Origin: Mesonia profundi
GTDB lineage: Bacteria > Bacteroidota > Bacteroidia > Flavobacteriales > Flavobacteriaceae
Assembly (NCBI RefSeq): GCF_031085155.1
Contig: NZ_JAVHUL010000016.1
Span: 1-64,000 of the forward strand
Reading direction: 5' to 3'
Length of the DNA: 64,000 nucleotides
Shown: piece after piece, positions 1 to 64,000 of the stretch
How positions within the stretch are numbered: position 1 is the first letter of the stretch
How the letters are laid out: every line of letters starts with the position of its first letter
Position numbers and translations under genes: made by a program
The notes under the pieces: model-generated
Told to the model about the DNA's origin: nothing
Database searches by the model: none
Seen by the model: only the letters and a program-made list of their open reading frames with translations

Positions 1-112
1 TGATAATTCTTCTTTCCTTGCATACAGTAAGATACGAAAAAAATGTACCTTTAACAATACTTGTGCAACAGGCACATCGCGTATAATTTATTGTTAGTTC
101 TAGCCTACTTAC

Positions 113-132
113 GAAAATCCTAGCGGATTTTC
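113..132. repeat. small perfect hairpin left of the intron remnant
   Basis: Arms GAAAATCC and GGATTTTC are perfectly complementary around the loop TAGC. It lies in non-coding sequence just before the group II intron remnant. There is no T-run long enough to call a terminator, so its role is unknown. No gene was recognised in 1-184. Confidence 0.4.
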
Positions 133-184
133 TATTCGGTTTTTATTTGCTAAATTACGTGCTAAACCACGCCACTAATCATAC

Positions 185-951
185 GTGTACCGAGAGCAAC
201 GAACGGCTGAAAATCGTTACACAACTGTTTATAAGATGGTGGAACCGACCCACCGATGTTGTCCTGCAGGGTATAGCCTCAAACCACAATAAAGTGCTTT
301 GGTAAAGAGCCAAGGTATTGAGCGTTATGGAAAAGGCTATGCTAAGAGCTAGTCAGGTATTAATAATGTAGATGAATGCAAATGAACCTCTGATGAAGTG
401 TCGAGAAAGTGCTACCCTCTGTCAAAAGTGTTTGAAGTATGACAAGCATTATAAGTTTAGCGGTTACCTGCTTATTGGCTGGGCAGCTCCGAGGCTTCGG
501 GATCATTTAGGAGGCATAACCATTATTTGGGCTTATTTACCAAGCTCGGGAACCTATAGCAAGATGCAAAGTGAAATGCACAATAGCACAAACTAGAGGC
601 AGAATAGCGATGCTTGTCGCAGGGACGGATCAGTCTGTAGTAGTGATGAGGTTTCTGTAATGGAAATGGAGCGAAGGGACTGACTTATTCAGTTTTATCA
701 ATTTTTACAACTCGCAAGAGGATGTGAGATACATTGAAAGATGGCTCAAAGCTCCATTGCAAACCCCAAAAGGTGAAATTATTGCAAAAACAAACGGCAC
801 ACCGTAAGTTGGGGTGATCAGTCCACTATTAGCCAATTTATTACTGCATTACAACTTGGACGTTTGGCATGAAAGATTGAACCCTTCTATTGAATTTGTA
901 CGCTATGCAGATGATATTACCATCCGACACAAACCGTTGTGGTGCATTTAA
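185..951 (+). mobile_element. degenerate, truncated group II intron
   Basis: Seen: a stretch of GC-richer non-coding sequence starting GTGTACCGAGAG and ending in a segment (about 640-690) of the form TTTCTGTAATGGAAATGGAGCGAAGGG, which resembles the region just before the intron-encoded protein in bacterial group II introns. It is followed directly by a reverse-transcriptase fragment. Known of the family: the intron RNA folds into six domains and encodes a maturase/reverse transcriptase in domain IV. Here the first half of the RT, everything after the YADD motif, and any recognisable catalytic domain V are missing, so the element should be immobile. The exact 5' edge is a guess from the GTGTA start; the 3' end is not identifiable. 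Confidence 0.65.
691..951 (+). pseudogene. group II intron reverse transcriptase/maturase, internal fragment
   Basis: One reading frame runs through VRYIERWLKAPLQ, a GTP-stop-VGVISPLLANL stretch and FVRYADDI. These are the palm motifs of group II intron RTs (GTPQGGVISPLLANL and YADD). The CAA for glutamine of GTPQGG has become TAA at 805-807 and the next glycine is valine, so the motif is destroyed. The frame ends at TAA 949-951, soon after YADD, with no thumb, maturase X or endonuclease domain. Upstream, the N-terminal RT blocks are absent and intron RNA joins the palm directly near 690-725, indicating an internal deletion. This is non-functional. Confidence 0.85.
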
Positions 952-1046
952 GAAAAATTCCTAATAGCATTAAAATTTTAGAAAATAAAGTAATTTTAAT
1001 AACAATACTTGAGAAATATAACAAGATAAACTGACCGAATTAACCA

Positions 1047-1619
1047 ATGAATAAAAGAACTCTCGAAGAACAACGAATTGAATTTTCAAATCAAAAATTT
1101 CTCGCTACACCTTTAGCTGGACTAATAGTTTGGACAATTATAGGGTTTGTTGGAATATTTTTCTCTGATTTTATAGCAGTTTGGTCTATTTTTATTGGAA
1201 CAGGTAGTATTGTATATTTAGCTATGTTTATTTCAAAATATACAGGCGAGGATTTCCTCGACAAAACAAAACCAAAAAACGAATTTGACAAGCTTTTCTT
1301 TTTTACGGTTGGACAAGCACTTTTAGCTTATTCAATTGCAATACCATTTTTTCTAGTTGACTATTCTTCTCTTCCAATGACGGTGGGAATTCTGACTGGA
1401 TTAATGTGGTTGCCATTTTCTTGGATTATAAAACATTGGGTTGGAATTTTTCACACATTGACTAGAATAATTACAGTTTTAACTCTCTGGTATCTCTTAC
1501 CCGAATATAGGTTTATAGCTATTCCTTTTGCAATCGTTCTCATTTATATTATTACATTAATAATCTTAAAAAACAGAAAAAACGACACGACAATAACTAA
1601 GCATATGACGCGCCGATAG
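1047..1619 (+). CDS. multi-pass membrane protein, DUF7010-like
   Basis: A 190-residue protein with about six hydrophobic segments (near 20-38, 44-63, 84-104, 111-129, 137-151 and 156-174) and a charged, short N-terminus (MNKRTLEEQR). The pattern of a charged N-terminus followed by paired helices recalls the DUF7010 family of small membrane proteins of unknown function; that assignment is from memory and tentative. It is intact although it sits between remnants of mobile DNA, with no co-oriented partner gene. It may be a passenger brought in with the neighbouring mobile sequences. Its substrate or role cannot be inferred. Confidence 0.6.
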   Translation: MNKRTLEEQRIEFSNQKFLATPLAGLIVWTIIGFVGIFFSDFIAVWSIFIGTGSIVYLAMFISKYTGEDFLDKTKPKNEFDKLFFFTVGQALLAYSIAIPFFLVDYSSLPMTVGILTGLMWLPFSWIIKHWVGIFHTLTRIITVLTLWYLLPEYRFIAIPFAIVLIYIITLIILKNRKNDTTITKHMTRR

Positions 1620-1635
1620 GCCAGCGCTATATGAT

Positions 1636-1782
1636 ATGTTGACTGATCCGGGATTTGTAAATAAGGGGAAATTCGAGAAGTTGGTATGGAACCTTGGAGA
1701 ATTAGAACGACGTTTTACTGCACTTTATAGCGCTCTTGATTTTAGAATACTACACAAGAAAGCTTTTTTTGAAGTGATTTAA
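1636..1782 (+). pseudogene. unidentified 48-codon fragment
   Basis: An ATG-started frame encoding MLTDPGFVNKGKFEKL at its start and ending in HKKAFFEVI. The composition looks like real protein rather than random AT-rich sequence, but it is short and unrecognised. It sits among mobile-element debris and may be a gene remnant or a very small gene. I cannot assign a function. Confidence 0.25.
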
Positions 1783-1840
1783 TAAATTTACAAATTAGAA
1801 TGTTATTGACATTTATGAAAGAAAAGCCTCTTGTCCATAA

Positions 1841-1958
1841 CTAAGCCTTCGTGTGACTGGCAAGGTCAAACATCAACGTCATGCTTACTGCCTGCCCGTA
1901 TTCTATGGTTTTCAAAAATATATTCTCATACAGCTCAACTCCACGTGCCAAGCGCACT
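1841..1958 (-). other. possible C-terminal gene remnant between the graveyard and the stress protein gene
   Basis: On the minus strand an open frame with protein-like composition (VRLARGVELYENIF, later SMTLMFDLASHTKA) ends at a stop at 1843-1841. It has no start of its own and begins at the stop codon of the universal stress protein gene, in another frame. Either a truncated leftover of a former neighbour, or chance. No family recognised. Confidence 0.2.
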
Positions 1959-2837
1959 TTACTTAATCACCAACAAGGGCATTTTTCGGTTTCGAATCAA
2001 TAAATCATTAGTAACACTTCCCACAAATAACGAGGTAATGTTATTTCCTCCTCGAGCTGCCACCACAATAATATCAAAATCACCTTTTTCGGCATGAATT
2101 TCTATCGCTTCTACAATAGAAAGATCTTCTCTATCGGTAGATCTAAAGGAAGTCTGCTCTAAAAGCTTATGTTTTTTTCTAAATTGCTTTACCTTTTCTT
2201 TTAAATGAAATTTGGTTTTATCTATCGCTTTCTCTGTATTGATGTAGGGGAAGAAAAAAGAAGGAAGACTGTACACATGTAAAGCTTCTATATTACCTCC
2301 AGAACGCTCTACCAAACTCTTCGCTACGGGAAAACATTTGGCCGATCCTGAACTAAAATCAGTGGGTACCAACACATTTTCCATGACATGTTTTGCTTCT
2401 TCTGGGACTAAAAGCATGTTGGCGTTTAACATACGCACCAGTTTTTGACTCAGTGCACCCGTTCCTTGCAATTCATCCTTATTACCCGTAATCATAATAT
2501 CAATCTTATATTCTTCGGAAAGATGACTCAGAATGCTTTCTGTATAATCATCAGAAGTGATTAATACCGAATACGGAGCATCAGCCTTATAATATTTATC
2601 TATAGATTTTTTTAAACCTCGATCTACAATATCTTCTACTGTAATTCCTTCTTCAAGAAAATCATCGTATAAATCATATAGTTTATACTTTTTAATATTA
2701 TGCGTAAAGTACAGCTGCTCGATATTCCATACCTTACAGAGAAAGCTTACATAACCTAGCAAAATGGGATCCATTTCAGTAAGGTCTAAAGCGACCATCA
2801 GTTTTAACTCGTTTTCTAAATTTATTTTCTTTGTCAT
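1959..2837 (-). CDS. universal stress protein (two Usp domains)
   Basis: A 292-residue cytosolic protein made of two tandem Usp (adenine-nucleotide alpha-hydrolase-like) modules. The first begins at LKLMVALDLTEMD and the second at NVLVPTDFSSGSAKCFPVAK near residue 155. The C-terminal half ends in the typical GSVTNDLL ... MPLLVIK signature, which in ATP-binding Usp proteins contacts the nucleotide phosphates; the preceding glycine spacing is only partly kept, so nucleotide binding is uncertain. It follows the BCCT transporter gene by 36 bp on the same strand. This suggests one transcript and a role in modulating the transporter or the osmotic stress response, as Usp domains often accompany transporters. 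Confidence 0.88.
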   Translation of the reverse strand: MTKKINLENELKLMVALDLTEMDPILLGYVSFLCKVWNIEQLYFTHNIKKYKLYDLYDDFLEEGITVEDIVDRGLKKSIDKYYKADAPYSVLITSDDYTESILSHLSEEYKIDIMITGNKDELQGTGALSQKLVRMLNANMLLVPEEAKHVMENVLVPTDFSSGSAKCFPVAKSLVERSGGNIEALHVYSLPSFFFPYINTEKAIDKTKFHLKEKVKQFRKKHKLLEQTSFRSTDREDLSIVEAIEIHAEKGDFDIIVVAARGGNNITSLFVGSVTNDLLIRNRKMPLLVIK

Positions 2838-2873
2838 TTTTCTAACTTAAGAATGTTTAAGAATAGGGTCTAT

Positions 2874-4547
2874 TTATAAATCAGTTGTATTCGGTTTTTT
2901 CTCAGTCTCCTCTTCGGGTTCAATCTTCTTTAAGTTTTTCTCTTCCCGCTCTTCATTTACCAAATGAAGTATATTTTTTCGATAAGTTTCTCTTTCTAGA
3001 AGTTTTTCTTTACGCTCAGCTTTTTGATAATCTTCCCTGACGCCCCTAAGCAAGGAGAGACACATCATAATTAGTAAAATAGCGAAGGGCAATCCAGAAA
3101 TAGTTACCACGGTTTGCAGCGCATTTAATCCGCCTCCATACATCAATACCGAAGCAATTAAACCCGTAGCCACAGCCCATATCACTCTTTGGTAAGGAGG
3201 GGTTTTAAGTTTCCCTCCAGAAGTAATGCTGTCTACCACCAAGGCTCCAGAATCTGCCGAGGTAATAATAAAGCTACATATAAGAATCACTCCCAAGGAT
3301 TTTAATACTATCGCTAAGGGAAATTTATCAAAAAACACATACAGTGCTGTAGAAATATTATCATTTACAGCTGCAATCATCACCGTATCTCCTAGCAAAA
3401 TATCACGCATGGTCGTCCCTCCAAAAGCACTAAACCACAAGAAAGTAACCAGTGCAGGCAATATTAACACACAAAGAATAAACTCTTTAATGGTCCTTCC
3501 TTTAGAAATACGAGCGATAAAAGTTCCCACAAATGGAGACCATGAAATCCACCAACCCCAATACATTATGGTTCGCGTTTTTTGCCAGTCGGTTCCACTT
3601 AGTGATTCCGTCCACGTTGACATATCTATAAAATTAACAACATAGCTTCCTAAGTTTTGTATATACGATTTAAAAATAAAAGTGGTAGGCCCCAATATGA
3701 GCACTAGTAAAAATATAGTTGCTGCAACTCTTACGTTAAGCTTACTCAGCATTTGAACCCCTTTATTTACTCCGCTAAATGCGGAAATAGTCGCTGCTAA
3801 AGTAACTCCTATTATAATGATGACTTGATAAAATAAGGAACTGGGAACTCCAAACACATGCGTAAGCCCCGAGTTGATTTGCCCCACTCCAAACCCTATA
3901 GTGGTAGCCAGCCCAAAAAGTGTGGTGATTACCGCCATAATATCGATTACATCGCCCATCCATCCGTAAATTCTATTTCCCAATAGCGGATAAAAAGCCG
4001 AACGCAAAGTAAGTGGCATTTTTCTGTTAAATGTAAAGTAAGCCAAAGAAAGCCCCACTACCGAATAAATAGCCCACCCATGAATTCCGTGATGTAAAAA
4101 TGAAAAATTAATAGCCTCTTGTGCGATGAGTGCGGGTTCTTCTCCTGCCAGTCGCGGGGGATTTAAAAAATCTCGAACAGGATCGGCAATGCTAAAAAGT
4201 ACAAGTCCGTTTCCTATTCCTGCACTAAAAAGCATGGCAAACCAAGCCCACATACTAAACTCTGGTTTGGCTTTTTTACCTCCAATTCTAATAGTTCCAA
4301 ATTTGCTAAACGCCATATATAAGCAAAAAACGATAAATAAATTTACCGTCAAGGTGTAAATCCAACCTCCATGGGCAGAAACAAAAGTTTGAGCAATTCC
4401 AAAATAGTAGTCGGCTTCCTCTTCAAATATAAGAGTAAAACCAATACTACAAATGACCACAGCAATCGCAGAAAAAAATACCGTTTTATTAATGATGAGA
4501 CCAAGAAATGTGGAGGTACTTTCTTTTCGAGTGACTTTTATTGACAT
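2874..4547 (-). CDS. BCCT-family betaine/carnitine/choline-type transporter
   Basis: A 557-residue inner-membrane carrier with about twelve transmembrane helices, the usual length of the family. The tryptophan-rich signature is visible as WGWWISWSPFVGTFIARISKG, with the GMGNG-like motif represented by SAGIGNGLVLFSIADP. Known of the family: Na+- or H+-coupled uptake of quaternary ammonium compounds such as glycine betaine, choline or carnitine, often for osmoprotection. The charged C-terminal tail (about residues 500-557, rich in E and K) could be a regulatory domain as in BetP; that is inference. The substrate cannot be read from sequence. It is followed by a universal stress protein gene, and a trimethylamine monooxygenase lies elsewhere in the window. 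Confidence 0.93.
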   Translation of the reverse strand: MSIKVTRKESTSTFLGLIINKTVFFSAIAVVICSIGFTLIFEEEADYYFGIAQTFVSAHGGWIYTLTVNLFIVFCLYMAFSKFGTIRIGGKKAKPEFSMWAWFAMLFSAGIGNGLVLFSIADPVRDFLNPPRLAGEEPALIAQEAINFSFLHHGIHGWAIYSVVGLSLAYFTFNRKMPLTLRSAFYPLLGNRIYGWMGDVIDIMAVITTLFGLATTIGFGVGQINSGLTHVFGVPSSLFYQVIIIIGVTLAATISAFSGVNKGVQMLSKLNVRVAATIFLLVLILGPTTFIFKSYIQNLGSYVVNFIDMSTWTESLSGTDWQKTRTIMYWGWWISWSPFVGTFIARISKGRTIKEFILCVLILPALVTFLWFSAFGGTTMRDILLGDTVMIAAVNDNISTALYVFFDKFPLAIVLKSLGVILICSFIITSADSGALVVDSITSGGKLKTPPYQRVIWAVATGLIASVLMYGGGLNALQTVVTISGLPFAILLIMMCLSLLRGVREDYQKAERKEKLLERETYRKNILHLVNEEREEKNLKKIEPEEETEKKPNTTDL

Positions 4548-4937
4548 ATAAAAAATGAGTTAAAAAAATGAAAACAATCCTATTTCTTTAGCTACTAAAA
4601 AGAAAGAAATCTTTAAAGTCATCTGCTAAAGCAATAAAATTAGTGGATTGTCATTATACCATAAATTAAGTTGCTTTACAAATGTTTCTTCTATTGTTTT
4701 TAAAAAGCAAATATTAATAATATCCAATAAATACTAACCAAGCATTCTTATACTTAAAAAAAATACTTATTATTGAGAGATGGTTTGATGCTATCAAAAA
4801 ATATTTTCAATGGAAGATTTATTCCTACTTGTTAAGATAACTGATATAGTCCATAAATCTCATTAAAACTATGGAGAACAGTAAAAAGATTTTACTTTTT
4901 CTCCTTTGCTTTATAAACCGCTAAACAAAAACTATTC
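4548..4937. other. 390-bp divergent intergenic region
   Basis: Separates the minus-strand BCCT gene from plus-strand lpxD. It is very AT-rich, with many poly-A/T runs. I see no RNA gene, repeat or complete promoter with both -33 and -7 boxes, although promoters for both flanking genes must lie here. Confidence 0.5.
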
Positions 4938-5933
4938 ATGAAATCCTATTCTATAACTGAAATCAACACTATTATAAAAGGCGAATTAATAGGTGATACC
5001 ACCCAAAAAATTAAAGGGCCCGAAGAAATACAAAAAGCAAATAGCAACCAAATTACCTTTATTGGAAGTAAGAAATATGAAAAACTTTGGACCAACTCAA
5101 AAGCCTCTGCTGCTCTAATTAGCGCCAATTCAAATATGCTTCCTGGCGACAACCGCGCTTTTCTTAAAGTGAAGAATGTAGATCTAGCAATGGCAAAATT
5201 ATTAGAGCTTTTTAATCCGCCAGCACCTGTTTTTGATACCGATATTCATCCCACAGCCGTAGTTCATGAAACGGCAAAAATTGGTGAGGGCTGTAAAATT
5301 GGTGCAAATTGTTACGTAGGGAAAGATGTTGAATTGGGAAAGGAAGTTACCTTATACCCCAATGTTTGCGTGTTTGATGAAACCACAATTGACAATAACA
5401 CGGTCGTTTGGTCTGGAACTATTATACGCGAGCGTTGCATTATTGGAAGTCATTGTATTTTTCATACCAATGTGAGTATTGGAGCTGACGGTTTTGGATA
5501 CCGACCAAGTGACGATGGCAAAGGTTTGGTGAAAATACCGCAAATAGGAAACGTTATTATTGGTCATTATGTAGAAATTGGCGCGAATTCTTGTGTAGAC
5601 AGAGCAAAGTTTAGTTCCACTATTATTGGAGATGGCTGTAAAATTGACAACCTCGTGCAAGTAGCGCACAACAGCATTATGGGTCGTTCTTGTATTATGG
5701 CGGGACATAGCGGTCTTGCGGGTTCTGTGACTTTAGGAGATGGCGTGGTTATTGGCGGCAGCGCTTCTATTAAAGATCATACTACCATAAATTCTGGTGC
5801 CACCGTTGGGGCTGGCTCTGGAGTTATGGGCGATGTGAAAGCTGGGAAAACGGTTTTAGGATATCCCGCGCAAGATGCTCGAGAAATGCTGAAACAATGG
5901 GTTGCGATAAGAAAATTTATGAAAAATCAATAG
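4938..5933 (+). CDS. lpxD: UDP-3-O-(3-hydroxyacyl)glucosamine N-acyltransferase LpxD
   Basis: A 331-residue cytosolic lipid A enzyme that transfers a hydroxyacyl chain from acyl carrier protein to the 2-amino group of UDP-3-O-acylglucosamine, the third step of the Raetz pathway. The N-terminal nucleotide-binding domain (residues 1-100, with IKGPEEIQKA and ITFIGSKKY) is followed by a left-handed beta helix of hexapeptide repeats (about 105-305) and a short C-terminal helical tail. The conserved VQVAHNSIMG segment holds the expected catalytic histidine, and the GADGFGY motif is present. It stands alone in this strain's layout; many Bacteroidota carry an LpxD paralogue in addition to one next to lpxC/fabZ, so this may be the second copy. 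A hairpin downstream at 6041-6075 could terminate it. Confidence 0.93.
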   Translation: MKSYSITEINTIIKGELIGDTTQKIKGPEEIQKANSNQITFIGSKKYEKLWTNSKASAALISANSNMLPGDNRAFLKVKNVDLAMAKLLELFNPPAPVFDTDIHPTAVVHETAKIGEGCKIGANCYVGKDVELGKEVTLYPNVCVFDETTIDNNTVVWSGTIIRERCIIGSHCIFHTNVSIGADGFGYRPSDDGKGLVKIPQIGNVIIGHYVEIGANSCVDRAKFSSTIIGDGCKIDNLVQVAHNSIMGRSCIMAGHSGLAGSVTLGDGVVIGGSASIKDHTTINSGATVGAGSGVMGDVKAGKTVLGYPAQDAREMLKQWVAIRKFMKNQ

Positions 5934-6040
5934 GTAACTTTAGGTGAAGCTTTGCTGATTTGCTTTTACTTCACTAAAATAATCAAGAACTTTACGGAAA
6001 TCATTAGAATTCCTTTTCTTAATTTTTTAATTATCATTCT

Positions 6041-6075
6041 AAGCTTACAAATCTACAGTAAAGATTTGTAAGCTT
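6041..6075. terminator. 14-bp perfect hairpin downstream of lpxD
   Basis: Arms AAGCTTACAAATCT (6041-6054) and AGATTTGTAAGCTT (6062-6075) are exact inverted repeats around a 7-nt loop, followed by ATTTTA. It lies 108 bp after lpxD. It could be a weak terminator or an mRNA 3'-end stabiliser; the trailing T-run is short. Confidence 0.55.
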
Positions 6076-6166
6076 ATTTTAGTTCCCATCCCTCCCACTT
6101 CTTTCTGAATTTCCTTATGTTTACCTTACAATGAGACTAAAACCAATTTAACTTCACAGAAACCAA

Positions 6167-6670
6167 ATGGATATTTTTTTTAAACAAATACACATCGACG
6201 ACAAGAATAAGGTGCTCCTCTTATTTAAAGAAGCTGCGGAAAAGATTTCGAAGAAAAATGTGGACCATTGGCAGTATTGGAAAAATCCGCCTCAAGAGAA
6301 AATAAAATGGGTAGAAGAAGGCATTTTAAATGACGAGTTCTTTTTTGTGGAAAATTCTGAGCAACAAAATATAGGAATGTTAAGAATTCTAGAAGAAGAT
6401 TTTATGTATTGGGGAAAGCAAAAAGACAAAGCGAAGTATATTCATTCCTTAGTGGTGATAGAGAAATTAGAAGGGAGAGGATTTGGTAAAATGATACTTC
6501 AAAAAGTAGAAAAGGAAGCGAAGAAAGAGGGATGCAAGTTTTTAAGATTAGACTCTGATTCAAAAAACCCAAAACTCTGCAATTATTATGAATAACAAGG
6601 CTTCGTGAAAGTCGGAACTAAAGTGCTTCCCATTTCTACCTATAACCTATATCAAAAAAAACTGAATTAG
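6167..6670 (+). pseudogene. GNAT N-acetyltransferase interrupted by one in-frame stop
   Basis: The first 142 codons encode a GNAT-fold domain with the acetyl-CoA-binding stretch LVVIEKLEGRGFGKMIL (R/QxxGxG-type motif at LEGRGFG) followed by LRLDSDSKNPKLCNYYE. A TAA at 6593-6595 comes exactly where the family continues as YYEKxGF. Reading on in the same frame gives QGFVKVGTKVLPISTYNLYQ and a second stop at 6668-6670. A single AAA-to-TAA change would explain it. The missing part is the last beta strand of the fold, so the truncated product is probably inactive unless the stop is read through or is a sequencing error. Substrate unknown. It stands alone as a gene. Confidence 0.85.
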
Positions 6671-6934
6671 AAGTTCTCTTAAAGAGTTGTAAGTTTCTGT
6701 TCTTAACCAACGAATACACTTCCCACAGTTCTGCTATATCTGAATTCTCTACATGATTACGCGGTATTTCAAAATGATTTTATCGAGAGCGAGAGATTAT
6801 TCTTTATTTTTAATAGCTAAGTTTATAAATTAGTTACAATCAAATCTTGGTTCGTGTTTCCTTATTCTGCTTACAGGGAAAGACAGGTTCTTTATAGGAC
6901 AACAATAGATTATAATTATCTCTTCCGTTAAACT

Positions 6935-7786
6935 CTAATACGTATTGGTCATTTCTTCGTCTACCACCAAAATGAAATCAGCTTTGCCCTTATATTCTTT
7001 TTCTAATTTCCCTACGTCTTTTTGCATCACAGTAGAAATGGTAGCCACTTTTAAATCTTCTGAAGCTTGTTGTATATACCAATAAATACCTTCAAAATTA
7101 TCACTGTGATACGCACCGTTATAATGAATAAATTGCTGGCCTTCCCTTCTATTCTTTAAAATAAAATAAGCCATTGTAGCATCTTTTATCGCTTGAGCTT
7201 TTGGGAAATTGGGGTTTGCATGATCTGGCATCATTTCCATCATCTTCTTATAGCCTGGCAAATCGGCATCGTAAGCAATAGGCAAAGGAGGTAGAAAACT
7301 TTTTTCTTTTTTAGACAGACTATCCAAAGCTTTAAACCCTTTTTTATAGACTAGACTGGCATAGCGTCTAGGAATATTAGTCGCGATAAACTGAAGCTGG
7401 TTTGCTTTGGCAAAGTCGACTAAAGGTTGATAATCGGTTTTGTGATTGACCCATAAACGGGCTAAACTATCCAAACCCTTCTCATTGATTTCATCATGTA
7501 AATATTGATTGAGTACTTCTTGATCATCGGTTTCTAACATCTCTGCTCCCAATACCAACTCATTTTCGGCATGTAACTGCTGCGTCAATTTTAATTGCAT
7601 CCAATGCGCAATGGGATTGTCGTGTAATTCTCCAAATAAGATGATATCTTTTTCCTTTACGGATTTAATCAGTTTTTTAAAGCTTACTTTTCTTCCTTTC
7701 TTGTTGTACAATTGATAGGCTTCCAGCTTTTGTGCAGATACACTTAAGCTCGCGAGAAGAATTAAGCTAGTTAAAATGAATTTCAT
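6935..7786 (-). CDS. ChaN-family secreted protein (Tiki/EreA-like fold)
   Basis: A 283-residue protein with a signal peptide (MKFILTSLILLASLSVSAQ, likely cleaved after AQ). The core has the ChaN hallmark IILFGELHDNPIAHW near residue 50 (GExHD) and a second conserved histidine block at HYNGAYHSDNFEG near 220. Known of the family: ChaN-like domains are haem-binding or putative hydrolase proteins linked to iron uptake and related in fold to Tiki proteases and erythromycin esterases. No iron-uptake gene adjoins it here, so a haem role is only possible. It is predicted to be periplasmic. The gene is single and divergent from the FMN reductase. Confidence 0.85.
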   Translation of the reverse strand: MKFILTSLILLASLSVSAQKLEAYQLYNKKGRKVSFKKLIKSVKEKDIILFGELHDNPIAHWMQLKLTQQLHAENELVLGAEMLETDDQEVLNQYLHDEINEKGLDSLARLWVNHKTDYQPLVDFAKANQLQFIATNIPRRYASLVYKKGFKALDSLSKKEKSFLPPLPIAYDADLPGYKKMMEMMPDHANPNFPKAQAIKDATMAYFILKNRREGQQFIHYNGAYHSDNFEGIYWYIQQASEDLKVATISTVMQKDVGKLEKEYKGKADFILVVDEEMTNTY

Positions 7787-7919
7787 ACATTTTGGTTTGT
7801 TATCCGAAAATAATCAATTTATAGGGTTAAATTTTATTTTTTACGGAAACAATTCCGCGAAAGCGTAAAAAAATCAATGTATCAGTTCTATACAAAATGC
7901 TATCTTTAAGATTAAAAAA

Positions 7920-8432
7920 ATGAAAATCTTAGGAATAGCTGCTTCAGCAAGCAAATCTAGCAGCAACTATTATCTCTTAAAAGCCATAGAAGATTTGCTT
8001 TCTTCACCAGACGAAATGCAGGTAATTGAAGGTTTAGAAGACTTTGAATTGTTTAGTCCGTTGCGATTAGAAAAAGGCGTTCCCAACAACATACAGGCTT
8101 TTAAGCAACAGGTTTTAGCCGTTGATTTAATCCTCATCGCCACCCCAGAATACACCCACAACATCCCAGCGGTACTCAAAAATATGTTGGAATGGTGTAC
8201 GGCATCGGGAGAATTTGCACAAAAAGCGGTTTTACCCATTACGTTTACGCCTCACGAGCCTCGCGGAAAATATGCGATGATTTCTTTATTGGGTTCCTTA
8301 CAAACGATGAAAGCTAAAATGGAAACTCAGCTTCCCCTCTACAAAACCGATGTACATATCTTGGATCACCAAATGGAGTTGCCAGAAGATATTCGGGAAA
8401 TAATTGAAACGGCAATCGACTTATACCGCTAA
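7920..8432 (+). CDS. NAD(P)H-dependent FMN reductase family protein
   Basis: A 170-residue flavodoxin-fold protein. The N-terminal MKILGIAASASKSSSNYYLL is the phosphate-binding loop for FMN, and LIATPEYTHNIPAVLKNMLEW carries the family motif (PEYN/H..P..LKN..DW type). Known of the family: these enzymes reduce FMN, quinones, azo dyes or chromate using NAD(P)H. The usual glycine-rich loop near residue 115 (GGxxGG) is not obvious; the region reads EPRGKYAMISLLGSLQTM. The true substrate is unknown. Expressed alone; the next gene is 97 bp downstream. Confidence 0.88.
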   Translation: MKILGIAASASKSSSNYYLLKAIEDLLSSPDEMQVIEGLEDFELFSPLRLEKGVPNNIQAFKQQVLAVDLILIATPEYTHNIPAVLKNMLEWCTASGEFAQKAVLPITFTPHEPRGKYAMISLLGSLQTMKAKMETQLPLYKTDVHILDHQMELPEDIREIIETAIDLYR

Positions 8433-8529
8433 ATTTTATTTATTCACCTCCCTCTTTAATTCTAAGTTAAAACAAAGGCTACCTTGATGAAATAAGCTTA
8501 ATTTTGCATTTTTTTAAGCAGCGCATTTC

Positions 8530-9705
8530 ATGAATAATACTAGTAGTCCCTCCAAATTATTGCTCATCGTTGCCATTTTAGCCATCGCCTTTAACCTGAG
8601 GCCTGCGCTTTCGGGAATTGGACCTTTGGCAGAATCTATTGGCATCGATTTAGATCTATCTGGCGCGTCCTTGGGATTATTGACCACCTTACCCCTATTG
8701 GCTTTTGCCGTTATCTCTATGCTGACTCCCTTATTCACTAAAAATTTTGGAGTAGGAAAAACATTATTAGGAGCTTTGGCTATATTGAGTCTCGGGATTA
8801 TATTGAGATCGGTTTTTGGGATTGTGGGTTTATATGTAGGAACCTTATTGATTGGAATAGGCATTGCGTTTGGAAATGTCTTGCTTCCTGCGTTAACGAA
8901 ACAAAACTTCCCCGATAGAGCTGGTGCGATTACGAGTTTATACGGAAGTCTCATGGCGATAGGAGCTGCTTTAGCGGCCGGAATTAGTGTTCCCTTGGCG
9001 GAAGATTACGGTTGGGGATGGCGCGGAGCATTAGTCATTTGGGCAGCAACTTCATTATTGGCCTTCATTATTTGGTCTTTTCAAGTAAAGCATCTCAAAA
9101 AAACCAAACCTAGACGGGACTTTATGGAAGCCCTTAAAAAGCTAAGCAGCGTGCGTTTGGTATGGAAAATGGCAATTTATATGGGCTTACAGTCCATGGT
9201 ATTTTATGTGATTTTAGCTTGGTTGCCCACTATTTTAATTGAAGATGACTACTCTTCTTCCTATTCGGGGTGGATGCTATCTTTATCTCAAGCCACCGGA
9301 ATTCTAGGCTCTATCGTCATTCCGCTTTGGGCAGGAAAACGCAAAGACCAGCGGTTGATTATTGGGGTGTTGGTTTTTTTAGAAATTATCTCTTTAATTG
9401 GCTTGATGTTTCCTAGTTTAGGACTGGTTCCGCTTTGGGTTTCTATCATCGGATTTGTTTTAGGAGGAACTTTTGGTTTGGCCTTATTGCTTATTATTTT
9501 AAGATCTTCAGACTCTGATACCGCCGCAGAGCTTTCAGGAATTGTGCAGTCTATTGGTTACCTCATTGCTGCTACAGGACCTTTCTTTATAGGAATCATT
9601 TTTGACCTTAGTGGAGAGTGGAATTATGCCTTACTCGCTTTAATAGCAGTTGCGCTTATCAAACTCTACGTAGGAATGGGCGCTGGGAAACAAGAAACGA
9701 TTTAG
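8530..9705 (+). CDS. MFS transporter, CynX/NimT family
   Basis: A 391-residue inner-membrane protein with about twelve transmembrane helices. The N-terminal NLRPALSGIGPLAESIG is the signature of the CynX/NimT branch of the major facilitator superfamily, and the loop GVGKTLLGALAI follows helix 2. Family members include the cyanate permease-like CynX and the 2-nitroimidazole exporter NimT; most are uncharacterised. No cyanase or related gene adjoins it, so the substrate cannot be inferred. A few dozen nucleotides of non-coding sequence precede ATG 8530; no clear promoter was found. Confidence 0.9.
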   Translation: MNNTSSPSKLLLIVAILAIAFNLRPALSGIGPLAESIGIDLDLSGASLGLLTTLPLLAFAVISMLTPLFTKNFGVGKTLLGALAILSLGIILRSVFGIVGLYVGTLLIGIGIAFGNVLLPALTKQNFPDRAGAITSLYGSLMAIGAALAAGISVPLAEDYGWGWRGALVIWAATSLLAFIIWSFQVKHLKKTKPRRDFMEALKKLSSVRLVWKMAIYMGLQSMVFYVILAWLPTILIEDDYSSSYSGWMLSLSQATGILGSIVIPLWAGKRKDQRLIIGVLVFLEIISLIGLMFPSLGLVPLWVSIIGFVLGGTFGLALLLIILRSSDSDTAAELSGIVQSIGYLIAATGPFFIGIIFDLSGEWNYALLALIAVALIKLYVGMGAGKQETI

Positions 9706-9816
9706 AGAAGAAGTAGCTAATCTTATAGAGGTTCTTTGGGGTAATTTGTTTGCTAATAAACTTAATCCTATCTTGTATTTCAGAAAAAAATATCTTGAAA
9801 CAAAAAAAGCAGAGAA

Positions 9817-10785
9817 ATGTCCTCTTCACTTTCATATAAAATAATCAGTAAACACTTTTTATTTTTCCTTTTACTAGCTTCTTTTTTATCCTGTACTTCA
9901 AATAGCAAGCGTTTTAATCAATTAGCGGCTCAAGCTGATTTCAGCAGTAATAAAAATGTTGTTGAAAAACTTAGTGGAGAAGACAATCCAAGCGCCGATT
10001 TTGAAAAATCAAAAAGCTTAAAAGTCGCTTCCTGGAACATCCGCCATCTCGGGCGAACAAAAACTCCTGAAGACATTTACGAGATCGCCAATATTTTGCG
10101 CGATTTTGATCTAGTGGCCATCCAAGAAGTGGTAGCCAAAGACCCAGCTGGAGCGCAAGCAGTAGCAAAAATTGCCGATGAACTCAACCGAATGGGAGCT
10201 AAATGGGATTACCAGATTAGCGATCCCACTAAGAGTCCGTCTGTTTATATGAGCGAGCGTTATGCCTTTTTATGGAAGACTTCAAAAGTGAATTTAGCAC
10301 CTCGTGCATACCTAGATAAAGAATTGGAGGACATCTGTTATCGTGAACCTTTTATTGGTACTTTTAAACTGAAGGAAGAAATCACTCCTTTTTATGTGAT
10401 CAATTACCATGGGCGAAAATATTATGACAAGCCCGAGAAGGAGATTGCTTATTTTATTAATTATCCCGAAAGATTAGGTTCCAATAGGGTTCTTATTACC
10501 GGAGATTTTAATCTTGATGAGGCCCATGACGTCTGGAAACCCTTTTATCACAAAGGTTTTAAAAGTGCGTTACAGAATCAGCGAACCACTTTAAAAACAA
10601 AATGCAAGAATGGCAACTATTTAAGTCATCCCATTGATAATGTCTATTTTACCCGAGGAATTAAAAAAATCCAAGCGGGAAGTTTAGATTTTATTGGTAC
10701 TTGTAAAAACCTCAAAAAAGCTCGGGAGATTTCAGATCACCTACCCATTTATATAGAATTTAAAATGAAAGAAAATGAAAAATAA
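9817..10785 (+). CDS. endonuclease/exonuclease/phosphatase-family lipoprotein
   Basis: A 322-residue predicted lipoprotein: a hydrophobic leader ending in a lipobox-like SFLSC, then a linker and an EEP (DNase I-like) domain from about residue 68 (LKVASWNIRHLG). Catalytic landmarks are present: LVAIQEVV (metal-binding Glu), ITGDFNLDEAH (Asp/Asn pair) and ISDHLPIYIEF (the terminal Asp-His). It is therefore probably an active extracytoplasmic nuclease or phosphodiesterase, perhaps for scavenging DNA phosphate. It overlaps the next gene by 11 bp, so the two should be co-transcribed. Confidence 0.9.
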   Translation: MSSSLSYKIISKHFLFFLLLASFLSCTSNSKRFNQLAAQADFSSNKNVVEKLSGEDNPSADFEKSKSLKVASWNIRHLGRTKTPEDIYEIANILRDFDLVAIQEVVAKDPAGAQAVAKIADELNRMGAKWDYQISDPTKSPSVYMSERYAFLWKTSKVNLAPRAYLDKELEDICYREPFIGTFKLKEEITPFYVINYHGRKYYDKPEKEIAYFINYPERLGSNRVLITGDFNLDEAHDVWKPFYHKGFKSALQNQRTTLKTKCKNGNYLSHPIDNVYFTRGIKKIQAGSLDFIGTCKNLKKAREISDHLPIYIEFKMKENEK

Positions 10786-11311
10786 AATCCTTATCCTAAT
10801 CACATTATTCTCTGCAATGCTTGTAAAAGCACAACAAGACGATAAAGATTCCTCTACTACCCTATCTTTTACAAAATCTGAAACCTTAAGTGTAGCTGAT
10901 TTATCTTTTCAAGCGATTTGGGATGATAAACTGAGCTATTCTGACAATATAGGATACTACGGAGGTATTGCTGAATTAAGGGTTTTCAAAAACAAGAAAC
11001 ACCTTCAAACCATCAAAAACATAGAAGATGGGATTGCACTGGGATATATAAATTTTGAAATGAATGACTATAATATAGATGGCTATTTAGACTTTACAGT
11101 TCCCATAAGTTGTGGACGTTCTTGTAATTATTCCTACTACTTATACAATTCAAAAACAAAAAAGTTTGAATACCGAAAAGAATGGGATTACCTACGAATC
11201 CAAATAATGGATAAAGAAAAGAAACAGATTATTTCTCAGCCAGATGGCATGCAAGATGATGGAAAAATATACCAAGTAGAAGGATTGAAACTTATAGAAA
11301 TAAAAAAATAA
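10775..11311 (+). CDS. secreted protein, XAC2610-like
   Basis: A 178-residue protein with a signal peptide (MKNKILILITLFSAMLVKAQ). The middle holds an acidic, EF-like stretch NDYNIDGYLDFTVP followed by YSYYLYNSKTKKFEYRKEW, the arrangement seen in XAC2610/FG-GAP-like secreted proteins (DxNxDGxxD then Y.YdxxtkkF). Function is unknown; such proteins are often cell-surface or periplasmic. The ATG lies inside the end of the preceding nuclease gene (ATGAAAAATAA overlap), pointing to translational coupling. Confidence 0.7.
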   Translation: MKNKILILITLFSAMLVKAQQDDKDSSTTLSFTKSETLSVADLSFQAIWDDKLSYSDNIGYYGGIAELRVFKNKKHLQTIKNIEDGIALGYINFEMNDYNIDGYLDFTVPISCGRSCNYSYYLYNSKTKKFEYRKEWDYLRIQIMDKEKKQIISQPDGMQDDGKIYQVEGLKLIEIKK

Positions 11312-11438
11312 GAATTTAAAAATACAGAGGTTTTTAGATAACTACAGGTATGATATCGATTTGTAACTAATCCGTCTAAATGAATATTTATTTTTATCCA
11401 TAAATGATTAATTATCAGAGTTCGAATCAATAATTTTA

Positions 11439-11466
11439 CGCAAAGACCGCTAAGCCTATCGCAAAG
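11439..11466. repeat. CGCAAAG/CGCTAAG short-period repeat
   Basis: Three near-identical heptamers (CGCAAAG at 11439, CGCTAAG at 11448, CGCAAAG at 11460) in otherwise non-coding sequence between 11312 and 11532. Similar CGCAAAG-rich strings are scattered between genes in many Bacteroidota; that is from memory. Function unknown. Confidence 0.35.
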
Positions 11467-11532
11467 CACACGAATACATGAATTCACGAAATATTAAAAA
11501 TTAACTACTGACCTCTATAAACACAAAAAAAA

Positions 11533-11730
11533 ATGGATGAAATTTTCTGGATCTGCGTAGAATTAATGAAAAAAGGAGCAGCCATTCTCGGAATCACCTA
11601 TGAAGAGTTTAATGTAATCCTCTTCGTTTTGATACATCCGGCCATTACGCTCTTTTTTATTTTTAGTTATTGGAAATATAAAAAGCTATATTCAAGGCAA
11701 AGAAAATCACTTTCAAATGCTGATGAATGA
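11533..11730 (+). CDS. small single-pass membrane protein
   Basis: 65 residues with one strong hydrophobic segment (VILFVLIHPAITLFFIFSYW, about residues 28-47) and a basic C-terminal tail (KYKKLYSRQRKS). No family recognised. Its stop codon overlaps the start of the CHAP-domain lipoprotein gene by 4 bp (ATGA), so the two are very likely one translationally coupled unit. It may assist or regulate the wall hydrolase; that is inference from position only. Confidence 0.65.
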   Translation: MDEIFWICVELMKKGAAILGITYEEFNVILFVLIHPAITLFFIFSYWKYKKLYSRQRKSLSNADE

Positions 11731-12341
11731 TCATGATAATATTTAAAGTAAGACGAGTATTAAGTTTCTTCGTATTGCTGTTTTTGGGGACTTTAGCATT
11801 TACCTCTTGTGATAAAATAGGTTATAAACACAAACCTAAACCCAAAGAGATTGGTGATAAGTTAGATAGTCTTAACGGAGTTTTTGTCTATTATAATAGT
11901 TCGGTTAAAAATGTTTCTGGAAGAAATATGACCGCTGACGGGTATAATCTCGGACTCAAATACCAATGTGTGGAATTTGTTAAGCGTTATTATTACGAGC
12001 ATTTAGACCATAAAATGCCCAATAGTTATGGACACGCAAAAGATTTCTTCGTGAAAGGCCTAGCAGATGGAAAAATGATGAAGCATAGAAACCTAATCCA
12101 ATACACCAATCCTAGCTCCTCAAAGCCAAAGGGGAATGACCTTTTGGTTTTTGATGGCCATACTTTTAATAAATTTGGACACGTTGCTATTATCTCTAAA
12201 GTAACAGAAAACAAAATCGAAATTATTCAGCAAAATCCTGGAGCATATAGTAAATCAAGAGAAAATTTTACCCTTGAAAACAAAAAAGAAAAATGGAAGA
12301 TTCAAAATAAACGAGTTTTGGGCTGGTTGCGGAAAAAATAA
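11727..12341 (+). CDS. CHAP-domain peptidoglycan hydrolase, lipoprotein
   Basis: A 204-residue predicted lipoprotein (leader with TLAFTSC lipobox) carrying a CHAP amidase/endopeptidase domain. The catalytic cysteine lies in KYQCVEFVKRYYYEH near residue 74, and the histidine in KFGHVAIISKV near residue 150, with IQQNPG supplying the polar third position. CHAP domains cleave peptidoglycan amide bonds, so the protein probably remodels the wall from the periplasmic face of a membrane. ATG 11727 overlaps the upstream stop; a second ATG at 11733 is also possible. The upstream small membrane protein appears to be its partner gene. Confidence 0.82.
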   Translation: MIMIIFKVRRVLSFFVLLFLGTLAFTSCDKIGYKHKPKPKEIGDKLDSLNGVFVYYNSSVKNVSGRNMTADGYNLGLKYQCVEFVKRYYYEHLDHKMPNSYGHAKDFFVKGLADGKMMKHRNLIQYTNPSSSKPKGNDLLVFDGHTFNKFGHVAIISKVTENKIEIIQQNPGAYSKSRENFTLENKKEKWKIQNKRVLGWLRKK

Positions 12342-12444
12342 AGACCCAAGCATTACAAACCAATAGAAAGTTCTTTTTTAAATACAACCATCAGTGTTTT
12401 AAGCTTTTATTTTATATCTTAGAGGTTAATCAACTTCTAAAATC

Positions 12445-13746
12445 ATGAAAAAAATTACTTTAGCACTAGCCTTACTTACTTTCGGAGTCCAAGCTCAGGA
12501 TTTCCCTAGTCCATATTGCGATATGGATGATACTAGCGTAGAAGAAATTACATCCGTAGAATTTGCTGGAAGCAGCATCACGAATACAGATTTTACTTCT
12601 ATTCTGGTGGACGAAACCGCAATCATTGCAGAGGTAACTCAAGAAGAAACGTATACCCTTACGGTAGAAGGAAATACCATCGGTAATTTCGAAAATAATA
12701 TAGTGGCGTTTATAGATTGGAATCAGAATGAAGTATTGGATGATGAAGGCGAAATTTACGAAATAGGCTCTCTTATTAATACTACGGGAGACGATGGAAC
12801 TGTAGTAAGTATGGATATTACCGTTCCAGTAGATGCTCTGGAAGGACCGACCCGTATCAGAATTACTAAAACCTATACCGATGAGGACTCTGTTGCCATT
12901 ATAAATCCGTGTGCGATAGAGTTTGATCCTTTTGGTCAAGGAGCTAATCCCAGTTTTGGACAAGCATTAGATTTTACGTTAAATATAGAAGCTAACGACG
13001 CTTTCCCTAGTCCGTATTGCGATATAGAAGACAGTCCTATAGAAGAAATTACTACGGTAGATTTTGCTGAAAGCAGTATCACAAATACGGATTTCTCTTC
13101 TATTCTAGTTGACCAAACCGCAACGATTGCTGAGGTTTCTCTGGGAGAAACGTACACTATTATGGTGGGAGGAAATACATATGGAGATTTCCAAAATAAG
13201 CTGGTCGCTTTTATTAATTGGAATCAAAATGAGCTCTTAGACGATCCTAATGAAATCTACGAAATAGGTGACCTTATCAATTCAGATGGAACCGACGGAA
13301 CTGTAGTAAGTATGGACATCAGCGTACCTGCAGATGCTCTGGAAGGAACTACGCGTATTAGAATCACCAAAACTTATGAAGATCCAGACTCTGTTGCCAT
13401 TATAAATCCATGTGCGATAGAGTTTGATCCTTTTGGCCAAGGAGCTAATCCAGGAATTGGTCAAGCATTAGATTTCACCTTAGAAGTAGGGAGTTTAAAA
13501 GTTAATGATTTTGACACCAGCGCATTGAGTGTATATCCTATACCTGCAAAAGATCTACTGAATGTAAACTATAAAACCAATATCAACTCCGTTAAGGTTT
13601 ATAACCTTTTAGGACAAGAAGTAATCTCACAAAATAAGGCTGCACCTCAAATACAAATAGATGTATCTACACTTTCTGCAGGAGCTTATATCGTAAAAAT
13701 CTCTACGGAAGAAGGACTACATAATTTTAAAATGGTAAAACAGTAA
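12445..13746 (+). CDS. secreted GEVED-repeat protein with type IX secretion signal
   Basis: A 433-residue protein with an N-terminal signal peptide (MKKITLALALLTFGVQAQ), two tandem GEVED-like modules and a C-terminal T9SS type A sorting domain. Each module begins FPSPYCD and contains the AFI(D/N)WNQNE...DD..EIYEIG block and a TRIRITKTY strand; modules start at residues 20 and 187. The C-terminal domain (LSVYPIPAKDLLNVNY ... AYIVKISTEEG ... FKMVKQ) directs export through the type IX system and cell-surface attachment in Bacteroidota. GEVED modules are extracellular beta domains of unclear ligand. The protein has no catalytic domain, so it may be an adhesin-like surface protein. Confidence 0.88.
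   Translation: MKKITLALALLTFGVQAQDFPSPYCDMDDTSVEEITSVEFAGSSITNTDFTSILVDETAIIAEVTQEETYTLTVEGNTIGNFENNIVAFIDWNQNEVLDDEGEIYEIGSLINTTGDDGTVVSMDITVPVDALEGPTRIRITKTYTDEDSVAIINPCAIEFDPFGQGANPSFGQALDFTLNIEANDAFPSPYCDIEDSPIEEITTVDFAESSITNTDFSSILVDQTATIAEVSLGETYTIMVGGNTYGDFQNKLVAFINWNQNELLDDPNEIYEIGDLINSDGTDGTVVSMDISVPADALEGTTRIRITKTYEDPDSVAIINPCAIEFDPFGQGANPGIGQALDFTLEVGSLKVNDFDTSALSVYPIPAKDLLNVNYKTNINSVKVYNLLGQEVISQNKAAPQIQIDVSTLSAGAYIVKISTEEGLHNFKMVKQ
12502..13503 (+). repeat. tandem 501-bp intragenic duplication
   Basis: The two GEVED modules are direct repeats with a period of exactly 501 bp (starts 12502 and 13003). Parts are almost identical at DNA level, for example the stretch encoding DSVAIINPCAIEFDPFGQGA, while the start and middle have diverged. 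This indicates a recent duplication or ongoing gene conversion between the copies. Confidence 0.8.
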
Positions 13747-13796
13747 TAAAAAATGTAAACGGTCTCAATTTGATCAGCTTACATAAAATAGAATTA

Positions 13797-13831
13797 GAGG
13801 AGCAAATTATGTACTTGTTCCTCTTTTTTTT
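13797..13831 (+). terminator. rho-independent terminator after the GEVED gene
   Basis: GAGGAGCAA (13797-13805) pairs with TTGTTCCTC (13815-13823) with one mismatch, followed by a run of eight T residues. It is placed about 50 bp after the stop codon, as expected. Confidence 0.75.
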
Positions 13832-13910
13832 GTTTACGGAAATGACAAAAAAATAAATAATTTATATGTTATACCTTAACTAGAAAAAATAAAACCGAAA
13901 TAAATACTTT

Positions 13911-14378
13911 ATGAATTTGAATTCCAACGCATTAAAAAACCTCTTCCTGTTTTGTCTATTATCTATTTTTAGTGGAGACCTAATGGCGCAACACATGTTT
14001 AAAGAGAAATTTGAAGATTGTAAGACGAAACGATTTACGACAGAGAAAGATTCTATAAGCGTACAAGAAAATGAAAAGGATATCATTTATATTCTTGCAA
14101 ATAACTTTACGGAAGAAAACGTAAAAAAAATAAAAGGGCTTTTAAGTCTACAAATTATTGTAGACACGAATGGAAATTCTTGTTTATTAAGTATCACAAA
14201 CGATACAGACATAAACACCAAAAAGCTTAATATCAAACAAATTATCGATAAAAAATTAACTTGGAGAAAGCCCGATAAAAAGACTTCTGTTCTTTTGGGA
14301 ATCAAGTTTTATGGAACTGAAGTTGAAAAGAAAAGAATTGGAATGAGCAAAGAAAAAGGATTCCACGTCATAAATTAA
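13911..14378 (+). CDS. secreted protein of unknown function, TonB-C-like end
   Basis: 155 residues with a signal peptide-like N-terminus (LFLFCLLSIFSGDLMAQ). The C-terminal half (LQIIVDTNGNSCLLSITND ... KLTWRKPDKKTSVLLGIKFYG) resembles the beta-strand pattern of TonB C-terminal-like domains found in many small Bacteroidota periplasmic proteins, but the match is weak. There is no transmembrane anchor beyond the leader. Single gene between two terminator-separated units. Function not inferred. Confidence 0.55.
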   Translation: MNLNSNALKNLFLFCLLSIFSGDLMAQHMFKEKFEDCKTKRFTTEKDSISVQENEKDIIYILANNFTEENVKKIKGLLSLQIIVDTNGNSCLLSITNDTDINTKKLNIKQIIDKKLTWRKPDKKTSVLLGIKFYGTEVEKKRIGMSKEKGFHVIN

Positions 14379-14461
14379 AGAATAAAAAGATGTAATTTAC
14401 ATTCTCGGTAATAAATATTCAGTTGAAAACCTAAAGTATAAACATTTCTTAAGAAAAATAT

Positions 14462-15490
14462 ATGGCAAAAATAGAAATATCTGGCAAGCAACTCGTTAAA
14501 AGCTTACTCCTCATCTGCCTAATTTGGATTATACTCACTTCTGCTTCTAGCTTAATTTTACCCTTAGTAGTCGCCGTCATCATAGCTACTTTACTAGACA
14601 AACCTACCCAGAAAATGAGATCTTGGGGCTTTCCTAAATGGCTCGCCATTAGTATTTCTATGCTCCTATCTATTGTCATTTTCACTTTGCTCTTTTGGCT
14701 CATTAGTACTCAGGTAAATTCCATGGCAGATGATTGGCCAACCATCAAAGAAAAAGCACTGGCTAAATATCAAGTTTTTAGTGAGTGGATGCAAGACAAC
14801 TTTCAAGTAAATCCGAAGAAAGCATTTAATGAAAACATCGATTTATTTGATCAAGTACAAAATTTAGCTCAAGGTTTTTTCTCTTCCATATCTGATGTAT
14901 TTTCCAATTCTTTTATCATCTTCATTTATGTGATCCTTCTATTAATGCAAAAAAAGCTCTTTATCGGCTTTTTTAAGAAATTGGTAAAACACGAAGGCGG
15001 AGCGACTAAAATTCTACAAGGTTCGGCTAACATCATTAGTGGATATCTTTTTGGAAAAGCTAAAATCATGTTCTTCTTAGTCATCATTTATTATATAGGC
15101 TTTAAAGTAGGTCAAGTCCCCTTTGCTCTATTTCTAGCTTTATTTGCAGCCTTATTTTCTATCATTCCCTATGTGGGAAATATTATAGGTGGCGGTGTGG
15201 CTGTAATCTTATCTTATTTGTATGCGGGTGGCACTCCCGCGCTTATCGTCATTGGAGTAATTATGGCGGCTCAACTTATAGAAAATTACATCCTCACCCC
15301 TTGGATTATTGGCGACGAAATAGATTTAAATCCGTTTATTACCGTTTTTGGTGTTATTCTATTCTCCACGCTTTGGGGAATTGTAGGTGCTATCTTTGCT
15401 TTACCACTAGTCGGAGTTTTAAAAGTAATTTTTGAGAATACGAAAAACTTAGAAGCCTACGCCCATTTATTAAAAAAACAAAACGATTAA
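14462..15490 (+). CDS. AI-2E family transporter (PerM/YdiK-like)
   Basis: A 342-residue membrane protein with about eight helices. The N-terminal block LVKSLLLICLIWIILTSASS, a soluble central loop (MADDWPTIKEKAL and following) and the conserved C-terminal ALFSIIPYVGNIIGGG and ENYILTPWIIG segments are typical of the AI-2E/PerM family. Some members export autoinducer-2 and others drive Na+/H+ exchange, so the substrate is open. The downstream amidohydrolase gene starts 1 bp after its stop, which implies one transcript. Confidence 0.9.
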   Translation: MAKIEISGKQLVKSLLLICLIWIILTSASSLILPLVVAVIIATLLDKPTQKMRSWGFPKWLAISISMLLSIVIFTLLFWLISTQVNSMADDWPTIKEKALAKYQVFSEWMQDNFQVNPKKAFNENIDLFDQVQNLAQGFFSSISDVFSNSFIIFIYVILLLMQKKLFIGFFKKLVKHEGGATKILQGSANIISGYLFGKAKIMFFLVIIYYIGFKVGQVPFALFLALFAALFSIIPYVGNIIGGGVAVILSYLYAGGTPALIVIGVIMAAQLIENYILTPWIIGDEIDLNPFITVFGVILFSTLWGIVGAIFALPLVGVLKVIFENTKNLEAYAHLLKKQND

Positions 15491-15491
15491 A

Positions 15492-16717
15492 ATGCTTCAG
15501 TATAAAATTATCAATGCCCGTCTTAGCAACCATAAAAACCCGGTTCAGATTGGGATTAAAGATGGTCTTATTACCCAAATTAAAGAAAATATCAACGCTT
15601 CCGCGGAAGCGATACTAGACGCCAACAATAATTGGGTAAGCCCAGGATTTTTGAGAGCCACATTCACCTTGACAAAGCCTGTATTCTAGACCGCTGTAAC
15701 ATAGAAGAAGGCACCTTAGAAGAGGCTGTAAACGAAACTTCCAAAGCAAAAAAAGATTTTACCGAAGAAGACGTTTACAAAAGAGCGAGCCAGGTGGTAG
15801 AAATGGCCATTAAAAAAGGAACCATGGGAATGAGAACTTTTGTAGAAACAGATCCTAAAACCAGTTTAAGAGCCTTTAATGCGATTAAAAAAGTAAAAGA
15901 GAACTACGCTTTTGCCATAGACATTCAAATTTGTGCTTTTGCGCAAGAAGGCTTAACAGACAGCAAAGAGACACAAGCCCTCTTAGAAGAAGCATTACAA
16001 AATGGCGCAACGGTGGTTGGCGGTTGCCCATACAAAGATGAAAATCTCAACAAGCATATAGAAATGATTCTAGACTTGGCTCAAAAGTATGCTATAGATG
16101 CAGATTTTCACTTAGACTTTGACTTAAATCCTGAAGATTCTAATTCTAGCATTCCCAAATTGGTAGAAGAAACACTTAAACGTAATTATCAAGGGAAAGT
16201 GAGTATTGGGCACGTTACCAAACTGGCAGCCATGAGGCCAGAGCAACGCGAAAAAATGATTTCTCTGTTAGAAAGCGCTAACATAAATTTGAGCATTCTG
16301 CCCGCTACAGATATTTTCCTTAACGGAAGAAATACGGGCAATCCTAAACCTCGAGGACTCGTAAATGCCAAAGATTTTGCAAAACGCATAAATACCTGTA
16401 TTGCCAGCAATAATATTCTTAATGCTTTTACACCTTACGGCGATGCCTCTCTATTGCGAATGGCGAATATGTATGCTAATTTATCTCAAGCAGCAACCAA
16501 AGAAGAATTGGAAACCGTCTATAAAATGATTGGTCAAAATGCTGCGCAAATGCTTCAGCAAAATTTTGCTTTGGAAGAGAATAGGCCAGCAAATTTGGTA
16601 ATTGTAGAAGCCAAAAATGCTACCGATGCTATCCGAAAAATTTCGCAGCCTTTATTAGGCATCAAAAATGGCAAAGTCAGTTTTAAAAATGAGGCTGCAA
16701 TTTTGTTTATCCCTTAA
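15492..16717 (+). pseudogene. amidohydrolase (cytosine deaminase-like), split by a one-base frameshift
   Basis: The first 53 codons encode the N-terminal beta sandwich of a metal-dependent amidohydrolase (MLQYKIINARLSNH ... NNWVSPGF). At about 15650-15660, in a T5 run, the frame shifts and the rest continues in another frame from ESHIHLDKACIL through QICAFAQEG, DFHLDFDLNP, IGHVTKLAAM and TPYGDASLLRM to the end. The HxH metal motif, the later histidines and the final aspartate are all kept. The joined protein would be about 408 residues, normal for the cytosine deaminase/isoguanine deaminase-like branch. As read, neither half can fold alone; a lost base in the homopolymer, real or a sequencing error, is the likely cause. 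Confidence 0.87.
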
Positions 16718-16762
16718 TTCTAAGTACCTTTAAAGTAACCACGATTTAATAACTCAAAGACT

Positions 16763-19537
16763 ATGAAAGAAACCATAAAAAACATTACCAAAACCTTAAA
16801 AACCGCGAAAGGCGATTTAAAATACATCAGTTTAAAGGAATTTGCAGAAAAGAACCCTAAAGTAAAGGAACTCCCCTTCTCTATTAAAATATTATTGGAG
16901 AATGCGTTACGGAATTATGACGGCTTTTTAATAGAAGATGAACACATTCACAACTTGGTGAATTGGAATCCTAAAGGCAGTAACCACTCGGTTCCTTATA
17001 AACCCGCTCGGGTGTTGATGCAGGATTTTACTGGGGTTCCCGCAGTAGTAGATATTGCTGCCATTAGATCTGAAGCAATTCGAAAAGGAAAAGACGGTTC
17101 CAAAATTAATCCGAAAGTTCCCGTAGATTTAGTCATTGACCACTCGGTGCAAGTAGATTTCTTCGGAACAGATTACGCCTATAAGAAAAATGTAGAATAC
17201 GAATATAAACGAAATAAAGAGCGTTACGAAGTGCTTAAATGGGCACAAAATGCGTTTGAAAATTTTACTGTGGTACCTCCAGGAATGGGTATTTGCCACC
17301 AAGTAAACTTAGAATATTTAGCTAAAGGAGTCGTAAACCGTGACGGTTGGGCTTTTCCAGATACTTTGGTAGGAACAGATTCGCATACCCCCATGGTAAA
17401 TGGCGTTGGTGTAATTGGCTGGGGTGTTGGTGGTATTGATGCCGAAGCTGCTTTACTTGGACAACCTATTTATTTTTCGGCACCAAAAGTCATCGGTTTA
17501 AAACTGGAAGGAAAACGCCCCGAAGGAATCACCTCTACCGATATGGTATTGGAAATTACTCAGGTTTTACGCTCTTATGGCGTAGTGGGCGATTTTGTAG
17601 AAGTTTTTGGTGAAGGTTTAGACCATCTTACGGTTCCTGATAGAGCCACAATTGCGAATATGTCTCCAGAGTTTGGTTGTACCGTAACCTACTTTCCTAT
17701 TGATGATCAAACGATCAAATATATGACGGACACTAACCGCGATCAAGATCAATTAGATCTAGTGCAAGACTATTGTAAAAACAATTTACTGTGGCGTACA
17801 GGAAAAGAAGAAATCAGCTATAGTGATATCGTAACGGTTGATTTATCTAAATTAGAGCCTACCGTTTCTGGACCTAAATTACCACAACAGAAGATTTTGG
17901 TGAAAGACCTCAAAAATAAATTTAGTGATATTTTAAAAGAATCTCACGGCAGGGATTATCTGTCTCTTGATAAAAGAGAAACTTGGTATTCTGAAGGAGG
18001 CTCGGGTACAAAATTCAACAAACAGTTTAGAGAACAAAAAGTAGATAAAGAAATTTCGGTAGAGAAAGATGATGCCTTACACTCGGTAAGTATTGCTCAA
18101 GGAAATGAACAATATTCTCTAAGTGACGGTTCTATTGTAGTGGCGGCGATTACGTCATGTACCAATACTTCTAATCCATCGGTCATGTTGGGAGCTGGTT
18201 TAGTGGCCAGAAAAGCCATTGAAAAAGGAATCGATGTCAAGCCTTGGGTAAAAACTTCTTTAGCACCAGGTTCTAAAGTAGTAACCAGTTATTTAAAACG
18301 CGCCGGATTGCTAGAAGATCTAGAAGCCTTACGTTTTCACGTGGTAGGTTATGGATGTACCACATGTATTGGAAATTCGGGTCCGCTTCCACCCCACATT
18401 GATAAAGCGATTGATGACGGAGAGCTTTTAGTAGCTTCTGTACTGAGTGGAAATCGAAATTTTGAAGCAAGAATTCATAATAAAATTGAAATGAATTTCT
18501 TAGCTTCTCCAATGTTGGTGGTAGCTTATGCCATTGCAGGACGTGTGGATATCAATTTGATGGAAGATCCGTTAACAAAAGATGCCAACGGCAGAGAAGT
18601 TTATTTAAAAGATATATGGCCTTCTCAGGAAGAAATTGATCAAGCGATGAAAATTGCCACCTCTAAAGAGGATTACGCTCGGGAGTATGATGTGATCTTT
18701 GACGGAGAAGAGCAATGGAAAAACTTAGAAGCGCCAAGCGGATTAGATTACGAATGGAAAGATGATTCTACTTATATTAAAGAAATTCCGTTTTTTAAAG
18801 ACATCAGTGAAAACCCTGAAGCGCTTAAAAATATAGAGAATGCTAATGTATTAATGAAACTCGGTAACTCTGTAACCACCGATCATATTTCTCCAGCTGG
18901 TTTATTTTCTGAACGAAGTGAAGCCGGAAAGTATTTGCTAGAGAAAGGCGTAGAAAAGAATATGTTTAACTCTTATGGTTCCCGTCGTGGAAACCACGAA
19001 GTGATGATGCGGGGTACTTTTGCCAATGTGCGTATCAATAATGAGATTGCTAAACGTAAAGGTGGATATACTAACTATTTCCCAGACAATAAGGAAATGA
19101 CGGTGTATGACGCGGCCATGAAATACAAAGAAACCAACACGCCTCTCGTGGTAATTGCCGGAACGCAATACGGTTCGGGTTCTTCTCGAGATTGGGCCGC
19201 AAAAGGAACAATTCTATTAGGAGTAAAAGCGGTTATTGCGACTTCTTACGAACGTATTCACCGCTCTAATTTAGTAGGAATGGGAGTTTTACCTTTAAAA
19301 TTTAAAGACGGAGAAGACGCTTATAGCTTAAATTTAACGGGAAGAGAAACCTATAGCATTGAAGGAATCGAAGCCGGATTAACTCCCGGAAAAGAACTCG
19401 ATGTGGTAGCCACTGCCCCCGACGGCAAAAAAACCGAATTCAAGGTGATTACTCGTTTGGACTCTAAAATTGAAATAGAATATGTAAAACACGGAGGTAT
19501 TTTACAATATGTCCTAAGACAATTTTTAGACGAATAA
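16763..19537 (+). CDS. acnA: aconitate hydratase (AcnA type)
   Basis: A 924-residue cytosolic [4Fe-4S] enzyme that interconverts citrate and isocitrate in the TCA cycle. Cluster ligands are visible in AITSCTNTSNPSVM (about residue 466) and GYGCTTCIGNSGPL (about 530). Other family blocks are VGTDSHTPMVNGVGVIGWGVGG, the swivel domain with GSSRDWAAKG and a final arginine-bearing motif in SYERIHRSNLVGMGV. Length and order match the AcnA/IRP1 branch rather than AcnB. It follows the broken amidohydrolase by 45 bp. A very strong hairpin lies 42 bp after its stop. Confidence 0.97.
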   Translation: MKETIKNITKTLKTAKGDLKYISLKEFAEKNPKVKELPFSIKILLENALRNYDGFLIEDEHIHNLVNWNPKGSNHSVPYKPARVLMQDFTGVPAVVDIAAIRSEAIRKGKDGSKINPKVPVDLVIDHSVQVDFFGTDYAYKKNVEYEYKRNKERYEVLKWAQNAFENFTVVPPGMGICHQVNLEYLAKGVVNRDGWAFPDTLVGTDSHTPMVNGVGVIGWGVGGIDAEAALLGQPIYFSAPKVIGLKLEGKRPEGITSTDMVLEITQVLRSYGVVGDFVEVFGEGLDHLTVPDRATIANMSPEFGCTVTYFPIDDQTIKYMTDTNRDQDQLDLVQDYCKNNLLWRTGKEEISYSDIVTVDLSKLEPTVSGPKLPQQKILVKDLKNKFSDILKESHGRDYLSLDKRETWYSEGGSGTKFNKQFREQKVDKEISVEKDDALHSVSIAQGNEQYSLSDGSIVVAAITSCTNTSNPSVMLGAGLVARKAIEKGIDVKPWVKTSLAPGSKVVTSYLKRAGLLEDLEALRFHVVGYGCTTCIGNSGPLPPHIDKAIDDGELLVASVLSGNRNFEARIHNKIEMNFLASPMLVVAYAIAGRVDINLMEDPLTKDANGREVYLKDIWPSQEEIDQAMKIATSKEDYAREYDVIFDGEEQWKNLEAPSGLDYEWKDDSTYIKEIPFFKDISENPEALKNIENANVLMKLGNSVTTDHISPAGLFSERSEAGKYLLEKGVEKNMFNSYGSRRGNHEVMMRGTFANVRINNEIAKRKGGYTNYFPDNKEMTVYDAAMKYKETNTPLVVIAGTQYGSGSSRDWAAKGTILLGVKAVIATSYERIHRSNLVGMGVLPLKFKDGEDAYSLNLTGRETYSIEGIEAGLTPGKELDVVATAPDGKKTEFKVITRLDSKIEIEYVKHGGILQYVLRQFLDE

Positions 19538-19579
19538 TTGTTTTAAATTAGTCATATCTGATTAAGATTTTTTACCGCT

Positions 19580-19627
19580 GCTAGCCTGTATTCTTTGGAC
19601 GGATTCGTCCAAAGAATACAGGCTAGC
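19580..19627. terminator. very long perfect hairpin after acnA
   Basis: Two 22-nt arms (19580-19601 and 19606-19627) are perfectly complementary around the 4-nt loop GATT; the arms begin GCTAGCCTG and end CAGGCTAGC, followed by GCTTTT. It is longer than needed for a simple terminator. It may be a terminator, a recombination or binding site, or the left boundary of the inserted Wadjet-like locus. The 155 bp after it to 19782 hold only AT-rich sequence. Confidence 0.75.
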
Positions 19628-19748
19628 GCTTTTAGATACTAGAAATTAGAATTGACTTCCACTAACCGACAAGCAAAAAATCGCTTTTAAATTATAAAAA
19701 AGCCTTGGATTGTTCTTTATTTTATGGAAAGAAACAACGTATATTTTT

Positions 19749-19756
19749 TATATTTG
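19749..19756 (+). promoter_or_regulatory. candidate -7 box for the Wadjet-like operon
   Basis: TATATTTG fits the Bacteroidota TANNTTTG consensus and lies 26 bp before the jetA start. No TTG at the expected -33 distance was found, so this is only a partial promoter. Confidence 0.35.
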
Positions 19757-19782
19757 GAATACTATCTAATAAGAGGTTATAA

Positions 19783-20979
19783 ATGAACATCTTCCACAAT
19801 ATCAAAGAATTGGTTACCTCACTAAAAAATGAGGAAAAACTAATTGCTGAAATGTTTGGGAAACGGAAATCGATGGACTATAAATATTCCGATGCCATTG
19901 AATTGGTCGATTACGACGAAAATCGGCTTGACTTTTTGATTGAGCGTGGGGTTATTCGGGAAAATGGCGGATTGTTGGAACTCGATGACCAATATTTGGA
20001 ATTCTTTGAGCAGGTCTTGGATGTGAATGAAGAAATTAACCTTTCTTATATTGATGACAACATCAAAAACATTAAGGAAAACATCGATTATTTCCTCAAT
20101 GAGGGCAACGAAAATAGAAAATACAACTATTTAAAATTTATCAAAAAAACCTTCCGCAAAATTGGGATAATCACGCTTCGGAGCGTGGTCGATTTAAGAC
20201 GAAATATAGAAAATACCTTTAAAAACGAACCCAATTATAAGAATAAACGGCTAAAACTGGAAAATTTAGATGAGAAAAGAATGCTGGTTAGCAATCTCAT
20301 CAAGCATACTATCTTGCTCATCAACGAGCAGGAACACACGTTTTTCAATCGGGCGCTGGATGAAGAGTTAAAGCGGATTATTATTGATCTCAAACATCAG
20401 CTTGGCGAATGTTCCCACAATTTAATTGAGATTGAAAAGCAAATCATCGATTACCTGAACCAAATAAAACACCAGGGTAGATTCATTGAAAAGCTGCGGA
20501 AAATAAAATACCTAAAAGACCATTTTACCATTGACGCTGAAACCGATATTAAACAACTGATCGCCAAAAAAAATCAGGTAATATTTGAAACCCGCTTAAG
20601 CGAACCCTTGAAATTATCTATCGATTATTTAAGGGAGAACGAACGTGCTTTTGAAGCCATTAAACGGATTTCCAAAAACCATCACGACCGGAAATCATTC
20701 GAGCCGGTTTTGGCCGATCGCATTTCCGAAGAGTTTTTGGGAAATAGTGTGGAAGAGGAAGTGATGATTAATTTGGAAGAACTTCGGAACCATTTTATGG
20801 CAACCAGCGATAATCTTTTTAACTTTATCCTGAATTACGATTTTTTAAAAGAAGTCGATTTTGACGAACGGGTAACCGTATTTTGTCAGCTCATTTCGCA
20901 ATACGAACACGAATTGACCATAGCAAATGAATTTTTAACCACCAACGGCGTTGAGTGTGCCTTGGTGTATCCAAAATAA
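19783..20979 (+). CDS. jetA: Wadjet-like JetA (MksF-type kleisin subunit)
   Basis: 398 residues. First gene of a four-gene SMC cassette. The N-terminus (MNIFHNIKELVTSLKNEEKL) and the rest of the chain are predominantly helical, with a long charged helical stretch from about 90 to 320. In such cassettes this position is held by the kleisin-like subunit that bridges the SMC heads and binds the WHD protein JetB. I recognise it by gene order and by the SMC and TOPRIM partners rather than by a clear motif of its own. The next gene starts 4 bp after its stop. A DUF3375-type signature was not obvious to me. Confidence 0.7.
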   Translation: MNIFHNIKELVTSLKNEEKLIAEMFGKRKSMDYKYSDAIELVDYDENRLDFLIERGVIRENGGLLELDDQYLEFFEQVLDVNEEINLSYIDDNIKNIKENIDYFLNEGNENRKYNYLKFIKKTFRKIGIITLRSVVDLRRNIENTFKNEPNYKNKRLKLENLDEKRMLVSNLIKHTILLINEQEHTFFNRALDEELKRIIIDLKHQLGECSHNLIEIEKQIIDYLNQIKHQGRFIEKLRKIKYLKDHFTIDAETDIKQLIAKKNQVIFETRLSEPLKLSIDYLRENERAFEAIKRISKNHHDRKSFEPVLADRISEEFLGNSVEEEVMINLEELRNHFMATSDNLFNFILNYDFLKEVDFDERVTVFCQLISQYEHELTIANEFLTTNGVECALVYPK

Positions 20980-20983
20980 GCCA

Positions 20984-21556
20984 ATGTTAACTAAATACAC
21001 TTCAGACATATTTGACGTACTGCGGAAAGGACAATTTATATGTTCCAATAGTCCAAATGACCATATCCAAACCCTTTATAAAGTTTTGGAAGATGAAAAT
21101 ACGTTTGAAGATTTGTACGAGTATTTTTATCAGATTAATTACATCTTGGAACACGGGAACGAATATTTTTATTTCAGCCGTTCCGAAAAAAATGCAGACC
21201 TCGACCGGAAATTGGAAAAAGCTTATGGCTGGATAGACATCCTGGATTTTTTAAAGACGTTTGATTCCGCCTTCGATGTTGGGTTTCGGTTTACACCCGC
21301 TGAAATTGTCAATCAGTTAAAAAACAATGCCGACTTAAAAAGCAAACTCGATACCTTAAAGAAAGTAGGTGCTTACAAGAAAAACTATTCCGATAGGATA
21401 AAAAAAATTATTGAAAAACTGGAAAAAGACAACTTTGTGAGTTTAGAAAATGAAGTTTCAGAAACCTACAAAGTGCTCACCTCTTTCAATTACTTAAAAG
21501 ACCTTATCACCACGATTAATATTCCCGAAGAAATAGAAAATGAGATACCTGAATAA
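20984..21556 (+). CDS. jetB: Wadjet-like JetB (MksE-type accessory subunit)
   Basis: 190 residues from ATG 20984 (an upstream GTG/TTG extension would run into jetA, so this start fits the 4-bp gap better). It is a small mostly helical protein (DVLRKGQFICSNSPNDHIQTL, then YFYQINYILEHGNEYFYFSR), fitting the winged-helix KITE-like subunit that binds the kleisin in Mks/Wadjet complexes. The C-terminus ends in an acidic IPEEIENEIPE tail. Its last 17 bp overlap jetC, which argues for tight translational coupling. Assigned mainly by position and size. Confidence 0.7.
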   Translation: MLTKYTSDIFDVLRKGQFICSNSPNDHIQTLYKVLEDENTFEDLYEYFYQINYILEHGNEYFYFSRSEKNADLDRKLEKAYGWIDILDFLKTFDSAFDVGFRFTPAEIVNQLKNNADLKSKLDTLKKVGAYKKNYSDRIKKIIEKLEKDNFVSLENEVSETYKVLTSFNYLKDLITTINIPEEIENEIPE

Positions 21557-24500
21557 AATCATATTTATCAATAGTGCATCGGTGAAATATGCCGAGATTG
21601 AACTGGACGGTAACGTGCATTTAATCGGCACGCAGGGCGTTGGGAAAAGTACCCTGCTGCGGGCTATTTTATTTTTTTACAATGCCAACAAGACCAAATT
21701 GGGCATCCCACGGGAAAAGAAAGGTTTTGATGAATATTATTTCGACTATCAAAATTCTTACATCATTTATGAAATTGTAAAAGATGACATTCCTTTTTGC
21801 GTACTCGCCTACAAAGTAAACGGAAAAGTAGCCTATCGTTTTTTTAATTCTAAGTATAAAAGGGAGTTGTTTATCGATGAACATAACCGAGCTTTTGAAA
21901 GTTGGGATAAAATAAGAAACGCTTTTGGGAAAACAATTCATTACACACCCATCGTTTCAAGCTACGAAGATTTCCGACGCATAATTTATGGTGATAATAA
22001 AGGCTTAAAGGCCGATTTTAGAAAGTATGCTCTTATTGAAAGTAAACAATATCAAAATATACCACGGACCATTCAGAATGTGTTTCTAAATTCTAATTTA
22101 GAAGCTCAATTCATCAAAGATACCATCATCAAATCCTTGAATGAAGACGAGTTTAGCATCGATTTGGAAAACTATTCCAAAAATCATTTGCGGGATTTTG
22201 AAAGTCAGATCAATGATATTAAAATCTGGTCCAAGACCAACAAAAAAGGCCAAGTTGTGGTACGCAAACAAGCCGATAAAATAATTGATCGGTTTCGGGT
22301 TTTTAAGTACCTCAATCGGGAAAAGAAGCAATTAGGCTATAATTTGGCTGGTAGAATAGATTTTATTGAAAAAGAAAAACCCTTGCTTTCGTCTACTTTC
22401 AGCAGGGAAAATTCGATGCTTCATAAGCTAACTGAGGACCGGGAAAACCTAAAAAAATTACATTTAAAACGAGCACAAAAACTCATCTCCGAAATTGATT
22501 ACCTGAAAAAAGAACTCAAAAAAGGAAAGCAAAAGCAGGCCGATTATGCCACGAAAAACATAGATAAGGTCATTGGAAAAATAGCGAAAAAGGCTACGCT
22601 AACCAATGAGGAAGAGGCGTTTTCGGAAGAAAAAACCCTGCTCACGTCAAAATTTGCGGAAATAAGTCAAAAATTTGAAGCCCTGATTTCGCAAATTCAA
22701 AATCAGAATCAAAAATTTGAAAATGCGCAAACTGCAGCAATTAATACAAAGATTGGTGCTTTTAGCGACAACAAAGCGTCCCTTTACGAAAGGTATGAGA
22801 AGGTCATAAAACAGATAAGGGATGACCAAAAAGAAGAAAGAGAACAGGCTCAAAATGAATTGGAGTTGGTGAAAGAGCAAGAAAATGGGCTAAGAAGAAA
22901 GAAAGCAGAATTAAAATACCAAACTTTTTTTAATGCTGAAATAACACAACGTCAAGAAGAAAAGAAAGCGCTGGACGATGTGATTTCTAAGACGACAAGC
23001 AGTATTCAAGATGCCAAAAATGAAACTGGAACCCTTCGGAAAGAATGGGAATTGGAAACCAAAGAAATTGAGCGAGCGGCCGATTTAAAAATTGATAAAG
23101 CCACCGAAATTCAACAAAAATTTTCTGCAAAAATTAAAGGTGTTGAAAATAAAATCAAGCAAAGTCAATCGTCACTTTACGGCTGGTTAAACGAAAATGT
23201 TCCGGATTGGGAAAACAACATCGGGAAAGTCATCGATGAAGAAGATGTACTTTTTAATACCAATTTAAATCCAAAATTGACTGATGCTAAAACGACGAGC
23301 CTCTTTGGAGTAGAGTTGAATTTGAACGCGCTGGAAAATAGGGTAAAATCGCTTCAAGAATATAAAGCGGATATTGATGCCTTTCAACAAAAAATTGAAG
23401 CAAACCAAAAACGAATTTTGCAGCTGAACTCCGAAAAAGCGGACCGGTTGCAAAAAATGAAAACGAAATTCAACAAAAAACTAAAAGTCCTTAAAGACAG
23501 CCTTGCAGAAAACGAGTATAAGCTTTCCCAAAGTCAGGAAAAATTAAAAAAGAACAAAATTGATGTTGACGAATGGCTTGCCAAAGCGAAAACAGAAAAA
23601 GAAAATAATACTGAAAAACTGGAAAATGAGTTGGATGCCATCGCTTCTAAAAAATTGAAGGCTCAGGAAAATGTAGAACATATAAAAAAGGGAATCAGCC
23701 GGAAAATAAGTCTGAAGGAAACCGAGCGCACAAAAGAAATCAACACTCTTGAAAAAGGAAAGGAAACCGAAATTGAAGCCATAAAACGTAGCATTTCAAA
23801 AAATAAAGAAGAAGTTGAACAACGCATTCAAGAGCTAAAAAACAAACAAACCGCAGAATTGGACGATAAAGGCGCCGATACTGAACGACTTAATTTTATT
23901 GATAATGCATTAAAAGAGATTATTAAAGCCCTGGATTACATTAAAGAAAATGAAGCACTCGTCATTGAATACAACAAGGACAAACGGGAGCTCTTTGATA
24001 AAATTCCGGAGTTAAAATCGGAGAAAGCAAGTTTAGAAAAAAAGCAAGCTTCTCTTGTGGAAATCCATAAAATCGAACTGGACAAAATCACCGAAAAACA
24101 CCAGGAGCAAGATATATTTGTAAAATCAATTGCCACTGAAATTGAAGCCTTTGAAGCCGATGCGGAAAAGTTTGAGGAATTCAAAAAATCGGATGCTTAT
24201 GCGAGCATCCAAGTTGAGCTTTTAGGACAGATTGATAAAAAACCTGAATCAAAATCTGCCATTGACCTGATTTCAGAAATTAATGATGCGCATTACAAAG
24301 GAATTGGAACTTTCAAAGAACTACAGCAAGCCACCAATGCCTTTATTGGGAATTTTAACGAGCATAATGTTTTCAACTTCAAAGTAAAGCTGAATGAAGA
24401 TAGCGACTTTTTAAATTTTGCCGAGGACCTTAAAGAATTTGTGGAAGAAGATAAAATTGAGCAATATGAAAAACGGGTAAACGAACGTTTTGCGCATATT

Positions 24501-25247
24501 ATTCAGCAAATTGGAAATGAAACGGGGGAATTGATTTCCAAGGAAGCCGAAATTGAAAAAGTCATCAAAAAAATCAACAATGATTTTGTGACCAAGAATT
24601 TTGTGCAGGCCATCAAAGAAATGGAGATGCGCACGCAAAAAAGTTCGAATCCAATTGTAAGGCTATTGCTTCAAATAAAATATTTTAATGATGAAAACAG
24701 TCTGCTTTTGGGCCAAGCCAATCTGTTTACTTCTTCGGGCAGCAGCAGCAGTTCAAAAAATCAAAAAGCGGTAGAATTACTAAAACAACTCATTAAAGAG
24801 TTGGAGCGCTATAAAAGTACCAGCCTCAGTTTATCGGAATCTTTTGATTTACAATTCAGGATTGTCGAAAACGACAATAATTCTGGTTGGGTAGAAAAAT
24901 TATCCAACGTGGGCAGCGAAGGTACCGATGTGTTGGTAAAGGCGATGATAAATATCTTGTTGCTCAATGTTTTTAAAGAGAGCGCCTCAAAGAAATTTAA
25001 GGACTTTAAAGTGCATTGTATGATGGATGAAATAGGACGCTTGCATCCCAATAACATGAGAGGTATTTTGAGGTTTGCCAATGAGCGTAATATCTTTTTG
25101 ATCAACGGTTCGCCCACAAGTCAAAACGCCACCGATTATAAATACACCTATAAACTGGCTAAGCAACAATCCAAAACAGATGCTAAAAAGTACATTACCA
25201 AAATCAATCGGTTGGTGAAAGTGAATGCAAAAGTTCTTTCACAATGA
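21540..25247 (+). CDS. jetC: Wadjet-like JetC (MksB/SbcC-like SMC ATPase)
   Basis: 1235 residues, the motor of the system. The N-terminal head has a Walker A motif GTQGVGKST at residues 30-38. Two long coiled-coil arms (about 270-545 and 610-1000, rich in K, E and Q heptads) flank a non-coiled hinge-like segment around SLYGWLNENVPDWENN and FGVELNL. The C-terminal head holds a signature-like LSNVGSEGTDVLVK near 1121 and Walker B with VHCMMDEIGRL (D1163, E1164), then INGSP as the switch region. Known of the family: JetABC complexes extrude DNA loops by ATP hydrolysis and detect small circular DNA, which JetD then cuts. Confidence 0.92.
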   Translation: MRYLNKIIFINSASVKYAEIELDGNVHLIGTQGVGKSTLLRAILFFYNANKTKLGIPREKKGFDEYYFDYQNSYIIYEIVKDDIPFCVLAYKVNGKVAYRFFNSKYKRELFIDEHNRAFESWDKIRNAFGKTIHYTPIVSSYEDFRRIIYGDNKGLKADFRKYALIESKQYQNIPRTIQNVFLNSNLEAQFIKDTIIKSLNEDEFSIDLENYSKNHLRDFESQINDIKIWSKTNKKGQVVVRKQADKIIDRFRVFKYLNREKKQLGYNLAGRIDFIEKEKPLLSSTFSRENSMLHKLTEDRENLKKLHLKRAQKLISEIDYLKKELKKGKQKQADYATKNIDKVIGKIAKKATLTNEEEAFSEEKTLLTSKFAEISQKFEALISQIQNQNQKFENAQTAAINTKIGAFSDNKASLYERYEKVIKQIRDDQKEEREQAQNELELVKEQENGLRRKKAELKYQTFFNAEITQRQEEKKALDDVISKTTSSIQDAKNETGTLRKEWELETKEIERAADLKIDKATEIQQKFSAKIKGVENKIKQSQSSLYGWLNENVPDWENNIGKVIDEEDVLFNTNLNPKLTDAKTTSLFGVELNLNALENRVKSLQEYKADIDAFQQKIEANQKRILQLNSEKADRLQKMKTKFNKKLKVLKDSLAENEYKLSQSQEKLKKNKIDVDEWLAKAKTEKENNTEKLENELDAIASKKLKAQENVEHIKKGISRKISLKETERTKEINTLEKGKETEIEAIKRSISKNKEEVEQRIQELKNKQTAELDDKGADTERLNFIDNALKEIIKALDYIKENEALVIEYNKDKRELFDKIPELKSEKASLEKKQASLVEIHKIELDKITEKHQEQDIFVKSIATEIEAFEADAEKFEEFKKSDAYASIQVELLGQIDKKPESKSAIDLISEINDAHYKGIGTFKELQQATNAFIGNFNEHNVFNFKVKLNEDSDFLNFAEDLKEFVEEDKIEQYEKRVNERFAHIIQQIGNETGELISKEAEIEKVIKKINNDFVTKNFVQAIKEMEMRTQKSSNPIVRLLLQIKYFNDENSLLLGQANLFTSSGSSSSSKNQKAVELLKQLIKELERYKSTSLSLSESFDLQFRIVENDNNSGWVEKLSNVGSEGTDVLVKAMINILLLNVFKESASKKFKDFKVHCMMDEIGRLHPNNMRGILRFANERNIFLINGSPTSQNATDYKYTYKLAKQQSKTDAKKYITKINRLVKVNAKVLSQ

Positions 25248-26095
25248 AAATGACCTTAAAAATAGCCAAGATTTTAATCTGTTTAATTGATGGCGAAAGC
25301 ATTGCTGCAAGTTCGGTCAAGAGCAAATTAATAGATAATTTAGTCCGTGAAAATATTCTTTTCAGAAAAGGAAAGCACCGCAAAACCTTGTCGTTGTTGA
25401 GCGAAAATGGGTTACGCCTCTATTTGGCAAACCAGCTTCAAATCAATGATTTGTATAAATACATTTCGGCTTTAGAAAACGAAAACTCAAGTCGAGCTGA
25501 ATTTGTGAAAATCACAACCGATTCCAAGCATTCAAAAGAACGGGCATTTCAAGGATTTTTAGTGAACTGTTATTTTCCGATGAACGCAGAATTAAATAAT
25601 CAAAAAATAATCCTCCATCCCGCAATGGGCAGTTTCGTTTTTATCTACGATTATAAAACCTTTAAAATTCCGGCGGTGGTAACGGTAATTGGGGTTGAAA
25701 ATGCCAAGAATTTCAGTCAGATTCAGCAGCAGAAATATCTATTTGAAGATATTACACCTCTATTTGTCTCTCGTTATCCACAAAACCAAAATAAGGATTT
25801 TATAAAATGGATGCAATCTATCCCCAACAAGTATTTGCATTTTGGCGATTTTGATGTGGCAGGAATTGGTATTTATTTGAATGAATATAAAAAGCACTTG
25901 GGAAGTAAAGCCAGTTTTTTTATCCCTGAAAATATTGAAAAAGTTTTGCAGAAAAGTGGAAATCGGGAACGCTACAATAAGCAGAAAATCAACTTTAAGG
26001 TTTCTGAAATTGAAGAAAAGCGCTTGTTACAACTCTTAAAGATAATCCAAACAGAAAAAAAGGGTTTGGATCAAGAGGTTTACATCAAAACCTGA
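25244..26095 (+). CDS. jetD: Wadjet-like JetD (TOPRIM nuclease, MksG-type), compact form
   Basis: 283 residues, overlapping jetC by 4 bp (ATGA). The TOPRIM core is visible: VIGVENAKNF supplies the metal-binding glutamate (E152), and YLHFGDFDVAGIGIY supplies the DxD pair (D202, D204), followed by GLDQE near the C-terminus. In known JetD proteins the topoisomerase-VI-like TOPRIM domain cleaves the plasmid after the JetABC motor has stalled on it. The chain is clearly shorter than many JetD proteins I recall, and its N-terminal 90 residues look like a small winged helix (VKSKLIDNLVRENILFRKGKH). The nuclease role is inferred from these motifs and the operon. Confidence 0.85.
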   Translation: MKMTLKIAKILICLIDGESIAASSVKSKLIDNLVRENILFRKGKHRKTLSLLSENGLRLYLANQLQINDLYKYISALENENSSRAEFVKITTDSKHSKERAFQGFLVNCYFPMNAELNNQKIILHPAMGSFVFIYDYKTFKIPAVVTVIGVENAKNFSQIQQQKYLFEDITPLFVSRYPQNQNKDFIKWMQSIPNKYLHFGDFDVAGIGIYLNEYKKHLGSKASFFIPENIEKVLQKSGNRERYNKQKINFKVSEIEEKRLLQLLKIIQTEKKGLDQEVYIKT

Positions 26096-26136
26096 AACAA
26101 TTTTTATATTAAGACCTGAGCTAAAAAAAAAATTAA

Positions 26137-26481
26137 ATGAAAGACCAACCCATAGACATCAATGAATCTAGCATAAAAAAATATATAAACTCCTTACGTC
26201 CAGATGATCTTGAAATTCGTAAAAAACTCGATTTTGGATACGACTATGATGGGAAAACATTTATTCTTTATGAAATTAGACCTGTTTGGAATAATCCTGA
26301 AGAAATCCAGCATATAGAATATGCAAAAATCAGGTACTATAAATCACGGCAAGAATGGAATTTATATTGGATGAGGGCCAGTCTAAAATGGGAACTTTAC
26401 CAACCTTTTCCTAAAGCTACACATATAGAAAAAATGATTACGTGTATAGAAGAAGATCAAAACGGATGCTTTTATGGCTAA
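26137..26481 (+). CDS. DUF3024-family protein
   Basis: 114 residues of a small cytosolic family of unknown function. The hallmarks are FILYEIRPVWNNPEE, AKIRYYKSRQEWNLYWMRASLKWELY and the C-terminal EEDQNGCFYG. The family is widespread in Proteobacteria and Bacteroidota; some members sit near DNA-related genes, but its role is unknown. It starts 41 bp after jetD on the same strand and overlaps the following UPF0158 gene by 8 bp, so the pair forms a unit that could be read through from the Wadjet-like operon. Confidence 0.8.
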   Translation: MKDQPIDINESSIKKYINSLRPDDLEIRKKLDFGYDYDGKTFILYEIRPVWNNPEEIQHIEYAKIRYYKSRQEWNLYWMRASLKWELYQPFPKATHIEKMITCIEEDQNGCFYG

Positions 26482-26911
26482 AATGAATTCAAAAATAATT
26501 AAAGAAATTGCAGGAAGTTTAGACTGCGGGGAAGATTGTTATTTAAATCGAAAAACAGGGGAACTAATTTGTATTCCAAATTTTTCTAATTTTGGATATG
26601 ATGAAGACTTTGAAGCCGTTTTTGAAGATGACACAAAAAAAGTAGCTCAGCATCCAAAAGATTTTATCAAATTTGAGGTGTTGGAAAGTTTTGAATCGTT
26701 TAAAATTATGGAATCCTTTGTGGAAAGCATTACCGAAAATCAATTCAGATTAGACTTAGAGCGTATATTACAGAGGAAGAAACCCTTCCAAAATTTTAAA
26801 CATGCGGTAGAATCTTCTAAACACCGACAAGTATGGTTTGATTTTAAACGAAAGGAACTAGAAAAAATCGTTGGAGACCAATTTGAACGTGAGTTTTTGA
26901 AAGACTCCTAA
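26474..26911 (+). CDS. UPF0158-family protein
   Basis: 145 residues. The pattern of an N-terminal acidic region (GEDCYLNRKTGELICIP), a middle SFESFKIMESFVESI and a C-terminal basic helix with KHAVESSKHRQVWFDFKR is that of the UPF0158 family, whose function is unknown. It overlaps the DUF3024 gene by 8 bp and is probably co-translated with it. Whether the pair belongs to the SMC system or merely flanks it is not decided by the sequence. Only about 100 bp of AT-rich sequence separates it from the convergent cardiolipin synthase gene. Confidence 0.8.
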   Translation: MAKMNSKIIKEIAGSLDCGEDCYLNRKTGELICIPNFSNFGYDEDFEAVFEDDTKKVAQHPKDFIKFEVLESFESFKIMESFVESITENQFRLDLERILQRKKPFQNFKHAVESSKHRQVWFDFKRKELEKIVGDQFEREFLKDS

Positions 26912-27019
26912 AAACAAATCCTTGCTTATACCTATTTTATCTTAAAATAGAATTGGTATTACTTGAAACAAAAACGAGTTTTTAAAAGCTTTCTTTTATA
27001 AAGAAATTTCAGGCAAGAA

Positions 27020-28474
27020 TTACAAGAACGGCGATAACAACCTGAAACATTTTTCAATCAGATGAGCGAATTTAGAACGTCCTAGCCATTCTTCCGGGCT
27101 GATGAGGCTTGCGTTTTCTAAATCTTCAAAGAACAGCGCTTTTAGCTCTATATTTAACTTCCGACTGTACACCATCGCATTGGCTTCAAAGTTTAAATCG
27201 AAGCTGCGGTAATCCATATTGGCCGAGCCTACAATGGCTAGATCATTATCTATACACAGGGTTTTAGCATGAACAAATCCCTTTTGATATAGGTAAATTT
27301 CTACTCCGTATTTTAATAGCTCGGTATAATATGAATGTGCGGCTAGATTCACCATTTTAGAATCTGATTTTCCAGGTACTAAAATTTTGACTTCTATTCC
27401 CTTTTGTGCTGCGATTACCAAAGCATCCATCAAGCTATCTCCTGGAATAAAGTAAGGAGACGTAATGTAAATGCATTTTTGTGCCGCGCTAATCGCTTCA
27501 ATCAAGGCGAAATATATGACTGGCATATCAGAATCTGGTCCAGAAGAAGCCATTTGTACAACATCCTCTTGGTAATTAGTATCTAATTGCGGACTAAGAA
27601 AATAAGACTGAGGCTGAGTTATAGGTTGTCCGCTACAAAAATTCCAATCGCTTATAAAGGAATACTGATAGAAAAAACTAGCCGTACCTTTTATCTTCAA
27701 ATGCGTATCACGCCAAAACAAAGCATCTTTAGCATGTGCATCATTTCGGTAGCGATCACTCACATTAATTCCACCTACAAAGGAAGTATCTCCGTCAATG
27801 ATGACTATTTTACGGTGATTTCGGTAATTGATTCTATTGGCGAAAGCATACCAGATAATCTCATAAAAAGGAGCGATATGCACTCCGGCTTCCTCTAACC
27901 CTTGTTTAAATGATTTTCCTAAGCTATGGCTTCCAAAATCATCATACATAAAGCGTACTTCTACTCCTTCTTGCGCTTTTCTTTTTAAAACCTCTGCTAC
28001 TTGTTGACCGGTGAAATCGTCTTCATAAATATAATATTGAATATGAATATGTTTCTCTGCTTTTTCTAAAGCTTCTAAAAGAACGGGGAATTTATGTTCT
28101 CCATTAGCCAATAACTCTACCTTATTATTTGCGGTAAGTGTACTCTGACCGGCTTTCGCTAAAAAATTGACCAGATTAGTATGCTGCGGAGCCACTAGAT
28201 CACTTTGCAGAATTCCTTTGTGGTACTGTAATAATTTTTGCTCCACCTGCTTTAGTAAAGCTACATCCTGAATAATTTTCTTAGAATATATTTTTCGTTT
28301 CCGATAATTCACTCCGAAAGAAAAATAAAAGAAAATACCGAAAATAGGAACAAATACTACCAACAAAATATAGGCTAGGGTCTTAGAAAAGTTTCTAGTA
28401 TCATAGATAACCCGAAGAACCACCAAGATGGTTATCAGCACATAAATGATTTGTAAGATTAGAATATAGTTCAT
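27020..28474 (-). CDS. cls: cardiolipin synthase (phospholipase D superfamily)
   Basis: 484 residues. Two N-terminal transmembrane segments (residues 3-21 and 31-53) are followed by two PLD catalytic HxK motifs: HRKIVIIDGDTSFVGG from H220 and HAKTLCIDNDLAIVGSANMD from H402. Known reaction: condensation of two phosphatidylglycerol molecules to cardiolipin at the inner membrane. Length and layout match bacterial Cls of the ClsA type. The single-gene context gives no further clue. The start MNYILILQIIYVL is the natural hydrophobic N-terminus. Confidence 0.95.
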   Translation of the reverse strand: MNYILILQIIYVLITILVVLRVIYDTRNFSKTLAYILLVVFVPIFGIFFYFSFGVNYRKRKIYSKKIIQDVALLKQVEQKLLQYHKGILQSDLVAPQHTNLVNFLAKAGQSTLTANNKVELLANGEHKFPVLLEALEKAEKHIHIQYYIYEDDFTGQQVAEVLKRKAQEGVEVRFMYDDFGSHSLGKSFKQGLEEAGVHIAPFYEIIWYAFANRINYRNHRKIVIIDGDTSFVGGINVSDRYRNDAHAKDALFWRDTHLKIKGTASFFYQYSFISDWNFCSGQPITQPQSYFLSPQLDTNYQEDVVQMASSGPDSDMPVIYFALIEAISAAQKCIYITSPYFIPGDSLMDALVIAAQKGIEVKILVPGKSDSKMVNLAAHSYYTELLKYGVEIYLYQKGFVHAKTLCIDNDLAIVGSANMDYRSFDLNFEANAMVYSRKLNIELKALFFEDLENASLISPEEWLGRSKFAHLIEKCFRLLSPFL

Positions 28475-28544
28475 GGACTACTAGTGTTTTTCAAATCAAT
28501 ATCTTTGTGGCAAGACGCAAGCTATTAAATGTACAGGATTTAAT

Positions 28545-29441
28545 TTACCTAGGAGTTACTTGAGGTTTCTTTTTCTTTTCGCGAATTAGATAAATACCGA
28601 TTAATATAAGCACGGCACCAATTAAGTACCAAAAATTAAATTTCTCTCCATCTAAAACACCCCAGATTACTGCTACTATTGGTAATAAATAAGAAACGGT
28701 ACTCGCAAAAACTGCTGAAGTATCCTGAATCAGTTTATAAAATAAAGCGATTCCTATAGCCGTACCGAAGATACTAAGTACCCCCATATAGCCTAAAGCT
28801 TCTATAGATTGATCATTAATAGGAGTACTAAAAAATCCAGAGAAAATTAAAATGAAAAAGGAAGGAATCATCCAAATACTAAACACACTACTGGAAATGT
28901 GAATGGATTTTACCTCTTGTAGTTTCAGCTTAATGATAAGCGCTGAAACCGCATAAGATGCCGAAGCCAAGACCATAAGCAAAGTATATCCCAGCTGAGT
29001 TTCTTCGGTATTCATTTCTGAAAAGTATAATAAAGTTACCGCTCCAAAAAAACCGATGATCGCGCCTATAATTTGTGTAAATTTACTTTTGATACCAAAT
29101 AACATAAAGCCTAATACCAAAACAAAAATAGGCTCTAAACTATTAATAATTCCTGCTAAAGAACTGCTTACTTTGGTTTGCGCAATGGGAAATAAAAACA
29201 TGGGTAAAAAGTTACCGAAAAATCCAGCTGCTGCAATCCATAAAGCATCTCTCATTTTCATTTTCAGCAAAGCAGGAATCCCTATAAAAGAAAGAATAAT
29301 TCCGGATAAGCCTACGCGAAAAGCGCCAATTTCATAAGGAGAAAAAACCGTAAGAGACTTTTTAATTAGAATAAAAGAACTCCCCCAGGTGATGGCCATT
29401 ATGATGAGTAAGAACCACTTGTTTTTAAAAAGAGTAAGCAT
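28545..29441 (-). CDS. EamA/DMT-family transporter
   Basis: 298 residues with ten predicted helices, i.e. two EamA repeats of five helices. N-terminal WFLLIIMAITWGSSFILIKK is the family's characteristic first helix (WGSSF), repeated in weaker form near the middle (SASYAVSALIIKLKL). Such proteins export metabolites, often amino acids or purines, but the substrate is not readable. It ends with the basic tail EKKKKPQVTPR. It lies 70 bp upstream, in the transcription sense, of the cls gene on the same strand. Confidence 0.9.
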   Translation of the reverse strand: MLTLFKNKWFLLIIMAITWGSSFILIKKSLTVFSPYEIGAFRVGLSGIILSFIGIPALLKMKMRDALWIAAAGFFGNFLPMFLFPIAQTKVSSSLAGIINSLEPIFVLVLGFMLFGIKSKFTQIIGAIIGFFGAVTLLYFSEMNTEETQLGYTLLMVLASASYAVSALIIKLKLQEVKSIHISSSVFSIWMIPSFFILIFSGFFSTPINDQSIEALGYMGVLSIFGTAIGIALFYKLIQDTSAVFASTVSYLLPIVAVIWGVLDGEKFNFWYLIGAVLILIGIYLIREKKKKPQVTPR

Positions 29442-29544
29442 AGCAAGTTATTATCCTTAAGGAAAATTAAAACCCACAAAGCTACTACTTAAATTCAGAA
29501 TGAGAGAGTAGGAACCCATTTATTAACACGTTTTTATACTCGTA

Positions 29545-29991
29545 TTAATGAATAAGGTTGATGTCTAAATGAAGACTTTCTTGGAAAGAAAATTCACAAT
29601 CCTTAAAAGAAGGAGCCGAGAATTTAGGTTTAAAATTAGTAGAGAACCCATAAGGCTCTTTAGGAACTCCTATGAAGTTACGGTTGCACTTGGTATCTCC
29701 ATTTTCATCGTGATAAAGAGAGATTGCATAGTTCCCCTTCAATAAGTCTGGAATTTTTATACTGGCTTTTTTATTTTTGACAGGGATACGATATGTTTTA
29801 AGAGCTTCTCCTTCTTCTAAAAAACCTTCTTGTTTATTGTAAAGTCCCATTTCTATAAACCCAACATCTTTTTCAATTCCATGTATTTCTATAAACAATT
29901 CTGGGCTTGGGTTTGCAGGTTGGTTTAAAACCACTAAAAGCAAAAGAGATATTAAATAATGCATAGGTTTATTTTTTACTAAGTTAAACAT
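29545..29991 (-). CDS. DUF2141-family secreted protein
   Basis: 148 residues; the likely start is internal at M10 (29964), giving the signal peptide MHYLISLLLLVVLNQPANP. The mature part has the DUF2141 pattern: FIEMGLYNKQEGFL, YAISLYHDENGDTKCNRN and GVPKEPYGFS. The family is a small Ig-like beta sandwich exported to the periplasm or surface in Bacteroidota, function unknown. Its nearest neighbours are an exporter and a monooxygenase, both on the same strand, with no obvious link. Confidence 0.87.
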   Translation of the reverse strand: MFNLVKNKPMHYLISLLLLVVLNQPANPSPELFIEIHGIEKDVGFIEMGLYNKQEGFLEEGEALKTYRIPVKNKKASIKIPDLLKGNYAISLYHDENGDTKCNRNFIGVPKEPYGFSTNFKPKFSAPSFKDCEFSFQESLHLDINLIH

Positions 29992-30134
29992 TTATTATGC
30001 CATAAAGTAATACGGGAAGATATCTATTTTTTATATTTTCAAAAAAATTACAAAAAAAACCGATCAATACAAATCAAGTCTTTACACTCTCATTCTCAGT
30101 ATATTCATCGGTTAAATTTTATGGCTTGAGGGTT

Positions 30135-32017
<1,883 letters not shown>

Positions 32018-33166
32018 TTAGTTGGCTACGAACTGCTTTAATACGCCCACCACATAATCTAATTCCTCTTTCGTATTGAAACTAGAAAAAGAAAACCTAA
32101 CGGAAGGTTTGCCTAAATCTTCTTTGGATAAAATGGCATTTAAGACGTGAGATCCTTTGTCGCTACCACTTTGGCAGGCACTTCCTTTAGAGCAAGCAAT
32201 ACCATTAAGATCTAATTGAAACAATAACATCGCTGCTTTATCATTTGATACGGGCAAACAAACATTAACAAGCGTGTACGTACTGTCCACCAAATCTGAA
32301 CAGCCTCCATTAAATTTCACTCCTGGAATTTTCTTTTCCAGTTGCTCCATAAAATACGTTTTTAAATCTTCGGTGTAAGGCTTTTCTTTTCTTAAATTGT
32401 CATAAGACATTTGTAAAGCTTCGGCAAGACCTACGATATTATGGACACTTTCAGTTCCTGCACGGTAACCTCTCTCCTGCTCTCCTCCAAAGATTAAAGG
32501 TTTAAGTCCGCTATTTTTCTTCACATAAGCGAAACCAACTCCTTTTGGTCCGTGAAACTTATGCGCGCTTACCGCGGTAAAATCTACCGGTGTATTTTGC
32601 AAGTCCATCTCAAAGTGACCTATAGATTGTACGGTATCGCTATGAAATAGAGCGCCGTTTTCATGACATAAATCCCCTACTTTATGCAGGTCTAAAATAT
32701 TACCTACCTCATTATTAACGTGCATTAGACTCACTAATGTTTTATCTTCACTCGCCTTTAAAAGCGAAGTAAGATGATCTAAATCTATGCTTCCACATTC
32801 TTTTAAATCTACATATTCTACCACAATGTCATAACATTTTTGCAGTTGATTTACCGTGTACAATACAGCGTGGTGTTCTATTTTTGAAGTGATAATTCTT
32901 TTTACTCCTAAATCTCTTACGGCGCTATTTAAAGCTAGGTTATCTGCTTCTGTTCCGCCAGAAGTAAATACAATTTCAGCCGCAGTAACGTTTAAATATT
33001 TAGCTACTGTTTTACGAGCATTTTCAATATATGATTTTGCCGATCGTCCAAAAGCATGCGTTGAGGAAGGATTACCAAAACTCTCTTTCATCACTTCGGT
33101 CATCTTTTCAATCACTTCTGGTCTCATCTGAGTGGTAGCGGCACTATCTAAATATACTTTTTTCAT
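32018..33166 (-). CDS. cysteine desulfurase (NifS/IscS family)
   Basis: 382 residues from ATG 33166 (MKKVYLDSAATTQMRPEV); the longer frame adds nine residues without support. PLP enzyme that removes sulfur from cysteine for Fe-S clusters and tRNA thiolation. The PLP lysine is in SAHKFHGPKGVG and the catalytic, persulfide-carrying cysteine in GSACQSGSDKGSH; FGNPSSTHAFGR is the family's N-terminal signature. No scaffold gene adjoins it, unlike in isc operons. It could be the general desulfurase or one for tRNA modification. Confidence 0.94.
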   Translation of the reverse strand: MKKVYLDSAATTQMRPEVIEKMTEVMKESFGNPSSTHAFGRSAKSYIENARKTVAKYLNVTAAEIVFTSGGTEADNLALNSAVRDLGVKRIITSKIEHHAVLYTVNQLQKCYDIVVEYVDLKECGSIDLDHLTSLLKASEDKTLVSLMHVNNEVGNILDLHKVGDLCHENGALFHSDTVQSIGHFEMDLQNTPVDFTAVSAHKFHGPKGVGFAYVKKNSGLKPLIFGGEQERGYRAGTESVHNIVGLAEALQMSYDNLRKEKPYTEDLKTYFMEQLEKKIPGVKFNGGCSDLVDSTYTLVNVCLPVSNDKAAMLLFQLDLNGIACSKGSACQSGSDKGSHVLNAILSKEDLGKPSVRFSFSSFNTKEELDYVVGVLKQFVAN

Positions 33167-33190
33167 AAAATGGGTCTTGAAATTGTTTTG

Positions 33191-33198
33191 CAAAACTA
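33191..33198 (-). promoter_or_regulatory. candidate -7 box for the cysteine desulfurase
   Basis: On the minus strand TAGTTTTG fits TANNTTTG and lies 24 bp upstream of the ATG at 33166. No -33 box at the expected distance was found. Confidence 0.4.
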
Positions 33199-33273
33199 AT
33201 CATTTTAAATTATTTTTTTATAATCTTAGGGCTAAATTGATGATTAGATTATTTTTGTGGAAAATTGAGAATT

Positions 33274-34245
33274 ATGAAAAAAGTATTATGGTTTGGTATC
33301 GTGTTGATTAGCTTATTCTCTTCTTGTGATGATGGCGATCTTATTGTTACCAATTTTGATTTTGATGAAGACACAAGCTTGCAGTTTTGCTCTACGGAAA
33401 CAGAAACCGTGATTTTTGCAATTGAAACAGATCCCAATGAAACCATATTCTTTAAATTTAATAATGGTAGTTTTGAGGGAAGCTTTGAAGGCATCGCTCT
33501 AGATACTACGGTTTCTTATAATGTAAACGATGACAACCAAATTATATACCGCAGCTTAAGTGGTTCTATTACCGCCAATTATTTTTGCAACACCATCCCA
33601 CCTACCCAAAGCAATGTAAATGAAGAATATATTTCTACCAATGGGGGTACTGTAAAGATCATCACGACCGTAAAATTACCCGGCGATGATGATGCCGATA
33701 CCGATGGGGATGGCGTGAGCGATTTGTTGGAAGGGAGGTATGAAACTCCGCCAACAGATACCGACGAAGATGGAATTCCAGATTATTTAGATAAAGATGA
33801 CGATAACGACAATGTACTAACCCAGGTGGAAAACAACCTTTCTAACCAACCTATGTTTGAAGACACGTATCCTGATACCGATGAAGATGGAATCCCAAAC
33901 TATTTGGATGAAGATGATGACGGAGACGGAGTTTTAACCAGAAATGAAGACCTTAATGCAGCCGATAACGTGACCGCAGAAAATCCTGATTTTGAGTTAA
34001 ACCCCTCTGATGATGACACCAACCAAAATGGAATCCCTAATTATTTGGATGAAGAAGATACAAGCTCTTTGGAAGTGAATCAATTTAAAGCGAATGAGTT
34101 ATCAAGAACTTTCACCACCTTGGTGATTGCAGAAAATATTTCCTTAAGAAACACGAGTAATGATGAAGTAATTACTTTAGAAACTTTAATCTTAGGAAAG
34201 TTACAAGTTACCAAAACGGTAAGTGTAACCGCACCCATAGAGTAA
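33274..34245 (+). CDS. lipoprotein with thrombospondin type 3-like calcium-binding repeats
   Basis: 323 residues from ATG 33274 (MKKVLWFGIVLISLFSSC, lipobox ending at the cysteine); the TTG at 33265 is a less likely start. The N-terminal half is a beta-rich domain of unknown type. From about residue 145 come three aspartate-rich repeats of the form DTDEDGIPDYLDKDDDNDN, the TSP type 3 pattern that binds Ca2+. The C-terminal part (about 275-323) is short and ends VTKTVSVTAPIE. No sorting domain is obvious, so it is probably membrane-anchored on the surface or in the periplasm. Function unknown. Confidence 0.82.
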   Translation: MKKVLWFGIVLISLFSSCDDGDLIVTNFDFDEDTSLQFCSTETETVIFAIETDPNETIFFKFNNGSFEGSFEGIALDTTVSYNVNDDNQIIYRSLSGSITANYFCNTIPPTQSNVNEEYISTNGGTVKIITTVKLPGDDDADTDGDGVSDLLEGRYETPPTDTDEDGIPDYLDKDDDNDNVLTQVENNLSNQPMFEDTYPDTDEDGIPNYLDEDDDGDGVLTRNEDLNAADNVTAENPDFELNPSDDDTNQNGIPNYLDEEDTSSLEVNQFKANELSRTFTTLVIAENISLRNTSNDEVITLETLILGKLQVTKTVSVTAPIE

Positions 34246-34248
34246 ATC

Positions 34249-34779
34249 TTAACTCTGCGTTATAAAAACCTCTGTAGCGCCGTATCCATATTTTCTTGGA
34301 TCGGCTTCATAATAATTGATTTGCTCATACCTGCCAAATAAAGTTTCCAGTTCGGCTTTTAAAACACCTTCTCCTACGCCGTGAATAAAAACTAGCTTTT
34401 GAATGCGGTTTCTTATGGCGTGTTCTAGCCTATGCCTAGCGGTATCCATTTGAATGTTGAGCATATCAAAATTATCTAGATGCCTTCTATCGGTCAGTTT
34501 TTCAATATGTAAGTCTATTTCTATGGCAGGAATCCCTTTTTCTCGTTTTTTTCTAACATTCTTAGACTTTTTAATCGTCAGTTTTTCCTTTAAGGCATTC
34601 TTGATATCTTCTTCCTTTACGGAAATTTCATCGGTACCTGTTTTTACAACTTCCGAGACATCGAAACTCATCACAAAACCATCATCGGTTTCCAAAAAAA
34701 TGGTTTCGTGTTCTATATTCTGAACAAATCCCGCAATGGCTTCATCTAACACTTCTACCCAATCTCCTACCTTAATCAT
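34249..34779 (-). CDS. Smr-domain protein (DUF2027-like N-terminus)
   Basis: 176 residues: an N-terminal small beta barrel (KVGDWVEVLDEAIAGFVQNI), a basic linker (LTIKKSKNVRKKREKG) and a C-terminal Smr domain with IDLHIEKLTDR and FIHGVGEGVLKAELETLF. Smr domains are DNA- or RNA-nicking modules known from MutS2 and free-standing proteins in rescue of stalled ribosomes or recombination. The HGVGEG motif is intact. It overlaps the following small membrane-protein gene, with which it is probably translated together, and its stop faces the convergent TSP3 gene 3 bp away. Confidence 0.88.
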   Translation of the reverse strand: MIKVGDWVEVLDEAIAGFVQNIEHETIFLETDDGFVMSFDVSEVVKTGTDEISVKEEDIKNALKEKLTIKKSKNVRKKREKGIPAIEIDLHIEKLTDRRHLDNFDMLNIQMDTARHRLEHAIRNRIQKLVFIHGVGEGVLKAELETLFGRYEQINYYEADPRKYGYGATEVFITQS

Positions 34780-34966
34780 GCTCTTCTTCTTTATTATCTT
34801 TAGACTTAATACCTGTACTTATACCATATAACCCAAACATCAGAATTACGATTCCTAATACTTTTAAAAATAAAAGTTCTTCTTCTTGCGTCATATCATA
34901 GATTAACATGACTGCTCCTAATAGGATACAAAAATAACTCAATCGTTGGAAATTAGACTTGGACAT
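34772..34966 (-). CDS. small two-helix membrane protein upstream of the Smr gene
   Basis: 64 residues from the ATG at 34966 (a longer frame to 34990 is possible). Two hydrophobic segments, FCILLGAVMLIYDM and LKVLGIVILMFGLYGI, with a charged tail (KSKDNKEEEHD). The stop overlaps the Smr start by 8 bp, so the two genes are coupled. No family assigned. Confidence 0.6.
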   Translation of the reverse strand: MSKSNFQRLSYFCILLGAVMLIYDMTQEEELLFLKVLGIVILMFGLYGISTGIKSKDNKEEEHD

Positions 34967-35287
34967 AAGCTGAAAACTGGACATAAACAAAGGATAAAGA
35001 TAATTTTTTTATTCAGGTTTATTTTATATAATTTGTAGAAAAGTATTATTTTTGAACAAATTGATGATTATGAGACACATAACTTCTTTTATGGATCTTG
35101 TTTTACTTCAACCACTTTTGTTTGTTATGGCTTATTTGTTCTAATAAGACGGATAAAAAGTAGTAACTCCTGTAAATTATAATAGTTGCTAGGTAGAGAT
35201 TAAATTAAGAAACTCGAGAGTAAGCTTTCTGGAGGATTAAAAATAGTAGTTAAACGATTAAAGTAAAAGGTTTTTCAACCTAAATAA
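34967..35287. other. intergenic region with one possible tiny hydrophobic reading frame
   Basis: About 320 bp between the divergent small membrane gene and the DUF2752 gene. It contains a TATTTTTG box (35047-35054) and, 15 bp further on, a 24-codon ATG frame (35070-35144: MRHITSFMDLVLLQPLLF and so on) that is hydrophobic in its second half. This could be a micropeptide or chance. No RNA motif recognised. Confidence 0.35.
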
Positions 35288-35314
35288 ATTATTATTATTA
35301 TTATTATTATTATT
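35288..35314. repeat. nine tandem ATT repeats abutting a start codon
   Basis: ATT occurs nine times in uninterrupted succession from 35288 and ends exactly at the ATG at 35315. Slippage would change promoter or leader length in steps of three bases without affecting the protein frame. It is a candidate expression-tuning tract. Confidence 0.9.
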
Positions 35315-35590
35315 ATGGAAGAATATATGCTTCCCTGTATTACGAAACAAATCTTTCACTTTCCCTGCCCTGGCTGCGGAGTTCAAAGAGCTTTTTTGAT
35401 GCTTATACAAGCCGATTTTAAAGAAGCTTTCCTCATGTATCCCGCTATTTACCCCTTAGTTTTATTTGCTTTATTGATTTTTATCAATTACCTAAAACCT
35501 TTCAAAGAGTATAGTAAAACGGTTTCTTATGTAGCTTCTATTTCTGTTTTCTCTGTTTTAATTAGTTACGGAATTAAAATATTTCATTAA
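35315..35590 (+). CDS. DUF2752-family membrane protein
   Basis: 91 residues. The family hallmark is present at the N-terminus: FPCPGCGVQRAFLML (CPxCGxxRA) followed by an AFxxYPxxYPL helix (EAFLMYPAIYPLVLF) and a second helix (VSYVASISVFSVLISY). Function unknown; these small membrane proteins often lie next to TM2 or DUF4190-type genes, and here a CCC-motif membrane protein follows 38 bp later, so the two likely form a unit. An ATG at 35327 is a possible alternative start; the ATT tract abuts the upstream one. Confidence 0.8.
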   Translation: MEEYMLPCITKQIFHFPCPGCGVQRAFLMLIQADFKEAFLMYPAIYPLVLFALLIFINYLKPFKEYSKTVSYVASISVFSVLISYGIKIFH

Positions 35591-35628
35591 TTTTTTTATC
35601 TTTAAAGACTAATTTAAACCAAATCAAA

Positions 35629-35964
35629 ATGAATCAAAAACTACCAAATGCAACGCTTGCACTCGTTTTAGCGATTATATCGTATGTCGCATGTTGCCTT
35701 AGCTACGGGATTGGAGGAATCGTACTTTCTATTATTGCCTTAGTATTAGCCAATAAAGACCGTAAAACTTATTTACTAAAACCCGAAAATTATGACAATT
35801 ACAGCCAAGTAAAAACAGCGAGAATTTTAGCGATTATAGCTTTAGTATTATCTGTGTTAATCATTGTTTCATCACTTGGAGCTCTGCTGTTCTTCGGAAG
35901 TATAGAAGGGTTACAAAACTGGGCCGAAGATATCCAAAGACAACAAATACAAGCCGCTCAATAA
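35629..35964 (+). CDS. CCC-motif membrane protein (DUF4190-like)
   Basis: 111 residues with two transmembrane helices around a short loop: ALVLAIISYVACCLSYGIGG and ARILAIIALVLSVLIIVSS. The ACC/CCC cysteine motif followed by YGIGGIVLSIIALVLA is typical of a small Bacteroidota family of unknown function. The C-terminal tail is polar (EDIQRQQIQAAQ). Probably co-transcribed with the DUF2752 gene. A strong bidirectional terminator lies at 36151. Confidence 0.78.
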   Translation: MNQKLPNATLALVLAIISYVACCLSYGIGGIVLSIIALVLANKDRKTYLLKPENYDNYSQVKTARILAIIALVLSVLIIVSSLGALLFFGSIEGLQNWAEDIQRQQIQAAQ

Positions 35965-36150
35965 TAGTATTTTAGCTATTTAGTGTCGCGCATATAATTT
36001 GTTTCTTTTTCGCCCACATTTCAATATAAAATGAAACCGTAGCTAAGGCTATGCTTTAATTTTCTATTTCATTTGGACTTAAAATAATTCAAATTAAGAA
36101 TACAACTTTAAATAATTAAATTGGTGTAAGCGACTTCTTTTGATATAAAT

Positions 36151-36184
36151 AAAAAACTCCGAAACTTTCGTTTCGGAGTTTTTT
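36151..36184. terminator. bidirectional terminator between the CCC-motif gene and ornithine aminotransferase
   Basis: AAAAAACTCCGAAAC (36151-36165) and GTTTCGGAGTTTTTT (36170-36184) are perfect inverted repeats around loop TTTC, with A-run and T-run at either end. This is ideal for terminating both convergent genes. Confidence 0.9.
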
Positions 36185-36211
36185 TTGTATTTAAATCTGA
36201 AGATGAATCAC

Positions 36212-37462
36212 TTAAATCTTACCTTCAAAAGTGCTAAGCGTTTTGGTGATGATAGAAACACAATCCATCAATTGATCTTTTGTAATCACTAATGGTGGTG
36301 CAAAACGAATGATGTTACCATGCGTTGGTTTTGCTAACAATCCATTTTCTTTTAATGCCATACAAATGTCCCAAGCCGTTGAGCTATCTTCACTATCATT
36401 AATTACAATAGCGTTTAATAGACCTTTTCCTCTTACCAGGTTAACGACCTTAGACGACTCAATGAATTTATTCATTTCATCTCTAAACAACTGACCCATT
36501 TTCTCGGCGTTATCGGCTAGGTTTTCATCTTTAATAACTTCTAAGGCTGCAATCGCAACTTCACAAGCAACAGGATTTCCACCAAAGGTAGAACCGTGCT
36601 GTCCTGGTTGAATCACATCCATCACTTCATTATTTGCCAATACTGCAGACACAGGATAAACTCCGCCAGAAATAGCTTTTCCAAGCGTTACAATATCTGG
36701 TTTTACATTTTCATGATCTACGGCCAATAACTTTCCTGTTCTAGCAATACCCGTTTGGATTTCATCAGCAATAAAAAGTACATTATGCTTTTCACACAAT
36801 GCTTTTGCTTTTTTCAAGTAGCCTTCAGAAGGAACAAAAACTCCTGCTTCTCCCTGAATAGGTTCTACTAAAAATCCTGCGATATTTTTATTTTCATTTA
36901 AGGTTTTCTCTAATGCCTCTAGATCATCATAAGCTACTTTTAAAAATCCTGGAGTATAAGGACCAAAGTGTTTACGTGCACCTTCGTCATTACTAAAAGA
37001 GATTACGGTTGTGGTACGCCCATGAAAGTTATTTTCAGCAACAATAATTTGTGCTTCATTTTCTTTAATTCCTTTTCTCTCATACGCCCATTTTCTACAA
37101 ATCTTAATGGCCGTTTCTACTGCTTCTGCTCCCGTATTCATAGGAAGCAACTTATCGAAACCAAAATACTCGGTCGCAAATTTCTCGTATTTCCCTAAAA
37201 CATCATTATAAAAAGCTCGAGAGGTTAAGGTTAAAGTTTCTGCCTGTTTTGTCATCGCACCTACAATTCTTGGGTGACAATGTCCTTGATTTACCGCCGA
37301 ATAAGCCGAAAGGAAATCATAGTATTTTTTATCTTCTACATCCCAAACAAAAACACCATCTCCTTTTTTTAATACTACAGGTAAAGGGTGGTAATTATGA
37401 GCTCCGTGTTTATCTTCTAGAGCAATGGCTTCTTTTGATGATTTAATTTCTACAACTGACAT
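36212..37462 (-). CDS. rocD: ornithine--oxo-acid aminotransferase
   Basis: 416 residues, a cytosolic PLP class III aminotransferase that converts ornithine and 2-oxoglutarate to glutamate semialdehyde and glutamate. The PLP lysine is in [16 protein letters not shown], the substrate-binding region includes the N-terminal [17 protein letters not shown], and [14 protein letters not shown] is the conserved loop after the lysine. The N-terminus [21 protein letters not shown] matches OAT rather than acetylornithine aminotransferase. It is a single gene facing the terminator at 36151. Confidence 0.95.
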
Positions 37463-37590
37463 GCTTAATTTTTTTTCAATTTTAACTTCTTCGATTCCTG
37501 CTTAATGGAGAGAAATCACCCATTTTCTTCAAGTTTGCAAAATACTAAATGTTTAGCACAATTGTCAACTTCAACTTCATAAATTCTTCC

Positions 37591-37598
37591 TATTTTTG
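37591..37598 (+). promoter_or_regulatory. candidate -7 box placing rlmD near-leaderless
   Basis: TATTTTTG fits TANNTTTG and ends only 4 bp before the ATG at 37603. If it is used, transcription would start at or very near the start codon. Confidence 0.45.
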
Positions 37599-37602
37599 CC
37601 CT

Positions 37603-39018
37603 ATGGCAAGAAGAAAACAAACCAAAGTATCCTTTGAAGCATTAGAGGTTATCGATGCTGGCGCAAAAGGAAAAGCAATAGCAAAAGCTCCAGACGGCAG
37701 AGTCGTATTTATAGACAATGCAGTACCAGGCGACGTTGCAGATGTGCAAACCACTCAAAAGAGAAAATCTTACTATAAAGCTAGCGCTACTCATTTCCAC
37801 ACCCTATCTGATAGAAGAACAGAGCCTGTTTGCCAGCATTTTGGCACTTGTGGCGGTTGTAAATGGCAAAATATGGAATATGATTCTCAGCTTTATTTTA
37901 AGCAAAAAGAAGTGGAGAGCAACTTAATACGATTGGGGAAAATAGAACTTCCAGAAATCACTCCCATTTTAGGCAGCAAAGAAATTTACTTCTATAGAAA
38001 TAAAATGGAATTTTCCTTTAGCGATAGCCGATGGTTAACCTTAGACGAGATTAAAGGTGATATCCATATTACAGATAAAAATGCACTCGGTTTTCATATT
38101 CCCGGGATGTGGGATAAAATTCTAGACATCAAAAAATGTCATTTACAAGAAGATCCTAGTAACGCCTTAAGAAACGAAATTAGAGATTTTGCGACGGCAG
38201 AAAACATTCCGTTTTTTAACGCCAGAAAGCAAGAAGGACTTTTGCGTACCTTAATGATAAGAACCTCTTCTACGGGAGAAATTATGGTCTTGTTGCAGTT
38301 CTTTTATGAAGATAAAGCCAAAAGAGAACTCTTGCTTAATTTTATTGCAGAGCGTTTTCCCGAAGTCACTTCTCTACTCTATGTGGTGAATGAAAAAGGA
38401 AACGATACCATCTACGATCAAGAAGTGGTTTGCTTTAAAGGAAGAGACCATATTTTTGAAGAGATGGAAGGTTTAAAGTTTAAGATTAATGCCAAATCTT
38501 TCTACCAAACCAATTCCGCACAAGCCTATGAATTGTATAAAATCACTAGAGCTTTCGCCGATTTAAGCGGAGATGAATTGGTCTACGATTTATATACAGG
38601 AACGGGAACTATCGCTCAATTTGTAGCTAAAAAAGCCAAAAAAGTGATTGGTGTAGAAGCCGTACCGGAAGCAATTGAAGATGCTAAGAAAAATGCCGAG
38701 TCTAACCATATTACCAACACCGAGTTTTTTGTTGGCGACATGAAAAAAGTCTTTACGCAAGATTTTATCAACACTCACGGTCATCCAGATGTCATTATCA
38801 CCGATCCTCCAAGAGACGGGATGCATAAAGATGTAGTAGCCCAAATCATCAACATTTTGCCAAAACGCATTGTATATGTAAGTTGTAATTCGGCTACACA
38901 AGCACGGGATTTGTCTTTATTAGATGAACATTACAAAGTGACCAAAACTCAAGCGGTAGACATGTTTCCGCAAACACATCACGTAGAAAATGTAGTTTGC
39001 TTAGAACTAAGATCATGA
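37603..39018 (+). CDS. rlmD: 23S rRNA (uracil-5)-methyltransferase RlmD/RumA family
   Basis: 471 residues from ATG 37603 (MARRKQTKVSFE); the longer frame upstream has no support. N-terminal TRAM RNA-binding domain (FEALEVIDAGAKGKAIAKAPDG), then cysteines for a [4Fe-4S] cluster in PVCQHFGTCGGCKWQNMEY, and a C-terminal SAM methyltransferase with LYTGTGTIAQFVAK, the substrate-binding DPPRDGMH and the catalytic cysteine in YVSCNSATQARDL. Known reaction: m5U at position 1939 of 23S rRNA in E. coli. It overlaps the DUF6452 gene by ATGA. Confidence 0.94.
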   Translation: MARRKQTKVSFEALEVIDAGAKGKAIAKAPDGRVVFIDNAVPGDVADVQTTQKRKSYYKASATHFHTLSDRRTEPVCQHFGTCGGCKWQNMEYDSQLYFKQKEVESNLIRLGKIELPEITPILGSKEIYFYRNKMEFSFSDSRWLTLDEIKGDIHITDKNALGFHIPGMWDKILDIKKCHLQEDPSNALRNEIRDFATAENIPFFNARKQEGLLRTLMIRTSSTGEIMVLLQFFYEDKAKRELLLNFIAERFPEVTSLLYVVNEKGNDTIYDQEVVCFKGRDHIFEEMEGLKFKINAKSFYQTNSAQAYELYKITRAFADLSGDELVYDLYTGTGTIAQFVAKKAKKVIGVEAVPEAIEDAKKNAESNHITNTEFFVGDMKKVFTQDFINTHGHPDVIITDPPRDGMHKDVVAQIINILPKRIVYVSCNSATQARDLSLLDEHYKVTKTQAVDMFPQTHHVENVVCLELRS

Positions 39019-39542
39019 TAAAAAACACTGCGCTCCTACTAGTAATTAGTTTGCTGTTTCTTTCTGGATGTCAGAAAGATGATATTTGTCCGGAGTCGAC
39101 TAACACGACTCCGCATTTAGTGATTAAGTTTTTGGATAGTGAAAATCCCTTAAACATTAAAGAAGTCACTAATTTACAAGTGAAAGAGGAAAATTCGATG
39201 AAAGATTATTTTGAAACTCCAGTTTCAGATAGCCTCATTAAAATTCCGTTAAGAACAACAGAGAATTTCACCAATTATATCTTTACCTTAAACACTCCTC
39301 TAGATCCCGATGCCGAGATTGGAGCAAACGACCCGCTTCCCAATGAAGACCAACTCCACTTTAATTACGGTACTTTAGTGGAATATGTAGGACGGGCTTG
39401 TGGCTATAAAACCGAGTTTGTAGCTTTTGAAGCCAATAGAGTAAATGAAGAAGACGACACCAACTGGATCAAGAGCATAGAAGTGCTACAACCTAATGAC
39501 ATTACCAATGAATTTGACACACATCTCTATATTTATCATTAG
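39015..39542 (+). CDS. DUF6452-family lipoprotein
   Basis: 175 residues from ATG 39015 (the 4-bp ATGA overlap with rlmD). A lipoprotein leader ends in LLFLSGC; the mature part holds the family strands HLVIKFLDSENPLNIKEV and the C-terminal VGRACGYKTEFV. Function unknown. It is followed, with a 35-bp overlap, by the DUF6048 gene. The rlmD-DUF6452-DUF6048 order recurs in flavobacteria from memory, pointing to a functionally linked envelope pair. Confidence 0.8.
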   Translation: MIKNTALLLVISLLFLSGCQKDDICPESTNTTPHLVIKFLDSENPLNIKEVTNLQVKEENSMKDYFETPVSDSLIKIPLRTTENFTNYIFTLNTPLDPDAEIGANDPLPNEDQLHFNYGTLVEYVGRACGYKTEFVAFEANRVNEEDDTNWIKSIEVLQPNDITNEFDTHLYIYH

Positions 39543-40233
39543 TTTCTTGGGGGTTTCTTTGGGTTCTTTGCAGGCTCAAAATTCAGCTACTCAAGATTCT
39601 ACTGTCATTAAAGAAAAGTTTGGAATACGCGTGGGCGCCGACCTCAGCAAAGCCATCACCAGTATCATCGATGAAGATTATAAAGGTTTTGAAATCTTGG
39701 GCGATTACCGTGTGTATAAAAATTATTACGCTGCCGCGGAAATAGGCATCGAAGAGAAACATTATACAGAACCTTACCTTGATGGAACTGCCAATGGTTC
39801 TTACATAAAAATTGGTGCCAATTACAATGCGTATAAAAATTGGCTCGACATGCAAAACGAGATTTTTGTAGGCGTTCGTTATGGTTTTGCTAGCTTTTCT
39901 CAGACTTTGAATAAGTTTGCCATCTATTCCAACGACAGTTATTTTCCGGTAGACATTAGAGAAACCAACCAAGAGTTTAAATCTTTAAACGCAAGCTGGG
40001 GAGAAGTACAAGGCGGACTAAAAACCGAGGTCTTAAATAACTTATTTTTAAGCGTACACGTACAATTGAAGATTATGATTAGCGATAAGAAACCAGATAA
40101 TTTTGACAACCTCTATATCCCGGGGTTTCATAGAACCTACGGCGGAAGCTCAATTGGTGTGGGTTGGGGTTATTCTCTTTCTTATCTTATTCCTGTAGTA
40201 AAGAAGGCTAAAGTGCTGAGAAAACCAGAATAA
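39508..40233 (+). CDS. DUF6048-family outer-membrane-like protein
   Basis: 241 residues from ATG 39508 (MNLTHISIFIISFLGVSLGSLQAQ, signal peptide). The rest is an all-beta chain with alternating polar/apolar strands and repeated aromatic residues (YRVYKNYYAAAEIGIEEKHY, GVGWGYSLSYLIPV), consistent with an outer-membrane beta barrel of about eight strands. Coupled with the DUF6452 lipoprotein, suggesting a two-part envelope complex. Function unknown. Confidence 0.78.
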   Translation: MNLTHISIFIISFLGVSLGSLQAQNSATQDSTVIKEKFGIRVGADLSKAITSIIDEDYKGFEILGDYRVYKNYYAAAEIGIEEKHYTEPYLDGTANGSYIKIGANYNAYKNWLDMQNEIFVGVRYGFASFSQTLNKFAIYSNDSYFPVDIRETNQEFKSLNASWGEVQGGLKTEVLNNLFLSVHVQLKIMISDKKPDNFDNLYIPGFHRTYGGSSIGVGWGYSLSYLIPVVKKAKVLRKPE

Positions 40234-40363
40234 TTTTTTTTTCTTTACAGAAAGTGACATGATTGCTCTCTTATACCTAAACTAAAAAAGTGGAAAGCTT
40301 GAGGCCTCCCACTCTATCTATAGATTCTGATGAAGTACTTGAAATGAATCAAGCAATAATGTT

Positions 40364-41524
40364 TTACTTTAACTTATGTGTTTTCTTAGTCCCTTCATAG
40401 ATCTCATACTTTAAGAAACGAGACTCTAACTTCCCATTAAACATTTTAATCTTTCTAGAAGGCCTTAAGCCTACGCTCTTAATTGCATCCATATTAGAAA
40501 CGATAAACCAAGCTTGAGTTCCTGGATAATTTTGTTTTAGGGTGTTTCCAATATCCTTATAAAACTCCTCTAGATTCAATAATTCTAATCGTTCCCCGTA
40601 AGGCGGATTAAAAACCATATGCAAATGCCCTTCGGTGTTTTTTTCGGTTTGGAAAAAATCTTGATGCTCCACCTGGATAAATTCAGTTAAATTGGCATTT
40701 TCAATATTGTCTATAGCTTTATGAACGGCAGACGGAGCCTTATCATAACCAATGATTTTATGCTCAAAACCTCGTATTCTACTCAGTAAAGAAGCTTCTA
40801 TTTTTTCAAATAAATCTACATCCCAATCTTTCCATTTTTCAAAGCCAAATTCTTTTTTATTCAAGTTTGGCGGAATGTTACACGCAATCATCGCCGCTTC
40901 TATTAAAATGGTTCCACTTCCACACATGGGATCCATAAAATCTGATAATCCATCCCAACCACTCATCAATAACATTCCTGCAGCTAGAACTTCATTAATA
41001 GGAGCAATATTGGTAGCGGTTTTGTACCCTCTTTTATGTAAAGACTGCCCAGAACTATCTAACGAAATGGTACAAAAGGTATCTTCAATATGCACGTTAA
41101 TACGCAAATCTGGAAAATCTAAATCTACACTAGGTCTAAAACCGGTCGTATTCCTAAATAAATCTACAATCGCATCTTTGGTTTTTAACGCGATAAACTT
41201 ACTGTGCGTAAAACGAGAAGAATGCACGGTAGCATCAATCGCTAAAGTACCTTTATTGTCTAAGTACGCTGGCCAATCCATGGCGTAAATCTTCTTGTAG
41301 AGATCTTCTTCAGAATCAATCCTAAAGGTTTGAATAGGTTTTAAGATTTTTATAGCGGTTCGCAAGCCCAAATTCGCTTTGTACATAAAGCCTTTGTCTC
41401 CTAAGAAACTAACGTTTCTCACCCCCTCTTTGACGTCTATTGCACCTAAATTTTTTAACTCTTTCGCTAATAGAGGCTCAAATCCGTAAAGGGTTTTTGC
41501 CACCATTTTATAATTATTTTCCAT
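40364..41524 (-). CDS. THUMP-domain RNA methyltransferase (RlmL-like N-half)
   Basis: 386 residues from ATG 41524; the longer frame to 41614 reads into the divergent promoter and is rejected. N-terminal THUMP RNA-binding domain (YGFEPLLAKELKNLGA ... NLGLRTAIKIL), then a SAM methyltransferase with MDPMCGSGTILIEAAMIA and the catalytic FNPPYGERL (NPPY, N2-guanine type). This corresponds to the N-terminal half of E. coli RlmKL, which makes m2G2445 in 23S rRNA; the K half is absent, as in many Bacteroidota. Confidence 0.92.
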   Translation of the reverse strand: MENNYKMVAKTLYGFEPLLAKELKNLGAIDVKEGVRNVSFLGDKGFMYKANLGLRTAIKILKPIQTFRIDSEEDLYKKIYAMDWPAYLDNKGTLAIDATVHSSRFTHSKFIALKTKDAIVDLFRNTTGFRPSVDLDFPDLRINVHIEDTFCTISLDSSGQSLHKRGYKTATNIAPINEVLAAGMLLMSGWDGLSDFMDPMCGSGTILIEAAMIACNIPPNLNKKEFGFEKWKDWDVDLFEKIEASLLSRIRGFEHKIIGYDKAPSAVHKAIDNIENANLTEFIQVEHQDFFQTEKNTEGHLHMVFNPPYGERLELLNLEEFYKDIGNTLKQNYPGTQAWFIVSNMDAIKSVGLRPSRKIKMFNGKLESRFLKYEIYEGTKKTHKLK

Positions 41525-41539
41525 ATAGAAGTTCTCTTG

Positions 41540-41564
41540 CTGCAAAAATACATTATTTTTGCAG
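41540..41564. promoter_or_regulatory. palindromic divergent promoter between two methyltransferase genes
   Basis: Arms CTGCAAAAATA (41540-41550) and TATTTTTGCAG (41554-41564) are perfect inverted repeats around CAT. Each strand contains the -7 box TATTTTTG, so the palindrome may be two back-to-back -7 elements serving the THUMP methyltransferase gene on the left and the SAM methyltransferase gene on the right. A bound dimeric regulator would also fit. The plus-strand box ends 6 bp before the ATG at 41568. Confidence 0.5.
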
Positions 41565-41567
41565 GCT

Positions 41568-42305
41568 ATGGGAAAAGATAAGACAAAATGGTACATCTCT
41601 TGGTTTGACACCAAGTATTACCATATTTTATATAAAGACAGGGGTTATGAAGAAGCAGAAGAATTTATGCGGAATCTCACCTCTTTTCTTCAGTTAAAAA
41701 AAGGATCCACCATTTTAGATTTAGCTTGTGGGAAAGGGAGACATTCCGTTTACTTGCATCAACTAGGTTATAAAGTAACCGGCGTAGACCTTTCTCCAAA
41801 CAGCATACAAGAAGCCCAAAAATCTGAAAAGGAAGATCTTATTTTTCAAGTTCATGATATGTGTTTGCCCTTAACGGAAAAGTTTGATGGCGTATTTAAC
41901 CTGTTTACGAGTTTTGGATATTTTGAAGATGAAGAAGATAATTTAAGAACCATAAAAGCCATAAAAGAGGAACTCGAACCTAATGGCTATGGTGTCATCG
42001 ACTTTATGAATGTGCACGAGGTGATTAAAAATTTGGTGCCACAAAACACGCAAAGCATTCAGGGGATAGACTTTCACCTAGAGCGTTATGTGGAGGATGG
42101 TTTTATTTATAAAGACATTCAGTTTACCGACGAAGGGGAATCTTTTAAATTTCAGGAAAAAGTAAAAGCCATTAGCTTAGAACAGTTTAAAACCTACTTT
42201 GAAAAAGCAGGCTTACAAATAAAAAATCTCTTTGGAGATTACCATTTAAACGAATTTCACCTAGAAACTTCTCCTAGGCTTATTCTAATCTTTGAGCACG
42301 CATGA
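41568..42305 (+). CDS. class I SAM-dependent methyltransferase
   Basis: 245 residues from ATG 41568 (MGKDKTKWYISWFDTKYYHILYKDRG). Motif I is ILDLACGKGRHSVYL, motif II VTGVDLSPNSI, and FNLFTSFGYFEDEEDN follows. The N-terminal aromatic helix and the C-terminal strands match the Methyltransf_25/UbiE-like group of small-molecule methyltransferases; substrate unknown. It overlaps the ZIP transporter by 4 bp. Confidence 0.9.
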   Translation: MGKDKTKWYISWFDTKYYHILYKDRGYEEAEEFMRNLTSFLQLKKGSTILDLACGKGRHSVYLHQLGYKVTGVDLSPNSIQEAQKSEKEDLIFQVHDMCLPLTEKFDGVFNLFTSFGYFEDEEDNLRTIKAIKEELEPNGYGVIDFMNVHEVIKNLVPQNTQSIQGIDFHLERYVEDGFIYKDIQFTDEGESFKFQEKVKAISLEQFKTYFEKAGLQIKNLFGDYHLNEFHLETSPRLILIFEHA

Positions 42306-42967
42306 GTTTAATTTTACCCATTATTGCGGTTGTCATTGGTTTATTGATTGCCTATTTTCTAAAAGCCAATTCTACTTCGGTTAAATTGTTGTTATCTTTT
42401 AGTGGTGCTTTTTTATTATCGATTACCGTATTTGAGTTTATTCCTAAAGTATATGGCGATTACCATAAACTAATCGGTGTGTTTACCATGCTGGGGATTT
42501 TGCTCCAAATTTTTTTAGAGTTTCTTTCTAGAGGTGCAGAACACGGACATTTACATCATCATGAAGATACGCAGCGCTTTCCGGTTTTGCTCTTTATAAG
42601 TTTATGTATTCATTCCTTGTTGGAAGGTTATCCGTTACACGGAAATGATCATTTATTATGGGGCGTAGTAATTCATAAAGTCCCTATTGCTATCATTATC
42701 GCGTCTTTTCTCATACATTCTCAACTTTCTAAAACCAAAGTAATCCTTTTCTTACTCGTTTTTGCGATGATGACTCCTATAGGAAGTTTGATTCATAAAT
42801 ATTTTTCTTTCTTAACGGAATATGAAATTTATATTGAAGCTATGGTGATTGGTATTTTCTTGCATGTCTCTACCACCATCTTATTTGAATCTTCTAAAAA
42901 TCATCAATTCAACATCTCTAAAGTGCTAATGATTGTTTTGGGTGTTGTCGTTGCTTATTTTTTATAA
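42302..42967 (+). CDS. ZIP-family metal ion transporter
   Basis: 221 residues, about eight helices. ZIP landmarks: CIHSLLEGYPLHG (HSLLEG, helix 4) and HKVPIAIIIASF (helix 5, HK instead of the usual HE), and a cytosolic histidine-rich loop HGHLHHHEDTQ before helix 4. Known of the family: uptake of divalent metals such as zinc, iron or manganese. The HK variation of the metal-binding residue could change specificity. The gene overlaps the upstream methyltransferase gene by 4 bp, which is unusual company for a metal carrier. Confidence 0.88.
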   Translation: MSLILPIIAVVIGLLIAYFLKANSTSVKLLLSFSGAFLLSITVFEFIPKVYGDYHKLIGVFTMLGILLQIFLEFLSRGAEHGHLHHHEDTQRFPVLLFISLCIHSLLEGYPLHGNDHLLWGVVIHKVPIAIIIASFLIHSQLSKTKVILFLLVFAMMTPIGSLIHKYFSFLTEYEIYIEAMVIGIFLHVSTTILFESSKNHQFNISKVLMIVLGVVVAYFL

Positions 42968-43068
42968 TTTTCACCTGTTGATATAGTAGTTCGGTAGATT
43001 TTAAGCCACAAGTCTTATTTTTATCTTTACGCTATTAAAACTTTGAAGATGGTACAAGACTCAATTCC

Positions 43069-43142
43069 TTAGCCCCGATTGCAATGGAAATCCCGGAATG
43101 AAACGCTAGTGAAATGAGGAATTGTAATGGAAAGCGGGAAAC
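43069..43142. ncRNA. candidate structured RNA of the Flavo-1-like kind
   Basis: The interval has a first block TTAGCCCCGATTGCAATGG and a last block ATTGTAATGGAAAGCGGGAA. The cores ATTGCAAT and ATTGTAAT can pair with one G-U wobble, and CCCG can pair with CGGG. The two-block form AGCCCCGATTG...GGAAAGCGGGAA is one I associate with a recurrent flavobacterial intergenic RNA motif (Flavo-1); that name is from memory and unverified. The orientation shown as plus-strand is where the motif reads best. Confidence 0.5.
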
Positions 43143-43291
43143 CAATTTACCAAATATGGAATGTCTTTTATGCTCCTAATTATACCCATTTAATTTGGTA
43201 TTATACAGTATAAAAGAGTTCTACACCCATAAGAATTTTATCAAAATAATTGGGCATATAACGGAGATACGTCAAAGATGATTTCGTTTTT

Positions 43292-45184
43292 TTAATACAA
43301 AACCCTAAACCGTATCGTCCCTTCTAAACCTTTGAGTTCTTCAATAACCGTTTTTTCGTAAGCTTTATTCACATCGGTAATCACATAACCTATTTGTTCG
43401 TTGGTTTTTAAGTACTGACCGTCTATATTAATTTGATGCTTGGCTAATAACTCATTAATTTTAGCCAAAATACCCGGCGTATTGTAATGGATATGAATAA
43501 GACGATGGGCATTTTTTAAAACAGGTAATTGTAAATTAGGAAAGTTGACACTGTTGGTGGTGCTTCCCGTATTAATATATTTTATAAAACGCTGCGGAAC
43601 AAATTGGGCAATGTTTTCTTGAGCTTCGAGCGTGCTTCCGCCAATATGCGGAGTTAAAATAAGGTTAGGTAAACCTTTAAGTACACTTTCGAAAGCTTCG
43701 TCGTTTGTTTTTGGCTCTACAGGATAAACATCTATAGCGGCACCGCTTAGGTTTCCGTTGATCAGGTGTTTTTTTAGTGCATCTAGATTAACCACGTGTC
43801 CCCTACTCAAATTAATAAACACGCTGCCTTTCTGCATCTGCTGAAACTGCTCTTCGTCCATAAAATTTTTATTTTCAGGCCTTCCATCTACATGTAAAGA
43901 GATCACTTCGCAGGTTTGTAGCAATTCTTCCAAGCTATTGCATTTGGTCACATTTCCTAGAGGTAGTTTTTCAATTAAATCATAGTAATATACGTCAAAA
44001 CCAAGACTTTCTGCCAAGACAGAGAGTTGAGCTCCAATATTTCCGTAACCAATAATTCCCAGTTTTTTCCCTCTTATCTCATAGCTTTTTGCTGCGGATT
44101 TATTCCACTTCCCTTGGTGCATTTGCTGCATTTTATCGGGGAGGTTTCTCAGCAATAAAATCATTTCCCCAATAGCCAATTCCACTACAGAACGCGTATT
44201 GCTATAGGGTGCATTAAACACTGGAATTCCTTTTTTGGCACAAGCCTCAAGATCTATTTGGTTGGTTCCTATACAAAAAGCACCTACTGCGATAAGACGT
44301 TTTGCGTTCGCCAACACTTCTTGCGTCAATTGTGTTTTAGAACGTATGCCTAGAATGGAAACATCTTTAATTTTTTCTTTGAGCTCTTCTTCATCCATCG
44401 CTCCGGGATGAGCGATTACTTGATAGCCTTCTTTCTCTAGAATAGCCTGAGCGGAAGGGTGAATATTCTCTAATAAAAGAGCTTTAATTCTATTTTTAGG
44501 ATAAGATAAAGAGGTGTTCATATGGTGTAAATATAAAAATTCGTCTAAACTAGGAGTAATATGGTCTGCTTGCGCTATAACATTTTCTCTGGTTACATTT
44601 TCTGTAAAAGCATAAAATTTATTGGCAAAACCTGCCGCTTTTACTTCATAATCATTGTAGCCATCGCCAATCATAAAAATATCTCCCTCAAGGTTTAATG
44701 TTTTGAGTAATTTGGGTTTTCCGTTATTTTGGGCGAGTATATTGGATTCATCAAAACCGACAATATCTTTTTGATCATTTGTGACAAAAGTATTGGCATA
44801 TACGTGCGATTCTAAAATACCAAAAGCCGTAACAATAGGAACTATAAATTCTTTAAAACCATTGGAAATAATATAAATTTGTGCGGCATGCTCTTGTAAA
44901 AATGGAGCATTTCTGGCAAAAGACACACTTATCTTATTTTTTAAAACCTGTATAAGCTCTCCAATATTTTCTTCATTAGCTTGTACCAAGTTTAAGCGTC
45001 GCTCTAAAGATTCTTTAAAATCGATTTCTCCTCGCATCGCTAAATGCGTAATTTCTTCTATTTCCCGACTAATTTCTTCTTGACGCGGATGCTCTTTTAG
45101 ACTTATTTTTGCCAATTCATCTAAGGCTTCCACTTGGGTGAAAGTACTATCAAAATCTATAATGTAAACTTGATTATTTTTCAT
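43292..45184 (-). CDS. serA: fused phosphoserine phosphatase-like / D-3-phosphoglycerate dehydrogenase
   Basis: 630 residues with two enzymes of serine biosynthesis. Residues 1-225 form a HAD hydrolase: DFDST at 10-14, IISNG near 105, GKPKLL with the motif III lysine near 157, and IGDGYND around 172-178. Residues 230-630 form a 3-phosphoglycerate dehydrogenase: NAD motif GIIGYGNIGAQ at about 376-386, catalytic R/E/H segments (SLHVDGRPENKN, LSRGHVVNLDAL, LTPHIGGSTLEA) and a C-terminal ACT domain (IHIHYNTPGILAKINEL). The order is phosphatase first, then dehydrogenase. The two activities are the last and first steps of the pathway to serine, with transaminase SerC between. Confidence 0.93.
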   Translation of the reverse strand: MKNNQVYIIDFDSTFTQVEALDELAKISLKEHPRQEEISREIEEITHLAMRGEIDFKESLERRLNLVQANEENIGELIQVLKNKISVSFARNAPFLQEHAAQIYIISNGFKEFIVPIVTAFGILESHVYANTFVTNDQKDIVGFDESNILAQNNGKPKLLKTLNLEGDIFMIGDGYNDYEVKAAGFANKFYAFTENVTRENVIAQADHITPSLDEFLYLHHMNTSLSYPKNRIKALLLENIHPSAQAILEKEGYQVIAHPGAMDEEELKEKIKDVSILGIRSKTQLTQEVLANAKRLIAVGAFCIGTNQIDLEACAKKGIPVFNAPYSNTRSVVELAIGEMILLLRNLPDKMQQMHQGKWNKSAAKSYEIRGKKLGIIGYGNIGAQLSVLAESLGFDVYYYDLIEKLPLGNVTKCNSLEELLQTCEVISLHVDGRPENKNFMDEEQFQQMQKGSVFINLSRGHVVNLDALKKHLINGNLSGAAIDVYPVEPKTNDEAFESVLKGLPNLILTPHIGGSTLEAQENIAQFVPQRFIKYINTGSTTNSVNFPNLQLPVLKNAHRLIHIHYNTPGILAKINELLAKHQINIDGQYLKTNEQIGYVITDVNKAYEKTVIEELKGLEGTIRFRVLY

Positions 45185-45268
45185 AGCTCTTACTAAGAAT
45201 CTGCTTTAGGCATTAACCACTTTACAATCTAAAAGTTCCCGAGACAGGATTCAACTAAAAGTATAAAA

Positions 45269-45299
45269 AAAAGCCTTAACGTGATACGCTAAGGCTTTT
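45269..45299 (-). terminator. terminator between serA and trxB
   Basis: AAAAGCCTTA (45269-45278) pairs with TAAGGCTTTT (45290-45299) across an 11-nt loop, with A/T runs at both ends. It lies after trxB in its direction of transcription. Confidence 0.82.
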
Positions 45300-45319
45300 A
45301 AAAAATCGTTTTTTTGAGA

Positions 45320-46294
45320 TTAAGCGGTAACTTCTTCTTCGCTTTCTACCGTTGCCAGGTAACGCTCGGCATCTAATGCTGCCATACAACCCGTTCCCGC
45401 AGCGGTTACTGCCTGTCTATAATCTTTATCTTGTACATCTCCACTGGCAAAAACTCCAGGAAGATTGGTTTTAGTCGTTTTTGGTTCTGTAATCAGATAA
45501 CCTGTTTCATCCATCTCTAACTGACCTTTAAAAATATCGGTATTTGGTTTATGTCCAATAGCGATAAAAAGACCTGTAATGGCAATCTCTTCTTTTTCTT
45601 GCGTTTGGTTATTCACCATACGTAAACCATCTACTACTTGTTCTCCCAAAACTTCATCAATTTCGGTGTTGTAACGCAAATCTATATTCTTGGTAGAAGT
45701 TACTCGATGTTGCATCGCTTTAGAAGCTCTCATCTCATCTTTTCTCACCAACATCGTCACTTTATTACAAATATTAGCTAGGTAAGTGGCTTCTTCGGCA
45801 GCGGTATCTCCACCTCCTACGATAGCCACATCTTGACCTTTATAGAAAAATCCATCACAAACCGCACAAGCTGAAACTCCGCCGCCACGTAATCTTTGCT
45901 CACTAGGAATCCCTAAATATTTAGCAGTTGCGCCAGTAGAAATAATTACCGTTTCGGCTTCTACCCAGGTTTTATTGTCTACGCAAGCTTTATGGATTCC
46001 TCCAACTTCTTTACTTAATTGTACTTCAGTTACCATTCCAATGCGCACCTCAGTTCCAAAACGTTCTGCCTGTTGTTGCAATTGTACCATCATGGTAGGA
46101 CCATCAATTCCTTCCGGGTAACCGGGAAAATTATCTACTTCTGTAGTAGTCGTTAACTGTCCGCCTGGCTCCATACCCGTATACATGATTGGTTTTAAAT
46201 CAGCTCTAGCTGCATAGATTGCTGCAGTATAGCCTGCAGGTCCAGATCCTATGATTAGACATTTGATTCTTTCCGTTTTATTTTCTTCTGACAT
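45320..46294 (-). CDS. trxB: thioredoxin-disulfide reductase
   Basis: 324 residues from ATG 46294 (MSEENKTERIKCLIIG; ATG 46300 adds MI and cannot be excluded). FAD motif CLIIGSGPAGYTAAIYAARA, redox-active SACAVCDGFFYKG (CxxC), NADPH motif AIVGGGDTAAEEATYLA and C-terminal FASGDVQDKDYRQAVTAAG. Transfers electrons from NADPH to thioredoxin. Normal length and full set of motifs. Confidence 0.96.
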   Translation of the reverse strand: MSEENKTERIKCLIIGSGPAGYTAAIYAARADLKPIMYTGMEPGGQLTTTTEVDNFPGYPEGIDGPTMMVQLQQQAERFGTEVRIGMVTEVQLSKEVGGIHKACVDNKTWVEAETVIISTGATAKYLGIPSEQRLRGGGVSACAVCDGFFYKGQDVAIVGGGDTAAEEATYLANICNKVTMLVRKDEMRASKAMQHRVTSTKNIDLRYNTEIDEVLGEQVVDGLRMVNNQTQEKEEIAITGLFIAIGHKPNTDIFKGQLEMDETGYLITEPKTTKTNLPGVFASGDVQDKDYRQAVTAAGTGCMAALDAERYLATVESEEEVTA

Positions 46295-46432
46295 GATCAT
46301 TTACTTTTTTTGAATGGATAAAAATAATAAGATTCATCCATATTATACCATAAAAATGATGAAGACTTGTGATATAGTTATAAAGAATAATAATTAAACC
46401 AAATTAAGCATTTAATACTGTTTATAATTTGA

Positions 46433-46440
46433 TATTTTTG
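46433..46440 (+). promoter_or_regulatory. candidate -7 box for tryptophan 2,3-dioxygenase
   Basis: TATTTTTG fits TANNTTTG, 17 bp before the ATG at 46458. A matching -33 TTG at standard spacing is not evident. Confidence 0.4.
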
Positions 46441-46457
46441 TTAGAAACTAACATCCC

Positions 46458-47366
46458 ATGAAGAAAGAAGATATACTTGCTAAAATTGATGAAAAGTACG
46501 AAAATCTAGGAGAAAATCCAGAGACCTATTTAAGCGGACTTCTACAAGCCAAGCCCATTAACTACTGGGATTACATACAAGTAGACACTTTGCTTTCTCT
46601 ACAAAAGCCAAGAACAGATTTTGAAGATGAAGAAATCTTTATCATGTATCATCAAGTAACCGAACTTGTGCTTAAACTTATGATTCATGAGCTAAAGCAG
46701 ATTACTTTAAAAAACCTTGAAGAAGCTATTTTAATAGATAAAATCAAACGAATTACGCGCTATACCAAAATGTTGATGACCTCTTTTGATGTGATGCGTG
46801 ATGGAATGGATTATGACGATTACAATACCTTTAGAGCTACTTTGGCTCCCGCAAGCGGATTTCAAAGTGCTCAATTTAGATTTTTAGAAATCTATTGTAC
46901 TCCCATAGAAAACCTTATCAATGTAAAAGGAAAAGAACGTCTTCCCAAAAACCCGAGTACAGCAGATTTATTTGACCAAGTATATTGGAAAGATGCTGGT
47001 CATAATCGTAAAACCGGAAAGAAAAGTTTAACCTTGAGAGCTTTTGAAGAGAAGTATTTAGATGATTTTATCGCTCTAGCCAAAAAAATGGAGGGAAATA
47101 CCTTAGCGGAAAAATACCTTCAGATAGAAAATCCTTCCGAAGAACTTACCAAAGCATTAAGAGGTTTAGATTATTTGTTTAATGTAGAATGGCCTATCAT
47201 TCATTTGAATACCGCGCAACATTACCTCAACAAAAAAGGAGAATCAAAAGCGGCTACAGGCGGCTCTGAATGGCAAAAATACCTACACCCTAAATACCAA
47301 CAACGTAAATTCTTCCCTGCATTATGGACGGAAGAAGAAATTTTGCATTGGGCAGAAAACGCATAA
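46458..47366 (+). CDS. kynA: tryptophan 2,3-dioxygenase
   Basis: 302 residues, a haem enzyme opening the indole ring of L-tryptophan to N-formylkynurenine. The substrate-contact block FIMYHQVTELVLKLMIHEL is the family's HQ..EL...IHEL motif (histidine contacting the indole), and FRATLAPASGFQSAQFRFLEIY is the other strict family motif. The proximal haem histidine is likely in the late IIHLNTAQHYLNKKG region. No other kynurenine-pathway gene is in the window. A terminator follows at 47406. Confidence 0.94.
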   Translation: MKKEDILAKIDEKYENLGENPETYLSGLLQAKPINYWDYIQVDTLLSLQKPRTDFEDEEIFIMYHQVTELVLKLMIHELKQITLKNLEEAILIDKIKRITRYTKMLMTSFDVMRDGMDYDDYNTFRATLAPASGFQSAQFRFLEIYCTPIENLINVKGKERLPKNPSTADLFDQVYWKDAGHNRKTGKKSLTLRAFEEKYLDDFIALAKKMEGNTLAEKYLQIENPSEELTKALRGLDYLFNVEWPIIHLNTAQHYLNKKGESKAATGGSEWQKYLHPKYQQRKFFPALWTEEEILHWAENA

Positions 47367-47405
47367 TCGAAACACTTTTAGCGTAAATTGTTTTACCCAC
47401 TTTAT

Positions 47406-47458
47406 ATCATCCTAAATTTTTTTCTCTACGTAAGAAAAGATTTAGGATGATTTTTTTT
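47406..47458 (+). terminator. terminator after tryptophan 2,3-dioxygenase
   Basis: A left arm starting ATCATCCTAAAT (47406-47417) pairs with a right arm ending ATTTAGGATGAT (47440-47451), with the inner pairs T-rich/A-rich, followed by eight T residues. Confidence 0.82.
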
Positions 47459-47512
47459 GTTGATTTTATGAAATCCTAATTACTTATTCTTATTTTAGAG
47501 AACAAGTGACCA

Positions 47513-47632
47513 ATACCAATTTAAATATGTAGTGTGGTATTAGGAAATTAAATTATTTTATGCTGAGTTGAAATTAAAAAGTAAGCATAAAAGAAACGAT
47601 TTAATTGCGCTATTATCTGTTTAACTTGGTAT
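47513..47632. mobile_element. MITE-like 120-bp palindromic element
   Basis: Terminal inverted repeats ATACCAATTTAAAT (47513-47526) and GTTTAACTTGGTAT (47619-47632) match at 12 of 14 positions. Nested inside are AATTAAAT/ATTTAATT (47546 and 47599) and TTTTATGC/GCATAAAA (47556-47563 and 47585-47592), so the whole element could fold as one long hairpin. It has no coding capacity, so it would be non-autonomous. No clear target-site duplication was found. Confidence 0.65.
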
Positions 47633-47654
47633 AAAAAACCTAAACTAAAAAACT

Positions 47655-49562
47655 ATGGAGAATAAAATGCAAATAAAATCCTTCGCCGCCTATAAAAAAA
47701 ACTACAAAAGAAGTGTGGAGCAACCTGAAGAATTTTGGAGCGATGTAGCTCAGAATTTCTCTTGGAGAAAAAAATGGGATACGACTTTAGAATGGGATTT
47801 TTCTACACCAGAAATTAGCTGGTTTAAAGGAGGAAAATTAAACATCACCGAAAATTGCCTGGATAGACATGCAGCAGCAACTCCTAATAAAAACGCTATC
47901 ATTTGGGAGCCCAACGATCCTAATGAAGAGTCTAGAACCATCACTTACAAACAGCTTTTAGTAAAAGTTTGTCATTTTGCCAACGTTCTTAAACGCAAAG
48001 GCATTAAAAAAGGAGATCGAGTTTGCATTTACATCCCTATGATCCCCGAGTTATCTATCGCCATGTTAGCTTGTGCGAGAATTGGCGCAATTCATTCTAT
48101 TGTTTTTGCAGGTTTTTCCAGTAAAGCCATTAGCAATAGAATCAATGATTCAGAATGTAAATTATTAATTACTGCCAACGATTATTATAGAGGAAGAAAA
48201 TCAATTCCGTTAAAGGAAGTGTGTGACGAAGCTTTAGAGAGCACCCCAAGCATTGAAAACGTGATCGTTTATCGCAGAACCATCAACTCTACTCCCATGA
48301 AAAAAGGTAGAGATACGTTTTGGTTTGATGAACTGCAAGACGCTTACGCGGAATGTGATCCCGAAGAGATGGATGCCGAAGATCCTTTGTTTATTTTATA
48401 TACTTCTGGGTCTACCGGAAAGCCAAAAGGCATGGTGCATACCACGGCAGGATACATGATTGGTACCAGTTATACCTTTGAGAATGTGTTTCAACCCGAT
48501 AAAGATTCCATTTATTGGTGTACGGCAGATATTGGTTGGATTACGGGTCACTCCTATATTATTTACGGTCCGTTAACCTCTGGCGCGACCACAGTCATGT
48601 TTGAAGGTGTCCCTAGCTATCCAGATTTTGGGAGATTTTGGGAGATTGTAGAGAAGTTCAAAATTACTCATTTTTACACGGCGCCGACGGCGATTAGAGC
48701 GATTGCCAAACAAGACATTTCTTTTGTAGAAAAACACGACCTTACTTCTTTAAAAGTGCTAGGAAGCGTTGGAGAACCTATTAATGAAGAAGCTTGGCAC
48801 TGGTATAATGACCATATAGGAAAGTCTAAATGTCCTATTGTAGATACGTGGTGGCAGACAGAAACTGGAGCCATTATGATTTCTCCTTTAGCGGGAGTTA
48901 CCGCAACCAGACCTACATTTGCAACCTTACCTCTACCCGGAGTGCAACCCGCATTAATGGATGAAGAAGGAAATGAAATAGAATTCGACGGACAAAAATC
49001 TGAAGGCCGATTAGCTATAAAAGCGCCTTGGCCAGCCATGGCGAGAACCATTTGGAACAACCACCAGCGTTTTAAAGATACCTACTTTTCTGCTTATAAA
49101 AATAAATATTTTACTGGCGATGGCGCTTACCGCGATGCTACAGAAAATTATAGAATTACGGGAAGAGTAGATGATGTAGTCATTGTCTCTGGACATAATT
49201 TGGGAACGGCTCCCATAGAAAATGCCATCAACGAACACGAATTGGTTTCTGAAAGTGCTATTGTAGGCTTCCCGCACGACGTAAAAGGAAATGCTTTATA
49301 TGCCTACGTCATTTTACAGGATAATGCAGAGCCTTCGGAAGAATTAAAAAAGGAGATCTTAGCAAAAGTCATCAAACATGTGGGTGCGATTGCCAAGCCT
49401 GATAAAATTCAGTTTGTAGATAATTTACCCAAAACAAGAAGTGGTAAAATTATGCGGAGAATACTTAGAAAAATCGCTTCTAAAGACACCGATAATCTAG
49501 GAGACACTTCTACTTTATTGAATCCAGAAGTGGTACAAACTATAAAAGATAAGGCTTTATAA
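47655..49562 (+). CDS. acs: acetyl-CoA synthetase
   Basis: 635 residues. ATP-dependent activation of acetate via acetyl-AMP to acetyl-CoA, cytosolic. Motifs: LFILYTSGSTGKPKGMVHT (AMP-binding P-loop-like), WCTADIGWITGHSYIIYGPL, DTWWQTETGAIMISP, TGDGAYRD and the C-terminal KTRSGKIMRRILR containing the regulatory, acetylatable lysine. N-terminal FWSDVAQNFSWRKKW is Acs-type. It lies just after a MITE-like element and is followed by a terminator hairpin overlapping its stop codon. Confidence 0.96.
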   Translation: MENKMQIKSFAAYKKNYKRSVEQPEEFWSDVAQNFSWRKKWDTTLEWDFSTPEISWFKGGKLNITENCLDRHAAATPNKNAIIWEPNDPNEESRTITYKQLLVKVCHFANVLKRKGIKKGDRVCIYIPMIPELSIAMLACARIGAIHSIVFAGFSSKAISNRINDSECKLLITANDYYRGRKSIPLKEVCDEALESTPSIENVIVYRRTINSTPMKKGRDTFWFDELQDAYAECDPEEMDAEDPLFILYTSGSTGKPKGMVHTTAGYMIGTSYTFENVFQPDKDSIYWCTADIGWITGHSYIIYGPLTSGATTVMFEGVPSYPDFGRFWEIVEKFKITHFYTAPTAIRAIAKQDISFVEKHDLTSLKVLGSVGEPINEEAWHWYNDHIGKSKCPIVDTWWQTETGAIMISPLAGVTATRPTFATLPLPGVQPALMDEEGNEIEFDGQKSEGRLAIKAPWPAMARTIWNNHQRFKDTYFSAYKNKYFTGDGAYRDATENYRITGRVDDVVIVSGHNLGTAPIENAINEHELVSESAIVGFPHDVKGNALYAYVILQDNAEPSEELKKEILAKVIKHVGAIAKPDKIQFVDNLPKTRSGKIMRRILRKIASKDTDNLGDTSTLLNPEVVQTIKDKAL

Positions 49563-49573
49563 GCCTTATCTTT
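49545..49573. terminator. terminator overlapping the acs stop codon
   Basis: AAAGATAAGGCTT (49545-49557) and AAGCCTTATCTTT (49561-49573) pair perfectly around TAT, with the stop codon TAA (49560-49562) in loop and stem. T-rich sequence follows. It may also end the convergent TsaC-like gene. Confidence 0.8.
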
Positions 49574-49600
49574 TTCTTTTTATTCCGTAAAGTTTAGGGG

Positions 49601-50218
49601 TTAGAAAATATCTACATCCCCTTTTCCTTCTCTTAATATTTCAGGATCACCTTCGCTTAAATCGATTACAGAAGAAGCCACGTTATCTCCGTATCCTCCA
49701 TCGATAACTACATCTACAAGTTTATCCCACTTTTCAGCAATCAACTCTGGATCTGTAGTATATTCTAAGACTTCATCCTCATCTTTTATAGAAGTAGAAA
49801 CAATAGGATTGCCTAAAGCAGTCACCAGCGCTCTGCATATATTATTATTAGGCACTCTAATTCCCACAGTTTTTTTCTTTTTAAATACAGAAGGTAAACT
49901 ATTACTTCCCGGCAAGATAAAAGTATAAGGCCCCGGAAGATTTCTTTTTAAAATTTTAAAATTTTGATTATCAATTGATGCATATTCAGATAAGTTACTC
50001 AAATCTGCCACAATAAAGGAGAAGTTAGACTTTTCTAATTTCACTCCTTTAATCTGCGCAATTTTTTCTAAAGCAGCATTATTGGTAATATCACAACCTA
50101 ATCCATACACCGTATCGGTAGGATAAATAACAAGACCTCCATTTTTAAGGACTTTTACCACCTTCTCTATTTCTTTTGGAGAGGGATTTTCTTCGTAAAT
50201 CTTGATTAATTCCGCCAT
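49601..50218 (-). CDS. L-threonylcarbamoyladenylate synthase (TsaC/YciO/Sua5 family)
   Basis: 205 residues with a single YrdC domain. Motifs VIYPTDTVYGLGCDITNN at the N-terminus, LPGPYTFILPGS and VGIRVPNNNICRAL in the middle. Known reaction: forms threonylcarbamoyl-AMP for the t6A37 modification of ANN-decoding tRNAs. YciO paralogues share the fold and cannot be excluded from sequence alone. Single gene; the stop faces the acs terminator. Confidence 0.88.
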   Translation of the reverse strand: MAELIKIYEENPSPKEIEKVVKVLKNGGLVIYPTDTVYGLGCDITNNAALEKIAQIKGVKLEKSNFSFIVADLSNLSEYASIDNQNFKILKRNLPGPYTFILPGSNSLPSVFKKKKTVGIRVPNNNICRALVTALGNPIVSTSIKDEDEVLEYTTDPELIAEKWDKLVDVVIDGGYGDNVASSVIDLSEGDPEILREGKGDVDIF

Positions 50219-50315
50219 AAAATATATATTTTTTAGAAAGCATAAGTTAGCAAAAAAAAATTGCTTTTACACTTTTTTTTATGAATCAGCTTTGGTTTTT
50301 TAAATTAGTTTTGAG

Positions 50316-50525
50316 TTAAGATTGTTCGACCTCACTTTCTAATTTTAAAACTTTAGCACCATCTTCTTGTTCTATGAAAATGGCTTTGTTCCCTTGTTCT
50401 CCTTTTCTTGTAATTTTTGATCCTTTAATCGTTTTGGTAATTTCTTGAGTATAAGTTTCAATTACTTTCCCTGTAGCAGTTCCTTCACCCCATTTCCAAC
50501 TAACTTTTGAGCCTTTTTTAATCAT
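50316..50525 (-). CDS. DUF2945 (HVA/TUDOR-like) small protein
   Basis: 69 residues. The fold motif GSKVSWKWGEGTATGKVIETYT is typical of the hypervirulence-associated TUDOR-like family. Members are small beta barrels, function unknown. The C-terminal IFIEQEDGAKVLKLESEVEQS completes the family. It stands between the TsaC-like gene and UvrD with about 100-150 bp on each side. Confidence 0.78.
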   Translation of the reverse strand: MIKKGSKVSWKWGEGTATGKVIETYTQEITKTIKGSKITRKGEQGNKAIFIEQEDGAKVLKLESEVEQS

Positions 50526-50672
50526 TTTTCTGTTATGTTTTATTTTTATTTAGGCTCTAGTTTAACAGTGCGTTAATCATATCTTGATAAAAAAAGTTTC
50601 CTCCTACGTAAGAAGGACAGCTTATCACAATTGTAATAGCTTTTTTAAACTACAGCCTTTATTTACTATTTA

Positions 50673-52994
50673 TTAAAGAAGTTTAAGCTTAGCAAACCTG
50701 AGTAATAACTTCTTTAATCCGCCATTTTCAAAGTCGATTTCTGCTTTTTTATCTTGTCCTGCTCCTTCAATACCAATTATGCTTCCTTTTCCAAAACGCA
50801 GGTGCTCTACTTTTTGTCCAGGTTCTAATTGTAATATTTCTGATGACGCTTTCGCGGAATTACCACTGCTTTGAGGTCTAAGTTTTCTTAATTTCCTTAA
50901 TTGTTCCTCACTAGGTTTATGCGCTGGTGGCGGAGTTCCTTTCTTAGGCTTGTTTTGTCTTAGCCTACTTTTATCTACTTCCCCAAAAACATCTGAATCG
51001 ATTAAAGGCTTGTATTTATAATCATCCTGCGGAATCATATACTCTTTATATTCAGCGTCAATTTCTTCAATAAATCTACTGGGTTCTGCATCAATCAATT
51101 TCCCCCATCGGTAACGCGATTGGGTATAGGTTAAATAAGCTTGCTTTTCTGCTCTAGTCAAGGCCACATAAAAAAGTCGTCTTTCCTCTTCCAGTTCAGA
51201 ACGGGTATTCATACTCATTCCTGAAGGAAAAAGTTCTTCCTCTAAACCTACAATATACACATAAGGAAATTCTAATCCTTTGGCCAAATGTATGGTCATT
51301 AAAGCCACTCTATCTTCCTCTTCGGTAGCTTTGTCCATATCGGTAGCAAGAGCTACATCTTCCAAAAATTCGGCTAGAGAACCATCGGTATCAGCAATTT
51401 CTTTTTGTTCTTCTACAAAATCTTTTATTCCGTTAAGGAGTTCTTCAATATTTTCTATACGTGCAATTCCTTCCGGAGTACCGTCTTTTTTAAATTCTTG
51501 AAGTAAACCTGTTTTCTTTGCAATAGATTCAGACACCGTAAACGCATCTTCCTTTTGCGCCATGACCTGAAAGCTTTTGATCATATTGGCAAAATTCGTC
51601 AGCTTGTTTTTAGTACCCTTGTTAATCTTGAGGTCTATTTTATCGATATTATCAATCACTTCAAAAATAGAACGCTTGTAATGATTGGCTGCTAGCACCA
51701 ATTTATCCATGGTAGTTGCGCCAATTCCCCTCGCTGGATAATTAATCACCCGTTTTAAAGCTTCTTCATCTTTAGAATTTACCAGCAAACGCAAATAAGC
51801 CAACACATCTTTGATCTCTTTACGTTGGTAAAATGAAAGTCCGCCATAAATTCGATATGGAATGTCTCTCTTCCGTAAAGCATCTTCCATAGCTCTACTT
51901 TGCGCATTGGTTCTATAAAGAATGGCAAAATCTCCATTTCTCATTTGGTGCTCCATTCTATTATCAAAAATAGAACTGGCAACGTAACGTCCTTCTTCCC
52001 CATCAGTCAATAAGCGATTGACAATAATTTTGGGTCCGTCATCGTTAGCTGTCCAAACAATCTTTTCTAGCTTGGTTTTGTTTTTATCTATAATAGAGTT
52101 GGCCGCGTGTACAATATTTTTGGTAGAGCGGTAATTTTGCTCTAGGCGATACATTTCTACATTATCATAGTCACGCTGAAAATTTAAAATGTTGTTGATA
52201 TTAGCTCCGCGGAAAGCGTAAATACTTTGCGCATCATCCCCTACCACACATATATTTTGAAATTTATCACTCAACGCGCGTACAATTAAATACTGCGAGT
52301 GGTTGGTATCTTGGTACTCATCTACTAAGATATATCTAAATCTATTTTGATATTTAGCCAATACTTCTGGAAAACGGGTTAAAAGCTCATTGGTTCTTAA
52401 AAGCAAGTCATCAAAATCCATGGCGCCGGCTTTAAAACAACGATCTACATAATGCTGATAGATTTCTCCCAAGCGAGGTCGCTTTGCCATCGCATCGGCT
52501 TCTTGCAATTCGGCATTTTGAAAATAAGCTTTTACGGTAACGAGACTGTTTTTATAGGAAGAAATTTTAGAGTAGACTTGTTTGTACTTATAAATGTCTT
52601 TATCTAAACTCAATTCTTTAATAATGGAGGAGATCAACCGTTGAGAATCTTGAGTATCGTAAATGGTAAAATTAGAAGGGTACCCTAATTTATCGGCTTC
52701 AAAACGGAGAATTTTAGCAAAAATAGAGTGGAATGTTCCCATCCATAGGTTTTTAGCTTCACTGCTTCCCACAATTTTGGAAATACGGCTTTTCATTTCC
52801 TTGGCCGCTTTATTGGTAAAAGTTAAAGATAGAATATTAAAAGGGTCTACCCCTTTACTCATTAAATAAGCAATTCTATACGTAAGTACTCTTGTCTTGC
52901 CAGATCCTGCACCAGCAATTACGATCATAGGACCGTCTTTTTGCAATACAGGCGCGCGTTGTGCGTCATTAAGTTCGGCTAGGTAATTCTCCAA
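50673..52994 (-). CDS. UvrD/PcrA-type DNA helicase
   Basis: 773 residues, superfamily 1A 3'-5' helicase for nucleotide excision repair and clearing of blocked forks. Motif I AGAGSGKTRVLTYRIAYL, motif II ILVDEYQDTNHSQYL, motif III CVVGDDAQSIYAFRGA, motif IV YRLEQNYRSTKNI, and late motifs MTIHLAKGLEFPYVY and YVALTRAEKQAYL. The C-terminal tail ends with a Tudor-like domain (LEPGQKVEHLRFGKGSIIGI) that in PcrA/UvrD binds RNA polymerase. Full length, single gene. Confidence 0.96.
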   Translation of the reverse strand: MENYLAELNDAQRAPVLQKDGPMIVIAGAGSGKTRVLTYRIAYLMSKGVDPFNILSLTFTNKAAKEMKSRISKIVGSSEAKNLWMGTFHSIFAKILRFEADKLGYPSNFTIYDTQDSQRLISSIIKELSLDKDIYKYKQVYSKISSYKNSLVTVKAYFQNAELQEADAMAKRPRLGEIYQHYVDRCFKAGAMDFDDLLLRTNELLTRFPEVLAKYQNRFRYILVDEYQDTNHSQYLIVRALSDKFQNICVVGDDAQSIYAFRGANINNILNFQRDYDNVEMYRLEQNYRSTKNIVHAANSIIDKNKTKLEKIVWTANDDGPKIIVNRLLTDGEEGRYVASSIFDNRMEHQMRNGDFAILYRTNAQSRAMEDALRKRDIPYRIYGGLSFYQRKEIKDVLAYLRLLVNSKDEEALKRVINYPARGIGATTMDKLVLAANHYKRSIFEVIDNIDKIDLKINKGTKNKLTNFANMIKSFQVMAQKEDAFTVSESIAKKTGLLQEFKKDGTPEGIARIENIEELLNGIKDFVEEQKEIADTDGSLAEFLEDVALATDMDKATEEEDRVALMTIHLAKGLEFPYVYIVGLEEELFPSGMSMNTRSELEEERRLFYVALTRAEKQAYLTYTQSRYRWGKLIDAEPSRFIEEIDAEYKEYMIPQDDYKYKPLIDSDVFGEVDKSRLRQNKPKKGTPPPAHKPSEEQLRKLRKLRPQSSGNSAKASSEILQLEPGQKVEHLRFGKGSIIGIEGAGQDKKAEIDFENGGLKKLLLRFAKLKLL

Positions 52995-53156
52995 AATAGT
53001 ATCGTTTTAAAGTCGTGAATTTACTAAAAATAGAAAAATATTTCCCGCTTTCACGCTTAACTTATAAACAATATAAAGAAGCACATAGAATGTTTAAAAC
53101 ACTATTTGATTACATATATTTTAAATATCTTAGCCGCCTATTTACAAGACTTAATT

Positions 53157-54764
53157 ATGATGGATAGCGTATTGGATTTTTTAGAAAAGATTACGTGGTG
53201 GCAATGGATAATCATTGGGGTTGTTATAGTTGCCATTAGGGACATCTTTTTTAATAAAAAACATATTATTACGAAAAACTTTCCCGTGGTTGGACATATC
53301 CGATACATGTTAGAGAGTATTGGCCCAGAATTAAGACAGTATATCGTTGCGAATAACCGTGAGGAACTTCCTTTTGATAGAATACAAAGAGGTTGGATAT
53401 ATGCATCTGCGAAGAATCAAAACAACTATGAAGGTTTTGGAACAGATCGCGATATTTATCAAAACAACTATATTTTCATCAATAATGCGATGACTCCTTA
53501 TAAGATGGCTCCTAAGCATCCCAATATTAGTGATCCTTACTTTTTACCTTGTGCCAAGGTAATGGGCTTACATCATAAAAGAAGAAGACCTTATCGTCCT
53601 GCTTCTGTCATTAATGTTTCTGCCATGAGCTTTGGGAGTCTTTCGGCAAGAGCCATTGCTTCTTTAAATAAAGGAGTAAAACTAGCCAACGCCTATCACA
53701 ATACTGGAGAAGGAGGAATTTCTCCATATCATAGAAATGGAGGCGATTTAGTATTACAAATTGGTACTGGTTATTTTGGAGTACGAGATGACGAGGGTAA
53801 TTTTTCTATGGATAAGCTAATAAAGCTTGTAGAAAACACACCTACTTTAAGAGCTATTGAAATAAAACTATCTCAAGGTGCTAAACCAGGAAAAGGAGGA
53901 GTTCTTCCTGCCTCTAAAATCACCCAAGAGATTGCAGACATACGTCACGTCCCTATGGGAAAAGATGTGATTTCACCACCTTATCATAATGCTTTTGATG
54001 GTATTGATGAGATGATTGATTTCTTAGAAGATATCGCAGAAAAAACTGGACTTCCTGTCGGAATTAAAGCTGCTATAGGTAAAACTAACCAATGGCAAGA
54101 ACTGGCCAGAAAGATGAAAGACACCAATCGCGGTCCTGATTTTATAAGTATTGATGGCGGAGAAGGTGGAACAGGTGCTGCTCCCCCAAGTTTCGCCGAT
54201 CACGTTGCCGTACCTTGGACCTATGGTTTCCAAAAGATTTATAAGATCTTTAAAAACTATGATTTAAGCAATCAGATTGTGTTTGTAGGAAGTGGCAAGT
54301 TAGGATTTCCTTCTCAAGCTGCGATGGCTTTTTCTATGGGTGTAGATGTTATTAATGTGGCACGAGAGGCGATGATGAGCATAGGGTGTATACAAGCTCA
54401 AGCTTGTCATACCAACACCTGCCCTACAGGAGTAGCGACTCAAAATAAGTGGTTACAACGCGGAATAAATGTAGATAATAAGGCCGTACGCACCAATATG
54501 TATTTTAAGAATTTCCGTAAAGAATTTATTGAAATCACCCATGCTTGTGGTTATGAACACCCTTGTGAATTTACGATGGATGATGTGAATGTGAATTTAG
54601 GAGATCAAGATTTTACCAAAACACTAGCCGATTCCTATGAGTACCATAAAGTAAAAGTTCCTTTTGAAGGAGTTCGTGCTTTACAGAAATGTAAGTATCT
54701 TGGCGGAAATTATAAAAGAAAAGACTCCGAAGAATCTTTTGAAGAAGATGACGTTCGTTATTAA
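53157..54764 (+). CDS. FMN-binding glutamate synthase-family protein
   Basis: 535 residues from ATG 53157 (MMDSVLDFLEK); ATG 53160 is also possible. An N-terminal membrane helix (WWQWIIIGVVIVAIRDIFF) is followed by the GltB-like FMN barrel: PASVINVSAMSFGSLSARAI, ISIDGGEGGTGAAPPSFADH, MGVDVINVAREAMMSIGCIQ and a cysteine block with HTNTCPTGVATQ. It lacks the N-terminal glutaminase domain and is much shorter than real glutamate synthase, so it is a stand-alone oxidoreductase of unknown substrate. It is followed 15 bp later by a DUF7935 gene. Confidence 0.9.
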   Translation: MMDSVLDFLEKITWWQWIIIGVVIVAIRDIFFNKKHIITKNFPVVGHIRYMLESIGPELRQYIVANNREELPFDRIQRGWIYASAKNQNNYEGFGTDRDIYQNNYIFINNAMTPYKMAPKHPNISDPYFLPCAKVMGLHHKRRRPYRPASVINVSAMSFGSLSARAIASLNKGVKLANAYHNTGEGGISPYHRNGGDLVLQIGTGYFGVRDDEGNFSMDKLIKLVENTPTLRAIEIKLSQGAKPGKGGVLPASKITQEIADIRHVPMGKDVISPPYHNAFDGIDEMIDFLEDIAEKTGLPVGIKAAIGKTNQWQELARKMKDTNRGPDFISIDGGEGGTGAAPPSFADHVAVPWTYGFQKIYKIFKNYDLSNQIVFVGSGKLGFPSQAAMAFSMGVDVINVAREAMMSIGCIQAQACHTNTCPTGVATQNKWLQRGINVDNKAVRTNMYFKNFRKEFIEITHACGYEHPCEFTMDDVNVNLGDQDFTKTLADSYEYHKVKVPFEGVRALQKCKYLGGNYKRKDSEESFEEDDVRY

Positions 54765-54779
54765 AGTTTTACAAAATCT

Positions 54780-55301
54780 ATGGAAGAAGTTAATATCATT
54801 CAATTATTATTTTATTTACTACCCGCTGTAATTGTAGCCTTGGTAGCTTACTACTTTTTTAACTCTTATTTTAAAGAGGAACAAAAACGTAGAATGTATC
54901 AACTAAGAGCAGAAAACAGCAGACAAGCGCTTCCGTTAAGGCTTCAAGCGATAGAAAGAATGACCTTGTTTTTAGAACGGATAGATCCAGGAAGTCTTAT
55001 CATTAGAGTGAAACCTTATAATGAAGATCAAGTGGATTACGAAAACTTACTGATTAAAAATATTGAGCAGGAGTTTGAACATAATCTCGCTCAACAAGTT
55101 TACGTGAGTATAGAATGCTGGAATGCCATAAGAGCTACTAAAAATGCTACCATCGCACTTATTAGAAAAGCGAATAAAATGGAAGAAGTAAACAGTCCCG
55201 ATAAATTAAGGGAATTGATTTTGAGCCAGATGGTAGAAAAAACTTCTCCTAGCCAAACGGGAATTGCTTATTTAAAGAAAGAAGCGAGAGATATTTGGTA
55301 G
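54780..55301 (+). CDS. DUF7935-like membrane-anchored protein
   Basis: 173 residues with one N-terminal transmembrane helix (LLFYLLPAVIVALVAYYFF) and a mainly helical cytosolic part (RLQAIERMTLFLERIDPGSL, ECWNAIRATKNATIALIRKAN). I recall this as DUF7935, of unknown function. It is 15 bp after the glutamate synthase-family gene and probably forms an operon with it. Its stop lies directly against the convergent patatin gene. Confidence 0.72.
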   Translation: MEEVNIIQLLFYLLPAVIVALVAYYFFNSYFKEEQKRRMYQLRAENSRQALPLRLQAIERMTLFLERIDPGSLIIRVKPYNEDQVDYENLLIKNIEQEFEHNLAQQVYVSIECWNAIRATKNATIALIRKANKMEEVNSPDKLRELILSQMVEKTSPSQTGIAYLKKEARDIW

Positions 55302-56222
55302 TTACTCATTCTTTTCTAACCGAAGCTCGTTTTCATGTAAACTTTTTGCTTTCTTTTCGGCGTAATCAAAGCCTTGCTGCCACCAGTTGGTCATCAGTTT
55401 TTTATCAAAAATTAAAGAATTTTCGGTGAGTTTACTGGGAGTATAATAAAGATTTAAAATTACATCCCTATTAATCGCAGCTAATTTCCCTTCTATAATA
55501 TTGCTCTTCTCTACTTGGTCGAGCATATACCCAAAAAGGTTTACCATTAAGGAGAAAGGGTTTTTCCCCAACACCTTATTGTATTCCATATTCTCAGATT
55601 CTAGAATCACCGCATCAATCTCTGTGGCGCCACGCCTTATGGCTTCCCGAATAGGAACCATACAACCAAAACCACCGTCGGCGTATTCAAAGCCATCTTT
55701 CTTGGCTATACTCATAAACGGAACGTAGTTGCAAGAAATCCAAATCCAATCGCAAAATTCTTCGTAAGTAAAGTCTTTAATCGATTTATATTCGATTTGA
55801 TTTTTACTCAAATTAGAAACCGTCACCACCAAATCTGTTACCGTAGATTTAATTTCAAGAAATTCTGCTTTGGTAAGTTTTTTTCGAATAAGTTTTTTTA
55901 GGTTTTTACTTTCTCCAAAAGTTCGTTTTTTCTTTAAAAACTGAAGAATAGTCGTCAAATAATTAATACTTACATACTCCCTGTTCCCTTCTTTTTTTAT
56001 TACTAACGGATTTAAACTAAAAATACTGGTTTGGTTCACATTGGTGTAAATATCGTGCAGTTTGGTAAGTTTCCCTAAGGCGAGATGTGAAATCAATAAA
56101 CTTCCTGTAGACGAGCCTATAAAAATATCGTATTCCTTTTTCTGCTCTCGTATAAGGTGCTCGGCAACTCCGCCCGCATAAGCTCCTTTACTCCCTCCGC
56201 CAGATATCACTAATGCTCTCAT
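55302..56222 (-). CDS. patatin-like phospholipase
   Basis: 306 residues. The catalytic dyad of patatin: GGGSKGAYAGGVAEHL (oxyanion loop) and the nucleophilic serine in FIGSSTGSLLIS (GxSxG); the aspartate is in YADGGFGCMVPI (DGG). Known role of the family: acyl hydrolase on phospholipids, cytosolic or membrane-associated. It overlaps the aminopeptidase gene downstream in coordinate (56219-56222) by 4 bp, so the M1 peptidase and patatin are co-transcribed. Confidence 0.92.
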   Translation of the reverse strand: MRALVISGGGSKGAYAGGVAEHLIREQKKEYDIFIGSSTGSLLISHLALGKLTKLHDIYTNVNQTSIFSLNPLVIKKEGNREYVSINYLTTILQFLKKKRTFGESKNLKKLIRKKLTKAEFLEIKSTVTDLVVTVSNLSKNQIEYKSIKDFTYEEFCDWIWISCNYVPFMSIAKKDGFEYADGGFGCMVPIREAIRRGATEIDAVILESENMEYNKVLGKNPFSLMVNLFGYMLDQVEKSNIIEGKLAAINRDVILNLYYTPSKLTENSLIFDKKLMTNWWQQGFDYAEKKAKSLHENELRLEKNE

Positions 56223-58297
56223 AAATTATATTTCTTTTTTGCATAAGCCGCATGATCACTTGGAATCTCGTCTACTAAAGCCATAAGCTGCGCCCTATGT
56301 TTGGTATTTTCCCATAAGGTGTCTAACAATTGCCTACAATAACTTCTAAAACGCCATACCTGATGCTTGGTTCCTTCAAATAAGTCTTCATAGCTTTGCT
56401 GTGAAAACGTATCTATTTGGTAGAGATATCCCAATGCATTTTCTCTAATCGCATAATCATAAGATGCGGAAGTGTATTTAGATAATTTTTTAAAAACCTC
56501 TTGTTTTTGATCCTTTTCATAAGCAGGCGAAACCAAATGTAAGGTAAGCCATAAGATTTCTATATTTTTATCTTGAAAACCTTCTACTCCTTTTAATTTC
56601 TCAAAGTAAGCCGTTCTACTTTCTGTAAAATTTTGCCATAAATTCATCAAGGCTTTTTCTTGAGTAAGGTAAGAGTCATCTTCCAATAAACTTTCCATAT
56701 CTTCTTTTAGCTGCCGCGGAGTTTCTCTCAACGTAATCGCAATTGCTTGCCGAGTAAGTAAGTTGTCACTCGCAAAGGCTTTTTTATACAAAGCCATTAC
56801 TTCTTCAGGCTTTTCTTGTGCCAATTGATACACCACTTCTTGACCAAAATAATCGTTTACGGGTTGTTGTAAAGCAAGCTGTAGCTGATTCTTTTTGTCT
56901 TCCAAATCCAACTTCCGTAAAGCTTTTAATGCTAAAAGTTCTTTTATAAAGTCCGACTTTTTTAAAGATGCCAAAGATTCATCAGCCTTAAACGCCGACT
57001 GAAACAACCAATCTTTTTTAAAGAGCGATAAATCGGTTTTACTGGCCAATTCCATTTCTTTTAGAAAAGCGTCGGTGTTTACACTTTGATAAGCGTATTT
57101 CATCAAATAAGTCTTTACTCCTTTTCTAAAAGCCTCCTCTCCTACGTTCTCTTTTAAAATATGAAGCGCCCAAGCTCCTTTTTGATAAAAAGTAAGCGAA
57201 CTTGCTTTGGCGTTTAACAAAGCCTCCCCTTCTCCCGCATCACTTAATTCTTTGAGTTGCTCTGCCGTTTCGTACAATTTATAATAGTAGTAATCCTCTC
57301 CAAAAACTTCCCGCTCGGCTAATAAAGCATAAAAAGTAGCAAATCCCTCTTGCAACCAATGATGTTCGCTAGAAGTTGCCGTAACAAAATTCCCAAACCA
57401 TTGGTGTGCTAATTCGTGTGCATTAACATTTACATAATTACGATCTATAAATCCCGTATCATCGGTGATAAACTGATTAGAAAATAAAGTAGCCGTCGTG
57501 TTTTCCATTCCTGCATATAAAAAATCCCTTACCGGAACTTGTTTATAGTCTTGCCAAGGAAATGGAATTCCTATTTCGGTTTCAAAAAAGTCAAAAATTT
57601 GCTTAGAGTAACGATAGGTAGCTTCTACTTTATCTTTGTTTTCGGGTTCATAATAGTATTGTAAAGCAATCCCAGATTCCGTTTTTTCTTCCGCGAAAGC
57701 GTAATCGCCAACCGCCACTGCTACCAAATAACTACTCATAGGGTTTTGCATATCGTACTTCCAAATGCGATCTTCTCCTTTTGTTTTTTTGGAAGTAAGT
57801 TTTCCATTTGCAATGACTTCGTAGGCTTTGGGCACTTGATAACTTAAATCAAATTCAATTTTATCATTCACATCGTCTATGCTTGGTAACCAATGCGACG
57901 TATATTTCCCCTGACCTTGCGTCCAAATTTGATTGCTTCCGGTATTATCCCAACCTACAAAATACATGGTTTGAGCGGGTGTTACTTGATAATTGAACTT
58001 AAACGTATAGGTTTTCCCTGCTTTAAAATTGCCTATAAACCATAGTTTATCTTTTGTAGCGCTGAGCTGAAACTCGCTCTTCTCCAATCCTTTTACCGTA
58101 GCTTTTTTAGCATCTAAATAAATAGAATCTGTAGGTTTTAAAACCTTCAATTCTACCTGAAGCTTTCCGTCTACACTTTTCATCTCAGGAAGTAAGTGAA
58201 TATTTCCAGAAATCTTCTGAATATCTACCCTAGAAGTTTGTTGAGCTTTTAAGTACAACGGACATAGAAGTAAGATCAACCAAATAAAGTGCTTCAT
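56219..58297 (-). CDS. M1-family metallopeptidase (aminopeptidase N-like)
   Basis: 692 residues with a signal peptide (MKHFIWLILLLCPLYLKAQ). Zinc-binding HELAHQWFGNFVTATSSEHH with the third ligand in WLQEGFATF, and the substrate loop AGMENTTATLF (GAMEN-like). N-terminal beta domain, thermolysin-like centre and C-terminal HEAT-like helical part are all present. Probably cleaves amino acids from peptides in the periplasm. ATG 58297 gives the good signal sequence. The patatin gene overlaps its end by 4 bp. Confidence 0.95.
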   Translation of the reverse strand: MKHFIWLILLLCPLYLKAQQTSRVDIQKISGNIHLLPEMKSVDGKLQVELKVLKPTDSIYLDAKKATVKGLEKSEFQLSATKDKLWFIGNFKAGKTYTFKFNYQVTPAQTMYFVGWDNTGSNQIWTQGQGKYTSHWLPSIDDVNDKIEFDLSYQVPKAYEVIANGKLTSKKTKGEDRIWKYDMQNPMSSYLVAVAVGDYAFAEEKTESGIALQYYYEPENKDKVEATYRYSKQIFDFFETEIGIPFPWQDYKQVPVRDFLYAGMENTTATLFSNQFITDDTGFIDRNYVNVNAHELAHQWFGNFVTATSSEHHWLQEGFATFYALLAEREVFGEDYYYYKLYETAEQLKELSDAGEGEALLNAKASSLTFYQKGAWALHILKENVGEEAFRKGVKTYLMKYAYQSVNTDAFLKEMELASKTDLSLFKKDWLFQSAFKADESLASLKKSDFIKELLALKALRKLDLEDKKNQLQLALQQPVNDYFGQEVVYQLAQEKPEEVMALYKKAFASDNLLTRQAIAITLRETPRQLKEDMESLLEDDSYLTQEKALMNLWQNFTESRTAYFEKLKGVEGFQDKNIEILWLTLHLVSPAYEKDQKQEVFKKLSKYTSASYDYAIRENALGYLYQIDTFSQQSYEDLFEGTKHQVWRFRSYCRQLLDTLWENTKHRAQLMALVDEIPSDHAAYAKKKYNL

Positions 58298-58506
58298 AAT
58301 TTTATTTTAATCCCTCGTGGAGGTCTAATCGTTTCCTAGCAAAAAACTATGCTTAAACTTTCTAAGCTTTTAGGAGATTATTTCGTTCTTCGAAAATACA
58401 AAACCTAGCGCATTTCTAAAGGATACTCGTAAAGATTGTTCGTTTTTAAATGTAAAATTTTTATTTTTAGAAGAAAGGGTTTTTAATATTTCATATCTTC
58501 GTTTTT

Positions 58507-60612
58507 ATGAATACGAGTTCGCTGCAAACCCCCATAGATTACTTAAAAGGCGTTGGTCCCAATCGGGCAGAAGTACTTCGTAAAGAGTTGGGAATACATA
58601 CCTATCAAGATCTTTTAAATCTCTTTCCCAACCGGTATATCGATAAAACCAAGTATTATAAAGTAGCAGAAATTCAGCGGAATTCTGCCGAAATTCAATT
58701 GGTAGGAAAGATTACTCACCTTAAAATTGTAGGTAAAAAAAGAGGCAAACGCTTGGTAGCCGATTTTGTTGATGAAACCGGAAAGATAGAACTGGTGTGG
58801 TTTCGCGGACATAAATGGTTAAAGGAATCCTTAAAAATTAATGTTCCCTATGTTATTTTTGGGAAAGTCAATTGGTTCAACAACTCCGTTTCCATGCCGC
58901 ACCCAGATATGGAGCTGCTCCAAGAGCACGAAGCCAGCATAAAAATGGCGATGCAGCCTATTTATCCTTCTACAGAAATGCTGAGCAATAAGGGGTTAAG
59001 CAATAAAGTGCTTTCCAAAATGTTGCAGCAATTATTTTCTGAAAGCAAGCAAGGCTTTACGGAAACGCTCCCACAATCTATTTTAAAAGAACTCAAATTA
59101 ATCTCTAAAAGTGAAGCCATATTAAACGTTCACTTTCCACAATCTCCAAATAAACTTGCTTTAGCGCAATACCGCTTAAAGTTTGAAGAATTGTTTTACA
59201 TTCAGTTGCAACTTCTTCTTAAAAACTTGATTCACAAACAAAAAATTAAAGGGTTTCCCTTTACGGAAGTAGGCTCGTATTTTAATGAATTTTATCAAAA
59301 TCATTTGCCCTTTGAGCTTACTAACGCGCAAAAAAGGGTGATTAAAGAAATAAGAAGCGACTTGGGAAGCAATGCCCAAATGAACCGTTTGCTACAAGGT
59401 GATGTAGGTTCGGGAAAAACCATTGTAGCTTTAATGGCTTGTTTATTGGCATTAGACAATCGTTTTCAAGCCTGCTTAATGGCACCTACAGAAATTTTAG
59501 CCATTCAGCATTACCAAGGACTTACGGAACTCTGCGAAAAACTTCCTATTAAAATTTCTTTGCTTACAGGATCTTCAAAAACCAAGCAGCGACGCGAAAT
59601 TCATGAAAGTCTAGAAGATGGTTCGTTGCATTTACTCATTGGTACACACGCTTTATTGGAAGACAAAGTGAAGTTTAAAAATCTAGGTTTGGCCATTATA
59701 GATGAGCAACACCGTTTTGGCGTGGCGCAACGTTCTAAATTATGGCATAAAAATACCTTACCGCCGCACGTTTTGGTGATGACTGCCACTCCCATTCCTA
59801 GAACCTTGGCGATGAGTTTATATGGAGATTTAGATATTTCGGTGATTGATGAGCTTCCGCCAGGAAGAAAAGCGATTAAAACGGTACACCGATTTGATTC
59901 TAATCGGTTGAAAGTCTTTCGATTTATGCGAGATGAAATCGAGAAAGGCAGACAAATTTATATCGTTTATCCCTTAATTCAAGAAAGTGAAACCATGGAT
60001 TATAAGGATTTGATGGATGGTTATGAAAGTATTGCCCGGGATTTTCCTACCCAAAAATATCAAATTTCTATTGTTCACGGACAAATGAAACCCGTCGATA
60101 AAGAGTTTGAAATGAATCGCTTTGTAAAAGGCGAAACTCAAATTATGGTGGCGACTACCGTGATTGAAGTGGGCGTAAATGTTCCCAATGCCAGTGTGAT
60201 GATAATTGAAAGTGCCGAGCGGTTTGGTCTTTCCCAATTGCACCAGCTACGAGGAAGAGTGGGTCGTGGCGCCGAGCAGAGTTATTGTATTCTTATGACG
60301 GGACACAAACTTTCTAAAGATAGCAAAACCCGATTGGAAACCATGACAAGAACCAATGATGGTTTTGAAATTGCTGAAGTAGACCTCAAACTGAGAGGAC
60401 CTGGAGATATTATGGGCACACAGCAAAGCGGAGTTTTAAATTTACGTATTGCCGATATTGTCTTAGATAATGACATTCTCAAAACAGCTCGCTATTACGC
60501 CAAGAAAATGCTCAATGAAGACCCCAAACTTGAACAAGCAGATCACGAAGTGGTAAAAGACACTTACCGATTAATGGGAAAACATAAAAATATTTGGAAT
60601 TATATTAGTTAG
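58507..60612 (+). CDS. recG: ATP-dependent DNA helicase RecG
   Basis: 701 residues. Branch-migrating helicase that regresses stalled forks and processes D-loops. N-terminal wedge domain (LIDYLKGVGPNRAEVLRKE-type start; here TPIDYLKGVGPNRAEVLRK), OB fold (LVADFVDETGKIELVWF), Walker A QGDVGSGKTIVAL, DEQH box IDEQHRFGVAQR, and the C-terminal helicase motifs VATTVIEVGVNVPNAS and LRGRVGRG with the TRG motif region after. A TATCTTCG near-consensus -7 box lies 5 bp before the ATG. Confidence 0.97.
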   Translation: MNTSSLQTPIDYLKGVGPNRAEVLRKELGIHTYQDLLNLFPNRYIDKTKYYKVAEIQRNSAEIQLVGKITHLKIVGKKRGKRLVADFVDETGKIELVWFRGHKWLKESLKINVPYVIFGKVNWFNNSVSMPHPDMELLQEHEASIKMAMQPIYPSTEMLSNKGLSNKVLSKMLQQLFSESKQGFTETLPQSILKELKLISKSEAILNVHFPQSPNKLALAQYRLKFEELFYIQLQLLLKNLIHKQKIKGFPFTEVGSYFNEFYQNHLPFELTNAQKRVIKEIRSDLGSNAQMNRLLQGDVGSGKTIVALMACLLALDNRFQACLMAPTEILAIQHYQGLTELCEKLPIKISLLTGSSKTKQRREIHESLEDGSLHLLIGTHALLEDKVKFKNLGLAIIDEQHRFGVAQRSKLWHKNTLPPHVLVMTATPIPRTLAMSLYGDLDISVIDELPPGRKAIKTVHRFDSNRLKVFRFMRDEIEKGRQIYIVYPLIQESETMDYKDLMDGYESIARDFPTQKYQISIVHGQMKPVDKEFEMNRFVKGETQIMVATTVIEVGVNVPNASVMIIESAERFGLSQLHQLRGRVGRGAEQSYCILMTGHKLSKDSKTRLETMTRTNDGFEIAEVDLKLRGPGDIMGTQQSGVLNLRIADIVLDNDILKTARYYAKKMLNEDPKLEQADHEVVKDTYRLMGKHKNIWNYIS

Positions 60613-60618
60613 TTTTTG

Positions 60619-60670
60619 GTTTCTCGTTTCTCGTTTCTCGTTTTTAGCTTTTAGCTTCTAGCTTCTAATT
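60619..60670. repeat. imperfect heptamer tandem repeat
   Basis: TTTCTCG occurs three times, then TTTTAGC- and TTCTAGC-like units, all about 7 nt. The tract lies just after recG in non-coding sequence. Purely repetitive, prone to slippage; no coding role. Confidence 0.75.
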
Positions 60671-60760
60671 TCACTCTCTTTTCCATAAAAAATCACTTTT
60701 TTAAACAATAAACTCTATTTTTATGGGGTTATTAGTGCTAACTAACATAAAACACCAACT

Positions 60761-61360
60761 ATGAAAAAATTCACTTCCTTATGTTTCAGCGTATTCCTGC
60801 TTAGCTTTATTTGGCTAGGCAGCGCTCAGCAAAATCAGAAAACCATTGTCATCGATGCGGGTCACGGAGGAAAAGACCCTGGAAATATACAAGAAAACGT
60901 ACAGGAAAAAGATTTCACGTTTCAACTTTCTAATACGCTTCGAGAAGCTCTTGAAGAGAAAGGTTATGAAGTGATTTTACTTCGTGAGAATGATGAATAT
61001 ATGAGTTTAAACGAACGAATAGAAAGGATAAATGAAATTAAGCCTAAGCTCGTATTAAGCTTGCACGCTAACGCTGCACATAATACTAGTAAAAACGGAA
61101 TTGAGATTTATTTTGCTGAAGGTGAAGACTTAAATGAGACCAATTCAAACTTTATTTCTAAACTGACTTATAATTTAACCAGCCAAACAAAATATAAAGA
61201 AGTAAACATAAAAACCGCTAATTTTAAAATCCTAACAGAAAGCAATTCTCCAGCTTTAGTACTAGAGCTCGGATTCATGTCTAACCCAAAGGATCTAGCC
61301 TATATAAAAAGTAAGAAAGGACAACAAGAAATTGCAAAAGCCTTAACCGCGAGTTTATAA
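60761..61360 (+). CDS. N-acetylmuramoyl-L-alanine amidase (Amidase_3)
   Basis: 199 residues with a signal peptide (leader ending in WLGSAQQ). The zinc site and catalytic motifs of the Amidase_3 family are IDAGHGGKDPGN (first His), the glutamate in the LEEKGYEVILLRE region, LVLSLHANAA (second His) and ALVLELGFMSNPKDL. It cleaves the amide between muramic acid and L-alanine in peptidoglycan, for cell separation. No SPOR or LysM domain is attached, so targeting is unclear. Confidence 0.94.
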   Translation: MKKFTSLCFSVFLLSFIWLGSAQQNQKTIVIDAGHGGKDPGNIQENVQEKDFTFQLSNTLREALEEKGYEVILLRENDEYMSLNERIERINEIKPKLVLSLHANAAHNTSKNGIEIYFAEGEDLNETNSNFISKLTYNLTSQTKYKEVNIKTANFKILTESNSPALVLELGFMSNPKDLAYIKSKKGQQEIAKALTASL

Positions 61361-61380
61361 TTCTTCAACGTTTAGTCCAT

Positions 61381-61415
61381 AAAAAAAGCATCAGAAAAAA
61401 TCTGATGCTTTTTTT
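61381..61415. terminator. bidirectional terminator between the amidase and DUF4168 genes
   Basis: AAAAAAAGCATCAGA (61381-61395) and TCTGATGCTTTTTTT (61401-61415) form a perfect 15-bp stem with loop AAAAA and A/T runs at each end, serving two convergent genes. Confidence 0.9.
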
Positions 61416-61433
61416 ATAAGTTTAAAAGATATA

Positions 61434-61874
61434 CTATCCTTTAGTTTGTTGCTTCATCATGATCGCTTGGAGCTTTTGTTGTAACTCTTGATCTGATTGA
61501 AGTGCCGCTCCAATCTCTTGGTAACGATCCAAAGACAATCCGTTATCTGCAATCAATTTAGCCATATCTTCCTGAAGCTTTGGCTGCATTTTTTCAATAC
61601 CTGCCATTACTTTTTTATAGTTAGCTAATTCTTCTCTAGTAGCATCTACCTCTACCTCTGGGTTTACAGTAGCCTGCTGAATGCTCTGAAAGCGATCTAA
61701 TTCTAAACCTTCTTTCTGGATCATTTCAACCATGCTTTGTTGAACTTCCTGGTTTTCCATTTGTACTGCTTTATAAGCATCTGCAAATTTATTTAATTCG
61801 GAATCGCTTACTTCTGTTTGTGCAAAGGTTGCTGCACTAAATAATAAAGTTACTGCAAGGATGAAATTTTTCAT
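61434..61874 (-). CDS. DUF4168-family secreted protein
   Basis: 146 residues from ATG 61874 (MKNFILAVTLLFSAATFAQ, signal peptide); the longer frame to 61970 would put coding sequence before the leader and is rejected. The mature part is two similar helical halves: LNKFADAYKAVQMENQEVQQ ... LELDRFQSIQQA and YKKVMAGIEKMQPKLQEDM ... LSLDRYQEIGAA. This pattern fits DUF4168. Function unknown; probably periplasmic or outer-membrane associated. Confidence 0.82.
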   Translation of the reverse strand: MKNFILAVTLLFSAATFAQTEVSDSELNKFADAYKAVQMENQEVQQSMVEMIQKEGLELDRFQSIQQATVNPEVEVDATREELANYKKVMAGIEKMQPKLQEDMAKLIADNGLSLDRYQEIGAALQSDQELQQKLQAIMMKQQTKG

Positions 61875-62072
61875 GTGATTTAATTTTAACATTAATAAGG
61901 TTTTTAATAGTTCGTTTAAAAATTCAATACTAAGCATAAATATTATTCTAACCCAAAAATAGCTTCTCAAAGCTCTTTTTTTGTCAAATTATTAACAAAA
62001 CGATAGTAAATTTTAATATTTATGAACTTCTACCACTTATAAAACAACTATCACACCAAAACCCCTACTTTA

Positions 62073-63614
62073 CTATAAAGGTATATTTCCGTGTTTACGT
62101 TTAGGCCTTAAAACCTCTTTATGCTCTAGCATGCTAAAAGCTTTTAGAAGCTTTCTTCTACTATCTCTTGGCATAATTACTTCATCGATGAATCCTCGTT
62201 TAGCCGCTTCAAAAGGATTGGCAAACAATTCGGCATATTCTGCTTCTTTTTCTGCTAATTTCTCTTCAGAATCGCTAGCTTCCTTAATTTCTTTTCTAAA
62301 AATAATCTCACTTGCTCCCTTTGCTCCCATCACCGCAATTTCTGCCGTTGGCCAAGCAAAGTTTAAATCGGCTCCAATGTGTTTAGAATTCATCACATCA
62401 TAAGCACCTCCATAGGCTTTACGCGTAATTACGGTTACTTTTGGCACGGTGGCTTCACTTAAAGCATAAAGTAGTTTTGCCCCGTGTAAAATAATTCCAT
62501 TCCATTCTTGATCGGTTCCTGGTAAAAATCCAGGTACGTCTACCAATACTAAAAGCGGAATATTAAAACAATCGCAATAACGGGTAAATCTTGCCGCTTT
62601 TTTAGAAGAGTCTACATCTAGAACTCCTGCCAAACTCATAGGTTGATTGGCTACTACCCCAATACTTCTTCCGCCTAAGCGTGCAAAACCTACAATAATG
62701 TTTTGGGCGTAATCTTTATGGATTTCATAAAAAGTGTCTTCGTCAATAATCCCATCAATCACCTCATGCATATCATAAGGCTTATTAGAACTGTCTGGAA
62801 TTAAATCATCTAGTTTCCCTCTAAGCTCGTCTCCCAATTCATAAGGCAATTTCGCTGGTTTTTCTTTATTACTTTGCGGCATGTAACTGATCAATTTCTT
62901 GATGTCTTCTAAGCAAGCAATATCATTAAAAGAGGTGATGTGTGTCACTCCAGATTTGGTAGAGTGTGTACTGGCACCTCCCAATTCTTCTGAGGTTACC
63001 TCTTCATTCGTCACCGTTTTTACCACATTAGGCCCTGTGACGAACATATAGCTCGTATCTTGAACCATTAACGTAAAATCTGTCATTGCTGGAGAATATA
63101 CTGCTCCCCCGGCGCAAGGTCCCATAATGGCAGAAATCTGCGGAATTACTCCAGATGCTTTTACGTTGCGATGAAAAATATCGGCATAACCTCCTAAAGA
63201 GCGTACTCCTTCTTGAATACGTGCTCCGCCAGAATCGTTTAATCCAATCATAGGAGCGCCTACTTTTACGGCTAAATCCATTACTTTACAAATTTTTTCG
63301 GCGTGGGTTTCAGATAAAGCTCCGCCAAAAACGGTAAAGTCTTGTGCAAAGATATACACCAATTTCCCGTGGATGGTTCCGTAGCCTGTAATAACTCCAT
63401 CTCCATAAAACTGTTGTTTCTCCATGCCAAAATCGGTAGTTCTGTGCGTTACCAAAATCCCGATTTCTTCAAAAGAGCCGTCATCCAGCAAATAGTCTAC
63501 ACGCTCTCTTGCCGTAAGCTTTTTCTTATCGTGTTGCTTAGCGATGCGCTTTTCTCCTCCTCCTAAATGCGCTAAAGCTATTTTTTCGTTTAGTTTCTCT
63601 ATATTTTTACTCAT
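62073..63614 (-). CDS. pccB: acyl-CoA carboxylase beta chain (propionyl-CoA carboxylase type)
   Basis: 513 residues, the carboxyltransferase of a biotin-dependent acyl-CoA carboxylase. Blocks [56 protein letters not shown] and [20 protein letters not shown] are typical of PCC/ACC beta subunits. It transfers carboxyl from biotin to propionyl- or acetyl-CoA in propionate catabolism or fatty acid synthesis. The biotin carboxylase gene ends 24 bp upstream, in the same operon. Confidence 0.94.
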
Positions 63615-63638
63615 AGTATGTTTCTCTTTTCAACTAAA

Positions 63639-64000
63639 TTATGCGTTGGGTAATCTTACTTGCTGTTGGTCTTTTATATATTGCTTTAAAGCGATAAGCG
63701 CAGCCAACTTTGCTTCTTTTTCAGTTTGTTCTTCCAGCTTTTCTGGAGAATAGTAATTTTTCACAAAGTGCGTATCAAAATCTCCCGATCTAAAAGCTTC
63801 GTGTTCCATCACAAATTTCCCGAAAGGCAAGGTGGTCATCACTCCTTCTACCTCATAATCTCCAATCGCTTCAATCATTAACTGTATCGTCTCTTCCCTA
63901 GTTTTACCATAGGTGATGAGTTTTGCTAACATAGGATCGTAATAAATAGGCACTTCCATGCCTTCTTCAAATCCATTATCTACTCTTATATTTTCTCCCT
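63639..64000 (-). CDS. biotin carboxylase subunit, C-terminal part (runs off the window)
   Basis: The last 120 codons or so of a biotin carboxylase. Minus-strand reading enters as ENIRVDNGFEEGMEVPIYYDPMLAKLI and continues with TYGKTREETIQLMIEAIGDY to the stop at 63639-63641. This is the C-terminal barrel of the AccC-type subunit (PIYYDPMLAKL motif). The N-terminus and the ATP-grasp domain lie beyond position 64000. Adjacent to pccB, the pair forms an acyl-CoA carboxylase operon; any biotin carrier protein gene is not seen between them and may be fused or upstream. Confidence 0.9.
   Translation of the reverse strand, partial: GENIRVDNGFEEGMEVPIYYDPMLAKLITYGKTREETIQLMIEAIGDYEVEGVMTTLPFGKFVMEHEAFRSGDFDTHFVKNYYSPEKLEEQTEKEAKLAALIALKQYIKDQQQVRLPNA

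What the first reader, a model, noticed from the sequence alone, without database searches (positions are those of the whole stretch)
19783..26095. Wadjet/JetABCD-like SMC anti-plasmid system, subtype unclear
Seen: four genes on one strand with gaps or overlaps of 4 to 17 bp, an SMC ATPase with Walker A at residues 30-38 and Walker B at 1163-1164, and a TOPRIM protein with E152/D202/D204. Known: JetABCD/MksBEFG systems extrude loops on small circular DNA and cut it. JetA and JetB here do not show family signatures I recognise, so this could be a divergent or new subtype.
Basis: partly seen in the sequence, partly recalled or inferred. Interest (0 to 1): 0.75.

Follow-up and report, generated by a model that had tools for sequence, protein, structure and literature searches.

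The report
Divergent Wadjet-like plasmid-cutting SMC operon
Four adjacent bacterial genes very probably build a DNA-reeling motor with its own DNA-cutting subunit, a distant branch of the known Wadjet anti-plasmid systems, several of whose relatives have kept the motor but lost the cutter.

Summary
Four co-directional genes (19783-26095) encode a kleisin (JetA/MksF), a KITE protein (JetB/MksE), an SMC ATPase (JetC/MksB) and a TOPRIM nuclease (JetD/MksG). The cassette is conserved: of 85 loci examined, 85 have the SMC and KITE genes, 84 the kleisin, 77 the nuclease; catalytic residues are nearly invariant. Pfam recognises JetB (MksE, 154 bits), JetC (DUF3584, 203 bits) and JetD (DUF7281, 48 bits). 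JetD's model is closest to C. glutamicum MksG by VIA-align (Z 13.0). JetA has no sequence family; its model's best Foldseek matches are JetABCD and MukF kleisins. For these four proteins PADLOC gives nothing above 24.6 bits, while a type I control locus scores 214-1213 bits. Profile comparison puts the system nearest to unlabelled SMC operons on proteobacterial plasmids, further from type I and MukBEF. JetD is compact (283 aa, no DUF3322). The cassette is patchy (1 of 15 congeners) and lies at different sites in two congeners. Eight relatives lack JetD, about six independent losses, with the other genes apparently under purifying selection. Best reading: a divergent Mks/Wadjet-group system that extrudes and cuts small circular DNA. 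Function is inferred, not shown. New variant of a known kind.

The parts
19783..20979 (+). JetA/MksF kleisin, 398 aa: N-terminal winged helix, helical bundle, disordered linker, C-terminal winged helix
   Evidence: ORF; no Pfam family over its cut-off, no PADLOC or NCBIfam match; 0 of 45 homologues hit a JetA model; AlphaFold model pLDDT 78, pTM 0.44; Foldseek ranks 1-9 are JetABCD or MukF chains, E 3.0e-5 to 8.1e-3, with low TM-scores
20984..21556 (+). JetB/MksE KITE subunit, 190 aa from ATG (TTG at 20951 would give 201 aa)
   Evidence: PF21980 MksE 6.8e-45, 154 bits
21540..25247 (+). JetC/MksB SMC ATPase, 1235 aa
   Evidence: PF12128 DUF3584 5.7e-60 over residues 18-1196; present in 85 of 85 loci
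21627..21653 (+). Walker A GTQGVGKST, JetC residues 30-38
   Evidence: K36 in 85 of 85 homologues
23172..23339 (+). conserved block in the middle of the coiled coil, JetC residues 545-600: probable hinge (inference)
   Evidence: conservation profile of 30 sequences and absence of CxxC
24909..24929 (+). ABC signature-like VGSEGTD, JetC residues 1124-1130
   Evidence: S1126, G1128 and T1129 each in 84 of 85 homologues, the other with a gap there
25026..25031 (+). Walker B D1163/E1164 of JetC
   Evidence: 84 of 85 homologues, the other with a gap there
25244..26095 (+). JetD/MksG-like nuclease, 283 aa: short N-terminal part of probable winged-helix kind, then TOPRIM
   Evidence: PF23947 DUF7281 1.9e-12; model pLDDT 89; VIA-align 8b7f MksG Z 13.0, rmsd 3.4, 155 aligned; 7til JetD Z 11.1, rmsd 3.9, 160 aligned
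25697..25699 (+). TOPRIM catalytic glutamate E152
   Evidence: 77 of 77 homologues
25847..25855 (+). TOPRIM DxD, D202 and D204
   Evidence: 77 of 77 homologues
19580..19627 (.). perfect 22-base inverted repeat between aconitase and jetA: probable aconitase terminator or regulatory hairpin (inference)
   Evidence: its arm occurs only here in the genome at up to 3 mismatches

Best explanation
A chromosomal, accessory, divergent member of the Mks/Wadjet group. JetA (kleisin), JetB (KITE) and JetC (SMC) form an ATP-driven loop-extruding motor, probably a dimer of motors joined through JetA. JetD is a dimeric TOPRIM nuclease recruited to that motor; when the motor has reeled in a whole small circular DNA, JetD cuts it, so the system restricts small plasmids. 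Shown here: gene content, conserved order, intact ATPase and nuclease residues, fold matches of JetA and JetD, sequence grouping, patchy distribution, repeated absence of JetD. Inferred from the studied type I systems: loop extrusion, sensing of circle size, cutting, plasmid restriction. Horizontal acquisition is inferred from distribution and site, not from base composition.
For: Pfam: JetB = MksE, JetC = DUF3584, JetD = DUF7281. Conserved cassette over 85 loci. Catalytic residues: JetD E152, D202, D204 in 77 of 77; JetC K36 in 85 of 85; D1163/E1164 in 84 of 85, the other with a gap. JetD model nearest MksG by VIA-align, with topoisomerase VI-A and P. aeruginosa JetD next. JetA model: Foldseek ranks 1-9 are JetABCD or MukF chains. 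Low dN/dS where dS is not saturated, e.g. L047/L048 about 0.06-0.12 for A, B, C and D. Accessory distribution: 1 of 15 other congeneric genomes, 2 of 21 from other genera of the family, 1 of 23 others of the order; a different site in the congener that has it. Literature: type I JetABCD/MksBEFG cut or limit circular plasmids (PMC10586767 and PMC10123090, passages).
Against: No functional data for any member of this group was found. No sequence match to a solved Wadjet or Muk chain. JetA's fold evidence is moderate: low TM-scores (0.15-0.35 for the kleisin rows), and VIA-align puts unrelated helical bundles first (Z 12.7) with kleisin rows at Z 10.7-12.1 and large rmsd. For JetD, Foldseek itself ranks topoisomerase VI-A and Spo11 first and shows neither MksG nor JetD in its 50 rows. 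JetD lacks the DUF3322 region of type I JetD, so its regulation may differ. The motor survives without JetD in several lineages, so cutting is not its only selected role. Base composition of the cassette does not stand out (G+C 0.354-0.368 in 2-kb windows between 19001 and 26000). The search for neighbouring defence genes was inconclusive.
Confidence: 0.78

Rival explanations
1. Primarily a chromosome-organising condensin of the MksBEF kind, with JetD acting as a decatenase or repair nuclease rather than for plasmid defence.
For: JetD-less relatives keep ATPase motifs in 8 of 8 SMCs and show low dN/dS (L082/L083 and L083/L087). P. aeruginosa MksBEF acts in chromosome segregation (PMC7485682, passages). 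ScpA (PF02616) was not detected in 6 of 6 Bacteroidota genomes tested.
Against: Patchy presence and different sites do not fit a core chromosomal role. JetD is kept in 79 of 87 loci with sequence downstream of the SMC gene, with its catalytic residues in 77 of 77 checked. JetD of type I lacks the catalytic tyrosine of topoisomerases (PMC10586767 section 7); this was not examined for the window's JetD.
Confidence: 0.12
2. An anti-phage rather than anti-plasmid system: motor and TOPRIM nuclease act on phage genomes.
For: SMC-like anti-phage systems such as Lamassu exist (PMC10586767, abstract start in the listing); weak AriA match of the window SMC (16.9 bits) and LmuB matches of relatives.
Against: Kleisin and KITE partners and the MksG/JetD fold are the Wadjet arrangement; those weak matches lie in coiled coil or the P-loop region.
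Confidence: 0.06
3. An SbcC/Rad50- or RecN-type repair operon misread as Wadjet.
For: P-loop and coiled-coil ATPase beside a nuclease.
Against: No CxxC zinc hook in the window SMC; near full-length DUF3584 match, MksE partner, kleisin-like fold.
Confidence: 0.01

Closest known systems
Wadjet type I JetABCD / C. glutamicum MksBEFG
   Same: Four corresponding parts in the order kleisin-KITE-SMC-TOPRIM; JetD TOPRIM fold and E/DxD residues; best VIA-align match of JetD is MksG 8b7f; type I JetB also matches PF21980 (75 bits)
   Different: JetA 398 aa against 481-506, no DUF3375; no DUF4194 match of JetB; JetC matches DUF3584 rather than AAA_29 plus SbcC_Walker_B; JetD 283 aa against 380-403, no DUF3322. 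Profile-profile probability: JetD 53% over the TOPRIM only, SMC 23%, KITE 1.4%, kleisin 0.2%
Unlabelled SMC operons on proteobacterial plasmids (L113-L115, L131-L133), order SMC-KITE-kleisin-TOPRIM
   Same: SMC over nearly full length (100%, 9e-60), KITE (96.5%) and whole JetD (97.8%) in profile comparison; JetD 283-301 aa; DUF7281 in L115
   Different: Different gene order; tblastn identity 22-38% over 8-51% of the SMC; kleisin only 27% profile probability. Annotated as ATP-binding and hypothetical proteins, one JetD as DUF2399. These operons are also detectably related to type I (SMC 97.3%, JetD 90.9%, KITE 62.6%)
Short-SMC operons (Salinibacter pSR76 L119; L128; L129)
   Same: Compact JetD in L119 and L128 (98.3% profile probability) and C-terminal SMC head (99.6%)
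   Different: SMC 887-966 aa; L128 has order C-D-A-B; KITE 1.5% and kleisin 0.6% profile probability
MukBEF
   Same: Kleisin-like fold (MukF rows); MukE and this JetB both match PF21980, 173 and 154 bits
   Different: No JetD beside it in E. coli; SMC 1486 aa with MukB-specific domains; profile comparison of SMC, KITE and kleisin under 1%
P. aeruginosa MksBEF
   Same: A motor without nuclease, as in the JetD-less relatives; MksBEF families are described as several and distant (PMC7485682, passages)
   Different: Sequences could not be fetched here; relation untested

Membership tests
Mks/Wadjet group (broad sense) | SMC ATPase of MukB-like kind with Walker A and B | tested here: met
   PF12128 203 bits; Walker residues K36, D1163, E1164 in 84-85 of 85
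Mks/Wadjet group (broad sense) | Kleisin subunit | tested here: met
   Winged helix, bundle, linker, winged helix in the model; Foldseek ranks 1-9 JetABCD or MukF chains. Caveats: low TM-scores, mixed VIA list, no sequence family
Mks/Wadjet group (broad sense) | KITE subunit | tested here: met
   PF21980 MksE 154 bits, cut-off 27; the model also matches MukE and type I JetB
Mks/Wadjet group (broad sense) | TOPRIM nuclease JetD/MksG with E and DxD | tested here: met
   Residues 77 of 77; MksG Z 13.0, rmsd 3.4, 155 aligned
Wadjet (function) | Restricts small circular plasmids by cleavage | not testable with these tools
   needs transformation and cleavage assays
Wadjet type I | JetA1 (DUF3375), JetB1 (DUF4194), JetC1 and JetD1 (DUF3322 plus JetD_C) profiles | tested here: not met
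   Window: JetC1 24.6 bits over residues 1-54, JetD1 22.6 bits, JetA1 and JetB1 none; control locus L124 449, 214, 1213 and 405 bits; Pfam families differ except PF21980
Wadjet type II | PADLOC JetA2, JetB2, JetC2, JetD2 profiles | tested here: not met
   No match at E <= 1 for the four window proteins. No type II control locus was at hand
Wadjet type III | PADLOC JetA3, JetB3, JetC3, JetD3 profiles | tested here: not met
   Only JetD3 at 20.0 bits over residues 189-271; none for A, B, C. No type III control locus was at hand
MukBEF | MukB N-terminal and hinge, MukE and MukF domains | tested here: not met
   None of these Pfam families listed for the window proteins; E. coli MukFEB hits them
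SbcC/Rad50 | Zinc-hook CxxC at the coiled-coil apex; Mre11/SbcD partner | tested here: not met
   No CxxC in the window SMC; no such domain among the six proteins scanned
P. aeruginosa-type MksBEF | Sequence kinship to P. aeruginosa MksB/E/F | not tested

The most novel reading that the evidence does not exclude
A fourth, so far uncatalogued Wadjet type, defined by a DUF3584 SMC, an MksE-like KITE, a short kleisin without a sequence family and a compact JetD of about 283 residues, spread through Bacteroidota with sister forms on proteobacterial plasmids, and one that repeatedly sheds its nuclease to leave a functional nuclease-free SMC motor, so that defence-to-condensin conversion can be watched happening within one family.
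Probability: 0.4. Interest if true: 0.72.

Novelty: new variant of a known kind. Interest (0 to 1): 0.52.

Why it matters
PADLOC 2.0.0 does not label this group, and the annotated plasmid records opened here call its genes ATP-binding or hypothetical proteins, so anti-plasmid immunity in Bacteroidota, gut Bacteroides included, may be under-counted, and DUF7281 and DUF3584 could tentatively be read as a compact JetD and its JetC. A JetD without the DUF3322 region is a natural test of what that region does. Members with and without JetD in one family allow a direct test of the proposal (PMC10586767, passages) that MksBEF-type condensins arose from Wadjet by loss of JetD.

Tried and rejected
SbcC/Rad50/RecN reading: rejected (no zinc hook; KITE and kleisin-like partners).

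Defence-island test: open frames of 110 aa or more stood in for genes; 13 of 85 loci were left out (the window, near-duplicates, short loci). 140 of 200 proteins within 1.6 kb of the cassette (five of 900 aa or more dropped) and 140 of 177 at 4.5 kb or more, drawn at random, were scanned with PADLOC at 1e-10: most-matched family 4 of 140 near and 2 of 140 far; 167 against 174 families. The tables show 25 families and no count of proteins with any hit, so nothing follows either way.

DUF3024 (PADLOC PDC-S43) and UPF0158 downstream as operon members: rejected; found in 1 of the 85 loci, the window (some loci have short flanks).

JetB N-terminal motif as a JetD contact lost in JetD-less members: not supported; the motif is largely kept there.

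JetD relocated rather than lost: tested in one JetD-less genome only (G407, no match).

Plasmid context: four 'plasmid' records with neighbouring OY accessions carry relatives; the two opened both name strain code TSDC17.2-1.1, and one (L111) carries rplU and rpmA and is probably chromosomal. They were not counted as plasmid evidence, but L111 and L118 are in the JetD tally and tree. Persicobacter pPP6 (ABCD) and pPP3 (ABC) look like true plasmids.

Site comparison: of six congeners with a full-length aconitase orthologue only two (G005, G011) also had the EamA gene within the fetched stretch; both lack the cassette there.

Dropped rows: of ten stretches fetched, five served as type I references (L120, L122-L125) and two as short-SMC references (L128, L129); L121 was dropped because part of it reads N, L126 and L127 because no Wadjet-like operon was seen. 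Of the five only L124 was confirmed with PADLOC and Pfam; L120, L122 and L123 rest on a DUF3322 hit, L125 on layout and a weak JetD3 hit. JetC homologues as a set were not scanned with PADLOC (cap reached).

No Rfam match at 15000-30000. Counts of promoter-like and terminator-like sites did not exceed shuffles by more than a fraction (18 against 22.4; 6 against 5.9). PDB sequence searches gave nothing relevant. In VIA lists absence of a family excludes nothing.
Full report
OBSERVATION. Protein 2 can start at ATG 20984 (190 aa) or TTG 20951 (201 aa); the ATG gives the +4 base gap, and the median of its homologues is 190 aa.

PARTS. Pfam: protein 2 is MksE (PF21980, 154 bits), protein 3 is DUF3584 (PF12128, 203 bits, residues 18-1196), protein 4 is DUF7281 (PF23947, 47.6 bits); protein 1 has no family over its cut-off. 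AlphaFold models used alignments of 45 sequences each. JetD: pLDDT 89. VIA-align ranks C. glutamicum MksG 8b7f first (Z 13.0, rmsd 3.4, 155 aligned), then topoisomerase VI-A 1d3y (Z 11.7, rmsd 3.8, 174 aligned); P. aeruginosa JetD 7til has Z 11.1 (rmsd 3.9, 160 aligned); after ten rows of topoisomerase VI, Spo11, MksG and JetD the list falls to Z 6.3, other proteins mostly of TOPRIM kind. Foldseek itself ranks topoisomerase VI-A and Spo11 first (best E 4.3e-6) and shows neither MksG nor JetD in its 50 rows. The first 100 residues match winged-helix proteins at Z about 5 in the rows shown, which is weak. JetA: pLDDT 78. Foldseek's ranks 1-9 are JetABCD or MukF chains (8q72_E 3.0e-5, 7nz2 7.3e-4, the rest 1.3e-3 to 8.1e-3) with low TM-scores; VIA-align lists unrelated helical bundles first and kleisin rows at Z 10.7-12.1 with large rmsd. 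The SMC has conserved heads at both ends, a moderately conserved block at about 526-595 that I read as the hinge, and no CxxC zinc hook.

FAMILY. A scan of genome contigs with a five-sequence SMC alignment gave 224 confirmed stretches, the best 80 kept as 79 loci; by record title nearly all are Bacteroidota, the exceptions being a Bathymodiolus symbiont (L022), Fibrobacter (L028), Melioribacter (L034) and a Desulfuromonadales bin (L077). Of the eight without JetD, two (L072, L077) end at the contig end, so six are informative. E152, D202 and D204 are present in 77 of 77 and Walker A K36 in 85 of 85.

RELATION TO KNOWN SYSTEMS. PADLOC finds no JetA or JetB model for the window, JetC1 at 24.6 bits over 54 residues (a second at 13.6) and JetD1/JetD3 at 20-22.6 bits. 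Over homologues: 0 of 45 JetA hit any JetA model; 5 of 43 JetB hit a JetB1 model, best 9.2e-4; 40 of 45 JetD hit a JetD1 model, best 5.2e-9, and 37 of 45 another, best 1.9e-9. A type I locus from another Bacteroidota genome, L124, scores 449, 214, 1213 and 405 bits, so the test can see type I; no type II or III control was at hand. Profile-profile comparison joins the window family (W) with proteobacterial plasmid operons (P: SMC 100%, 9e-60; KITE 96.5%; JetD 97.8%; kleisin 27%) and, in part, short-SMC operons (S: SMC head 99.6%; JetD 98.3%; KITE 1.5%; kleisin 0.6%). W against type I: SMC 23%, JetD 53% over the TOPRIM only, KITE 1.4%, kleisin 0.2%. W against MukBEF: under 1% for all three. P is also related to type I (SMC 97.3%, JetD 90.9%, KITE 62.6%), so these are branches of one group rather than strangers. 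Single-profile searches agree: at E <= 0.001 P profiles find 89 of 89 W SMCs, 71 of 89 KITEs, 45 of 79 JetDs and no kleisin; type I profiles find none; in reverse the W JetD profile finds one type I JetD (L122, 2.4e-4). References: 5 type I, 6 P, 3 S loci, 1 MukBEF. DUF7281 is not a sharp marker: L115 107.5 and L119 28.8 bits, but family member L116 25.1, under the cut-off of 27, and L128 none. PF21980 also matches MukE (173 bits) and type I JetB (75 bits), so it marks KITE, not subtype.

ACCESSORY. Besides the window genome, a full-length SMC relative occurs in 1 of 15 congeneric genomes, 2 of 21 from other genera of the family and 1 of 23 others of the order, and in 1 of 394 other genomes drawn over the phylum (four further matches there were partial, and at most two candidates a genome were scored in the rows shown). 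In the congener G005 the cassette (67% identical SMC) lies elsewhere, beside a methylmalonyl-CoA mutase-like ORF by my reading, and its aconitase-EamA interval, like that of G011, holds other genes. Base composition of the cassette does not stand out. In Persicobacter psychrovividus an ABCD copy lies on plasmid pPP6 near a relaxase gene.

LOSS OF THE NUCLEASE. JetD is missing next to ABC in L057, L058, L059, L082, L083 and L087, and in L111 and L117: 8 of 87 loci with sequence downstream of the SMC gene (L082 and L083 are near-copies). In a tree of 59 SMCs (50 of the 89 family members; quick search, no bootstrap, long branches among the outgroups) these need six changes of state when L072 and L077 are not counted. 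All six P loci and two of three S loci have a JetD (none was identified in L129), so losses are likelier than gains. All eight JetD-less SMCs keep Walker A, signature and Walker B patterns. Between JetD-less L083 and L087, dN is 0.09-0.15 against dS 1.3-1.7 (near saturation); between L082 and L083, dN 0.001-0.004 against dS 0.07-0.19. So the three-subunit motor appears maintained without the nuclease. In the one JetD-less genome searched, G407, no JetD match exists elsewhere. ScpA was not detected in 6 of 6 Bacteroidota genomes, so a condensin role for such motors is possible, but they are too patchy to be the general condensin.

LITERATURE. PMC10586767 (passages; section 7) describes type I JetABCD and suggests that P. 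aeruginosa MksBEF arose by loss of JetD. PMC10123090 (passages) describes MksBEFG. PMC7617805 (passages; section 52) surveyed the Wadjet group in over 250,000 genomes, says that several members lack MksG/JetD, and kept only MksF proteins of 400-1200 aa; in this family 61 of 82 JetA proteins counted are under 400 aa, so the window and most relatives would fail that filter, though some would pass. Its Data S1 could not be read, so I cannot say whether the group is in it. PMC10197239 (passages) found no known condensin in its two Bacteroidetes. PMC7485682 (passages): MksBEF families are several and distant. PMC12287153 and PMC12153180 (passages) added nothing decisive. Searches whose listings showed no description of this group: (open library only; two searches listed 30 of 60 and 25 of 50 papers). 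Doron 2018 and Petrushenko 2011 are recalled, not read.

VERDICT. A divergent Mks/Wadjet-group operon, by parts and gene order a plasmid-cutting SMC system, outside types I-III as PADLOC's profiles define them. The mechanism is inferred from type I. Most interesting are the compact JetD and the repeated absence of JetD.

Noticed in passing
window 26137-26911: DUF3024 (PADLOC candidate PDC-S43, 142 bits) and a UPF0158 gene follow jetD by about 40 bases on the same strand but were found in none of the other 84 loci examined, some of which have short flanks.
   Followed up: partly
window 19580-19627: Perfect 22-base inverted repeat with a 4-base loop between aconitase and jetA; no other copy in the genome at up to 3 mismatches.
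   Followed up: yes
window 19538-28547: The interval between aconitase and an EamA transporter is variable: in the two congeneric genomes where both ends were in view it holds other genes.
   Followed up: partly
L113, L114, L115, L131, L132, L133: A sister operon with order SMC-KITE-kleisin-TOPRIM on large proteobacterial plasmids, annotated as ATP-binding and hypothetical proteins apart from one DUF2399.
   Followed up: partly
   Followed up: partly
L112: A relative of the sister operon lies beside Tn7-like transposition genes on a conjugative IncC plasmid, its SMC gene apparently interrupted by an IS256-like element.
   Followed up: no
L064 8498-8995; L069 1779-2765; L077 6210-8305; L053 12655-13542: Unrelated genes or stretches lie between subunit genes (DUF1016-like, RhuM-like, Schlafen/AlbA-like by my reading), suggesting the cassette tolerates insertions.
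   Followed up: no
G000, G005, G018, G028, G052, G407: No ScpA kleisin (PF02616) detected in 6 of 6 Bacteroidota genomes, while 9 of 14 control genomes ring.
   Followed up: no
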